A DNA stretch of 64,000 bases, taken from the NCBI GenBank assembly GCA_964036295.1, contig OZ038467.1:14471670-14535669 (forward strand). The letters run 5' to 3'. Shown here in pieces: positions 1-64,000 of the stretch. Every line of letters starts with the position of its first letter. The stretch's first letter is position 1. The stretch is from Plumapathes pennacea. Lineage: Eukaryota > Cnidaria > Anthozoa > Antipatharia > Myriopathidae. The translations under genes were made by a program, and so were the position numbers. Below the pieces are notes generated by a model, which was not told where the DNA came from, did no database searches, and was given only the letters and a program-made list of their open reading frames with translations.

Positions 1-2084
1 GCCTTTTTCACAAATGTCACAGATGTATGGTCGTTCACCTGGAGATCGAGAGAAACAAAAACAGAAGTTTAGGTGTTATCCTCTCACACTTGTTTACATG
101 CCGATCATTTACAAAACATTCCCTTTGATGAGTATCCCAGATTTTAGTCCAGGGAGACAAAAACAACATGCATAACACATACAAGAAAAAAGTGAGTCAT
201 GAAAGCAATAGAATGTCCAACAGAAATGCAAAACTCACCAGTGTGCACCCTGATATGATCCTTTAGATGTGAAGACACCCTAAATCTTTTGCCACATGTT
301 TCGCATTCATACGGCTTCTCTCCAGAGTGCAAACGCAAGTGAATATTCCTGCTGCTGGGATGGCTGAACAGTTTTCCACAGACATTACATTTGTAGTACT
401 TCTGGTCTCCGTGCACTTCACGGCAGTGTTGCCGTAGCAGGGCCAGCCCCATGAATTTCATAGCACATCGCTCGCACTTGTACAGCCGCAGTCTCTTGGA
501 GGTACCCCCTACATCTTCAGTTGTGATAGGTGCTTCAGAATTTGCATGAGTAATGGGATCTGTGGAAGGAAATAGTCCCTCTAAGTCAAGCACGACATTC
601 AATGTCATGAACATAGGCATGCAACTTTTCTTTGCAAAACTTTTCTTTACAGTAAAAATATGAAATGTTTAATAATATGAAGTCAAGAGGTCGAAGAATG
701 CTTGACTGTTGATAAATTACTGGTCTGTTTCATAACTTATTTCTTCTTTCTTTTCCCAATCTACCCTCACTCCCTGAGAAGGCCTGAATCTTTTGCACAA
801 AAATACATTCCATGTCAAACTTCTCTCCTTCTCAAACATTCTTTTGCTTAATAGTTTAGAACCCCTTACCAGCAGGCTGTCCACAAGGGACACTGTTGCT
901 GCATTCTTGAAAGGACTCTCCTTCTGGCAACATTGCTGTATCATCATTAGCAACTCTGTTCTCTTGCACAGGTCCTTCATCCAAAGCTGTCCCCTGTGTC
1001 TGGCTTCGCTCAACTTCATTTGGCACAACCATGTCCATCTTTGACATCTGCACAGATTCCTCAGTTTCTGGGGATGTTTCTGGGTATCCATTGTTAAACT
1101 GATCATCTGAAAACTTGCACTTTCTTCCCAGAGTGCTATAGGGGGCAAAATAGTTATTTAAAAAAGTACACCATCCATAGAATAGAGCCGTTTTCGCACA
1201 ACTGTCAAAAGTAATCGTGTGATTGCTTTGGTTTTGCGTCAATTGCTATGCTTTCTGATTGGTCCTAACAACTTTAGCAACATTCTTGGCCAATCAAGAG
1301 CAAATTAAAGCAAAACTTGGTTGTGATATTCTCAAGCAAGAAAGCAAGTGTTGATGGTGTATTCTCGCACTGCTGATCATTGGTTAGTAAAATATTGCAA
1401 TAAATTATTACTTGGTCTTGGTTTTGCTCATTCTACTAATTTTGGTTGGACATGTTTTTGCTGGCCTCATTGATTGGCTCTGTGATTGCCTTGCTTTTGG
1501 TTTTCGACAGTCATCCAAAAAGTGCTCTAGTGTAAGCAATTAAATAACCAGAATTAGAAAACACTCAGAGCATTACATGTGTCTAATCAAGTACCAATAA
1601 AAGCAGCTAAAAATATCAATAAAAATTTTTGGGTGGATATTCCAAGAACTATAGTTTTTTCCAAACTATAATTTATCCATGTGGCAATTGTCATAAATAG
1701 TCTTCCAACATTTTGTTGTAAATTTGCTTGTATTCAAGATCCTTGATGTTTAATAAATACAGAACACTGTTTCCCATATTGATATGGATGGTTATCACAG
1801 TAGTAAAATTCTTTCTTTTAGTGCACTTTTAATATTTTACTCTGGGTAAATGCTTGCTTTAATTCTTTTGAAGAAATTCATCTCATTGGAAAAATAATCA
1901 GACTTGGGCAACTCCATGTAGAATACATCGCCAAATATATACACCAGATTGAAGTAATTCTTAATGTACAGCAATCAATATTTTTTAGGTACTACATAAC
2001 ATGTACTTCTATATCATACCTTGAAGAATTTTCTTGAAGATCTTCCTGTTCCACAACAATGCTCTTTTGTGCCAAGGTCATATC
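1..2084 (-). CDS. C2H2 zinc-finger protein, 3' part beyond window
   Basis: Likely DNA-binding nuclear protein. Four coding exons join in phase on the minus strand: 2084-2020, 1135-870, 559-239 and 38-1, each bordered by AG/GT sites. The third exon carries three C2H2 fingers in a row (C-x2-C ... H-x3/4-H) with the typical linker SGEKPYEC between fingers two and three; the last exon begins the next finger (ERPYICDIC) and leaves the window. The second exon encodes an acidic, Ser/Thr/Glu-rich linker without recognisable domain. The 5' end is uncertain: an in-frame ATG lies at 2081-2079, but that exon starts in phase 0 and further upstream exons are possible. The large intron between the first two exons holds a MITE. 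Which C2H2 family it belongs to cannot be told from three fingers. Confidence 0.8.
1185..1527. mobile_element. MITE, TA-flanked, GAGC-ended family
   Basis: A 343-bp element in an intron of the zinc-finger gene. It starts GAGCCGTTTTCG and ends with the partly inverted counterpart ...CGACAGTCATCC...GCTC. TA dinucleotides flank both ends (1183-1184 and 1528-1529), as expected of Tc1/mariner-type insertion. The inside is AT-rich with repeated CCAATCA/TGATTGG motifs and no reading frame. The same end sequence recurs at 26.78 kb and on both sides of the DM/CUE gene. Confidence 0.6.
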
Positions 2085-5000
2085 CTGTGACGATATAAAT
2101 CATTATTTATTTTATTATTATTAATATTGTCATTTACATTGCCATAAAAAGGTGATTTGGGTTTACAGCAATTTAAAGTAATAATTTGCTGATACAACGG
2201 ACATAATATTGTAAGTATTTTCTTGCCTGGGTGTGTTGACTGCTGTGTGTGTTCATTGTATGGTCTTTGGCCTGCTTTGAAGGCTTTGATTGGTTAAGCG
2301 ATCTTTAAGTTGACAGGCTCTGTTTGTGTTACCCAATAGAGATCAACTGCGTGCGTATTTTTTATGAGCCAATTAAAAGTTGGCACTTTTTATCCTTTGT
2401 CACCCAGCTCGCTGAATAAAAAAAGTTTCACCCAGGACATTTGTTTGTCATATAAGTCATTATAATATACGATATCTATCGCTTCGAAAATTATGCAGAC
2501 TAAAAGGGTTGTATTTTTACTGCAGCCGTACAGTGACAATTTCAGCTTGTTCTGCCCGTTCTTTCATTCCTAATAAGTGGAATAATATTGTAAATGAAAG
2601 AGTGAGGTGGACCAGCAGTGCTGAAATCTGTGGTGGTACATTTCCATCCCAACCCATCAAACTAACGTCAAGACTAAACTTGTTATCTATCACATCTGGA
2701 TAGCTTCAACAGAGAAGATAGCCATTTACAAATCAACATATAAATTCAATTTGAAACTGCTAAATCACAGTCCCCACTAGTGCATGTCTCTATATTGACA
2801 CCATGTCATGCATCAAGATATGACAATTACACCTTGTGTTCAAATGTTGGCTTCGTGAGATCTGTTAATCAAGTACTCTAATTAATGCTTTGTGAAAGGT
2901 ATAGATACAAAATGCAAATGCAAATGTGCACTAATTCATGTACAGCACTGTGTTATAACATTGCATAAATTTGCTTGTTTTTTTTTTCCCCTAGTCTTCT
3001 TCGATCTCACAAATTAAGAATGACATTCTTGTCATGTTATGTGAGTATAAAAATTGTACAACAGATTGCAAAAACGTACTATACTGACAGTTGTTGAACA
3101 AGTTAATATAATTATCAGAAGCTGGTGTCTGGCAATGATTCATATCCCTGCACATTTAGATGAAGAATCGATCTCCAACTAAAACCCACATATGGGTCTG
3201 GGTAATATTATATTCTGTGGAATGGTAGGGTTAATTGGAGGTGGGTAAAAATATATATATTACTCGTGCTTCTGGTAGTTTAGCTATGTCGTATCTTATT
3301 ACAACTTCCTCACATGTTCTTTCAGGCAAAAACCGGGGACGACTTATAGTTGACTGAAGTTTATGATCTAGATCTTTCTGGGTGGCCGGAATTAAAAGAA
3401 GATACGATGACACACGTCACGCTTTCATTTTACCTCCCAGCTCAGAAAGATCGAGAACGACTTCATTTCTTTAGTAATTTATTCTTTAACACTTTTTATA
3501 ACTGAGACATTTTTCTGTATATCAAATCCAACTGCCCGGCAAAGGCGGAACAAATGAAATAATCCTTGTCCAATAAGTTGGTTTTCTATTGCTAAAGTTG
3601 GAAAAATCAGAGTTGTAGGAGCATATAATATTATTAACACGCACAACTGTTTGAATGAATTTAAATATTTCCAGTCCCAGAATATATTCAAAATCCATTA
3701 ACGATTCCAAACCTTGCGCAGTACACAGAGAAAACTGTACGATTAATTTGCAAAGGCAAAACGACAAAACGACGTCGTTGAAAGGAAACTCAAGGGTATT
3801 AAAAATTCCACTACTCATGCTGTCCAATGCACGCGAAGGCATAATTATAAAACTGAATTTCAGTTTCAGAAATTGGATAGATCACACAACAAATTACAAA
3901 CGGCACGGCAGCGTAGCTTGTTCAGACTGACATCAATACAAGCCAACAAGAAGCGTGTTCAAAGTTGCGGCATTTGAAGAATGAGTGCCAGACAAAACGT
4001 GAAAGACGCCATGCTTTTCCTCATTCGGTGAGTGCGCCCCCGTACAATGAAATGAATATAACATTTGAAAGATTCTCAAAGCAGAAAGAGGGCTTGATAA
4101 TTTCGTGAGTCGCGTACAAAGCAGGCATGTGAATTGTTTAAATATGCAACACGTCACAAATTTCGTGATTCACGTAACAAACTCACTGAATTTACCTCCG
4201 TTTGGTCGTTCACTTTTCCTCGTCGTTTGTAACCATCCATAACACAACGAATAGAGAACCTAGTAATGAAGAATAAAAGAACTTATCGTTAGACAAACTC
4301 GAGTTTACAGAGGCCCAAAAACGAGTCTATGAAATCGGGGTATTGAAGCTTACTGAGACGCGATATATTCCGTCCAAGAACCAATCCCCGATAGAGTGTT
4401 GTATCAGGTTAGATACGAGAACACGGCTCGGAGATACCCTGAGCGAGAAAAGCTACGAATCACGTAATGAGCGGCAGAGTTTACCATCGCCCTCAAAACG
4501 GAACCATGTCGCTGCTTCGGCCAGGTGACTATTTGTTTTCAATGACATCGACGTGTTCGCTGTCACGTGGTAAAAACGTGGGTAACCCCCAAGGGAACAG
4601 GAAGAAAGTCATGCATCCATTCACGTGAACCAAATACTACACGGAACTTTTCACAGCGCAAAGTTGAAGCATGCCTGCCCGTTCCTAAACCTTTTGTGCC
4701 TTAATATTTATGTAAACAGAGAACATGCTGAAACGCGCTCAGTAGTCTCTGTGATCAAAGTATGAAATCCCCTTCGCTTTTGCGCGAAAGCCGTCCGATC
4801 CGTTTCTTCGTTATCTCTTTTGTAGACAGAGGAATAGAAACCGAATGACTAAGTTCATATTTTATGCTTGAACGATGGCGTACAGATCCGTGAAAGACCA
4901 CGCTTTTGAAACTGATAAAAGCACATTTTTGATGAACCTATGGATTCTCACTTCGTGTGGGGTAAATTAGAGCTTGTGCGTGAGCTATGTTTGTTTCCGT

Positions 5001-7971
5001 ATTGATGCTATTTTCTCGATTTTCATACGGAGCATTTGATGGTGGGGACTAAAAAAGCCCAAACACTGACCGACTAAACGGTGTTTTCTATTCCTTCTGC
5101 CTTGTTTCGCGCTCACAGAAGGCGAATCTTTGTTGTCCGGCTGGTTATTTTAGGACCTTGACCTGCTAACGTACGTACGTCATTGCGGCCTCGCACAATT
5201 TCCGGAGAGCGCGCCTGCCTGTCGGGTTGAGCAGTTCTTGTCGTATTTCCTGCGGATGGCCACTGTCATCGATATCTGAAACGTAAAAAAGCATATCCAG
5301 GTAGAGGGAAAAAGAGTTGCCGATCTTTTTTTCAAGTCGTGGGTTCTTATCAACTCACCATAACAATAACAAATGTATTCAAGCCATACATTTACGTGGG
5401 CGTTTAAACCGAATTTCCATAATTTTGCGCCAAGGCCTTTTTGTGATATGGACTGCAGATGTCTGGTGTCTTGGAAAAGAAACCACCCCCGCAGAAGCGT
5501 TATAGAAACCAGTCATAAGCATATCATACTTTTTGCGAATTCGTCCAAGGCAACACAAAGAACAAAGTAAAATCGTCATTTTTATATAAAGAACACCAAC
5601 TATTAAACGACATAAAAAGAACCTTCGGGATGTTTCAAGCGACTGAGCCAATACAGCATTTGAAAGGCTTCGACGCCAGCACACAGCGTGGGCCGAGCTA
5701 TAGATTACTTTTTATTTCTATCCTAAATTCATCATGTGTCGGTGCTGGTTGAAGCACGGAAGGACAGACTAAGCCGGAACACTGACTCTTCTCTACGTGT
5801 CTGTCTTTTTCCCTGTCGCTTTGTCTGTGACGTCCTTTTTGTGATGCTCAGAATGAGGGTGTTTCAATCTCCTCTTTCTGCACTTGTCAGCTGTTTGTTG
5901 TTTTGCGATGTCCATATTAGCTCAATCTCAGGTACCAAAGTACGTAAAGCAGGTCATAAAAACCCTGCCCTGAGTTATAAAAAGCTGCATGATCGATGCT
6001 GGCCTCGGTGCTTAATCATGTGTTAGGCTCTGTGTCAGTATAAATTTAGCTTTTCGCTATTAAAACACTACTGTAGTTTCGAATAAAGCCAGGGTAATAC
6101 CCAAATCACGTAAGCGATTGGAAACTGATGTACCTGAAGTGTTAAGACGAAAAAACAACATTGCTATCCATGGAAAGTGTAAAAATTGACTCCGGGTCTT
6201 GTAGAAGAGAGATCAGTGAAAGACGAATTTCCGCAACATTACAGACAGTTTCATTACGAGCAGACATGAAATAGGGCCAATACTTCAGTCTTATTATACA
6301 CATTCCGGTAAACCGGATGACAGTCATTATTGCTTAGGGCTTGTTTTGTTGAGAGGAAGTTGCGGTTTCCCTTCCTTCGGGGTATTTTATAGCGCGCAGT
6401 GTTTCCTTGTGATACCAAACTCTCAGCCGCATGTGGATTGCATTGCAGTCTAATGATGTAATAAGAGAAGAAGAGTTTACTGCCAAACTTAGTGACAAAA
6501 GGTCTGTTGCGCCCCTCTTCCGGAATTTCCAAAAGATGCCTATTGCCTCGGTTTCAAAACGAGGTCTAGTGCGAATCTTTCCTATGCGCCTCGCTTTGAA
6601 ACAGAGGTAACGGACATCTCGGTCTATGATATCTCTGAAGACTCTTCTCACTAAAGGATTTCCCAAATACTTTTCTACACAAAGAAGAATATGTCCATAG
6701 TATGCAATTGGACTAAACTATTTGCAGCACATTTTCGGAGCCGTTACATCGGCTATCACTGCATATCTGCGATGGTAGTTAAGCTATTCAGAGTTATTCT
6801 TATTTTTTCTTTTAGTTATACTTTTATTACATACACATTTACTGACAGGATAATTGCATGTACTGTAACTGATGCTTCTTTTCTTTCTTCTTGTTTCGCT
6901 ATGTTGCTATTGTGACTTCTATTTTGCGATACTATTGGAAGTTATTTATACCTTTTGGTGATAGTTTAACCGGAGCAGGAATAAAGTTCAAGGCTTAACT
7001 TAAGCTGGGCTTGGGGATAGCTGAGGGACTTTACATCCCCAAAAGAGAGTCAAACCGGCTTAGAGTGCCCATAACCTTTGGGTTACTGTTTTTTTTAGTA
7101 ACCCTAATCCTTCCTTCGGCGTCTTCCCGCCAGTGAAAGATCAAACTGACATTGATGTTTTTGCTTGCAGATCAGCCAGTAAAAACCGACGTTAGCCATT
7201 TGGATGTATACGATTGTAGCGTCCCCAAGAAGCCACGTGCGCTCACGTCGAGCAAAAAAATATTAACTTTTTCATTAAATTGTCCGGCCAAAAAAAGTAT
7301 GCCCGTCCACGCCATCTCTTCACCGACAGTTGCGTGCTCCCGTTAATTTTCATCAAAAGCGGCCGACCCCTCACAGATAGGACCAGTGCCAAGAAATATC
7401 TGGTCACGAGAACCAGTACTCAAACGCCCATCACAAATTTGGCCATGGTTTGTGGCAGTGATGCCAACATTGATTCAGTATTGTTCCAAAAGACAAAATA
7501 TACGCCTTGTAAAATGGGATCGGCTACCGTGCTTAAGAGTCACGTCTTTTTTCATGTAATCGCTTTCTATATCATGATATTGGCGCGCCCTTCAGGTCTG
7601 TTGGCCTGGCGCCATGTTTTTTCGATCAGTGGTTCATATTAAACCAGCCGGATAATGTCTACACTTTTTTCACCATTTCACTTAGCTTGAACTAAGTAAA
7701 TAAGGAGCCGGTTGCACTCACAACACGACTTCCTCCGTAGTGGCGAAAAATAAAAACGTGATGATACGTCTTGGGGATATCAATTCAACTCTGCAGACTG
7801 TTTTTGGCCGCACAGCCGAAAGAAGTTGGTTGTTCCTGGGTTAGATATCAAGCTTTGAATCAGGAAGCCCGGCTGCAGAAGATGTGAGTCGTACCACCCA
7901 ACAAGGGAAACGGCATTTGATGCCAGGAAACATAAAACATAAACCAGGTCTCTAATACAGACCGCCCTGAA

Positions 7972-8003
<32 letters not shown>

Positions 8004-9540
8004 ACTCCCATATATAAGCCATGTAGGTATGTGCCGCCCCAAAGGGTACCAGTTTTCAAGCATTTTTAGTCTGAAATAGGGTATCGATTGCCTTTTTGGT
8101 TTGAAATTAGGGTATCGATTTTTAATTGTCTTTTTGGTCTGGGATAGGTATGATCTTAACAGAAATATGTCGCCGCGGACATTGCACGGCAAATGGAAGA
8201 AAACACAGGGCGGAAATCGTTGCAAAATAAAATAAAAGATCCCTAAATAAAGGTCTGAAATAGGGTATACATTTTGGGGTCAGGTCTGAAATAGGGTATA
8301 CATTTTTGGAGTCAGGTCTGAAATAGGGTATAGAAAATCATGTATTTTGGTCTGAAATAGGGTAAGGGTTTTCAGGACCGAGCGGCACACCCCCACGGCA
8401 AAATTATAATGAGTGCCCCCCCCCCCCCCCCCCCTGGAAACACAGCTAAACGTCAACGTGAACACTGCTGATTTGAGTGGTTACGCGCGCCTTTAGATTT
8501 CCTGAGTCATTGTGACTAGTCAGTAGCGGAGAGTATACAGTCGCTTTACATGGCGGGAGGCGCCCGATCTGAAGTGGCCGAGTTCGCAGGCTCGACCTGG
8601 ATGGTTTGAGTAATTTCTTGGCCGTCATTTGCTTGGTGTGATCTTGCCATTTATGCCCAACGTTCGTGCAAGCAGCAGTACGTGCCACTACGATGGCTGC
8701 TACTTCAAGTGATTATCTATTGTTATCCAACAGAGGGGATTTCCCCTGGATTACACAGCAACTAATTTATAATACGCACGTCGCTGTTACTATCTTCTAT
8801 CTAGCGGGGTTCTGGTTCGGGGGCATGAATGACCTGTCAAAAGGTCCTTTAGTAACGCTTACAACAAAAAAAACTATCGACATTGCCATTTCCATCATTT
8901 AAAGTGCAAACAGCGCTTGTCACCAGGAATATATGTCAGCAAGCTGCTACCAAACATTGAAGAAGCCGTCGTATTGCTCTCGATGCTGAGTTATTATCAA
9001 TTAAATTTCTTAGCACTCATCTTTTAAATGTTTTTTTTTTTTTTTTTTTTTTTTCAGTACATCTACGCTGTTCACATGAGCATTCTAGTGTGACGTGGTT
9101 AAAATGCCCTAAAGCGGATGGAGCGTTTATTTTTCCTCAAATGCGGGACTGAATGCCATTTCAAGGAATCTGGATGTCAAATTGAGTTTTTCGGGGAGCA
9201 TGCCCCTCTGTACAGATTGAGTGTTCATCCACGATCCGATGGACGTCCCAGTTCCATTCCAAAATTTACCAAGGATAATTTCGCGTCCAGTTCAGGGATC
9301 ATTTTGGGGCTGTACACATATCAAATCGATTTTTTCAGCCAAGTTGCTCTCCGAGAGAAAATAAATAAACACGCAGCCAGAAATGGATCGTCAAAAAAAA
9401 TTAAACCCTGACGTCACATGACCGTACAAATTATGATAATTAATTTGATACAAAAGAAAAGTGTGCGTTTCCGTGCATGCACAAGTCTCTTTGATGTGAC
9501 AACATCGAGGGGTCGTTTTAAATCAAAAGTATTTTCTAAT
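2085..9540. other. Intergenic stretch without a supportable gene
   Basis: About 7.4 kb with only short, unrelated reading frames and no recognisable domain on either strand. It contains short A/T runs, a self-complementary CGTACGTACG near 5.17 kb and the G-run/C-run repeat described separately. Unrecognised first exons or regulatory sequence for the flanking zinc-finger gene (minus) or the 9.5-kb gene (plus) could lie here. Confidence 0.5.
7973..8435. repeat. Repeat bounded by G30 and C20 runs with internal tandem units
   Basis: A run of 30 G at 7973-8002 followed by TACTCCCATATATAAGCC opens the element; a run of 20 C at 8416-8435 preceded by GAGTG closes it, so the ends are inverted (GGGGG-T/C-ACTC). 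Inside, the phrase GGTCTGAAATAGGGTA recurs about every 30 bases from 8253 to 8365. A related, more decayed copy lies at 45.79-46.1 kb with the same internal phrases. It has no coding capacity. Run lengths may be affected by sequencing. Confidence 0.6.
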
Positions 9541-11230
9541 ATGGCAACACTGATCCCGCCAGAGATGATGGCCAGAGTCGTTGAAACCAAGGAGGTCACG
9601 ATCACTAGAAACTTCGATGGGAAATTGTTGTTCTTGGGATCACAGGACCAGCCCTTGAGCCTCTGTCAACAATTACTGGAACGATTAATCAACAGCACGA
9701 ATTTCACGATTTCCAAACCCTCGATGAGTGTATTGAGCATGATCCCAGAGGTCATGAATCAATTTCCTGCGACAATGCGTCATCTTCAGGTTGTTGGCTT
9801 CGGTGAGAAGTTCGACGTCTCGAAGAACAATGAGATCGATGGCGTCGTGTTTATTACTGATTACAGCGCTTTAAAATTCGAAGGATTTAAAAGTCGTAAA
9901 GAGATCCCAGTGGAAGAGTTCCTGGAGGATCGGAAATTTCCAAGATCGAGACTTTTTGGACTTATCTACCAGAGAGTAGAACCGAACTGGCTTAGCAAAA
10001 TAAAATCTGCAGAAATATTTAATTTTAAAAAGCGACTTGCCAGTGCACTGAAAATCAGTACGGATCGAGTTTATTATTTACAGACTGCAAACGAGATGGA
10101 CGAGTTTCTTTCAAAAATCATGGGAGACATTTATCGATGGAGAGAAGACGTAGAGTCAGAGGTATGAATTAATAGCTCTTTTTTTCTACACTAAATACCT
10201 TTTTAAATGTTTTCAAATGCCATCCGTTAATTATATAAACCACTTGCTAGTACCCGTGTGATGTTTACGGGAAAGGCTAGTTTTAAAATAACTATTATTA
10301 TATATTTAAATATATAAAATATTATTAAAATCACTCCTTGTGCAGCATTTGCTATAAAGTGGAGGGGAGGGGAGGGGGGCTGGGGTGCTTGATAATTTTG
10401 AAAGTCAGTAGCTTACCCTATGCAACCCAGTGTTTTCTTGAACTTGATCATATTGTTACCTCAAACAGGAGAATGCAAAAATTGTCCGAGGAGAAATTGT
10501 AAGGTCCCAAGAAACAGTCGACAAAGAACTTCTAGAACCTGTGACAATGCTATATGGTGAGCTAGCAGAGAAGAATGGGTAAGTACGAGCATTTTACATG
10601 TGCCATTCCAGGGAGGGGAGGGGAGGGGGTTTGGAAGGAGCACTCTCTATCCCCACCCTGAGGACGGGAATGCCGGAACTAATGAACAAAGTTTCAAAGG
10701 CAGAAGGGAAAAGCCTGGTGTGCTAAACAGCGTATGATTTGATAAAAATAAGTCATTTTCCAAGCGAATTACCATATTTACTTTATTTAGGCGCCACCTC
10801 ACAAAATATTTTTCCTTCGACTCCCATTTGGGCGCCACAGAGGTTTATAACTGGCACTTATAAATAGTATATTTTAGGCTGTGTTGCTTCAAGCAATAGT
10901 GTTTTTGAAAAATGACAACATTGATTCTTATTATGTTCCCCTCTAATTTAGGCCACTTTTGGAAAAAGCTTTTGATCATATTCCCATTTAAAGCACCAAA
11001 CAGAAATGGAATTATTTAGTACCAACAGTAAATACAGTACAAACATTAATCATACTGTATCTTCACATGCAAGATAAATCTATACATTTTGTTTCTGGCC
11101 TCAACCTAAGCTCAACATATTCCACATATGTGGCCAGCAATATGTATAGGCCTTGGCTTCCTCTCTAACAGTAATTTCTCTTCATATCTTTTTCAATATT
11201 TCCAGGATAACACTTTCTGAAGGTGTGTGA
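9541..11230 (+). CDS. Conserved-looking protein of unknown family, 251 aa
   Basis: Three exons join in phase: 9541-10161, 10469-10578 and 11206-11230 (TGA 11228-11230). The donors are GTATGA and GTAAGT; both acceptors end in AG, the second after a pyrimidine-rich tract. I chose ATG 9541 because it has A at -3 and G at +4; the frame is open further upstream to 9418. The product (starts MATLIPPEMMARVVETKEV, ends ITLSEGV) is predicted soluble, with no signal peptide, membrane segment or zinc motif. It is mixed alpha/beta at first, with a charged, probably helical C-terminal third. I do not recognise the family. A poly(A) signal AATAAA lies at 11700-11705, about 470 bases after the stop, and a MITE sits in the putative 3'UTR. 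The gene is convergent with HADHA. Confidence 0.75.
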
Positions 11231-11352
11231 ACACTGCACAGATAGCAGTGTCAGCAAATGCCAATGGACTGAACATTTTACTAATAGTAATGAATATAAT
11301 TCTGTAAGAACTACTGTGTGTAAATAGTGATTGCTCTGTATTTTATCATAGC

Positions 11353-11518
11353 ACAGTCAAGCCCCTCTAAGACAGACACCCTCAGGACCAGCTCTAACTG
11401 TCCATTTTAGAGGTGTCTGTCTTAAAGAGAGTTCAGTTAGAGGAAATGACTAAAGAAATGGCAGGGACCACTCCTACCAGGTGTCTGTCTCAGAGAGGTG
11501 TCTGTCATAGAGGGCTGT
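11353..11518. mobile_element. MITE of the CCCCTCTAAGACAGACACC type
   Basis: About 165 bp with inverted ends: the left begins CAGTCAAGCCCCTCTAAGAC and the right ends GTCTGTCATAGAGGGCTGTA. A second member lies in a HADHA intron at 19.94-20.12 kb. Both carry internal copies of the GGTGTCTGTC motif. It lies in the likely 3'UTR of the 9.5-kb gene. Boundaries are approximate. Confidence 0.55.
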
Positions 11519-11734
11519 ATTAGCAATGAATGAAGAATTAGTATTCTGAGATCAGTATTGGAATTATTGTTATCTGATCAGTTATCTGATAGTTGCTTTA
11601 TAGAAAATATTGTTATTTTTGTAACATTTTGTTATGTATTTCTAATGACCTAGAGCAGGGTTAGTGTGAAATATCTGGATACCATTTTTGCATGTACAAA
11701 ATAAACAGACTTCTCATAGATCTTTCTTCAGATG

Positions 11735-11740
11735 TTTAAT
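11735..11740 (-). terminator. Possible HADHA poly(A) signal (ATTAAA)
   Basis: ATTAAA read on the minus strand, about 230 bases beyond the HADHA stop codon and only 30 bases from the AATAAA of the convergent gene at 11700-11705. It is placed by motif and position only. Confidence 0.35.
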
Positions 11741-11967
11741 TGGTTTTAGACCAAGATACAAAATATTAGGTTTAAGGTGCTGGTACTACCTTGAATGACT
11801 GATTCCCCCAAAATCTCTTCAGCAACATAAACAAAACTGATGTGGAACAAAAACTTGTCACAGAGTGAATCATCAAGGAAGTCAACTAATAATAAAATTA
11901 ATGGGTGTAGCACCAGTCCACTCTTCAAATCCTGTAGGGATGCAGAGAAAAACTAGAATGGCATGCA

Positions 11968-14900
11968 CTATCTCTTGTGGAATTTCTTGGAGGGATCCTT
12001 GGCATGGTCTAGCAGTAGTTGACAGGGTTCAAACTGGGCGTCACCCACAGCACTCTGCAAGCTCCTCATTCTGTCCACAAATTTATCTGCACCGTAAGAG
12101 TCGAGGAAACGGAATGGGCCTGAAAGCAGATTGTAACTAGTTAGTCACTTTTGGGAAAATGAAATGTCTTGCTCATGTCATTACACTGTATTTCAGTGTG
12201 TATGATGAATTTAAACTAAACTAAAGTTCCTCACTTCTGAAGCAGACTTACAGTAGTTCACTTGTCAACCCCCCCCCCCCCCCCCACCCCCACCCCCCAC
12301 CGCAGGGCCAAACCATTTGATTGAGTGGGCCCCAGACCCCCGACAAAATATCCCGCCTGAATTTTTTTATGGCTTGGCATCTCTGTATACAGCATTCTTT
12401 ACCTCCATGGAAAGGTGGGAATCCAAGACCAAACACAGCCCCAATGTCACCATCCACCTGATAAACCATCACACAGCAGTTAGTTGCAAGAAGTTGCCTC
12501 ATACACAGAAAAGACATACATGTAATGGCAGAGTATGTGACACACAAAGATACAACACTCATTGCCAATTTCACATCCCTTAGTTATTGCTGGTCCCTAA
12601 ATCATGAAAAAAAAAAAAAAAAAAAAAATTCCACTGTAGTCCTGGTACCCTTAGACATTTCTCTGAACCAGTGCATGATAAAAGGGAAACATTTGCCAGT
12701 AGGTTAAACCAAAACTAAACTTTAGGGAGAGGGCAGTTATAAATGATGAGAGCAACAAAGCAAGAACAAATGAGTGCAATAATTTGGTGACCAATGAAAA
12801 GATTCAGGACTACTTACTGGACTGTTCAGGATGCCTTCCTGAAGACAAAGGATCGACTCGTTGACAAACCTACACGCTAGTCTCATCTGGATCTCTTCTG
12901 GTGCATGGCTTGAAAATAAAACATGATATAGAAATGAAAGAAGACAATGATCAGGCCAGAAATCCTCTCTCCATCCACCGTTTTTCAGGAATCCTGTACC
13001 GGTATTGTATGGGCAATCATCCCACCCTCGACCTTGGCACTAAACACAGACTGATTGGAGGAGGGCTTATAACCAGGAAGGATTTTCAGTTAACCCTTTC
13101 ACTTCCAATAGTGATCCACTTCAATTTTCTCCTTCACTTTCTCACCAGAAACATGATACAGTAGTAAGAACTTGGCTTTTGATACCTTGCTAGGATGAAA
13201 GCTGATTAAACTATCAATTCTCACTACATTACTCATACATTTTACTCTTAAAAGGTTGGGAGAATCTGCATTTTGAGGGTTAACAAAAGGGTGGTCCTAT
13301 GACTGGGTGGACTTATCACTGGGTTGGCATATACCTGGGGAGTTTTACAGTAATATGATTACCTTCCCTTCTTGGGCACATTGAACTTCTTCAAAATTTC
13401 TTCAGTCTCATTATTGATCTATGAAGAAGATTGCAAGAAATGTGGTCATTATGAGAAATTCTTTAGCAGAGTGCTGTGCCAATGCATCAACTTTGTTTTT
13501 GACAAGCAGTTTCTATAACCTACCTCTCGCTTTCCTTTGCCTTTGCTGTAAACAAAGAATCCTCTGCCAGATTTCCTACCTAGACAAACAGATATTATAC
13601 CAAGAAAACTTGATTACTGTAGCAGATAGCTGTGAAAACAGGGACAGATTTTCTGCCTGTTGCTTGTGAGGCTGAAAAATACCTTCTGAGAAACCAAGCT
13701 GACAAACGACTTCCATGACATCATAGGCTGTGTCAAGAGTGGCCAATCAGAAATCACGAAAGAATGGTCTTTCCTTTGTCTTCTTGATTTTGAAAAGCTA
13801 AATTCTGTTTGGACAAAGCCTGACATAGGAAGTTGTTTGTTGGCTCGGTTTTGCAGACTGTATTTTTCGGCCTTGCAAAGCAACAAGCAGAAAATCCATC
13901 TGTTTTCACAAGCAACATGGCAGAGTACTAAAAAATACTGAGGTACTGTTTACCAACCTAAGTTGCCACTTTCAACCATGCTCTTAAGCACACCAATATC
14001 TGCACCACCAAATCTGAAATGAAGAATGAAGCCATGTAAACTCAAGACCAAGGGAATTACTACTCTGGAGCAAATAAAATATAAATATAAATAAATACAG
14101 ATTCATAGGAGGTTGTGTGATCTGTGTATATTTTACCTTGCTCCAAAAGCTTTCTCCAAGTCTTCAGCCACATGACAAGCGACATCAATTCCAACCTGTA
14201 GAGCACCAAACACAGACATCAACATCAACATATTTGAAGAACGTCCAAGCGAGTGGAACCACACGCTAGGTTTTTTTATTGTTAGTAAGCCTAGGTTTAG
14301 TTCTATTGGTTAGAATACAAAAGCATAACAACGAAGAGAATAAGGCATCTGATTGGTCTAAAGCAAGCTTTTATTATTAAAATGCTGGCCACCTCTAGTT
14401 CTTATATCATAATTTATTGTCTAAGCAGAATATTGGCAAGAGTTCTTGGGAGACAAGGTGTTTATGTGAGACTCCTGCAATAACCATTGCCCTCTTACAG
14501 AATCTATTAAAGACTTGGAACCCTTGAATTAATCCCCAATGCCATCAGATAGGTGTTAGAATAGATAAGGTAAAGAATGATGACACAACAAGTACAATAC
14601 CTCATCTGCGAGAGTGGCAGATCCCACAGGGAAACCAAACTGCTTGGTCAGCTTGTCCAGATCCTTTGGACTTATACCCTCCTGCAAATGAAATAAGGAT
14701 AATAATAATAATGAAATCCAATTAAGCTAGGATGAATGGTATTCTTTCTCTGAACCCTTCTGCAAATAAACTGCAAGATTTTGTTTGAAGATAGATTAAA
14801 AAGCTTGTTCCAGCTTAAAACGCATCAAGGATGTTGCTGAGGATGAAACCTTCACATTTTCAAGCTTATCAAATAAATGATAAGAAAGTTTAGCCCTAAT

Positions 14901-17900
14901 CCAGAATTAGCCTAATCGCGCTTTGAAAAACCAGGCCCTGGTTGGTATGTGGTCATTAACATGGTAAGTAGTCCATTGGTGGTTGGTATGTCAGCTTGTA
15001 GTTGCTAACATAGTGTGTGGTCGGTATGTGGTTGGTATGTCAACTTGTAGTTGCTAACATAGTGTGTGGTCAGTATGTGGTTGGTATGTCAGCTTGTAGT
15101 TGCTAACATAGTGTGTGGTCGGTATGTGGTTGGTATGTCAACTTGTAGTTGCTAACATAGTGTGTGGTCAGTATGTGGTTGGTATGTCAGCTTGTAGTTG
15201 CTAACATAGTGTGTGGTCGGTATGTGGTTGGTATGTCAGCTTGTAGTTGCTAACATAGTGTGTGGTCAGTATGTGGTTGGTATGTCAGCTTGTAGTTGCT
15301 AACATAGTGTGTGGTCAGTATGTGGTTGGTATGTCAGCTTGTAGTTGCTAACATAGTGTGTGGTCATGATGTGGTTGGTATGTCAGCTTGTAGATGCTAA
15401 CATAGTGTGTGGTCAGTATGTGGTTGGTATGTCAGCTTGTAGTTGCTAACATAGTGTGTGGTCAGTATGTGGTTGGTATGTCAGCTTGTAGTTGCTAACA
15501 TAGTGTGTGGTCAGTATGTGGTTGGTATGTCAGCTTGTAGTTGCTAACATAGTGTGTGGTCAGTATGTGGTTGGTGACATGGTCATTATGTAGTCAGTTT
15601 GAAAACACTGCATCTTTGTACCTGTAGCAGTGCCACAGCCTCTGATAATGTTGGTGCTAGGATCCTTGTAGTGTAAAACCCAGGCCCATCCTGTTCAGTG
15701 AAACGTGACATCAATAAATGAGGAGACAACCTTCAGCTGCTGTGTCGGAAACTGACTTGTAATAGATTTAGTCACGCCAACATATTTTTGTAAAGTGAGA
15801 GTGTGATCAGTGAGTAGAGTGGATTAGTAAGAATGATAAGAGCACATTGCCAACGAGCGGAAAGATTAGTGGGCAAAACGAGATACAGCTTTAAGTGGGG
15901 TTAATTTTTGGCAAGTGATACAGGTGAATAGAGCATTGCATTCATGAGTAATTCTTTGATAGAGGGCAAAGCTTGATTAAATCTGTGAAAAGACAACCTT
16001 GCAATTTGAATACTTGGGAAGGCGAATTCACGATAGCTGCACATGAGGAATGAGAAAGTAGTTACCCTACCATACCTTGACAACAATGACAGTCTTTCCT
16101 TGTTTCAAACCAACATCGACAGCAGCAGCTAAAGGAAGAGTACAGCAAACAGTTAAACCGATAATATTATTAAAAATACGATAATTGCAGATATCCCCTC
16201 GCTCTGTAGTGGGTTTTTAGGAAGCAGGATTCTTGTCTATTTTCTGCTTGGATATTATTAATATTGTTTTTACAAACCATGGTTGTGTGGCATTGTCACC
16301 AGCTGGCCGCTAAAAAAATGTTTGTTGCATGGCAGTCTTGTTTTGTTCAGACAATGTGCACAATGATGCGTTTTCAAGATTTTGTGGACAAGCTAAGCCC
16401 TAAAATTCACTGAAACAACTTTCTACAGACAACCACAGAATACATCCAAGACTGTCTTGCAAGCCAAGAAATGCGCAATTAGAATCGTGACTAACAGATT
16501 TCGAGATGGCGACCTGCTTGGAGTCTCCAAAAAGTATAACCATCAGTGTCGTGATTATTACCCTCGCAGAGCTTGGGGATTATGAACCCTTGTCTGCCCG
16601 AGGGCAAGAGATGGTTGGTCCTGTACAATAATGTACAAAGGATGACCCATACTGACCAGCTGTGTCGTTGGAGGTTTGGTCCGTTGTGATAATCTCTAAC
16701 AATGGCATCTTATCAACTGGAGAGAAGTAGTGCATACCAACAACCTGTGGGAAGACCAGCCAAAAGTACATGACTGTATTGTTGCATGAACAATGCAAAC
16801 CGGTAACAACCACCAGAAGACTTAAAATGATGTTCTAAAAGTTACCATACTTGACAAGATATTCAATTCAAAATGAAAACTCAACAGGGCTTGAGAAATT
16901 TTCCCCACTGGCCATGGGCTAGCCCAGATTCGGGGATTCACAGTGTGGACTGCTAACTTGTCTGGAAAAGAGAAAGTCCGTCGGGCACAGAAAGAATCTT
17001 TCTTGCCAGCCCAATGTCAAATATTGCTAGCCCCAGCCCAGTGTCAAGCTAGTGGACTTTTTGAGCTTTGCTAAAACACCGTTCTGCATCTATCACCTTT
17101 TCTGGTCTTTTGCTTGCTTTGGCAATCTGTAGGTAGGAGAACAAACAAAAGTATATTGAGAGATGTATACATAAGCACATGATTGTATTGTCCTGTGACC
17201 ATGACTGATTATCCTTGCTGTACATGAAAAATCTAAGGTATGTAAGTTACCTAACCCTTCAACATATAAATCCTGCAAACCATTCACAAAGAAAATGTAT
17301 TAAAGGGTAAGGTAGTGAGAATTATTGATGTTCAATCAGCTTTTTATCTGAGAAAGCTATCAAAACCCAACTTCTCCATACTGTATGACAACCTTCAGGT
17401 GAGAAAATGAAGACGAAAATGGTAGCTGATTATTCATGACAGTGTACAGGGTAAACTGAGATCCTGCACATACCTGGGTGATGGGAAGTGCTGATGTGTT
17501 TGTGGCAAACACACAATGTTCTGGAATGACCTAAAGTAAGCATGAACAAAGCAATAAGTCAAATGGCACAGTAGCTCTTGCACCCTATATTTCACACCCT
17601 ATACTTCAGCACAAATCAGTACAAACCTCCTCGACTTCTTTGATGACTTTATGCTTGATGTTGATATCTTCAAACACAGCTTCAATCACCATGTCAGCTT
17701 TGTCAAAGCCCTACAACACAATTGAATATTAAAACAATGGACAATAATATTATTATTTATTCTATCCATAAAGATTAGTTAGTTATAGAAGTGACCACCC
17801 TCTGGAGAATTTAGACTAAGGCTTGGTAGAAACATCGCTTTACAGTGCTCGACATTAAGGTTTTTGGGTTGGTTGCCCTTCGGACTGAAGATTGACTTCA

Positions 17901-20900
17901 AGCAATAGAAAGTTTCATAATTTCTGGTTGCCCGGCCCAGAATTTACCTGCCCGACCAAAAGTTTTGGTTGCCCCAGGCAAGCAGGCAACTGTTAATGTC
18001 GAGCGCTGCTTTATTTGAATACAATTTACACTTGGAGGCTTGTGAGAACTGTTGCATACTCTGAATGTTTTTTTGTTTTTTTTTTTTTTTTATCAGTCTT
18101 CATGTTCTATTTTGGACTCTTTGTAGTCACTATTTACAAAACAAAGCCAAACTGTGCATAATAAATTTTTGGTGGCCGCTTAAAGGGCCCTCTCAGCCTT
18201 TTCAATGTTTTTGTTTACATCTGGAAAATCCAAGGCTGAACTTGGTTCCCAACACGAAAGAACATAATTAATCAAAAGAAAAATAGGTTAATTAGTAGCA
18301 CTTTCAGATCAAAAGAAACTAATCTCCTCAAACAAGTCAGATGGAAGTGAATTGCTATTCATCTTTAGGGTCAGGATGGCCAAAAGGTGGCCACAGCTGC
18401 TTACTAGAGGTGGCGGCTTACCAGTAATAGGAGTTTTGTTTACAGCACTATACTGACAATAGTTTCAGGACTTTGATTTAATAGAGGTTCGACTGTGTAC
18501 AATAAGGTGTCAGTGTACTGTACGTGATGCCAAGACGGATGGAAGGAATTAGAGTGGTGTCCCCTAGCTACAAGTTGTGTGGTGCCCCTAGTCTCACTTA
18601 CTGAATAATCAAGCTGTGCATCTAGATTGGACATGGTACGATCTCTTTCAAAGCTGAAATACACAAAAGAGAAATATATTATGCTGTTCTCAAAGATAAT
18701 CATTGTAAGTTCAGGCACTACAGCAGTGAAATAAAATGAGGATTATGACTGCAGTTCTCACAAATTAAAGTTTGCTGCTGACTTCTACATACAATGTCTA
18801 CTCGTTGAGTGGAAGCAGCAAGTGTTATTGTATACTTTATTTTATTGCAAAGTGATGCGAGGCTAAATATTGCTGTACCTGGTAATTGCCTTCTTTTTGA
18901 CTCTGCTGTTTAACCTGGAAGGAAAAATCAGGTCCAGTCAAAGCACTTAACATAATATTATTTTTTTTATTGACTTCTTGCTGACCAACTCAAGAGAATG
19001 TCAAAGAGTGTGTTTCTGAAGCACCTGTCAATGCACTAATTTTTGTGAAAAATGACTACTATAATAACATGCATACAATAATTTCTGCATTCTGATTGGC
19101 TGAGCGCACATCAATTTATCCCAAACAGTGCAAAAATGTGAAATTAAGAGTGCAGAAATTTGAAATTAAAAGTTACCGACAGTTGGCGCACGTATTTGTG
19201 AAGCCAAACAAAACAAAAGGGCGTGTTTTCATTCCTCAGGACGATTCTGATTCTGCTTACGAGAAAACAAAGTTCTTGAGACACTTGTGATTGTAATGAA
19301 ACTAAAAAAGAATTGTGCTACATAAAGAATTGTATGCATGTTATTAACAAGTAATCGCATGGTTTCTCATGCAATTTTGGAATAAATGAGCACTCACAAA
19401 TTTTTCAAAGACCACAAATTGCACTTGTGCAGCGCTTGTGTAATTTTGTTGTCTTTGAAAAATTTATGAGTGCTAATTTAATCAAAATTGCACTCGAAAT
19501 CATGCGATTACCTCTACTAATCAGCATAAAAAGGGGATACAGTAGTACTTACCCTTTGAAAATCTGTTCCTGGCCACGTGCCAAACCCTTCATAATATTG
19601 TCCTTCATTATCACATGTTGACCTTTCTGTAGGCTGACCTATGGAGACAAGCAGCATTTACATGAAACACTAACAAAACAAAACAAGGCAGCCTGGAAAG
19701 TCATAACAACCTTAGTTGATAAAAATAATAATTCTACTTAATATAATCCCAGGGATACTCGATGGTGTAAAACAATGTTTCAGAAGGAACACATGTATTG
19801 TAACTTTGAGAACAAAAGATCAGACTTGAAACTTTATACACAAGTCATGTACCTAAGTATGCTGTCTAATAGACTATTATAAATCTACTGGTTGTATAGT
19901 ACATGCAATGCTATAAGTAAATTGTTCATTGTTACAACAACACAGTCATCTCCCTCTAAGACGAACACCTCTCTAAGACGGACACTTGGTAGGAGCGGTC
20001 CCTGCCACCTCTTCAGTCATTTGCTCTAATTGAACTATCTTTGAGAAGGACACCTGTCCAAAATGGAAGTTGGAGCTGGTCCCGAGGGTGTCTGTCTTAG
20101 AGGAAGCTGACTGTACTGTTAATTTTGACATTGGTTTTTAGCTGATCGGATACTAACCTGTGCTATTCCAGCTCCCATTAGACCAGCACCAAGAACAGCA
20201 ATCGAACTGAAAACAAACAAACCAGTGAAAACAAATTAGCCAAAGATACATTCCAGTCATGTGCAATCCATTCAGTTCATACACATACTTTGCTGGACGT
20301 TCAGGCTTCCCAAATCTGTTTTTCTTGCACTCTGTCTGCCCAAAGAAGAGTCCCATGAGGGCCCTTGCTTCTGACGTTTGACTGAGTGCACCAAAGTCCT
20401 GTTTGAACAGACAAAAAAAAAAAAAAAAAACCTCAATCCAAGACTCAACAACCTATTGTTAAAGTCTTAACAACAACAAATACTTTTTTTTTATTCAAGC
20501 ACATAATTTACAGGACGATGAAGATGATAAGGTAGAAAATTACACAAAAATATACATATGTCCTCTGGAATAACTAAAAAGCTACTCTAGCTAGTCAGAT
20601 GACAATAATACAGAGGACACTAAATTATTAAGGTGTATCTATTTCCAGGATAAGACATTCCAGCACATACCTCTGCTTCTTTCGCATATCCAGACTTGGG
20701 TCCCTTCTCTAATCCTTCTCTGACAACCTGACAAGAAAGATTATAACAATATTTCTTGATAGAGTCCACACTGAGAACTCAAACATTCCAACTGAGTATG
20801 ACAAAAGGACAAACAGACAGACAGAGAGAGGTTTTATGGTTTCTTACATCGATGATCTTGAGTGGAGCAGGGTAGAGTCCTCCTGTTTTCTTCATAACCT

Positions 20901-23900
20901 GAAAAAAAAAAAAAAGTGCAGACATGACTGTCACGGGAGCAGTCCAGGATAGTAGACCAGAAAATACCAGTAATAATACTTCACAGGTAAACTTACTGTC
21001 TCTTTGGCTTTTTTCAACACAAAGTTTCTTCCATAACTAAATTCTGTCGTTGCCTTGTACATAAGACCTGAAGAAAACCAGAATGAGATTATGCATGTTG
21101 TCATATTTTTTGAAGATTAAAAAAAAAAAAAGAAAAGAAAAGATCTGACCAATGCCTGTCAGCCAACAGTTGATGGATATTTGAGGAAATGTCAGTTAAG
21201 TGTTGCTGGCTACAATGTCTGTACGGAGGCATACTGGAAATACTGCTGGGCCCAGTTTTTCAAAGCACGATTAGGCTAATCCTGGTATAGGTGTAAACTT
21301 CTTGTCATTATTTTTTTAGCCTAAAAACGTGAAAGTTTCGTCCACAACAACTTTCTTGATAACGTTGTAAGCTGGAACAAGCTTTTTATTCCATCTTTGA
21401 ACAAAATCCTGCAGTATATTGGCAGAGAGGTCGAGAAAAAGAATTTCGTTAATCCTGGATTAGCTTAATTGACTTTCGAAAAACCGGGCCCTGATGTTTG
21501 TTGTAGGACATGAGGTTTACAATCATTTCTCCTGTGCCCAGTTGTTGAAAGAATGATAGGCTGATCTTGCTCAACTAGTTTCTTTGTTTATTATGAAAAC
21601 AAAATGTTATACTCACAACAAAACCTATATGATTTGAGATATTGTAGGCCCAGTTGTTCAAATAAATCCTAATACTATCCACTGGATAGCAATTTATCCA
21701 GCAAATAGCACTATACACTCTTTGAACAACTGGGCCCTGGTCTTTACCAAAACCTTACACTTTGTCTTGAGGTTGGAAGAGAGAATTGGGTCAATTCTGG
21801 ATCAGTGTTAATCAGCTATCAAAAACTGGGGCCACCTCATAACATCACTTATATACAGTCAGAATTATTTTATGTATAACATATTTACAGTACTGGTAAA
21901 TTCTGTAAATCAGCCCAAGGCTTATATTACAGTATTTTGTTGCGAGGACTTTTTGGGCTTAGTGGGGACTTGTTTACATATAATTTAACATTATGCAACA
22001 TTCCCTTGAACACAGTGCACTCAGAACAAAAATTAAACCTTGATGCAAACATTTCTGATCTGCCCATTACAGTGTACGGATGCAAAGTGATCAATTTGCA
22101 CACCTTTCATATTTGTCCAAGACTTTGTTCTGTCTGGTTTTATTGCACCGCTGGCTAGATTCCTGGGAAGAGAAACACATCTACCATAAGTCACAAACCA
22201 ATGTATGACAGCCACTACAACATTGTGGCCAACGTACTTAGCATACTCCACAGCAACTGTCTCAAGATACTCCAGGGTATTCTCTTCAGGAGGCTTCAGA
22301 CCTGGGCCTGGATGAAAGATGAACAAAAAAAAAGGTGTTGGTTCATGGGGCACAATAAAAGTAGATTTGGCAGCTAGCCCAAAAGCAATCTGCAGCCATG
22401 ACCCCCCTCCCCCCAGAGAATCATCTACAATTTGTCACTTATTAAATTAAAGCATAGAATACCTGAAGCTGTTTTTGTTTTCCTTGAATGACATATAAAT
22501 GCTAGATCCGTCATCAAATGGAAGCAATATCGACCAATCAGATCTATTTGCCTGGATTTGATTGGATTGGGTCAAAATGACATCATCAGGAATATTTACA
22601 CTCAAATTGCAAATGTTTCTCTCAGGGGGCTCAACCAGAAGCAACTCAATGGGAAACAGCTGAATCTGCAGGTTAAGATATTTCAGACTGGGAAGGGTTG
22701 CCTGGAATTGTACTCTAGTAATACAGCCCCAGACCAGTAGACATAGGGCTTTCACTGTACCCCAATTCAAAAGCACAACAAAGATAGTAACAAGCACCCA
22801 ACATAGAGTGGCATTGTGGCCCTACCAAGAGGCTGCACGATTTGATCCACAAGTCCCATCCTCTTGGCTTTGGCAGGACGAATGTTCTTTCCTGTCAGCA
22901 TCATGTCAAGTGAATCTGGAAGTCCAATCTAATCAGTTGAAAAAAAAAAATCAAATGACGCAAAGTTCCTGAATATCCTGCAAAAAAAAATCTGATATAC
23001 AAGGTTGTGCACAGAGTTTGGAGAGAATTTAGTGCAAACAAACTGCAGCTCACCAGCTTAGGCAACCTCTGGGTACCACCAGCACCTGGTAATAAACCAA
23101 GCATGACTTCAGGGGCACTCAAAGCTGTGCTAGAGTCATTCACAGCCACCCTGTAATGACAGCTCAAAGCAACCTGTGAAAATAACAAATGAAACTCTGC
23201 TCAGAACAGGAAGCATTTAGTCCTGACCAGTAAATGTTGACAGTTAGGGGAAGGTTTACCTGCCACCATACAGCTGTCTGTAAATTTTCTAACTTAGTTT
23301 GTGAAATTGGATATTGCTCCAAAACGTTGCATTCCTGCTCATTCAACAGAATCTTCATACAATATCCAGTCTATACTTACCTCAAGGCCTCCTCCTAAAC
23401 AAGTTCCCATGATGGCAGCAACCACAGGCTTCTGGCTGTTCTACAGCACATGTACAAGAGGATTAAAAGATCGACCTCAATATCATTTGAAGCAAACTTC
23501 TTTTTATACATTATTTTTGTTCTGGACTAGTTGGTGGAATTAGAGCCCACAGTGTTGATCCATGAGCTAAAACTTACCACACTACAAAAGACAACTTTAT
23601 AACCATAAACCAACCTCGAGAATCTGCATGATCTCTTGTCCATTTGATGAAATTTCAGTAACCTGAAAAAAAACCCATTCATATCAGGGTTGGAGAAAAG
23701 CAAGGTAATTAGGGAGAAGGGATGGGAGGGAAAGAAGAGGAAGGGAAGCAAGCAAGTTTGCACTGTATCTGGAGATATGGTGCACTACAATACAATATTA
23801 TTACAGTGCTTAAAATTCTGTACCATGCCATGCAGTACACGCCTGACTACAAGTTATAAATTCTTACCTTTGCAGCACTGTCCCCAGCACTGAGCATACT

Positions 23901-26563
23901 GTGAAAGGAACAAAAATTGCAGTGAAAAGTCTGAAAAGATTTTCATATTTGTTTCAACAAACAAATGGTAAATTTGATACTATTATTCAATATAGTCATG
24001 TTCACTAAATGCCCAAGATGTTTTCAAAACACTGGAACCTGTAACTTAATTACTGTTAAGTCATTACAGACATATTAGCTTTCACTCCTAAGGTCAGATT
24101 ACAAATTCTCCCAACCATTACTATGAGTGATATGGTGAGAATTGATAGGCCAATCAGCTTTTGTCTGAATGAACTATCAAGTGTCACATTCTCCATACTA
24201 TATCATTATATCTTTGGTGAGACACTGAAGGAGAGAATTGAAGTTGATCACTCTCAGGAGTGAAAGGGTTAATAGACAACACACAATACTGGAGTATGCC
24301 TACTTGATATCAGCTCCTGCAATCCAGCACCCCGGTTTTCCAGAGATAAGGACTGCGCTGGTCACATCAGGGTTAGATGACAACTCCTGGATCACCTAAA
24401 AAAGAAGGACAGAAGTTAGAGAATGCAGAAACATTTTCATTGCATTTTAGAAAGTGACAAACATGACATTTGTCTATGTAGAAGTGACTATCTCACAAAC
24501 TTTATGTGCTATTAAAACATGATGCCCTTACCTCTGTGAATTCCTTTGTCACGTTTTCTGAAAGAACATTAACCTAAGGAGAAACAATAATGCATGGAGT
24601 AACAATAACAATATAGTCTTATAGTCTGGTCATATAGTTAACAATTATTCGCCGAAGTGGAGGTGAATAGCGGCGGATATTTACCGAGCCGTTTCAGCAA
24701 GGTAAATATCCACCGCTATTCACCGACACTGAGGAGAATAATTGCTTTAGTATATACCACACAAGTTTAATAGCCAACTCCCAAATAGCTATTTTATTTC
24801 CGACAAAGGTGGGCAAAAATTGGGTTCGCGCGCCATTTTGTTTTACAGGAAACCGCCGGGAGGTGAATAGTACTTGATATTCCGAGATTGAGGAGCCAAT
24901 CAGAGCGCGCGAAAAGCACTATTCACTTGTGTGGTATATACTAATCTCATTTATTCAAGATGTGCAACTGAACAATTTACAACAAAGTAAGATAATAAAG
25001 GCATCATATCTTGAAAAGGAGATCTTGATGTTAGCCCTATAACAATCTCCATAAATAATAACGTACATCCAAAAACTTCACTTGCTTGTAAATTTAATTG
25101 ATAAAAATTTACTTTAAAGTGAAAAAGTTTCGTAGGAACGAACTAAAAAAGGTATTATAGGATAAAATTACTATGCATATGTGATTTAAGTCTTAATTTA
25201 AAAAGGTTAAAAGTTCCAGCCTTGACAATTTACTTTAGGTAGTTCAATCCATTCCAAGAATTCATATAGCAACTAAGTTACTAGCTACTACATACCTAAT
25301 AATAAAGCTGAACACTTCATTAATTGATAATAAATAACATTAATTTGTACAGTTGCATCATTTGTGAACTGTATGCATTTTTGTCTATAAGATACAAAAC
25401 AGAAGCTGTACCTTAGAATCTGGAGTATCAAATTTGATGACTGCCACGCCATCTTTTACAGTGTGAGTGAGATGGTTCCCTGCTACAAAGAAAATAGTGC
25501 ATTCTATCAAAACAAAAAATAATAATCACTCTGCATGCATTTAGAACAAGTAGATATGTCGTAACTTCAGACCAGCACACATGTAATGGTACTGTAAACA
25601 GTATGTATTCTGGCAATATAAAAAATTATACCTAATGAGATTCAGATTCATTTCCTTTTCAGGCAGGAGGTTCTGGCTGGCAGACTGGACCCCACTTGGT
25701 TGAAAGGCAGAGCTCTCTACCAAACATCCCCTACCCCACCACCACCCCCAAGCAAAGTTCAAACTTCACATGAGGACAATAAGGGAAAGAGGCAGGAGAA
25801 TAACATAAGCTTGCAGGAGAGTGGGAGACAAAACAGGGAAGTCCAGTAAAACAGACGAGTTGTGTGCATGTGTACACAATAATACCCCCTTTTTTTTTTA
25901 CTGTTATACTGAAATTATCAGACTCTTACCAGCAGGTGTTGAGGTGGAGAAGGATCCTGTGAAATGATAAAAGACAAACATTACAAAAATTAAATGACAA
26001 AAGTCTAAGTAATATTTTATAGTAACTGTTTTAAAACTTCAATTAATAGCCACAAACCATTCCCCTCTCTGGAATCAAATTTACCAGGGAACCTTGGAAA
26101 CAAGCATGCTGTGTATGAGCAAAACTGCACAAATTAGAACTCCATGCCCCTTGATCTCTTGCTTTAGATACAGCTGAGTCATAAATCATCTAGTATAAAT
26201 CAACATGCCAGTGTGGACAACTCTCCCTCTCTGTCTTGCCCGATTTGTATAACGTCTAAACTTGTGTATCAAGGAACAGATTAACTGCACATCTCTTGAG
26301 CTTTTACTTGTGCTTTCTGAGTAGGTTAGACTGTGCTGTGACTATAACATATTTTTCTGTCTCGTAACAGGAAAATCAAAACTAAACATTAGTCAATTAA
26401 ACAAATAAAATGTACAGTCCCGCTAGACTCACGTGCACGCACGATATAAACTGAAAATGTCCACAAAACCAAATTGCTCACCAGAACAAGCAGCTGGTAG
26501 CAGTTTCCTTCCAGCAATTGATGAAATTCGGCGGGAGGCACTTCTCGCAGCCAAGGAAAGCAT
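11968..26563 (-). CDS. HADHA: Mitochondrial trifunctional enzyme alpha subunit (long-chain enoyl-CoA hydratase / 3-hydroxyacyl-CoA dehydrogenase)
   Basis: Acts in mitochondrial beta-oxidation, hydrating long-chain 2-enoyl-CoA and then oxidising 3-hydroxyacyl-CoA with NAD+, in a complex with the beta thiolase. I could join 34 exons, all in phase, from ATG 26563-26561 to stop 11970-11968: 2304 nt, 767 residues, close to the 763 of the human protein. Exon 1 encodes an Arg/Ser/Ala-rich, acid-free presequence ([15 protein letters not shown]). The hydratase half has both catalytic glutamates, E151 ([10 protein letters not shown]) and E173 ([18 protein letters not shown]). The dehydrogenase half has the NAD loop GAGLMG at 371-376, and catalytic H501 and E513 in [15 protein letters not shown]. 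The C-terminal repeat of the dehydrogenase domain is complete ([20 protein letters not shown]). E513 aligns with human E510, the common LCHAD-deficiency site. Introns carry several MITEs and a minisatellite, but no exon is broken. The beta-subunit gene is not in the window. Confidence 0.97.
14719..14938. mobile_element. Truncated GGGCCC-ended MITE in HADHA intron
   Basis: The segment matches the inside and right end (CTTTGAAAAACCAGGCCC) of the elements at 21.25 and 27.83 kb. The usual left end GGGCCCGGTTTTTCGAAAG is missing. No coding capacity. Confidence 0.55.
14975..15595. repeat. 49-bp minisatellite, about 12 copies, in HADHA intron
   Basis: A unit containing GCTTGTAGTTGCTAACATAG and then TGTGTGGTCAGTATGTGGTT repeats with an exact period of 49 bases (for example GCTAACAT at 15004, 15053 and 15102). 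Copies differ mainly at two positions (cagtat/cggtat and cagctt/caactt), and these variants alternate in the first copies, hinting at expansion by a two-unit block. It lies between the exons at 14601-14681 and 15622-15690, ending about 25 bases from the latter's donor. Confidence 0.95.
17843..18008. mobile_element. MITE with GTGCTCGACATTAA ends
   Basis: About 166 bp in a HADHA intron. The left end CAGTGCTCGACATTAA mirrors the right end TTAATGTCGAGCGCTG. The interior has GGTTGCCC-type phrases repeated in both directions. No reading frame of interest. Confidence 0.6.
19351..19511. mobile_element. Hairpin MITE, GTAATCGCATG ends
   Basis: An inverted repeat with GTAATCGCATG at 19351 and its complement CATGCGATTAC ending at 19511. 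The internal arms also pair (GAGCACTCACAAATTTTTCA versus TGAAAAATTTATGAGTGC). It lies inside a HADHA intron just before the exon at 19553-19638. Confidence 0.55.
19942..20115. mobile_element. MITE, second CCTCTAAGACGGACACC member
   Basis: The left end CACAGTCATCTCCCTCTAAG and right end GTCTTAGAGGAAGCTGACTG are inverted. The interior resembles the element at 11.35 kb, including the TAGGAGCGGTCCCTGCCA phrase in reverse orientation. It lies in a HADHA intron. Confidence 0.5.
21248..21491. mobile_element. GGGCCC-ended MITE, full length
   Basis: A 244-bp intronic element starting GGGCCCAGTTTTTCAAAGCA and ending CTTTCGAAAAACCGGGCCC. Subterminal TAGGCTAATCC / GGATTAGCTTA motifs are also inverted. 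Same family as 14.7 and 27.83 kb. Confidence 0.65.
21647..21737. mobile_element. Short MITE with GGCCCAGTTGTTCAAA ends
   Basis: About 91 bp. GGCCCAGTTGTTCAAA at the left is mirrored by TTTGAACAACTGGGCCC at the right, and internal ATCCACTGGATAG / CTATCC motifs pair. It lies in the long intron between HADHA exons at 20997-21067 and 22104-22162. Confidence 0.6.
24640..24950. mobile_element. Fold-back MITE with two hairpins in HADHA intron
   Basis: A first hairpin at 24660-24722 pairs GGTGAATAGCGGCGGATATT with AATATCCACCGCTATTCACC. An outer pair, TAGTATATACCACACAAGT (about 24735) and ACTTGTGTGGTATATACTAA (about 24930), encloses a further 200 bp. No coding potential. Exact ends are uncertain. Confidence 0.5.
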
Positions 26564-26820
26564 GATTTTTCAACTATTCCTCCGCCAACAGTCCAGTATG
26601 CTGTACTTTGGTCAGGTTTCCACCAATCAACGCATGCGTTCCTGTCAACGTATGAACGTTCCCATATAGCTTTGCGCGCTGTAGTACAAAGGTCAACGCG
26701 ACGTGGCGCACCTTTTGAGGGGGGAGAGGGAGAGTCTGCAGAATTTTAGGGGGAAGGGGATGGGAGGGGCAGAGAAAAAATAGAGCCGTTTTCGCATGAC
26801 TCCCGGGGGGGGGGGGGGGT
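26564..26820. promoter_or_regulatory. HADHA upstream flank with MITE end and G-run
   Basis: This 257-bp stretch lies just upstream of the HADHA start codon and must include its 5' leader and proximal promoter unless a further noncoding exon exists. I see no TATA box at a convincing place. At 26783-26803 it carries the isolated end TAGAGCCGTTTTCGCATGAC of the GAGC-ended MITE family, followed by a G-run at about 26805-26818. Confidence 0.35.
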
Positions 26821-28440
26821 TATCCGAATAAAATCGTAGTCTCAGTCTTCAGCAAGGGAACCCCTTCTGTCCATCTGTCATGGATTTGAAAGGCATCCAC
26901 AATTGTACTTTTCACTCTGATTGGAATTTTTAAAAGAAAAAAAAAATCATTTTTATAATATAAAGTAATACATCTTTATTGATAACATTGGCACATGGGA
27001 TTTTGAAGCGTGCATTATTGTCATTGACTTTTGACAAATTTGATGGCTCCTAAAGGAGCCGTTCGTGAATGTTGAGGCACGCAGTTCTGTAACCCGGGAC
27101 TGCTGGACCTAAAAGTTCCATCCAGCTCCCATCACTGCCATCTCTGAACAAATTCTGGTCAAGCAGGCAACTCAAGTCTTCCATATTTTCCAGGGACCAT
27201 GGATTTATCTCGTGACCACAGCAGTTGCACACAACAATAGTTGCTGAATTCGAATTGGCCTGACAATAAAAAAAAAAAAAAAAAAAAAAAAAAGAATAAA
27301 AAATAGTTACTTCACGTCACCTAATCTTCCACCATATGAAGGTTTTCATGACAACTTCTGGAAACCAATAAAAATTTATGTTCAACAAAACTGACATACT
27401 AATCATTAGGAAATCATCAAAATTTTGTACTATATACACTGAGTTTACTTATAATATGGTATCACTATCAATCAGTGTGTTTGGTTAAATTTCTTGCCAA
27501 ACTACAATAGGCATATAAGAGATTGGAAGTTCAATATACCATATAATGAATGCATTTAAAAAACAAGTGATCAATCAGTCACTTCAACATACACAATAAT
27601 TATTGTGTATCACTTTAGGTAGATTTTCTACCTTTCTGATTTTCTACCTTTTCTGATTTTCTACCTTTCTGATCCACTGGTAAAGCACAAAGTGTCAAAG
27701 TGCTCTTTTGTTGACACTTTGGGCACAGCTCTGACAAATGCTTCAAGAAGAGATGTCTTCCTGAAAAACAAAACAAACTATTTTTACCTAGCAATCTACA
27801 GTGAATAAAACAATATTACTAATCATCTGGGCCCGGTTTTTCGAAAGCCGATTAAGCTAATCCAGGATTAACGAAATTCTTTCTCTCAACACCGCTGCCA
27901 ATACACTGCAGAGTTTTGTTCGAAGATGGATTAAAAAGCTTGTTACAGCTTAAAAACGCATAAAGGAAGTTGTTGTGGACAAAACCTTGACGCATTTTCA
28001 GGTATCTAAATGACATGAAACTTTAGACCTAATCCAGGATTAGCCTAATCGTGCTTTGAAAAACCAGGCCCAGAACTATTATAATAATTATATGATTGAC
28101 AGTAAAAGTAATGAAATTGAGCAAGCCTAGTTAGAACATAAAAAGCATCTTTGATTGATTTTGAAATACACTGATGACTAACATGAATGGAGAATGGGGA
28201 GTTACATCCATGGCCAGCAATTCATAGGACTATGTGTAACTTTGGGATGTACATATGTTAAGAATAACTTACACATCCTATTCATTAAAACAAAAACAGT
28301 GTTAAATATTCACTGGAAAACTACTGTAGCACTAAGGGCAACTAGATATTGACTGCGTTGGAGTGAAGAAAGACAAATATTGTACAATAAATTAACTAAG
28401 GGTCACTGTGAAACATAGACATGTTAGCGCTCGAAACATC
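26821..28440 (-). pseudogene. KDZ-like repeat family, copy A (3' part only)
   Basis: It is colinear with 58731-60262 over its whole length, interrupted by a MITE here and a different MITE there. Read on the minus strand it holds the last coding segments of that family: one encoding a Cys-rich stretch near 27760-27670, and an open one at about 27260-27050 that begins around CNCCGHEINPWSLENMEDL and ends IHERLL. The 5' exons, present in the other two copies, are missing: homology stops at about 28440. Assignment to KDZ (Kyakuja-Dileera-Zisupton) elements rests on the cysteine cluster in copy C and is tentative. No transposase domain is visible. Confidence 0.5.
27829..28071. mobile_element. GGGCCC-ended MITE nested in copy A
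   Basis: A 243-bp element from GGGCCCGGTTTTTCGAAAG to CTTTGAAAAACCAGGCCC. The paralogous position in copy C (about 59697) is uninterrupted (AATCATCAGAACTATT), which shows the insertion directly and its near-exact ends. Same family as 14.7 and 21.25 kb. Confidence 0.8.
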
Positions 28441-28900
28441 ACAGGCAGCCCATGCTCTGGGGGTCTGTCTGTCTGTCTGTCACAGCTCTGAGTGCGATTT
28501 TGCTGATAAAATAAAAATACGAAAAATATCACGCTTTTACGTCTATTAATTGTGTCCTGGATCTCTTTTGAACGCTTTGGAGCCGTTTTAGAGCTAAAAT
28601 AAAGAAGTTTTAAACAATGCTCTTTTGCCCCCTACACAAATCAAAGCAGCGGTGCCGCTCAAAGCTCGCCCATTCTTGTTGGTCGATAGGGTTCACATGG
28701 TTTTTGTTTAAAATTTTATTTTGCTTTTATAGTTAGTGAGACATTATTCATATAACAGAATCTGCTCAAAATTGTGCAGAAAGCACTCTTTAGTTGAACC
28801 CAGAAACTTCCAAAGAAGAATCTTTTTGTACATTGGACACCTAGATTAGGTTCACTATGTTTCAACTGTTCCATTGGTGACAAATAATTGTGTTCATAGC
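28441..28900. other. No gene recognised
   Basis: Holds a short GTCT tandem (about 28467-28482) and AT-rich sequence. Nothing coding was found between the end of copy A and the Helitron remnant. Confidence 0.4.
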
Positions 28901-29640
28901 CAAGATTGCAGTCATGATGCTGTAAATAGTGCAGTACAAAATAATATAAATCAAAATGATAATACTGTTTGTGCAGTTAGTTGCTCAAACAAGAAAGATT
29001 GTGATTTTCAGCTGTTGAGGAATGAAAAGCTTATTTGAGAGATTATAAAAGAAAGCAAAGAATGGATCAACAATATCTTGCTAAAGATAAGCTAATGAGA
29101 ATGCACATGAAACAGAAAAAGTAATCCCAAAGTAAAACAAAAAGAAGATAAAGCTAAGAAAATATACAGAGAAGCAAACCCAGATTATGTGAAAGAAAAA
29201 GAGAGATAGGCCAAAAAAGGGAAAAGGACCCAGATTTTATTAAAGAAAAAGAGACAAGCCAAAAAAATACAAAGGCAAAAAAATCCACAATTAGTGAGAC
29301 TAAAAGAAAAACAGACGAAGCAAAAACAAAGAGTAAACAAATTAAAAACCATTGAGGGTCTTATTAAGCAACTTCATGAAAATATTAAATGTGGACCTGA
29401 GTTATGTGTACTTGCTGTGATCAACTTTGGTTGGCAAAGCTGGTGTGATTAGATGTCATGAACATTCATTCAACTCAGATCTTAATGCATCAGTCAAACT
29501 TTGTATCACTGGGGAAGAAAGTGTGAACAATTCTGAATGGATTTGTAGAACTTGTCATCAAAACATCAAAGCTGGTAAGATGCCAAGTTGTGCAAAGGCC
29601 AATAAAATGACATTCCCACATAAGCCACATAAAGCCTTAA
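28901..29640 (+). pseudogene. Decayed Helitron-type (PIF1/DUF6570) N-terminal region
   Basis: In changing frames it shows a long Lys/Arg/Gln/Glu repeat region (AKKIYREANPDYVKEKE), then a Cys-Cys-Asp-Gln-Leu-Trp motif near 29412 and, in another frame from 29427, a segment ending WICRTCHQNIKAGKMPSCA and FPHKP. These are in the order seen in the N-terminal part of cnidarian Helitron-associated PIF1-like proteins. Several stops and at least one frameshift separate the pieces, and the helicase itself is absent. Family assignment is from motif memory, so moderate. Confidence 0.5.
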
Positions 29641-29874
29641 TTTTTATGTTTCGTATTTGGCCGCTGCTTACACAGATAAACATATTTGCGAACCTTAATC
29701 TTGCTCTTATTTACAAGCTTTTGCGTGCCTCGTTAGACAGTGATTGGCACGGGTTTCATGCCTTTTACAACATTCGGCAAGAGCAGACGACTTGGGAACA
29801 AATTTACTTATGTAGCGACGTACCTTACGCCGCACGTGTTTGCTCTTTCGCAAAAGCCTTCGAACTTTGCGTAA

Positions 29875-30107
29875 AGGTGGTGTTACACTGGTCGATTTGC
29901 AACGACGATTTGCAACGATGCGATGTTGCTCTAAAAAAACGTTGAGGTATAACACGGCATTGCGAACGATTTTTCGCGATGTTTGCTGTGCTGCAACGCG
30001 TTGCAAGTTTTTGAAAGCGATTCAAAAACTTGCAACACCGTTGCATGAGTTTGGAGCAAATCGGCGTTGCAAATCGTCGTTGCAAATCGACCAGTGTAAC
30101 ACCACCT
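29875..30107. mobile_element. PIF/Harbinger-type MITE, TAA duplication
   Basis: A 233-bp element with about 30-bp inverted ends (AGGTGGTGTTACACTGGTCG...) and a 3-bp target duplication TAA at 29872-29874 and 30108-30110. A second copy in opposite orientation lies at 51621-51826. The ACTGGTCGATTTGCAAC motif is repeated internally. Reading frames crossing it are by-products of the repeat. Confidence 0.85.
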
Positions 30108-30472
30108 TAATGGAATACGCGACGGTTCTCTCGCTCGCTTCCGATTAGTTTTACCCTTCCACGTAAAATGTTAACGCGACCGTCCGTCAAGCATTTCACG
30201 TTCAGATGTTTCTACCGCAACACAATCCTTGCCATTCGATCTGGCGACGTGATAGCTTGTGTCAATCACAGCTGTAGAAGCACCCTCGTTTAACGCCTGG
30301 TCTTTGTTTACAAAACAGCACAATGTCTGCGTTTCATGATCACAGCATTTCATTAATTTCAGTGTCGCTCAATCGCGGTATATTTTCGTAATCACAGCAC
30401 AATCCCTACATTCGTAGAAACACCCAGGCCTAATGGCCAAACAAACTTCGAATGCTTGACAACCATGACAAA

Positions 30473-31040
30473 GGCTTATGGTAATTTGCGAAACGAAACA
30501 AACGAAACGAAACAACGAAACAACGAAACAAAAAGTGGTAATTTGCGAAAGAACGAAAGAACGAAACAAAAATTGGTAATTTGCGAAACAACGAAACAAG
30601 ATATGCTAATTTGCCAGACAGGCGGCAGGGGGGGATGGAAGCTTCCTACAAACGTAAAGAACTCTCGATTGTCCCGTGGGACAGCGGCAGTTTCGTAATG
30701 TTTCGTAATGCCTGTCTTATCGTCTCATCACCTGGATTCTGTTGACATTTGTTCATATCTCGCCGCGCTTTTCGCTTGGCCGAGGAGGCTGCTCAGAGAA
30801 GTGAAGAAGGACCAGGCCTGCTACCTCTCTATAATTCTGCCATGACTTCAAACAAATCTTTGTTAAATTCCCGCCGTCCTCTTATTGCTCACTGAATGTA
30901 ATTCGACCGGAAACATCTTGGGCACCATTCAAAACTGACTCGTTGTTTGTAACCGCCGCTATCAACACCTTCGTAAAAACCTTGAGATGTGGCCTGTCAC
31001 CGCTTTCGATAATCGGCGATCAATCAAGGTGCCGGTGCGT

Positions 31041-31071
<31 letters not shown>

Positions 31072-32415
31072 GAGGGGGAGGGGGAGGGGTGGGGATTGGA
31101 CCTCTCCTAACGCTCACGTTAGTGCAGCGCTCATTTTAGTGCCTGGCTTTAGTTTGGAATATCTTCAGCATCGTTGTGTCGAAATATAATCTCGTTTAGC
31201 CGTTTATTTGCCGAAATATAATCTCGTTTAGCCGTTTATTTGCCGTAATATAATCTCGTTTGTTTCGCCAATCTAGGCAGATTATGGTGATTTAAAGACT
31301 GCAAAATGTTTCCCGACAGCAACGGGTCTAACACGTAATTTATAAACTTTAATTTAAAAAAATTGCAATGCTGGTTCTGGTGTCTAGAGGACAGTTGTCA
31401 AAAATCCCGGCAAAATACAAAATATGTTCTGATGAAACTCTGCTGGATGTCCGGCGAGCAAGTTGCGCGAAGTTGTTTTATACGAAAAGTCGCGTGGGAA
31501 CCGCATGAGAAAGGCTTGTTCCGAGACACGAACCGACAGACAAACGTGAGAAAATGTCTGACATTTCCCAAAACTGCTGGCCGGAACAAATCTCAAAAAA
31601 GATCGAGATTTTTATTAAGAAAAGGTGGAGAATATTTACGTTGCAGACCGTATACAACGAAGTAGAAAATAATTGGGATATTTTAACTTTCTCAAGAAAG
31701 AATAGCGCTAAGTATTGGGTTTTCCTTTATATTCAAGTTTCAACAAAAAGTAGAATTGTCGGAAATTGCCACTGATTCTCAAGTTAACAAAAAGGGTCAT
31801 AATTTGACACATCGCACATTTGACAGAACAATTTCTCTTTTGAAATTACCGGAAAAATTGAAATGAGGCCTGTCGCTGGTAAGTATTCATCTCTTGCAAC
31901 CATAGACTAAATCAAGGCAGATAAACACAACAGCCCAAGTTTCATTTCCTTTATTCAAATAGGCCTGAGTTGCGTGTGGTCTCTTGTCTCGACAGTTGTT
32001 GTCGCGAAAATTCGAACGAATCCCACGGGAATATCAGCGATTAGAGAGCTCACATGCAAAATTTGCGAATCTCGCAGTCACCCGAAGCGAAGTCGCGTAG
32101 TGTAGGACAACTTTAAGAGCAGGTTTAACTGCTGGTGTGACGGTAAGAAAGTAATCTGAAGGACATACTTGCTCGCACGTCAATGTAACCATGGCTTTTT
32201 ACAATAGAGGACTTAGGGGTGAGGGGTGGGGGGTGGGGGTCGGAAGCTTCCATCCCCCCCTGCCGCCTGTCTGGCAAATTAGCATATCTTGTTTCGTTGT
32301 TTCGCAAATTACCAATTTTTGTTTCGTTGTTTCGTTGTTTCGCAAATTACCACTTTTTGTTTCGTTGTTTCGTTGTTTCGTTTCGTTTGTTTCGTTTCGC
32401 AAATTACCATAAGCC
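30473..32415. mobile_element. 1.94-kb DNA transposon with 174-bp TIRs and 8-bp duplication
   Basis: The left TIR 30473-30646 and right TIR 32242-32415 are the same length and differ at two positions by my reading. Both start GGCTTATGGTAATTTGCG and contain three GTAATTTGCGAAA blocks separated by AACGAAAC-type runs, ending GGAAGCTTCC. The flanks carry an exact 8-bp direct repeat, ATGACAAA, at 30465-30472 and 32416-32423. The 1.6-kb interior has only short frames (the longest about 100 codons) with no transposase motif, so the copy is non-autonomous. An 8-bp duplication fits hAT, P or Merlin-like elements, but the TIRs are long and internally repetitive. It also holds a (GT)n/G-run at 31040-31080. 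Confidence 0.9.
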
Positions 32416-32651
32416 ATGACAAACAAGAAATTCCACATGAAGCTTCGACGTCTTCTGTTTGAACGAACTGCGTAACACGACCATGCCCAAATTTGGAAAC
32501 TGACAAGTTCCTTCTTTGGAAATTCCTTATTTGGAAGTCCATTGTTGACACAGAAGCCTGGAAGGACACCGTGACAACTTCAAGCTCGCCTTCACTTCGT
32601 GAGGCGAGCTTAAAAACGACAAGGCTGGAAAGCAATTTCGTCCGTACCTGA

Positions 32652-32700
32652 CATTTCTCCAACAGCAGTCAAGCTCAAACTCCGGCGATTGCCACTGAGA
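32652..32700 (+). repeat. Fragment of LINE 5' leader
   Basis: About 49 bp matching, in inverse orientation, the start of the LINE leader at 39325-39376, with one or two differences (TCCAACAGCAGTCAAGCTCA is common to both). It abuts the fold-back at 32696. Confidence 0.6.
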
Positions 32701-33248
32701 TAAATAGACTTCCCTTTGGCCAAGTTACAAGGTCCAGTGAACATCCGTTCTTGAGAAATTGTGAGAAATATTTCTAGATTCAAATCCTTCGAGGCTTGCC
32801 AGGAACGAATTTGGACACAGGAAACCAACGGTCTCTTGAGTCTCGATCTGGTGAATGCAAACCATGACACATGCACCCGAGGGTGCGGAGAATTCGGCAG
32901 ACCAAAACAAACCCCAGCCTTGTCCCGAATGTGAAAATTGACCTCTCAGTCTATGGTTCTCTCCAAAAGTTCTCTTCAGATAGAGGGCTGTCAAACGTGA
33001 GGTCAATTTTTATGTTTGGAACAAGGCTGGGGTTTGTTTTGGTCTGCCAAATTCTCCGCACCCTCAGGTGCGTGTGTCGCGGTTTGCGTTCAACAGATTG
33101 AGACTCAAGAGACCGTTGGTTTCCCATGTCCAAATTCGTTCCTGGCAAGTCTCGAAAGATTTGAATCTAGAAATATTTCTCGCGATTTCTCAAGAACAGA
33201 TGTTCACTGGACCTTGTAACTTGGCCAAAGGGAAGCCTATTTATCTCA
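32696..33248. repeat. Fold-back with two 250-bp arms
   Basis: Arms at 32696-32945 and 32999-33248 are inverted copies at roughly 90% identity, separated by a 53-bp spacer. Each starts at GAGATAAATAG and contains AAACAAACCCCAGCCTTGT. One reading frame (with SKDLNLEIFL and GPCNLAKGK) stays open in both arms on opposite strands, so the repeated unit may derive from a coding or structured element; I do not recognise it. Confidence 0.8.
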
Positions 33249-33249
33249 T

Positions 33250-33835
33250 TTACATTACATTTTTACATTTATTCATTAGATGACACACAAAGATTTACAT
33301 AAAGAAGTAAGGCCAAAGCCAGTGGCTTAAATGGCTTGGGGTCAACAGATGAATTAAGTGTTTCATCGCAGAGGTGACGCACTCAGCAAATACAATGTTA
33401 CAATAACAAATAGCAAATTTAAAAATTAAATTAAATTAAATATAAACCTAACAGCAACAACAACAGAACTAACATTCCTATAAAGAGTAGGTTGAACTAA
33501 GCATATTGTAAACTACATATTAAATACATATCATTTCTTATTTTATAGTGAAGTAAATGGAATTAGAAAGAAATTACAGTCCTTTGAAGATTAAGTCCAC
33601 TGAATATAAACTAAATACATATCATTTCTTACAAGTCAAACTGAGTATAAACCTAAGTATTTATAAATACTAATAAACTTTAATACATATCATTTTTTTA
33701 TTTTATAGTGAAGTAAATGGAAAGAAAAAAGATTATAATCCTGAATATAAACTAAGTACATATCATTTCTTACTAAACACGTTATAATAAAGTACAAGTC
33801 AAACTGAGTATAAACCTTTGAGGTAAGATAAATAC
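33250..33835. repeat. AT-rich degenerate repeats
   Basis: Phrases such as TACATATCATTTCTTA, TTTTATAGTGAAGTAAATGG and AAGTCAAACTGAGTATAAAC recur two to four times in irregular order. No coding potential. Confidence 0.5.
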
Positions 33836-33837
33836 AG

Positions 33838-34240
33838 TTAGAAAGAACATTCGAAATTGTTATCAAAGATATTGGAGTCTGTATCAATGTCTGGGTCTAG
33901 TAGAAGGTGACGAGAGTCAGGATCATCAAGAAATGGGTTGAAGTACTTGTTTTTGAGCAGTTCGGAATCAAAGCAAGGGGTAGAATTAAAGTCAAAAATG
34001 GAAAAGTAAACATCAGTATCATTCTCAAAGTGGTTAAAAGGGAAAATAGTTGATATGCATGAGGAACAGTACCAAGGTACAGTAGAATTGGTTAGGAGAA
34101 AAGGGTGTACATTTAAGGTGAGTCCAAAGGTGACAGATATCGCAGAAAATTGCACTGTGATTGTTGTGGACGTTGAAATGACATGCAGAGCAGGGATACT
34201 TAATGGGCATGAGTTAGTATTGAAAATTATTTACGAACTA
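33838..34240 (-). pseudogene. Retroelement PHD-like zinc finger remnant
   Basis: On the minus strand one frame reads CSACHFNVHNNHSAIFCDIC followed by HLKC. After a frameshift the next continues VPWYCSSCISTIFPFN. Together these form the C-x2-C ... H ... C-x2-C order of the PHD-like finger that many invertebrate non-LTR retrotransposon proteins carry before the endonuclease. No endonuclease or reverse transcriptase follows. Confidence 0.45.
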
Positions 34241-34272
34241 AAGAAACACTACACTTATTTGATAATATGTAT

Positions 34273-34437
34273 TGTAGCGGCGTGAGGACCCACCCCCTCC
34301 CCTGGGATAGTTATTTGTGGCGCGCATGCGCACGAAGATCAAATCGGACCCACGTGAAGGTGTAGGAGATTCCAAAGTAAAAGGCTGTTTTGACGCATAG
34401 TTAAGTGATTCTACTCTGTGAGACGTCGGACGCTACA
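34273..34437 (+). repeat. 5' LTR of Ty3/Gypsy element
   Basis: A 165-bp segment with the terminal inverted hexamer TGTAGC...GCTACA, placed directly before TTGGTGGCAGCGGTGG, a typical position for the primer-binding site, and about 100 bp before gag. No second LTR is present in the window, so the limits rest on the TG...CA ends and context. Confidence 0.65.
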
Positions 34438-34535
34438 TTGGTGGCAGCGGTGGCGAGCCTCCCGAACCTAAGGCAAGCATTTATTTCTGTTAATATAAAG
34501 TTTTGAAGGCTCGTGTGTTTTGTGCACCGATCGCT

Positions 34536-35681
34536 ATGACGAGCGAACGCGATTCTGGCTTGTATCCAAGCTGTTCGACCCCGTTACCGCCGAGCAGATT
34601 GCCAAACCCGTTCAAAACCATTTCATTTACGGGAGAGAATTCTCCAGCTTCCAAATCGAGAAACCCGTTCCGTAACGAACAGGACCACGTCGGAGAACAG
34701 AACAGCTCGTCAAGTGTTTTCAACCTACCCGATGTAAACAATGTGTCCGTATCGCCGCGGCGCTCGACTCGTCCCTTCTCCAAGCCAGTAAAACTACCTG
34801 GAGACTACGACGGCAAAACATGTCTCAGAGACTACCTCCGTCACTTTGATAGATGTGCTGTAGTGAACGGATGGGATGCCGAAGAATCAGCTGTGTTCTT
34901 GTCAGCTGCCCTTCGAGGCGAAGCACAGAAAATTCTACATGGCTTGACAGACACAGATTGCAGCAACTACACGAAACTAGTCAACCGGCTAGAGCTTCGG
35001 TTTGGAGTAGATAAACAGGTGGAGCTTCACCAGGCTAAATTATTGAATCGGAAACAGCGGAACGGCGAGTCGTTGAAGGCCCTCGCAGCAGATATACGAG
35101 AAATGTCCAGCTTGGCATACCAGGATTTAGCCCCCCACGCCCAAGAAAGGTTCGCTGTACAGCATTTTATTGACGCAATATCAGACAGGGATGACCGCAT
35201 GCGCCTACGCAGGGACAAACCACGTACCTTAGATGAGGCTCTCATGGCTGCATGTGAGCTTGAGGCCTTTCGGCTTGTAGACACTGGCCTGAAGACAGCT
35301 GCGCCAAGGATTAGATCTGTGGAAAGTGTTGAGAGCGAGACCAGCTACTTGGCGAAGAAACTGGAAGAATTGCAGCTACAACTTAAGACACAGCAGGAAC
35401 AGTCCATAGCCCAACAGGAGATTCTGCCTCAGCTCGCAGACGAGGTGCAGCACTACTCCCAGCGCGATAGCAGGCCTCGTACACCCCTAGGCCGAGGTTA
35501 CAAAAGAGGAAACTACCAGGATTCTCCTCAACAGAAAAACCTTGCAAACACAGCTTGTTGGCACTGCGGGAATCAGGGTCACTACCGCCGGGATTGCCCA
35601 TCTCTGACAGAGGATCGTTCTCAAAGCCGGATGCCGGGAAACGGATGGAGGGTGTTTCCTGCAACCCAAGGGAACGCCTGA
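34536..35681 (+). CDS. Ty3/Gypsy gag
   Basis: Capsid/nucleocapsid protein of an LTR retrotransposon, 381 residues from ATG 34536. It starts 99 bp after the LTR. The middle part has the retrotransposon capsid pattern (LPGDYDGKTCLRDYLRHFDR, later AFRLVDTGL), and a CCHC zinc knuckle (C-x2-C-x4-H-x4-C) lies at 35555-35596. The frame is open to its TGA, so this part looks undamaged. The pol part begins in another frame overlapping its end, consistent with a -1 shift. Confidence 0.85.
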   Translation: MTSERDSGLYPSCSTPLPPSRLPNPFKTISFTGENSPASKSRNPFRNEQDHVGEQNSSSSVFNLPDVNNVSVSPRRSTRPFSKPVKLPGDYDGKTCLRDYLRHFDRCAVVNGWDAEESAVFLSAALRGEAQKILHGLTDTDCSNYTKLVNRLELRFGVDKQVELHQAKLLNRKQRNGESLKALAADIREMSSLAYQDLAPHAQERFAVQHFIDAISDRDDRMRLRRDKPRTLDEALMAACELEAFRLVDTGLKTAAPRIRSVESVESETSYLAKKLEELQLQLKTQQEQSIAQQEILPQLADEVQHYSQRDSRPRTPLGRGYKRGNYQDSPQQKNLANTACWHCGNQGHYRRDCPSLTEDRSQSRMPGNGWRVFPATQGNA

Positions 35682-36148
35682 ATGCTTCAACCCTGGGGGA
35701 TTCTACAAATTCTGGCCTGAGCAATAATGACGAACAGCAGGACAAAGGCAGCCGGCCGGGCTTAGCACCCGCTCACCGTGGCCTTTACTTAGCCGGGTTC
35801 ATTGGACAGCAACGTGTCGAATGGCTCATAGATACAGGGGCAGTGCGCTCTATACTGTCTTGCAAGGCGTACCAGAAACTACCAGAAAGTCAGCAATTTT
35901 GTTTGAGAGATGAGAACAGCGAGATTTACCTCGCAGACGGTCACAAGGCTTGCACTTGCGGCACAGGGGAGACACTACTAAGATTAGGCAATCAGGGCCT
36001 GGCCATAAGCGTCGTTGTTGCAGACATAAGGGACGACGCCATTCTGGGCATGGATGTTTTGTCTCAGACAAAACATCAATACTGGAAATGCTGCACCCGT
36101 AAAACAGCGACCCCGCAGAACCGCACCTTGGAAACAGTCAGAGATTGA
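35682..36148 (+). pseudogene. Ty3/Gypsy protease segment
   Basis: Aspartic protease region in a frame different from gag. The active-site triad D-T-G is at 35831-35839 in WLIDTGAVRSILS, and the second conserved strand ILGMDVL lies about 70 codons later. The frame opens before the gag stop (from about 35555) and ends at 36148. Immediately after ILGMDVL the sequence jumps to the region just before reverse transcriptase, so the usual several-dozen-residue connector is missing and the frame changes. Confidence 0.7.
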
Positions 36149-37250
36149 AAGACAAGTTGGCTCACTACTGGACGAAGGAAGGGTACAGGAATCCTCTAGC
36201 CCATGGGCTTCACCGGTGGTCCTTGTGACCAAAAAGGATGGAAGTCAGAGGTTGTGTGTGGACTATCGGCGGTTGAATTCTGTTACAGTCAAGGATGCTT
36301 TTCCACTGCCACGTATCGATGACTCCCTCGATTGTTTGTCAGGATCCAAATGGTTTTCCACCCTGGACATGGCCTCTGGGTATTGGCAGGTTGGCATGGA
36401 TCCACGTACAAAACAAAAGGCTGCATTTGTCACTACCAGTGGATTGTATGAGTGGAATGTGATGCCATTTGGCCTGAGCAACGCACCTGGAACATTCGAA
36501 AGGCTCATCACCTTGGTGCTAAAGGGACTGCAGTTCAAAATCTGTTTGTGCTACTTAGACGATGTGATTGTGTTTGCCCACACCTTCCAACAACATCTGG
36601 AAAGACTAGAGGAAGTCATTTCTAGAGTTGCATCAGCAGGACTTAAACTTAAGCCAAGGAAATGTGCCCTTTTCCAACAGAAGACCACCTACCTGGGCCA
36701 TATTGTGACCCCACAAGGAGTCCAAACTGACCCTGCTAAGGTCGAAAGAGTCTCTAGCTGGCCTACTCCGGAAAGTTCATCGGAACTGAAGAGCTTCCTT
36801 GGTCTAGCAGCTTATTACAGGCATTTCGTCCCAGGATTTGCAACGGTGGCCAGACCGCTCTATCAGCTCACTGAACACACCAAAGAATTCCAGTGGACCA
36901 TCGATTGCCAGCAGGCCTTTGATGAACTGAAGAGGCTATTGACGTCATCTAAGGTACTGGCCTACCCACAACCAGACGCTGACTTTACTCTGGACACAGA
37001 TGCCAGTAACCACGGAATTGGTGCGGTGCTGTCGCAGAAACAGGGCGGCATGGAAAAGCCAATAGCGTACTCAAGCCGGACACTCTCAAAATCGGAGAGA
37101 AATTATTGCACCACACGTAGGGAACTTTTGGCAATTGTCGAGTTTACTAAGCAACACCGACACTACCTCCAAGGTCGCAAGTTCGTTGTACGCACCGATC
37201 ATGCCCCACTGCAGTCAGTCCTCAAGACCAAAGACCCGAGGGACAATTAG
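36054..37250 (+). pseudogene. Ty3/Gypsy reverse transcriptase and RNase H
   Basis: Contains in order LCVDYRRLNSVTVKDAFPLP, the FSTLDMASGYWQ motif, YLDD at 36552-36563 and the RNase H start TLDTDASNHGIGAVLS near 36985. The catalytic residues I can see are present. The frame ends at 37250 just after RNase H; a shift of one base near 37240 moves the rest (the ARW...HTNADAMS region) into the integrase frame. Since protease and integrase are in one frame and this part in another, two length changes flank it. Confidence 0.85.
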
Positions 37251-38437
37251 CCCGCTGGATCACACACCTAAGTACCCTGGACTTTGACATCACATACCGT
37301 CCAGGGATTAACCACACGAATGCAGATGCTATGTCTTGCTGGCCGTGCACAGATCGTTGCAAATGGTGCCAAGCATGGAAAAGGGCTGAACACCCAACCA
37401 GTCGGGAAGTCGGAGTCCAAACAGAATGCCGCAGCAAGTCGGAGTCTCAGTGTGAGGAAGGCCAGGAATCAGGGAAACCGACCATTAGTACGGTGAAATT
37501 GGAACCAATGTGGACAGCACAGTCCTTGCAGAAGGAACAAATTGCAGACCCCCTCTTGAAAGCCTTCATCACCCTGAAGAACTCCAGCACCCACCGTCCA
37601 GAGTGGGAGGAGGTAGCCGACAAGAGTCCCAAGCTTAACGCATTGTGGGCCCAGTGGGACAGACTATCTTTTCAGAATGGCGTGTTATGCCGCAGGTGGG
37701 AGAACGAGAGAGGTGACCGACTCACCCAGCAGATCGTACTACCATCGAGCTTGCAAGAGACGGCCTTGCAAGCTCACCACAATCACACCACAGCAAGTCA
37801 TCGAGGGGTCCACAAGACCCTAAACGCCTTGAGACTCCGATACTACTGGCCGGGAATGACCTCACACACGCATCGATGGGTAACCAAATGTCACGACTGC
37901 GGTGCAAAGAAGTCCACCGGACGGAAGAGGCGGGCTACCTTGAAGCAATACATCTTGGGAGCCCCGCTAGAGCGTATTGCCATGGACATCCTGGGCCCGC
38001 TACCATTAACACCCAGAGGCAACCGGTACGTCCTAGTAGTAACTGACTATTTCACGAAGTGGACAGAGGGCTATGCTATTCCGGATCAAAGCACGCCAAC
38101 GGTCGCCGAAAAGATTGTTGCAGAATTTGTCAGTCGCTTTGGTGTTCCGCGACAGCTCCATAGCGATCAGGGGACTAATTTTGAATCTAAAGTCATGGCG
38201 GAGATGTGCAAATTACTCAACATCGAAAAGACGAGGACTATGCCTCTACATCCCCAGTCAGATGGACAAGTGGAGAGGTACAATCACACGCTAGTCGAAA
38301 TGCTGCGAGGCAAGTTGCAGGACGACCAGGGAGACTGGGACCTACAGTTGCCCATGCGCATGATGGCATACCGATCTGCTGTCCATGAATCAACGGGATC
38401 AACGCCAAACCAATTAATGCTAGGAAGAGAGTATTTG
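37251..38437 (+). pseudogene. Ty3/Gypsy integrase, 3'-truncated
   Basis: Starts with the RNase H tail, then the HHCC zinc region (HRGVHKTL ... CHDCGAKK) and the catalytic core with D at 37986, D at 38165 and E at 38273 (motifs MDILGPL, SDQGTNF, GQVERYN). The homology ends at about 38437 in the sequence LMLGRE, where it meets the LINE fragment on the other strand. The integrase C-terminus and the 3' LTR are missing. Confidence 0.85.
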
Positions 38438-39216
38438 TTGATGAGTTCTTTACATTTTCCAATGGTAGTGCACCTCTCAATAGTAGAAGAGTGTTGAGTA
38501 GGACGGAACAGTATGGTGCCATCGTTAGTCCAGACTTTCATCACGATGCCTGAATTGATTTCTTGACTCAGATATTTCAAGATGTTCCTTCTTGCGATGG
38601 TGAGATCCTCCTGTACGTTATATGCTCTCTTGTTTTCTTTGAGTAGACGTCGTTTACGTAGGATTTCAACCTTGGTATTGTGACGAACCAGGCGTACAAT
38701 AATCGGTCGAGGCTTCGTCGGGGATCTTTTTCCAACACGGTGAGATCGGCTAATGTCGCTGGCGGATAGTTGTACTCCAAGTTCACTACCAAAAAAATTT
38801 ATTGCAAGATCGTCGGTGTTTTCCTTTGCGTCATCAGCTGCTTCGGGTATTCCAAAGATTCGTACGTTTGTACGTCTAGTATATTGTTCGAGATCATCGA
38901 TTTGTTCAAGGAGTCGAGAGTTCGTACGTTGAAGGTTGGTGATCTTAGTTTCCGTGGCCATGTGAGAATCTTTTTGTTCAGCAGCATCAAACAGGATGCT
39001 CTCTGGAAGGGAGCTCGTAAACTCGGAAGAAGAGACGTAGTCATCTACCGCTTTGGAGGCTTGAGCTTTGAGAAGATCCTTCACAATGGCAGGAAGTGTG
39101 CTTGCAATCCAATCATTGAGTTTGATCTCTAATTTCGCCCAAACATCATCCAGGAATGAGTCACCAGATTTCTCAGGAGATGCAACGGCTTTAGTGGCTC
39201 CTTTAGGTTTGCCCAT
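38437..39216 (-). pseudogene. LINE ORF1 (coiled-coil RNA-binding protein), 3' end lost
   Basis: Starts MGKPKGATKAV at 39216. It has a coiled-coil stretch (TKITNLQRTNSRLLEQIDDL), then the hallmark YTRRTNVRIFGIPE, an RRM-like part with SRSHRVGK and RPIIVRL, and a C-terminal region up to CKELINKYS. This is the layout of ORF1 nucleic-acid chaperones of L1/Tx1-like non-LTR retrotransposons. The frame stays open 310 codons, but its last part is read from the antisense of Gypsy DNA. ORF2 is absent. About 160 bp of leader runs up to 39376. Confidence 0.75.
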
Positions 39217-39381
39217 AGTTGAATTTTGAAGAGTCTCGCTAGTTTAAGCTACATTTACGTCCAAAGTAGGGTTAGCGCAAAAAAGCAGCGTCCATCTTGT
39301 CTGACCGCTGACCGCTATGTCTGTCTTTCTATCTCAGTGGCAATCACCGGAGTTTGAGCTTGACTGCTGTTGGAGACCTTA

Positions 39382-39597
39382 GAGCGGTTTTCGAATGACT
39401 GTCGAAAACCAAAACCAAAGTAAAACCAAAGCAATCACAAAGCCAATCAGAGACGCGAGCAAAAACACGTCCGACCAATCAGAAGTGCGAGTAAAATCAA
39501 ACGCAATACATCGGGTTTGGTTTTGGTTTTACTAACCAATCAGAGAGGCGAGCAAACGCAATCGTGTGTTTACTTGTGTTTACTAGCCAATGAAATC
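39382..39597. mobile_element. Left end of GAGC-ended MITE family
   Basis: Starts GAGCGGTTTTCGAATGACTG right after TA (39380-39381) and abuts the LINE leader. CCAATCAGAG-type motifs and CAAAACCAAAG runs follow. Only the left portion of the family seems present; similarity fades near 39597. Confidence 0.5.
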
Positions 39598-40221
39598 TCG
39601 AGCTGTTCGAGGGTATGGCGTAAGCCGCTCAGAGAAGGTCCGAAGGAATGCCGAGTGGAAGAGGGTCGCTGATTTCGTCTCGAAAATGGAAATGCTTGTA
39701 ATTCTTCTGCAATTCACGATGATGCCAATTGGAATAAAGTGGATTGAAGCAGAGGTTGCTGTGGTGTTTGTCTTACAAGTCATTATTTCGTTCACGGAGT
39801 CGCTGCGATCGCCGTACCTGTCGACTGAAGTTGTGGAAGTAATTGACTTCACAGTCGAGAAATCATAGACTTTGTTTCGTCTTTTAACATCTCACGCCTC
39901 TTGGAAGTGTAAGTACATACTTTTTCGTTTAGCTTGGTCGAAAATCGCATGATTTCTCTACCGCATGAATCGCTAGGATGAATGTTTGCTTTATCCAGTG
40001 TGTTGATCGATGTGAACTTTATTCGCAACTGATCGGGAACTGACTGAGCCAGCGTTGAAAATAGGCTATTACATTCTTGATCTTCGAAGGAAAGGTGTGT
40101 TCTCTGATTTGTTTGTGTTGATGGAACAGCGCAGCGCGCGGATGGTGTAGGATATTTTAGCGCGCGAAAATTGGTATATCTGTACGCGGTCGCGTCGGAC
40201 AGCCTAACGCCACGCAAAAAC

Positions 40222-41901
40222 ATGTCCGGCATTGCACATTATTGCAACTTTTGCCGGAACCACGGTGTTCCGACCCGTGTTTCCGCCCTCCATAGGGCAA
40301 ATTGCCCTTGGAGGGCATGTGCATGCGAACTTTGCGAGCGGGTAAGGCGCAGAAACGAGTACCGGCGGAATTTACACAGGAGTACAATATCTAACAGTAC
40401 ATCAGTTCCTTCATCTTCCGCCGGTGCAACAGCCGCTGATGTTCTCGCTGCTGCGAACTCAGCGGCCGGCCCCGCCTGCGCTACTTCAGCAGCCGCTGCA
40501 AGAGCCGGTAAGTTAACTTTCTTTTCAACTTTTCAACTTGTGCAGTGCACCGTTGCTTGCTTATATTAATACTGTTATGTATTTTTATAGCCAAAACTAA
40601 GCGTCTGAAGGACGAACAGAAGACATCCGCGTTAAATGCATTTGTAAATAACTTCATGGCCAACCTGACGGCGGAGGAACGGCAGCTGCCTGTCTTGACG
40701 AACCATGCAAGGGCACTTAAAGTCTTTAAAGAGCAAAGTGTAAGTGATGTTTATTTTTCTGGCATATACTGTATCATCGGTCAAACTCTGTTTACTCTAA
40801 TGTTGGTCTTTGAGTTTGGCTCATGGCTACACATAAAGTAGCACTAGTATTATTACAGGGATGTCAACTGTAACAAACGCTGTATGAGCACTGTAACACG
40901 AAGGCTGGTATCCTCCTGACGAAAAAAATAACCAAAGAATCAGAGTTGTAACCCTTTCAATGTTTTCTATGAGCATTTCTTTTTCAACCACGTTTAGCCA
41001 AAAGGAAAAGCCTCCTAAAATCAAAATTGTATGCCGGATATTTTCTTTGCTGTTCCGATGTTACTTTTAGTTTCTTAGCAATTTTTGTTTTCTGATTCAG
41101 ACAAAATTTTCGTATTCTCTGCAAAATTTTGCTGTGCTCCTGGGTTGGTGCCAGAGAGTTGACACCCCCATAGTAATTTGAATATATTTATTGTCCAATT
41201 TACAGTCGTCAAGCAGTGCCAAGCGACAGCCATCAGGGCTTATGGCTCTGATGCGCCTTGAGGAGGCCTTTCCCCATATTCCTTATACAACTTTACAACA
41301 GTTGTATAGGGACTGTGGGGAAAGTGTCAACAATATGTTGGATGTGTTGACTGGGGCACATCCAACAGCCTCCTCTGTCCCTGCCGTTCCTCCTCCTGAT
41401 GTCACTACTGCCCCTTGTGTTGTCCCGTCCGTTCCTTGTGCTGTTCCTGTTGTTCCTTGTGTTGTTCCAACTGACCCTCCTGCGCCTGCTGCTGTTTCTG
41501 CTGACTCCTCTCCTGCCCCATGCATCGTGACAGTGGAGGATGCCAGAAATGCTGAGAGATTAAATGTATTATTTCCCCAGTTTCTTTCTATTATTTCAGA
41601 TGTGTTCACTTCGTTTGATTTTAATTTTGTGCAAACAGTTGATTTCTTGATTTCTTTGTCTGGATCTGGATCTGGATCTGAACCCCATAACAATGTTTTA
41701 AGTTTTTCTTCTGGGGTGGAACAGCTGCCCTCTGTGGGGGGTGAGCCAGATCCATTTTCTGTGGTATTGGCCACTCCCACACGGCATGAGGGGGGAAGAA
41801 GGCCCTTCAGGTGTCCACACTGTGGGTACACCACAGCTGCTGGGGATTTTTGGTTCTGCCCCAGTTGTGGACACCCTTTGGAGGGCAGACCTCGCCTTTA
41901 G
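40222..41901 (+). CDS. DM-domain protein with CUE-like segments and C-terminal zinc ribbon, 376 aa
   Basis: Probably a nuclear DNA-binding protein related to DMRT regulators. Three exons join in phase: 40222-40507, 40591-40739 and 41206-41901, with donors GTAAGT and acceptors TTTTTATAG and ATTTACAG. Residues 8-38 hold the full set of DM-domain zinc ligands (C-x2-C-x2-H ... H-x3-C-x4-C-x1-C-x2-C), with one residue more than DMRT1 between the two histidines, followed by a basic tail. Residues 158-196 resemble a CUE/DMA domain (MRLEEAFPHIP ... MLDVL). After a Pro/Val/Cys-rich linker (199-251), a second FP-containing helix set lies at 261-297. C348, C351, C363 and C366 form a zinc ribbon. In DMRTA proteins a CUE-like DMA domain also follows the DM domain; the terminal ribbon is not something I know there. 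It may be a host gene or transposon cargo. Confidence 0.75.
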
Positions 41902-41910
41902 GTACATTTA

Positions 41911-42131
41911 GGGTGCGTTCGATTGGCCGTATTCTGGAATAAGAATAGCTAAAATGATCCAAAGTTTTGCTTTTTCTGTGGGAAATTTTTTTTCGGGATT
42001 GTTTTAAAACCTTCATGCTGACATTTCGAACAGCTTCCGATACATCTCAACATAATTCAGCTCCAAAGCAAAATATTTTTTCAACCAGTATCGCTATTCC
42101 TATTCCGGAATAGACCCAATCGAACGTGCCC
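41911..42131. mobile_element. PIF/Harbinger-type MITE, TTA duplication
   Basis: 221 bp starting GGGTGCGTTCGATTGG and ending CCAATCGAACGTGCCC, with TTA on both sides (41908-41910 and 42132-42134). Subterminal TATTCTGGAATA / TATTCCGGAATA motifs also pair. It lies nine bases after the stop of the DM gene, hence probably in its 3'UTR. Confidence 0.8.
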
Positions 42132-42134
42132 TTA

Positions 42135-42372
42135 GTGACACTTTCGGATTGGTCCATACAAGTTTGGCAGCATTCTCAGCCAATCAGGAACAAAACCAAA
42201 ACCAAACACTTCTAACGCAAGCAATGGCGTGTACTTGCATTGCTGATTGGAAAGTAAAACCAAACGCAAGACCAAATGCACATTACTCTGGCTTCCGATT
42301 GGCTGAACTGTCTTCTCTCAGTCTCTGTGATTGACCTTTGTGATTTCCGACAGTCATCTGAAAACGGATGAT
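42135..42372. mobile_element. Right part of GAGC-ended MITE family
   Basis: Aligns with the element at 1185-1527 from about its 65th base to the end: GATTGGTCCATACAAG, CCAATCAGG, then GACAGTCATCTGAAAACGG. The orientation is opposite to the end at 39382, so the two ends face outward from the DM gene. Confidence 0.5.
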
Positions 42373-42467
42373 ACCCTCGTATATGCTTGCTGACAAGTGC
42401 GTCATTTGATGTTTACTAAAAACAAGCTCACCTGTCGAATGCCTTTGGTATTGGCAAATAATTATTG

Positions 42468-42637
42468 ACCTGCTAGCCTCTAGCAAATCAAGAAAACAAG
42501 ATAAATCTTCAGTTCACAAAGAACCAATCATTAATTAGAGGTGAGGGGAAGGGGGGGAGGGGAGTTGACCTGCTAGCCTCTAGCAAATCAAGAAAACAAG
42601 ATAAATCTTCAGTACACAAAGAACCAGTCATTAGGGA
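42468..42637. repeat. Direct duplication of about 70 bp
   Basis: GACCTGCTAGCCTCTAGCAA and what follows through CAAAGAACCA occurs twice, separated by a G-rich spacer. A related phrase (GGCAAATAATTGATCTGCTC) recurs at 63.27 kb next to a poly(T) run. Confidence 0.65.
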
Positions 42638-43216
42638 CCTTAAGCACCCGGCGTTTTCGCTGTGACGGCGACGCCGTGACCGAGTAAAACTGGACCGAGA
42701 TCATTTGCGCATGCGATTTGTGGTTCATGTGGTGTCATCGTCACGGCGGCGACGTGAAGACAGGAGTTTTGGCATTGTGGCGAAAACGTGAGTATATTTC
42801 ATCTTTTATAACAGTGTTTTATTTAAATTTCGCATGGCTTTCGGTTCCAATGTGCTTTGAAATTACTCTTAAACGCTTCTTATTGTCTTGTACAATTTAT
42901 TTTGGGAAGTGTTCACCAAAAATTGTTCTGTTCTTTTGCACTGTCTAGTCACCTTCCATCATGTCCGACGCAAGTTCGTCCGTTGCCTCAAAATCACAAT
43001 CGTAAGTATCTATAGTTTGTTTTACGCCGATTAGTTTACCCTTGTTTACTTCACATTCCCTAATCTTTTGAATTTCAATGTTTGCGCAGACACTTGTAGA
43101 TTATAGCTTGTTTTGATTTATGAATTCTTTTAAGTACCAGAAATGCTCAGACTTTGATTGTTCCCACGCCCTGCGTGGGTACCAATCTGAACACCATGTC
43201 GTTTTTTAATGTTTTT

Positions 43217-43465
43217 TGTTCACGGGCGACCTCCCCGCGCAGCGGGGTTTGCTGGGAAAATCATCGGAAGAGAATCACTTCCCCGCGCAGCGGGGCCTGC
43301 TGGGTAGAAACTCGGAACAGAATCACGCGCGGGGTTTGCTGGGTAGAACACTCTAACCTCGTTCCCAGGCTCTTTCCTCTCACGACCTCGAATCTCGTGT
43401 TTTAATGTTTTTCGTTCACGGGCGACCTTCCCGCACCGCGGTGTCTGCTGGGTTGATCACATGGT
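43217..43465. repeat. Irregular repeats around CCCCGCGCAGCGGGG palindromes
   Basis: Phrases of the type CCCGCGCAGCGGGG followed by a TTTGCTGGG-like sequence recur four times at uneven distance (around 43235, 43282, 43325 and 43430); the longer context TTCACGGGCGACCT occurs at both ends. Strikingly GC-rich against the surrounding AT-rich DNA. No coding content seen. Confidence 0.6.
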
Positions 43466-43513
43466 GTTCTGCTGGTCCGTTGCGAAGCAATGGACACTGT
43501 ATAGGAGGCAAGT

Positions 43514-43930
43514 ATGAATCAAGCGAAGAATCAAACCGAACACTCTCAAGAGGAGAAACAAGTTTGTCTTCAAAAACGAAGAGAACAAGCGAGACTAAGA
43601 CGAATTCGTAAGACAAGGCAGGAGCGGTGTATCCGTCTCGAGCGCAGACGGCAAACAGACAGTGCTGTCGCTGCCAAAAAAGCAAAGCAACGGTATGACC
43701 GAGAGCATTATCAGCAGAAACGAGCTCAGGAGACAACCCAGGAAAGAGAGCAGCTGATCGGGAGCATCATAGGCAGAAGCTGGCCCAAGAAACAACTCAG
43801 GCAAAAGAACAGCGCGTGAAAGCCGCTCGACAATGAGCTGCTTCCCGACGCCACAATGAAACGATTGCACAAGAGGCCCGCAGGCTTCAGGCTCAAAATG
43901 AGGCAACTTCCAGAGGCAACAATATCTGAA
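43514..43930 (+). pseudogene. Decayed basic coiled-coil region, Helitron/PIF1 N-terminus type
   Basis: An Arg/Glu/Gln-rich open stretch (EEKQVCLQKRREQARLRR) resembles the repetitive N-terminal region of PIF1-like Helitron proteins. The frame drifts near 43755; the continuation (QKLAQETTQAKEQRVKAARQ) is in another frame and hits a TGA at about 43838. No helicase follows. An alternative is any charged coiled-coil protein. Confidence 0.4.
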
Positions 43931-44039
43931 TAGCTGTGGATGGGCTAACCCTGAGAACCCGGCTCTGCACGGACAGCAGGAGGACAGAAAATAAGTTAAA
44001 ATAGTGCTTGAAGGACAGCCGATAGCTCCAAGGGGCAGG

Positions 44040-45785
44040 TAATACACGTCTATTTACTTTCTTCACTCAACTCGTCCGTTATGCATTGCTTCGAGCTTAT
44101 CGGACATTTTTGTAGCCGCGATAAAGCTTTGTTGTTGTGATGCTATAAATTTTCACGACAGCCTGTTTTGACCGTTTGAGTCTTGACAGTTAAATCAACT
44201 TCCAGTGTCATACAGTGCAGAGGTTAATTTGCCACTTAACAAGTAAATTGCTTTATAGACAAAATCACAACATGATATATCACTCACACAGAAGAAGTTG
44301 GCGTTTCTGTGCATTTGATTAGAGAGAACTGTGTTTATTAAAATTGCAGCACTAGAAACCATGATTTCAGTTTATCAGTCAAAACAGATCAAAATATTTG
44401 TCCTCTGTGAAATTATACAGTGCAAAAACTTGTGAGTTCTGGTTTAAGTAGGCAGGTTTTTTTTTTAACTGCTCAGCTGTTTTTATCATGTACTGTATAA
44501 CACTGTATAAGTATTATAAGTCAAATGTTATTTGAACTGTATTTTTTATGTTGGGCTAAACTTTCCAAAACCCGGCCACTACTTTCTATATACAGTCTTT
44601 GTTTGTGTTTACTTCTTTGTCTTACTAGCCCCCCTTCCCTTTGCTATAAACCATAGTACATATACTAATATAAAATGTATATATAAATAAACAGAAATGA
44701 TGTTTAGTAAACTAGAAATTGTTATGAATGATTATTTTGTCAATTTGGCACCAGGAAAAGAATGTAATTTATTGCTGCATTTCCTTTTGCATTTTTGAAT
44801 TAGCAGTTTAGCTGTACTTTATACATTACTGTGTATAAAGTAATGTTCAGAAGAGATTTACTGTGTTAGTAGCTGGTGTGGGCAGAAAAAAATTGCCATG
44901 ATCTAAACAAGTTCAATTAGATAATGCCCTGACAAGTCAATGCCTTCAGTAGACTGAAAGTCAAAAATCCATTTGCAAAGATACATAATTATAAGCCAAA
45001 CAAGTCATTTGCATTTACGTACAGTTTCATTTCACTTCAGCCAGCTCTTTACTTGCATTAATTTCTTTCTTTTCCTAGATAGAATTAGTGATATAGTTTA
45101 ATAAGTTTTCTTTTGAACAAGTTTTTTTCCATGAACCTGCATGACATCTGGTGAGTATTGTCTAAACTGTTACCCCGCCAACACATAGTATCTCAAGCCA
45201 CAGAACACACTTTTTAAATTATAGACTTTGATGCTTGTTTTGTTTTTCATAGGTCCCTAAATATCAAGACAAGCATGAAGTTCACCAAGTCCAACTGGAA
45301 AAAGTATCTTTCTGTGATTAGGAAGAGGTAGTTTATACCCACATGACATGGGAAATGAGACTTTTTTAAGATAAGAATTTCAATACAGTACTAAACTGAT
45401 GCTCTTCTCATGTCTCACAGCATCTTACAGTTGTGGATAATGTGCAAACCTGACTCTCATTTGTCTAATATTCTGTAAAATTATTGAATATTTATAATTC
45501 ATTTTTCCATTTTTACTCACAGGAGAGTATAGTTAGGGCTATATTTCTCTGGCATGGAATTTTGTGTGTTTGTACATGTACTGGGCAACACATGCATATC
45601 AATTTGCTTCTGAGAAGTATAATGTAACCTACAGGTACTTGAGAAGTATGTAATATACAGTCTTTCACCAATGAATGTAGTGCAAAGACTGACTATGTAT
45701 ACTTTCTTATGAGTCAGAATAAATTACTGTGAAATGGACATGGCATGATGAATAATATCATAAGAACTTCCTTCTTTTAAGACCA
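44040..45785. other. No gene recognised
   Basis: AT-rich sequence with many stops in all frames. No TIR or repeat clear enough to name. Confidence 0.4.
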
Positions 45786-46105
45786 CCCTACATTTTGCCT
45801 TTTTGGCCTGGGATAGGGTATGATTTTAATAGCAATGTGTCGCAGTGGACAATGCACAGTAAATGGAAAAAAACACAGGGCAGAAATTGATGCAAAAGAA
45901 ATAAATCTCTAAAATAGGTCTGATATGGTAAATATGGAAAATATGGTATTACATTTTGAAGTCAGGTCTGAAATAGGGTATATATTTCTAGAGTCAGGTC
46001 TAAAATGGGTATAGTAAGTCAGATATTTTGGTCTGAAATAGGGTAAGGGGTTTTCAGGTCCAGGCGGCACACCCCCACCCAAAATTATGATGAGTACTCT
46101 CCGGA
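45786..46105. repeat. Second copy of the GGTCTGAAATAGGGTA repeat
   Basis: Shares GATAGGGTATGATTTTAA-like, AAAACACAGGGC and repeated GTCTGAAATAGGGTA phrases with 8.1-8.4 kb and ends AATTATGATGAGTACTC, the counterpart of the right end there. The left G-run is missing. Confidence 0.6.
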
Positions 46106-46289
46106 ATGGGACACATGCCACTATCATGTAAATGCTAATATAGTGTCATCCGCCTTTAATTACATTATATAATATTGAGATGTGTAGTGAAAGCATACAG
46201 TAACATGAGAGCTCTAAGCAGTGTCATACATAATCGATTACTTGGGCGTGGGACCTCTGCGAATATCGTATTTCTAGTCAAATAGTTCT

Positions 46290-47027
46290 TTGCAGACCGA
46301 TGGAATGGACAGAACAGAGGCATATTTTGTTTTTGAGAGACGTCTTGGTCTCTGACCTATTCGAAACAAGGAAAGGAAGCCCTGAGCGAGGGAAGGCTTG
46401 GAATGTTATTGCCATACATCTCAACAACTTAAATTGTCCCATATTCACTGTGAACAAGCGTTCGCTATGAGACAGACTAACTCTGCTGCAGGCCAAATTC
46501 AAGGCTAAAACTAGAGACGAGGAAAAAGCAAGCGGAATAAGTCCTGTGCAGAGAGAAGTCGATACACTGTTGGAAGAGATATGTGCCAAGGAGGAGGCAA
46601 GTTGTGCAAAATCAGTCAGTAATAGAAACAAAACAGTCCAGGATAAGGCTTCTGCACAAGACATTTGTCAGAAAGCTATGGAAAGCATGGGGGAGACACT
46701 CAAGAGAAAACAAAACGATGGAGTTAATTCATCAAAAAGAAGAAGATCCACTCATGATGCATTAGGGGTTTTACAGGAAAAGGCCAAACTGGACATGTCC
46801 TTGAGGAGAGAAGAGCTGAGTTGCGGAAAAGGGAAGAGGCCAAAAGTACCTTGTTGGTAGAGCAGCAAAATCAAATGCAGCAAGAGATGCTCAAACTTAT
46901 CCAGCAACAACAAGAAGAGCAACAGAAGCAACAGCAACAACAACAACAGCAACCGCAGGCAATGCAAGCCATGTTTCAGCAACAGCAACAAATATTGACA
47001 CTGTTTGAAAAATTTGCTTCCAAGTAG
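46290..47027 (+). pseudogene. Harbinger Myb/SANT-like accessory protein, broken
   Basis: PIF/Harbinger elements need a second, Myb-like DNA-binding protein besides the transposase. Here a SANT-like stretch is recognisable (LFETRKGSPERGKAWNVIA, then FKAKTRDEEKASGISPVQRE), followed by a nuclear-signal-like KRRRSTHDAL and a Gln-rich C-terminal coil (QQQQ runs at 46931-46990). The reading is interrupted by a frame change near 46305, a TGA at about 46468 inside the SANT part, and a frame change near 46825. It lies tail to tail with the transposase. Confidence 0.65.
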
Positions 47028-47599
47028 GATTGTTGTACTCTTGGTTTCAGTGCTGTTTACCATTTCAAGAACCCATCTGACATGTTCATCATTTGTTGTG
47101 GTTTGTTTTTAGGTTGTTGTTTGCATCATTTCACAGCACACAGTTCCATTTATTTCCACATACGTTATTGTCTAATTGTCTGATATACTGCAAGACATAT
47201 GCAGTGGCTTATCTTATACTGTTCATCTTGATCAAACTTTGAAATTACAGTATTTTTTCAAAACTCTTTGATGAAAGTATCTTTGTAAAACTTTAACAAT
47301 GATGAAGTGTATTACACATTCACTACAGCAAAACCCTGGATTGCTTCTGAAAATTGAAGGCTGAGGTGACAGATATTTCCAGTTTGTATGTGTGTGGGTT
47401 GTTTTGTTTTGTTTTGTTTTTTTTTTTTGGGGGGGGGGGGGGGGGGGAGGTGTAAGAGATGAGGAGGTTCAGAATCAAACAAAATAATCATGAAGACCTG
47501 GGGGCTCCAAACCAAAAAAGTTGGAGGTTTGGTTACCATAAAGGCAGGTTAGGGCATTTCAGAGTAGTGCGCTGACTATGTACATTTTTCCTACACTGC

Positions 47600-48869
47600 T
47601 CAGTCCAATTTTAGTAATTAATGATGTCTCCAAATAGCTATTCGACTGACATGCGTGTGGAGCTCATGGATGCATTGAACATCTCCATCTCAGGAGTGAC
47701 TGCTGCTCCTCGAAATGGTGCTTGAAGGTGGACCCTTAATGGGTATGCTGGGTCTCCATATATACACATGGGTTGACCCAGTGTTGAAAAGGCATGTCGC
47801 TCGAGATCTTGTAAGAGACTGGAATCTGCCAGCATACCAGCATCATGCCTTCTGCCCTTTGAAACTTTAATACCACAGGATTATACCAAGCAAAGCTGTA
47901 AATACCTGGGGTGTAAGTGATGTTAGGTAAGTGATGATGAATAGCCAGTGTTGCGATGGTAGGAAAGGCATTATGGTATTTTGTCCAAACATTTTGACTA
48001 CACAGATATAAAATACACATCACCCCTGAATCATTGTCGTCTGATGTACTGGATAGAGACTTTATAGTGACAAAGTTGAGATTTCAAACATGCTGCCTTT
48101 GTACCAAGTATATTGTTTTCCCAGACATTTCTAGGTGGTATATTTTAATCACTATAATTTCACTGAAAACTAACCGTGTTGTAGACAAATAGCTGGTAAA
48201 CTTACCAACTGGGCCATACAGGTTTGCAATTATGCCATTTGGGAGGGCCACGGATTGGAATTTCAAGGCGTGCACTCTTTTGTGGTCGTTGTACACGATT
48301 CTTTGCTGTTCGCCTGGTCGGGAAATGGGTCGGACAGTCCCATCCACGAACCCGAAACAGTTGTCGAGCGAAGCTCCTTTCCCGTGGATTACGTCGGCAT
48401 ACACTTCCAAAGACCGGGGGTTTAACAAGGCGTCATTCCAGCGAGTTAGAAGGTGTCCATGAGTGTCATAAATGTAATCAAGGACATGATTCGTGATCAT
48501 GCTTATCACAGGCACTGGTCGGCCAAATCGTGGCACCATATCACCGTATCTGCACGGATAAGCAAGTCTCTTTAAAAGCATGCACAACCCCTCCATACCA
48601 TCAGCAACACTTCTTTGGTGCGTCTTGAATGTTGCTGGAATCGACAAGGCTTCGCCGAGAGCAGGAAGGTCTCGTTTTTCAACCCTGAATTCTGCTTTAC
48701 ACTCGGCTTCATCCATTTCATCGAGGTCAAATCGAGAGTAATCATCGAACGGGAAGTCTGGATTTTTGGACTGAAATGTTTCATATAGAACCAAAAACTC
48801 TTCATCGGAAACAACTCCATCGTGGTAGTAGAGACACAGAATCTCACGGAATTCCTTAAAAGTACTCAT
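47600..48869 (-). pseudogene. PIF/Harbinger transposase (DDE nuclease), inactivated
   Basis: HARBI1-like cut-and-paste transposase. The first coding exon, 48869-48206, has the helical N-terminus and the first catalytic Asp in NCFGFVDGTVRPISRPG, ending NLYGPV at a GTAAGT donor. The next part (47858 downward) has the RRHDAGMLADSSLL motif and the second Asp in CIYGDPAYPL; the catalytic Glu follows in MSVE. Two lesions are visible: the acceptor expected at 47859-47860 reads AA instead of AG on the minus strand, and the Trp after the catalytic Glu is a TAG stop (about 47637). Another stop follows shortly after. The copy cannot make active transposase. Confidence 0.8.
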
Positions 48870-48943
48870 TTAGACAGTCGCAAAAAGCACATCGGCGTTG
48901 CCGTCGCGGTGCCTGCTTAACTTTTTTTATTTGGCGCTATCAC

Positions 48944-50723
48944 GCAACATGATCTCGAGGCAAACTTTAACGAATACAATGAAATACTATCTGACAATGG
49001 CATTCACTGATATAGATAATGTATGCCGCGGGCCGCGCTCCTAACTGGCTCAGGGCACTGGGACACGGAAAGCCGCAATCAACATGGCGGCAGAATATTC
49101 CCGAGGTCAGTATCGGTTTGGACTTTTATCTTGTGGAGCCGTTTTCAGATTATTACTATTACATAAATCGAATACTCATGACTCTCATACACACATTACT
49201 GTATTGTGTAACGCTTTTGAACTTACAGTAATGGCGATTTCTAACCCTTGTATTAATCGAACCTGTGTACAGCGATTTGCGTTCGTAGGTGGTTTGTCTT
49301 TTCATGGAAACGCGTCTGAAACCTGGGAGAGTTTTTGGATCAAAATGTTTACACCAACAGTCGCAATTGTACTTATATTTTCTGTTTCATATAGTTAGGG
49401 AGCGTAAGCGTAAGAAGAAGGAAGAGTTCGATGAGGTGATGGAGCAAGCGAAAAGTGTTTTGGCCGATCTTGACGAGAAGAAAAAAGCACAAAAGAGCAC
49501 AAAAGCAAAAAAGAGGGCAAACACAACCCTTTACTTTTTCAAAGATCCTCCTGTCACAGGGAGGCCAATAACTCACTGTGAGTACAGGCCAAAAGGAGCC
49601 CCAAGAAAAGATCATGGGCAAGACTTTGAAGATTCCCCCAGTACTGTTTCGGTTGCAGTATTTTTATATGATCTTTTGTCTGTGTAATTGATATTTTATA
49701 CTGAGTGTTTGAATTACATTATGCTTATGTGTGTAAGTAAATGTACAGTAGGGTATACATGTACATAAGTATACATGTGTCAGTGTGCAAAGCAGTTTGT
49801 GTTTCTATATTCCTTATTCACAGCAAAAAAAGTCACTATTTATATTTATGTCATAGTGCTTTTGATGTGCCTATTTATATGTATATTATATACTTATATT
49901 TGCATATTTATTATTTTTTCTTTAGATGATATGACTCATGGTAATGATGATAAAGCCACCTCAATGAGCACAGTTTCAGCTGCAAGTATGTCTGTGTAAA
50001 ATGATACTCTATCTTAGTGGAGAGATACTCAAGTAGTGGCAGTGATGACAATAAATAACCTTACTTTCTCATTACCTGCATGAAATCCCATATGGTCCAG
50101 TGGTTAGGATGCGACGCAATCTTCAGCGTCGAGGCCCGGGTTCAAGTCCCGGTGTGGGATTTTCCGTCCTCTTCTAACTTCTTCTTCCTCTTCTTCATCT
50201 TCTTACAGAGTAAGGACTTTGCATAGGAGCAATACTAAATAAGTAATGATAAATATATTATGCAATAAATTATTATATTTTATGGCCCAGAGAGTAGCTG
50301 CATGTTCATTTCATAAGCAATGAAAGAGTCATTTAAATTAAAATTTGTTATAGAAAAACTTAGCCCCCTTTTGACTTACTTAAAGCAGCAGATGTACTCC
50401 TCAAAGAGTGGGAGACTAGGAAGGCTCCACTCCATCAGAGATGGAATAAATGCACAAGCAGTTTAAATGAAAGCCAAGCAGACTGCCGCAAAGACCTTTT
50501 AAATACCATACTGTCCACCCATGCAGTTGCTGACAGCACTTGTGACATATGTAATAACAACAATGCTCTTATTTGTTGTCACCATAGCCACAAGAATAAG
50601 AGACCTTGTGATCAAACTGTTCATGAGTTTTTACCATTTCTTGACCACAATATAGCTGCTGAATGCTGTTTTAGACCTGTTCCATCCACAGGTTCTTTGG
50701 ATTGCGATGGAAATTGGGTGACA
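48944..50723 (+). CDS. KDZ-like repeat family, copy B (5' part, in-frame exons)
   Basis: The leader 48944-49012 matches the leader of copy C (TCTCGAGGCAAACTTTAACG onward). Four coding exons join in phase: 49084-49105, 49395-49640, 49926-49985 and 50386-50723 (222 codons, continuing past the last donor GTAGGT). The product has a basic coiled part (RERKRKKKEEFDEVMEQ), the phrase VTGRPITHCEYRP shared with copy C, the LLKEWETRKAPLHQRW segment, and a cysteine/histidine cluster (CDICNNNNALICCHH). Zinc binding is likely. No later exon or transposase core was found; a possible continuing exon near 51170-51300 does not fit in phase without a stop. KDZ relationship is tentative. Confidence 0.5.
50086..50159 (+). 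tRNA. tRNA-Glu-like gene, probably non-functional or SINE-derived
   Basis: A 74-bp cloverleaf: acceptor TCCCATA pairs with TGTGGGA, the D arm reads GTCCAGTGGTTAGGAT, and the T arm CCGGG-TTCAAGT-CCCGG is good. It follows tRNA-Glu closely. The anticodon arm CGACG-CAATCTTCAG-CGTCG has a 10-base loop (8 if the C-G pair forms) instead of 7 and no U directly before the TTC triplet. That argues for a pseudo-tRNA or a tRNA-derived SINE head. No CCA is encoded. It sits in an intron of copy B. Confidence 0.65.
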
Positions 50724-51620
50724 GTAGGTTATTTCACCTTTATAATAGTTATCACATATTATAATTACAACTAAATAAATATATTATATTATTATATTAC
50801 TATGTTATAAAAATTGTTGTAAAACAAAATTGGGTGGCTATATTTAAAATTTAGATTCCAACCTATTATAACCGTTTTATTCCCGTATATTTTAATCGCC
50901 CATAAAAACTGTTTACACTGCAATTTAAGGTCATATCAAGACAGTACATGACATAAATATGGTAGAAATAGTAAATAGGTGAAAAATTATACACTTTGCA
51001 TACATGCATGTTTGACAAAGTCGCCATGTGGTAAATAATGCTTAACTATTTAATACAAAACCATATTATGGCATTGCTTTTTGTGTGAGTTTATTCCTGT
51101 CATATGTTTATTTTTCATGTAGAGCGGTACCTATGTAATCTATGTATACCTAATTTTTGCTCAACAGAAGAGGCAGGATTGATTCGGCTAAAAGAGCTGC
51201 TTTCCTCACGAATCACGCAGGGAACACTTTTGTAGTGGCCTGCTTCTATGAAAAAGGCCTATATTCTCGCGGTATGCATTACCAAAACAAAACGTCGTGG
51301 GATATGTTATAACCTTCCCCTTGTAGGTCATAAGTGGGAGGTACGCTGTAGTATCCAAGACAACGGATGTTCTGAGTGGTGAAGCGAGTTCTTACAACCT
51401 ACAGGAGTTCCTGTCTGCCCTTCCTTTTGATGACTAGACCAGTAACGGTGGAATGATAATGAGGACCTCGTTATTGGACTATTATTTAAAACATTTTTTT
51501 AAAACATTTTTTTGAAAGCTAAACTAGTGAGAAGCACGCGGTGCGAACTCGAGTTGTAAAACTTCTTTAATTCTCCAACACGTTTCGTCTGACTATCGCA
51601 GACTTCACCAGGGAGTTTTA

Positions 51621-51826
51621 AGGTGGTGTTACACTGGTCGATTTGCAACGTCGATTTGCTCCAAACTCACGCAACGGTGTTGCAAGTTTATGAATCGCTT
51701 TCAAAAACTTGCAACGCGTTGCAGCACTGCAAACATCGCGAAAAATCGTCCGCAACGCGGTGTTACATCTCAACGATTTTTAGCGCAACATCGCATCGTT
51801 GCAAATCGACCAGTGTAACACCACCT
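51621..51826. mobile_element. PIF/Harbinger-type MITE, TTA duplication
   Basis: 206 bp, inverse-orientation relative of 29875-30107, with the same AGGTGGTGTTACACTGGTCG ends and a TTA duplication at 51618-51620 and 51827-51829. Confidence 0.85.
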
Positions 51827-51829
51827 TTA

Positions 51830-52175
51830 CAATAGTTACAAATGATGCCTGTTATATACCCACTTCGAACACGTACAGCGATCGTGGGGAGAAACAATCC
51901 ACCTTTTACGGCATGTGCGTAAAGGAAACAGGCGATACTCCCTAAACAGTGAGTGAAATAGGCTTGGGGGCCACAGTTGTAGCGCTAAGAAATAATTGCA
52001 TAAGGTTGGGGAATGCTGTCTATGGTTCCGCACGTAGCAGCCTTCAAATCCGCCTTTTTTTCGCAGTAGAATGCGCAAATATGCTAGAAGGTTCTGTTGA
52101 TGTTAAGGTAGATGCTCCATTGCCAGTAAGAATTTAAGATCCCCACATCCCAAGCACATTGCTTGACACCTTGCG

Positions 52176-52207
<32 letters not shown>

Positions 52208-54918
52208 GCAACCCCGCAAGTAGCATTTGCTTGATATATATTTGAGGGGAAGTCAGATTTGTTTGCTATAGTCTAGGTTTTGGTGACTTAGTCTATTGGA
52301 TTCTCATCTTCATCATGAGCTCGGAGGTGGCGCGCTACTTGTTTCGGGCCAATTTCCTTCAATCAGTCGTCCGGCATCGGTTGCCGGTAATGAATTGACA
52401 AACTGTACCCATACCCGAACGTCAAGCCCTCAGAAATCTTGAACCTAATTACTTCAGTACAATTAATGCTTAATAAATGCTTATGAGGAACTCGAAGGTG
52501 TGAGCGCTCTTGTTTTCCTTGGAGCAAGAATGTTCTTGAAGAATTCGTAAATTCGTAGAAATCTTTATGCGGACATACACCTCACGCCTGGCTTGACAAT
52601 ATTACGCCAACATCCCCTAGTAACGTATTTATATGTCGGTTGGCCAACCTACTATTTGCAAGAAGTAGTCAAAATAATTTCTTATTCCCTTGGTGATATC
52701 AGTGGGTTTCAATGTAGGAAAAAAATTTACAAAAGCTACAGTGTTATGACTGATTATTGCTTGTGACGACACAAGCTTTAAATTGGAACGATTTTTTTTT
52801 TATTTTTATTTTTCTGGGTTAGACAGATGCATGCGGTGATTGGTTCATATTATCATGTGATTTGTGATGACGTTGTGATCAAGTGACTTGGCGGGCGAGC
52901 AGTTTCGCCATTTTGAAGACAGCAAGTTGCTTGCCTTAGTTGGCTCTGTGGATTATTTTATGGACCGCTCATCTTACTTACAAACGCATACGCCAGCTGC
53001 GGTAGACCCATACTAAATTTCATTGAGCGGTTTTGGCTTGGGTCGGTCCGTTCAGCCTCAAAAGCCATATTGAAAGCCATGAAAGCAAATGCAATGAACT
53101 TATCAATGAACTGCATAACTATGCACAACTGTACAGAAATGTACGAAGAATCTGATATCCAGAACCTGGAGAACTTGAAGGAACAAGCTGAACGAAGGCG
53201 CTCGAGATACAAAGACGAGAACCTGTGTAAAGACGGCGATTCTTGACAAGCGCTTGATAGCGGATTATATGGAACTGTTTAGTATGAGGGTGAACTTGAA
53301 GGTACTTTGTATTCTTTTACTTTGTATTATTCTTGCTGATACAAGTAAAGCGTCAGAAAATCTGACTTTTGTTTGGAATCAAAATTTCACTCTGCGTGCA
53401 TTTATGTTGTTGTTGCGACATTTTGGCTCGGTGCCATGAAGGTCAAACAATCAGTGGAACAGATGGCGTTATTATTTGAAAATTGGGAAATGGCTGAGGA
53501 AAAAGTGACCGTTGGTAGATCTTGCTTCGCTCAGTTTTATTGTATTCCCACAAATGTTTATGTGAAAGAAAACCGAAGTCCTCCAAGACGAAGTCGTGAG
53601 CCAAGCCACGTACCATTGAATTACCTTTCACGCATTTTGAACAAGAGTAGAAAAGCAGGCGACTAATACAAGAATACATTTCAAAGAATGTCCCAAAGTC
53701 GTCAAAAGTTCATGATTATACCCGAGCTTACGTACTTCACAATGCTAATGCGTTCCGTGAACGTGCATGTAAACAACATGGAAACAATAAAAAGCCACAG
53801 ATGGAAATGGAAAGAGAAAATTAGGATCACTAAACCATCGCTGCGAGAAAGCTAGAAGCTCAAAAAGAAGATTGCCAAAAGTAACCGAGGTGCTAAGATA
53901 CGTTTGTATTTTAAAATGTGTTAAAACACAGGCATTGCAAGATCAGACGTATTCAGAGATCAAAATCACAGAACCAAGTACAATGGGTTTTCTCTGTCAA
54001 GGGATATAGAAAAAAATTCCGGTCCTTCAGTTGTTGATCCAAACAAAACGATCATCGGTTGGCTTTCTGGATGCACGGAAGCCATACTTTAAGAGCGATT
54101 TTGGCTTGCATTGTTTTTAAGCGTCGGAAGACTTGAAAATAGCCGTACACAAATGCTTGATGTGTTACCAGCGGGACCCCCGTAAAGTACGAAGGGTTGT
54201 GTTTTGCAAATGCTCGATTATAGATACCGCTTCAACCAATGTATCTGTGTTCTGAGCAATATTTGTGTGACAGAACATCGAATAAGTAGTAGAAGACGTG
54301 TCGAAACTTGATAGAACTTGAACTTTTCCCTGCGGGCAGAGCGTCTCCCTTTGTCGGAAACTCTGCGGCTTTGTGTAACGCGCGGCGTATACGAACAGTC
54401 GGCGTTTAACTTCGTTTTGCGTGCAGTAAAGGTTCTTTGTTTATTGTCTGAGGATATTGAATTACTAATAGGATTGAGGCAAATATCTCGCGAGATTAAG
54501 ATACAAGATCTGTCAATGAAATGTCACGAGCATAATATCATAGAACGGGGAATCACGAATCATCAGCTACTTAGCTTTCACTCACGCCGCTTTAACAAAA
54601 GCAGGCAAGACCGGCAGGCGATTACATCGAGAATATTTGTCACTGAATACCTCGAAGTCTTCAAGGTTGATATCCGACTATCCGAGCCGTAATTGTTCGC
54701 TCCACAAGCCCGTGATGCACGCCTTTGTTGTCACGGTATTCAAACGTCTGCAGCTTCCGATAGAGATTAATTTCGTATCGACCCAGAATTTTGCGTTAAA
54801 GCTTAATGCATAGCAGTCTTGAACATATTAGTGATCAGACTTGTACATGTAGGATGCGTAACGTCTGAGATGGCTTTTTCATACGAAGTAATTTCATCAT
54901 GGGAAGTGTCATGTTTTA
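51830..54918. other. No gene recognised
   Basis: About 3 kb with short frames only. A weakly gene-like stretch is 53050-53250 (a charged, helix-favouring peptide including NLKEQAERRRSRYKDEN), and another lies at 53373-53666; neither shows a known motif or a convincing exon structure. A T-run lies at 52181-52207. Confidence 0.4.
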
Positions 54919-55251
54919 GGCCCCGTCCACACTACGCCGGATAAATTTGAAAACGCAACTTTATTCTTACGGTTAGGAAAACGCTCTTCAAAGTGGATAA
55001 ATTTGAAAACGCCGGCTTTGCGTTTTGGTGTGGACAAAAAACATTTTGAAAACGGAACTTTTCGAAAACCCTGACTCACGTGGTCACGTCAAGTGGTTTC
55101 AAAGATTGTCAGGGACGTTTGTAGAGCAATAACAATACATTTGGGCCCGGAAACATTTTATCCGTTTTCCAGTGTGGACGGAAAACATTTCTTGCGTTTT
55201 CAGAGTGAAAGTTGCGTTTTCAAATTTATCCGGCGTAGTGTGGACGGGGCC
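54919..55251. mobile_element. PIF/Harbinger-type MITE, GGCCCCGTCCACAC ends
   Basis: 333 bp with long inverted ends starting GGCCCCGTCCACACTACGCC and a TTA duplication at 54916-54918 and 55252-55254. The subterminal AAATTTGAAAACGC motif repeats several times. Confidence 0.85.
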
Positions 55252-55979
55252 TTAATGTGCTACAGCTACTTGAACATGATGCACACGCTGGGAAGATGAG
55301 ATAAGGCTATTACGCTGTCTTACAGCTACTTAAGATGTCGGGTATTCCCCAGTCAATCCCATTACAAAATGACAACACAGTTCCTCCACAAAACATGTCA
55401 GCTTGAAAATTCACTCAACAAGGTTGCCAGGTTGTATAGAAAGCGTCACACAAGTACTGTCACGTGCATTGGAAAGCAATGAAAACTGGGTTGTTGCAAA
55501 CGAAGAATATTCCTACGGGGCCTTCGATAATTGTTTTCTCTCAATTATTATAATACACTTTTTCGTGAATATCTGTTTGACCGAAATTAGAAGAAAAGAG
55601 GGCAAGAAAAATAAAGGGAGCTCTTGGATCCGTCATTTGCAAAAACTGACTCGGCTATAATATCTTTTGCATATAAACGCACGACAAAAGTTCCTCTCCC
55701 GGGACCCCGCGTGTCTCTATTCATTGTACTAATGACGTCACAAGCGCACTGGCCACGGGCCTGTCTTGTTTATGTTTATTATGATAACGCACATATGACG
55801 AACGACCGTAAATTGTGTTCGAGAGGGACGGAGAGCAGGAACCCCTAATATTACATCCATAAGCATTCTAAATCTTCATCACGAGAAATCTCAGTAGAGT
55901 CTAACTCCCTAGCGTATGGTATAAATGCTGAAGACCAAAGTGATTTCGTCAAACTATCTGAAGGTTTTAGACTCTGATT

Positions 55980-56310
55980 CCTAACGTTTTATGCGATTTT
56001 GCCCGTATTTCGGTCAATGTAGTACCTAATAGTATGAAATTTCATCTGGTTAAAAGCAAGAAACATAATTTATTTTCATAACTGCTGTTTGATCGCCTTT
56101 TTCATTTTTATGCGAATTTGTCCTTATTTCCTGCACTGTAGCGTCTAAAGTCAACGAGTCTCATCCGGTTCATTGCAAAAAACGACTATTTCGCATACAT
56201 CGCTCAAATCCATTTTCTACGCACTATGTGGTTCTTCACATGTTTTGCACACTGTAGCGTTTGAATAAAAGGTATTTCATCCTTCTTTCGAGCAAAGATT
56301 GACTAATTCG
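55980..56310. repeat. Three degenerate tandem units of about 110 bp
   Basis: Units share ...TTTTATGCGATTTTG..., ...CACTGTAGCGT..., ...TTTCATC... and a final A-rich GACTA-ATTCG part in the same order. Identity between units is low, so the array is old. Confidence 0.4.
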
Positions 56311-56897
56311 CACCGTCAATCCTCACCCTACCCCCTTGAAAGTAAATACCAACAGTTTATGAGACTACATAATCAGGTAGTTACAAACACTATATTTGCC
56401 TGAAGTATATCGTATGTGAAATATACATACCGTAAATCGCTTCAGGATTGTCCAAACTCTTCCTAGCACAACATGAACAAGGGTTAACGATGCCGTCACT
56501 TTTGGTTTGGGTGGGGGTGGGGGTTGGGGAAAAAATGTCGTGGCTGTGACCAAGCCGTACTTTAAAAAACGCAATTTATGATCAACTCAAGCCATCATTC
56601 TTCTCGAATTTAACAAATATCTCTCTCGCTTGACCTTTGACGTTCACCGATGTCGTATGAGCGCATGCATCTTCTCCAACGCGGTAAAAAACTGTTTTTG
56701 ATCGATTTATAAATGAGAAATGAGCGAGTTTTGTAAACGTTTGTAAACGTTTGTAAACTTTGCTTGCGAAAAATGATCACGTAAACTTATAAACCAGTTG
56801 ATCTGGTTCCTGACGAGTGCAATACGCTCCCATCTTTGCACTCGTTTTGGCCCGTATTTGCACTCGAAAATGTGAAGTCGTGTAATAAATACATCTT

Positions 56898-57032
56898 ATT
56901 CGATGGTTTAGCGCGTAATACGGGCCGGTATTTTACGAGTTGCTCGTATTTTTCCGAGCCCCGCCGCGGGGCGAGGAAAAATGCGAGTAACGAGTAAAAT
57001 GCCGGCCCGTATTACGCGCTAAACCATCGAAT
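56898..57032. repeat. Near-perfect palindrome, about 65-bp arms
   Basis: The left arm begins ATTCGATGGTTTAGCGCGTA and the right ends TACGCGCTAAACCATCGAAT, meeting at GAGCCCCG-CCG-CGGGGCGAG. Only a few mismatches are seen (such as GTTGCTCG versus CGAGTAAC). It abuts the TIR of the element at 57041-58010. Confidence 0.85.
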
Positions 57033-57040
57033 GAGGGATT

Positions 57041-58010
57041 TATTATATGACTGTGACGTAGTTTTACCTTTATATAAAATATATTTCAGCAAACATAAAA
57101 AAGAGACTTCGAGCAAAACTGTTTTCATTCAATCCCAGGCAAAATGTACGCACACTCATTTACACAAAGGTTCACTTACAGCTTTCAATCCGGTCATCGA
57201 TTTAAAAATCTTGACAGAGAAAATTAAAGAAGTTATGCCACCAAATGATCGAAGTTCAATTCAGATTAAATGTGCTGAGATAAATGCGCTGGAGACGAAA
57301 ATGCTTGCTTCGACAGAATAAATATTCAGCGAACAAACGTGCTTCGATCGGGAAATCGATCACTTCGCTTAAACTTTTAACCATTTTTGTTCTTCAATAG
57401 CAAGCAGCTTTGTACTCAAAACAGGGTTTTTATTTTCTCGGAGTAGTTAAAGAATAAACACAAGAACAGAGCCAGCGAATGTGTACGTTGAAGAATCTGA
57501 AACTTTCATAACACAACTAGGATTTTTACCGCCGACACGTTGTCAAGTTATAGCTTATTAACAACTCACCGATTTCCTGCCTGGTTGTAGAAAGTTTAAG
57601 ACCCCTTCCAGCAAAGGAACCACTCAAAACAGTGTTCGTACACGGCGAAAATCATTTTGCAGTGTTTACAGTGACGGCATCGTGCGGAAAACTTTACGGA
57701 GTCAGAACTGCCGTTTGTCCATGGCGATTGTTCGCTTTCCACCAACTGGAACTGTGCTTTCTCTTCCTTGACAAATTATCCAGTAACAGTTTCTTTCGAT
57801 GGAAGGGTCTTGTATCTGAAAAGTCATAGACTTTCGTTGCACCGTTTTACCTTGCATTCAGAAAAATCTTTGATTCATTCATACGCGCGCGTCTAAACCG
57901 GTCAAACCGGTTTTCTACAGTGTAATACGGATTTGAAGTGTGTAATACGCTCCCGTACCGGCACTCTGTTGCGACCTTATATGGTAAAACTACGTCACAG
58001 TCATATAATA
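57041..58010. mobile_element. 970-bp element with 28-bp identical TIRs
   Basis: TATTATATGACTGTGACGTA plus GTTTTACC at 57041-57068 is exactly inverted at 57983-58010. The interior carries a 96-codon frame starting at 57031 (IDLKILTEKIKEVMPPND) of no known family. Only an ambiguous AT target duplication is seen. Together with the adjacent palindrome it may form one larger fold-back unit. Confidence 0.6.
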
Positions 58011-58730
58011 ATTTCTAATAATATACACTTAATATCTGAAAATATGACATTCCGCTTGAGGTAGCTTTTCTATTTTCGGATATAATTTTCGAGTAGATAA
58101 AGCCTAGAAAAGGCTTCAAACTATGACCATCTACAATTTATTCGCGGCAGGATATTGAATTACTGCAGGGTCGTTCTCAGTACAAGAGTATTCAATGCTT
58201 GTACTGCCTGGAGAGGGAAAGGAGGACATATAGACCCTGCATCTATGTCATTATCTACAGTTCTATGGCTTCCTCTCCCTCTCCGTGACGCTCATCTAGC
58301 CCACAGCATGTTTCACGTTTTTAAGTTGTAAAATTTCGTGAAATTCATACCGTATCAACTTGCATGTTACTCGCAATGACTGCATAACTCGTAAGTGTAT
58401 CACTCATTGGTGGTTCAAGTATTTTTTATAACTGAAACGAAGCATAGCGTACACATTAGACAACCACGTTTTAGCTCAGAGTGCTACTAAGACTTATAAA
58501 AATGCAAATGACGGCAGCTACATTCATTTGCTCATTCATATTTTATAGGCTTTATTCTTTATTACGAAGAAACTGTAACGAGGAGTTGTCAAACGAATAG
58601 TATCGACATGTTGGCCATGGTCAAATATGTTATCAACTTTTTTTTATGAATTATGTACTTTCTCACTAACCTCCCGACTTAAGATCGCTTTAGTCCAGTC
58701 TTACAATTTCTTCTGAATTGCAGGAATACG

Positions 58731-61199
58731 GATATCCGAGTAAAATCGTAGAAAATTGGACATCTCAGTCTTTAGCAAGGGAACCCCTTCCGTCCATCTA
58801 TCATGGATTTGAAAGGCATCCACAATTCTACTTTTCACTCAATCATTCTTATAATATAAAGTAATACATCTTTATTGATAACATTGGCACATGGAATTTT
58901 TAAGTGTACATTATTGTCATTGACTTTTGACAAATTTGATGGCTCTTAAAGGAGCCGTTCGTGGATGCTGAGGGAGTTCTGTAACCCAGTACTACTGGAC
59001 CTAAAAGTTCCATCCAGCTCCTGTCACTGCCATCTCAAATTCTGGTCAAACAGGCAACTCAAGTCTTCCATATTTTCCAGGGAACATGGATTTATCTCGT
59101 GACCACAGCAGTTGCACACAACACACAATATAGTTGCTGAATTCGAATCGGCCTGACAATAAAAAAAAAAAAAGAATAAAAAATAGTTACTTCATGTCAC
59201 ATAATCTTCCACTATATGTAGCTTTTCATGACAACTTCTGGAAACCAATAAAAATATATGTTCAACAAAACTGATATACTAATCATTAGGAAATCATGAA
59301 ACATCAAGATTATCCTGTATTGTATACACTGAGTTTACTTATAATATGGTATCACTATCACTCTGTGTGTTTGGTTGAATTTCTTGCCAAACTACAATAG
59401 GCATATAAGAGATTGGAAGTTCAGTATACCATATAATGAATACATTTGAAAAACAAGTGATCAATCAGTCATTTCAACATACACAATAATTATTGTGTAT
59501 CACTTTAAGTAGATTTACTACCTTTCTGATTAACAACAATAATGGATCCAGGTAAAGCACAAAGTGTCAAAGTGCTCTTTTGCTGACACTGTGGGCACAG
59601 CTCTGAAAAATGCTTCAAGAAGAGATCTTCCTGAAAAACAAAACAAACTATTTTTACCTAGCAATCTACAATGTCTAAAAACAAAATTACTAATCATCAG
59701 AACTATTATTATAGGATTGACAGTAAAAGAAATGAAATTGAGCAAGCTTAGTTAGAACATAAAAAGCATCTTTGATTGATTTTGAAATACAGTGATGACT
59801 AAGGCCGTGTTCACACTTGGTGCCCGAGCACTAGTGCCTGAGCACCGGCAAAAATGAAAAGAAAAAAAAAACGCGTTCACACTGCAAACCGGGTCCCACT
59901 TTAGTGCCCGAGTACAAGGTCGAGACCTTGTACTTGGGCACCGGCACCGTGCCCGAGTTCTGGCGTGGGCACTTGAAAAAAAGGTGTGTTCACACTAGTG
60001 CCCAGCGAGAATCGTGCTCGGGCACCGTGCTTGGGCACCAAGTGTGAACACAGCCTAACATGAATGGAGAATGGGGAGTTACATCCACGGCCAGCAATTC
60101 ATAGTACCATGTGTAACTTTGGGATCTACATGTTAAGCATAATTCATGTAGCACTAAGGGCAACCAGATATTGACTGCGTTGGAGTGAAGAAAGACATAC
60201 ATTGTACAATAAATTGACTAAGGGTCACTGTGTTAAACATAGGCATGTTCGAAACATCAGCTTCTAATCCTTTTACCCTTAGTCAATTCATTATATACTA
60301 AATATTAAGTAACCTCTACTCTGTTCCATCTTTCCATCCTCATTCATTATGACATTCGGAGGTGTGTGCCTAAAGGAGCCATCAATCAAAGCTTCCCTGT
60401 CATAGAAAAGAAGCTCTTTGTGCATAGCTAAATCACATTTACGGCACATCCACCTCCCACTGCACTCATCACATCGCAACAGCCATGGAACCTTGTTGTG
60501 ACAAATGTCACGTTCTTTGGATATGCCAGGACTCTGTGAAAGGATGATGGCTTTAATGAACATCAATGATCTTGAAGCCTCCCAATTTTCATTTAAAGAT
60601 TCCATTCTCCTTTACCACCTGCTTTCATCCATAAACCCAAAAGAATCAAGAACAGCCTGCCGTTTGCCAGGGTTCAATAAGATGTAAACAAAATACAAAG
60701 TTAAAATAGTACGTTATACACACCTTCAATACTGCTGCAATTAGCTGCTGATTGTGCCTTTCCAGAACGTGGACGATACTTGTGCTCGCTTATCCGATGA
60801 CCTGTTACAGAATCTCGATAAAACTCGAACTCATTCTCTTCTTTTTTTCTTTTCCGCGGCTCGATATATCCACCTTCCGCTCGGGCTTTCCGTCGTGGCC
60901 GACTAGATGTTGTTTCACTGGGGCGATAGGGTCCTTTGAAGATTTTTCTGCCCATTTGCGGATCATACGAATGGTGAACTGTCGCAAGCTTTCTTTTTTT
61001 GGTCGATTTAATACTTTTTTGCCTGTACTATCAAGCTTTCTTGGCTTTCGGGAGATCGTGTTGTAGACGCCATTTTCTTTTCTGGAGGGTAGTTACCAGG
61101 TTACGCGCGGAATGGGTTTAATTTTCTCTATATCAGTGAATGCCATTGTCAGATAGTATTTCATTGTATTCGTTAAAGTTTGCCTCGAGAACATGTTGC
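58731..61199 (-). pseudogene. KDZ-like repeat family, copy C (5' to 3')
   Basis: The most complete copy, read on the minus strand. The leader at 61199-61130 matches copy B. The first coding exon, 60955-60724 (starts MGRKIFKGPYRPSE), contains SVTGHRISEHKYRPR, the counterpart of the copy B phrase. The segment 60605-60310 has a cysteine cluster (WLLRCDECSGRWMCRKCDLA ... MHKELLFYDREAL ... FRHTPPN), much like the CxC clusters known beside KDZ transposases. Later pieces at 59635-59525 and 59160-58950 match copy A. The piece before the cluster runs into a stop (about 60622), and a short deletion near 59040 brings another, so the copy looks broken. No transposase core is visible. Confidence 0.5.
59803..60055. 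mobile_element. PIF/Harbinger-type MITE, verified by an empty site
   Basis: 253 bp, GGCCGTGTTCACACTTGGTG to CACCAAGTGTGAACACAGCC, with TAA on both sides. Copy A at about 28178 has the uninterrupted site (GATGACTAACATGAATGG) with one TAA, which proves the 3-bp duplication. Confidence 0.92.
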
Positions 61200-61203
61200 A
61201 ACA

Positions 61204-61371
61204 AAACACTGACGGCGACGTGGGTGGCCGGGTGAAGCCTGGGTCTAACGTTGCCGTGACATGTTGCAACATGTTCTCGAGGCAAACTTTAACGAATACA
61301 ATGAAATACAACATGTCACGGCAACGTTAGACCCAGGCTTCACCCGGCCACCCACGTCGCCGTCAGTGTTT
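61204..61371. repeat. Perfect 63-bp inverted repeat around a copy of the KDZ-like leader
   Basis: Arms 61204-61266 and 61309-61371 are exact inverse copies by my reading (AAACACTGACGGCGACGTGG...). The 42-bp loop is itself an inverted copy of the leader found just outside at 61150-61199, so the leader occurs twice, head to head. Confidence 0.9.
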
Positions 61372-62490
61372 CCCTTAAATTGCCCCCTGAAATTGCCCCC
61401 TGTCCAGTTTCCCTGCTCGTGATTGGTCCATACTCATTTCCAAAATTAAGTTTCTTCAACGCTTGGTTCGTTTTCTTACCGCTATATGTTTCTATGAGAT
61501 TTTGGTCTGCGAGACTCCTAAGCACAGAAATAATGGTAAGAGTTCACTGCTTCTTTTTTATTTCGCCGCTCTCAGCTTGCGAGCGACGCAAGCGCAAGCC
61601 GACAAGAGTTTGACCAATGGTCGTGGGACGCAAATCGTGAAGCGCAAGCACAAACGCAAGCGCAAGCATAGGCATCAAAATATTTTGATCCTTGCACTTG
61701 CGTTTGTGCTTATCACAGTGAAATAAGGAACTTGTGCGTGAGTTTTCTCGTGAAAACCAGGCTAAAAGAATGGAACGTTTCCATCGGAGAACCAGCGGAC
61801 TGCCTCATGCAGCCACGAAATAAAAATAGTCTTGTGCCACAGATGGCCAGATTAGTTCGTCAAACATTTTTTTTTTAAATACAAGGTTCAGGAGGAAGAG
61901 AATTTTAGCCAAAGTCTCGCCCTCTGTATTATTTCTATTTTCTTCTGGGTCGGATTTGTCTGATGCCCACTGCATATCACTGATTTTTTTCTTTTTGGAC
62001 TCCGAGCAAAAAACACATTTCTGTGCTGTCATGAATGAAAAATTTGAGCAAAAGTAGAAACACGTCCAGTTACCTCCAGTTACAGTCCGCAGTCTGACAT
62101 TTCTTGTGATTCCTCAATTTTGTGCACCCATTCCAGGTGTGTACGTCCCCAGTCTTCGCAACCTTTGACAAGGGAAACTGAGGTTGATGGACTGCGGATG
62201 CCCCTTTACTCCATGTTTAAGGACGTTCGCGTGAAAATCTTCTAGCTCTCATTTTTTTTTTAACTTCTGCAATATTTAGATTCAGTGGGAACCTTATGTT
62301 AAAAATACCTTCAAAATTGGGGCTTCCCAGGCTTGTTTCCGGGAAGTTTCTAACTATATATTGTAACAAAAATAATTAAACGAAGCAAAGACGCACGGGT
62401 AACAGAGAAGAACTGACTCACATTCCACACATGTGCCGCGCGCGTAGTATAGCGAGTGGCGAAGTGAATTATGAATTAAAACGATGTGCG

Positions 62491-63097
62491 TTAGTACTTG
62501 ATTATATGCTGCAGCGCTAAAATGGAGTCAGTGTTAGGGCTTGTATTTGTGTAAAGAACATTGTCGATAGGGAACATGTAGTTAGGGTCCCACTCGGTAA
62601 TGTACACGTGTGTTGGGCAACAAAGGGGACGGGAGCGAAGAGCAAATATAACCGACAGTACAATAATTAGAGAACTGAAAAACGGAGGGATTAGTGAAGA
62701 CGCTAACACAATAACAGTAATTGATAAAAGTGGAAGAGAAACGGGTGGAAGAGCGCTCTAAAAGGTGTGTCGAACTAATGACCATCATTTGGGGTTCGTC
62801 CGTTGAAGCAACTGCACTATTCTCATCAGGGGCATAGTAACGCGGTTGCCCTATGAAGGTGAAAGTTCCTTCAATAGTACGTGTCTTGAAATGGTACAGG
62901 CGCGCGCCATCCATGCCCTTGGCAGAAGATGTGTTGGCAAGAGCGCGTTGTAGCGAAAACAAGCTGCCATGTTCACACAGGTGGAGAAAACTGCACATGA
63001 GTAGAATATTATTTGCAGTTGACACGCCGAAAACGGTAGTGCGCATGGGTGATGTTGATGACTTGCAGGTGATGTTGCAATCTTTAGGCCAATCCAA
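62491..63097 (-). CDS. Candidate membrane-protein gene fragment, unknown family
   Basis: On the minus strand an open stretch (63097 to about 62790) includes KGMDGARLYHFKTRTIEGTF and IGQPRYYAPDENSAV and looks like an extracellular or luminal part. A second, in another frame (62709-62491), has a hydrophobic segment IPPFFSSLIIVLSVIFAL followed by a tail ending LALQHIIKY. An acceptor after a pyrimidine-rich tract near 62703 could join them, but the donor I can find is poor. Not recognised; it may be two unrelated frames. Confidence 0.3.
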
Positions 63098-63491
63098 AAA
63101 AAAAAGAAAAGATCAAATGATAAACAGTTTTGTCCACCTCTGTGAATTAGTTAAGTTGTCGGGAAAATTTTTAGCATGTTTAATATAATGGGATCAGTAT
63201 GTTGAATGATAAAATACGTATTGGACTCGGTTAGCCCAGATCAAATATTTGCTTTTGCCTTTGATATCGGCAAATAATTGATCTGCTCGCCACTGGCAAA
63301 GTTTTTTTTTTTTTTTTTTTTTTTTTTTCGCAATAACGGAGTCTGATAACTACTAATATATATATTTCTTTCTGAGACCGACGTTTTGAATTGTTAGACA
63401 GCTTACGATATGGCTGTTTTTGGCTATATTGCATGGCTTTCAGTTGTCGTCCTTGAAAAATTCTGATGGATTCCAACCGATTTTTTTATAG

Positions 63492-64000
63492 GAACAGTCT
63501 AATGTAAACGAGCTGTCATTTGCCTGGCTCTTTGTTGCTGCGGTGCTCCTTGTACGGATCCTCGATCAAGTGTTCACTTCCGCCCGCTCGTTAATGCGCG
63601 CAGTTCTCATTGGAAGAACCAAGCGCAACGGAGACCGAAATTTAAGGTTTCCAGTGCAGGACACCCAAGCTCCCAACATCCAAGCCCTTCCTGGTCAAGC
63701 CATGGCGATGCTTGCTCCAGCTCGACCTTTAGCATTTGATCCAAACCCACCTTCTCAACTTCACAAAGACTTCTTTGCAGCAGAAAACCTGGCGTATCCC
63801 GTGCAGGACACCCAAGCTCCCAACATTCAAGCCCTTCCTGGTCAAGCCATGGCGATGCTTGCTCCAGCTCGACCTTTAGCATTTGATCCAAACCCACCTT
63901 CTCAACTTCACAAAGACTTCTTTGCAGCAGAAAACCTGGCGTATCCCGTGCAGGACACCCAAGCTCCCAACATTCAAGCCCTTCCTGGTCAAGCCATGGC
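63492..64000 (+). CDS. Protein with membrane segment and 49-residue tandem repeats, runs off window
   Basis: The frame opens right after an acceptor (TTTTTTTATAG, 63481-63491) and stays open to the last base. It encodes a hydrophobic segment (LSFAWLFVAAVLLVRIL), a short basic stretch (IGRTKRNGDRNLR) that would suit the cytosolic side, and then a 49-residue unit starting VQDTQAPNIQALPGQAMAML. The unit begins at nt 63654, 63801 and 63948 (147 bp each, the third cut by the window end). The first two copies differ at only one base by my reading. The unit is rich in Pro, Ala and Gln and probably disordered. No stop, no start exon and no family recognised. Upstream exons would lie left of 63480. 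Confidence 0.55.

Follow-up and report, generated by a model that had tools for sequence, protein, structure and literature searches.

Positions 39382 to ~42407 of the window, by which we mean the whole 64,000-nucleotide stretch of Plumapathes pennacea DNA analysed here, are a right-truncated copy of a 6-kb DNA transposon. The reading that we favor, and in which we have fairly good confidence, is that this copy represents the left half of a cut-and-paste transposon of the IS630-Tc1-mariner kind that has long carried a DMRT-type second gene, with the DM protein acting as a regulator. The components of this reading differ in strength. Judged from its sequence, the identity of the whole as a DM-carrying Tc1/mariner-type element is nearly certain, and it is highly probable that the DM gene has been retained for a long time under selection. 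The predicted role of the DM protein as a regulator, probably through DNA binding, is put forward tentatively. The features of the window copy and the complete copies used for comparison are collected in Table 1.

Table 1. Positions of the element, its parts and a related MITE in the window, and of complete copies elsewhere in the genome.
Feature	Position	Strand	Remarks
Left half of 6-kb Tc1/mariner-type element	39382..42407	+	Transposase and right terminus missing; 97.9% identity to C2a positions 1-3036
TA target dinucleotide, left end	39380..39381	not applicable	TA on both outer sides in 15/15 two-ended stretches
Left terminal inverted repeat, 26 bp	39382..39407	+	Identical to reverse complement of C2a right terminus
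Exon 1: DM domain and Ala/Ser-rich linker	40222..40507	+	Joined frame, Pfam
Exon 2	40591..40739	+	Joined frame; homologous stretch in C11 relative
Exon 3: DMA/CUE-like region, Pro/Val-rich linker, C-terminal zinc ribbon, stop	41206..41901	+	
Nested inverted repeat, probably another MITE (Harbinger-like)	41911..42132 (borders approximate)		Also in C2a; 40-bp arms at 80-82.5% (C2a; C2a versus window)
Internal inverted degenerate copy of left subterminal region	42135..42372	-	Previously described as the right end
343-bp MITE, same terminus family, TA on both sides	1185..1527		Matches the two element ends at 78% (88 bp) and 74% (121 bp)
Two-ended copy C2a	C2:18113535		6,071 bp
Two-ended copy	C10:10866434		6,052 bp
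Two-ended copy	C2:22471947	-	5,972 bp
Two-ended copy	C8:6282352	-	6,079 bp

With respect to the ends of the element, the 2,991 bp from 39382 to 42372 were queried against the 290-Mb genome, a search for further copies that the preliminary description had proposed. At least 73 matches were returned, and at least six of these, the window copy included, covered the whole length at 94-100% identity. The whole-length matches share one left boundary, GAGCGG after TA (GATCGG in C2c), and position 39382 is thus a true transposon end, as had been claimed. The corresponding claim for a right end at 42372 did not hold. Specifically, the segment that reaches this position is an internal inverted copy of the subterminal region (in C2a, positions 2836-2994 align with 181-6 at 68% identity over 179 bp), and all 11 copies that were compared run on beyond it in a common sequence. 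One of them is the window copy, which continues for another 35 bp and then breaks off at ~42407. Because the copies run on past it, 42372 was rejected as the right end of the element.

Four copies carry both ends together with all three exons of the DM gene, and these measure 5,972-6,079 bp between inverted ends GAGCGGTTTTCGAATGACTGTCG with TA on both sides. The DM gene lies on one strand of each of them and a transposase gene on the opposite strand. The suggestion of a larger DM-carrying element that shares its ends with short MITEs is accordingly sound in substance but not in the extent given to it, as the real element spans ~6 kb and includes a transposase on the other strand. Tc1/mariner elements are usually single-gene and about 1-3 kb in length, and a two-gene element of this size falls outside that range; size is, however, not a defining property of the group. 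The outer 26-bp inverted repeat of C2a is 100% identical, and the left ends of C2b and C8 carry one changed base each. Both ends were present in 15 of the 20 stretches examined (deletion derivatives included), in every case with flanking TA. Moreover, when the flanks of one locus (L046) were joined with a single TA, they matched end to end at eight unoccupied places (84-88%, alignment matches only), and two filled sites matched the joined flanks as halves overlapping by TA. These matches at unoccupied and filled sites show that the TA is duplicated on insertion. The right part of C2c appears by eye to be a different Tc1-like element plus other sequence, and copy C6c, which is in two pieces, was kept outside the copy comparison.

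The transposase comprises 335 aa and matches Pfam DDE_3 at 65.8 bits. It possesses D168, D251 and E286, the last two of which are separated by 34 residues (DD34E), and from the first hairpin (NQFGGVY) onward its N-terminus matches the Pax paired domain (Pax5, E=9e-4). The PAX profile itself reached 21 bits against a cut-off of 22 on this protein, with several genomic rows slightly above the cut-off. Taken together, the DDE_3/DD34E transposase and its Pax-like N-terminus place the element in the IS630-Tc1-mariner kind, albeit as a member that is larger than usual and has an extra gene. The reading frame is stop-free in 14 of 17 full-length genomic rows, and it is open over all 335 residues in each of the four two-ended copies with DM exons. 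A search of viral contigs for transposase relatives yielded five pattern matches, none of which was confirmed. Pax-domain matches also occur in the genome as a local expansion, with eight in 70 kb at C7:18973474-19042859.

When two mismatches are allowed, a 28-bp end with TA has 1,088 forward and 1,052 reverse matches across the genome, and the reversed control gave 0 and 0. Such a number of ends (~2,140) shows that the MITE population is large, with some end pairs only 95 bp apart. Given the ends that they have in common, the MITEs may well be mobilised by the transposase of the element. Other repeats are also present in the window. Open frames at 34494-38497 resemble, by eye, parts of gag and pol from an LTR retrotransposon of the Gypsy type, and a 261-aa open frame on the minus strand at 48084-48869 is by eye like a Harbinger-type transposase, with no Pfam match at E <= 0.001. 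A tandem repeat with 49-bp spacing and 12 registered copies occupies 14850-15682, and a direct duplication of ~1.5 kb (26840-28410 and 58763-60232) is found with its members 31.6-31.9 kb apart and its blocks 93-98% identical.

The second gene of the element had been described as a phase-consistent three-exon gene at 40222-41901, and the analysis bears this out. The exons are joined through GT..AG introns into a single stop-free frame of 376 aa, and the DM gene is real as a reading frame. Pfam recognises a DM domain in the window protein at 31.2 bits versus a cut-off of 27, and alignment with DMRT1 supports both the previously noted zinc ligands and the one residue more between the two histidines, which appears as an alignment gap. 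The C-terminal zinc ribbon was also correctly identified. It takes the form CxxC...CxxC, scores below the cut-offs of the Pfam ribbon models, and is the sole confident part of a single-sequence structure model of exon 3 (mean pLDDT 42.5). Between these domains, two CUE-like helix sets had been proposed, and support was obtained for the first. Its alignment score with the DMA domain of host locus L013 was reached by 0 of 2000 shuffles, and that with L015 by 23 of 2000. The second set, in contrast, received no alignment support from the L013 and L015 DMA domains (7-9% of shuffles). Pfam found no DMA or CUE domain in the window protein, and a fragment gave only a sub-cut-off match to Stanniocalcin; the profile search that had been advised thus recovers DM above its cut-off, the ribbon below it, and DMA/CUE not at all.

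The order of DM, DMA/CUE-like region and zinc ribbon is common to the window protein and the host DMRT gene L013 on C9, in which a DM exon is accompanied by a last exon encoding a DMA domain and a C-terminal ribbon. A second host gene on C9 likewise has DM and DMA domains together with a ribbon that is related (44% over 40 aa), and DM, DMA and zinc ribbon are combined in NvDMRT F of Nematostella as well, as reported in PMC4433094. On the basis of this domain set and the shuffle-supported DMA alignment, we read the window gene as a probable DMRT-type gene of the DMA subclass that has strongly diverged. In a tree of DM domains, the window protein groups with a relative on C2 (L030; 98/96) on a long branch that is far from 13 other DM rows. 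The same tree left the DM domain of a further relative on C11 unplaced and gave no support to its common origin with the window DM domain (33/0). Exon 3 relatives were sought in viral contigs, where neither of two pattern matches was confirmed. As a separate observation, three strongly diverged DM domains (L029, L021 and L019) lie within ~7 kb at C5:6538371-6545465 and are unlike both the other host DMRTs and the element.

The two diverged relatives provide a view of the history of the gene. L030 is decayed (two stops) and shows 52% identity over 81 aa; the genome search for the transposase gave no match near it. Across the DM part, it differs from the window gene at 23.5 of 29.5 synonymous and 26.5 of 105.5 nonsynonymous sites (rounded Fisher p=5e-8). 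This combination of near-saturated synonymous and limited nonsynonymous change indicates that the DM part has been kept by selection. Among the element copies themselves, exons 1 and 2 of C2a and C8 differ at 14.5 of 105 synonymous versus 7.5 of 327 nonsynonymous sites (p=6e-5), the window copy versus C8 gives p=0.001 for the same exons, and C8 versus C2c gives a ratio of 0.75 in exon 1. The young copies have diverged too little for their dN/dS to be interpreted by itself. Exon 3 exhibited no significant constraint between C2a and C8 (p=0.42). We conclude that the DM part was, as far as these substitution patterns tell, under constraint during the history of the element, a claim that is limited to the DM part and does not include exon 3.

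The relative on C11 (L020) has a DM exon scoring 44.3 bits, with one in-frame TAA after the DM domain. Its second exon, open over 254 codons, gives a CUE match that stays below the cut-off and ends in a CxxC...CxxC ribbon, and the position and phase of intron 1 are the same as in the window gene. The L020 stretch following intron 1 aligns with window exon 2 at a score reached by 0 of 1000 shuffles, and the two ribbons at 1 of 1000, for stretches that were picked by eye; the whole region gives 6 of 1000. The CUE-like part of L020 aligned neither with its window counterpart (17% of shuffles) nor with host DMA domains (28% and 57%). On the opposite strand, within 2 kb of this DM gene, lies a decayed transposase with stops that is 56% identical to that of the element over 71 aa, and the rough chance of any non-copy DM match lying so close to a transposase relative is 2e-4. 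The gene pair on C11 is arranged head to head, whereas that of the element is convergent, and a terminus-like relic is present between the C11 genes (0 of 300 shuffles). In view of this order and the relic, the C11 locus may consist of two neighboring decayed copies or of a rearranged element.

In terms of its present state, the DM gene retains its whole frame in three of the six all-exon copies compared (window, C2a and C10) and is broken in the other three, by frameshifts in C2b and C2c and, in C8, by a change of the first acceptor from AG to AT and loss of a DM histidine. C10 has lost one ribbon cysteine, and C4 retains the DM gene as far as mid-exon 3 and little of the transposase. Four copies (two on C1 and two on C5) have in common a deletion that runs from exon 1 into exon 3 and leaves an open frame of 263 aa. 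Exons 1 and 2 of C8 and C2c differ by 4-6% from the window copy and exon 3 by only 1.6-3.2%, so that these two copies are mosaics, perhaps arising from conversion between subfamilies. In at least nine matches the alignment stops at element position 864-865, and in at least six it stops at 751, the latter class being known from match ends only. Six of the nine copies in the former class were read, and all have a single junction, 865 to 3132, that leaves the opening codons of the DM gene in place and removes the rest. Together, the loci that stop short of the DM gene or shortly after its start (9 + 6) outnumber the eight loci with a DM exon (seven profile rows and C8). DM-less forms have multiplied with their own or borrowed proteins, and the DM gene is thus not required in cis.

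These observations bear on several other explanations. One is that a host DMRT gene specific to this lineage lies between two MITEs that inserted there by chance, and the window copy, taken alone and with its intact frame, does have such an appearance. The repeated copies, which begin at one left boundary and carry on past 42372 with the same sequence, speak against it, as do the two-ended copies bounded by TA. Indeed, six whole-length matches with a single left boundary and four two-ended copies exclude this suggestion of the preliminary description, and its probability is practically negligible. It is also conceivable that the 6-kb element is a composite in which a DM unit with its own two ends was joined to a transposase unit and the outer ends took over. 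The inverted degenerate end between the two genes would be accounted for in this manner, as would the different gene order on C11 and the terminus-like relic there. Nonetheless, the internal end is not the terminus of any of the 11 copies compared (window copy among them), and we regard a composite origin as rather unlikely.

With regard to the DM gene itself, a host DMRT gene might have been caught once in a Tc1/mariner-type element and since copied as a passenger without use. Gene capture by DNA transposons is a known phenomenon, and the multiplication of copies without the DM gene, its breakage in half of the all-exon copies and the lack of constraint in exon 3 all point in this direction. 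What argues against an idle passenger is the near-saturated synonymous versus limited nonsynonymous change relative to L030, the constraint on exons 1 and 2 between subfamilies, and the second lineage on C11 in which a like gene sits beside a related transposase; we consider such a passenger unlikely. Alternatively, the DM protein might interfere with host DMRTs as a dominant-negative or decoy, or exploit host DMRT-type germline expression, rather than act on element DNA. The preserved host DMRT architecture with DMA and ribbon would fit this role, and the DMRT core motif, ACAATGT, is not concentrated at the ends of the element (three occurrences in 6 kb, none at the ends). The DM domain is, however, on a long branch distant from the 13 other DM rows and has a residue inserted between its histidines, which makes targets or heterodimers in common with host DMRTs doubtful. 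Interference with the host therefore appears quite improbable.

Returning to the favored reading of a Tc1/mariner-type element with its own regulator, we envisage that a cnidarian-type DMRT gene was taken up by an ancestor of the element, or that the two descend from a common ancestor. The DD34E transposase would move the element through its inverted ends, and the DM protein would serve the element as a sequence-specific DNA-binding regulator able to act in trans. Its most likely task would be to control expression of the element where movement is needed, as in the germ line or stem cells, and its targets could be the DNA of the element or sites in the host. The multiplied DM-less copies suggest that the protein is supplied in trans or is dispensable. 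DMA domains resemble CUE domains, and those of worm and human proteins bind ubiquitin (PMC7538159); by analogy with host DMA domains, the CUE-like part might tie the stability of the DM protein to ubiquitin.

The DMRT family is used by animals in sex determination and nerve development, and Tc1/mariner elements are usually taken to need a transposase alone. With a DMRT-type gene kept under constraint, this element would possess a developmental-type regulator of its own. It renders testable the notion that transposons steer germ-line expression through borrowed sex-determination factors. Counts of DM domains in genomes may also include transposon genes, to which we assign 9 of the 22 DM matches here by our own reading. 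More broadly, the element bears on the old question of an exchange of DNA-binding domains between transposons and developmental transcription factors. A highly speculative extension is that a Tc1/mariner lineage with Pax-like transposases has for a long time included DM/DMA/ribbon proteins as standard components, and that some early-animal DMRT genes derived from, or were spread by, such elements instead of having supplied them. If true, one mobile element would hold relatives of two classes of animal developmental regulators, Pax and DMRT.

Examples of DNA transposons with accessory genes already exist, whereas the open-literature matches listed contain no report of a transposon that carries a DM/DMRT gene; most subscription papers and Repbase lay outside the scope of that search. 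A term search for DMRT or DM domain in a survey of transposon-derived transcription factors likewise found no occurrence. As compared with Tc1/mariner transposons, the element shares the TA duplication, the inverted ends, a DDE_3 domain in which 34 residues separate the last D from the E, and an N-terminal DNA-binding region that is paired-like. It is unlike them in its length of ~6 kb, in its second, multi-exon gene, and in its GAGCGG ends, those of Tc1 being CAGT-type. Close precedents for its organization are other DDE transposons with a second, non-transposase gene inside them, such as fungal DNA transposons reported to encode TET/JBP dioxygenases (PMC12730594) and KolobokP, which is reported to carry a homing endonuclease (PMC9587614). 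In these cases the accessory gene encodes an enzyme, whereas here it is of a developmental transcription-factor type. The window gene resembles DMA-type animal DMRT genes such as NvDMRT F in its order of DM, DMA/CUE-like region and zinc ribbon (PMC4433094), but differs from them in being mobile and multicopy, in its very diverged DM domain with the extra inter-histidine residue, and in a DMA region beyond the reach of Pfam. Finally, an origin from Tc1-like transposases has been proposed for the Pax paired domain, and paired-like transposases are already known from acorn worm and oyster (PMC4901127). The N-terminus of the present transposase matches this domain, including NQ(L/F)GGV(F/Y), and in this instance the match resides inside an element whose transposase is open.
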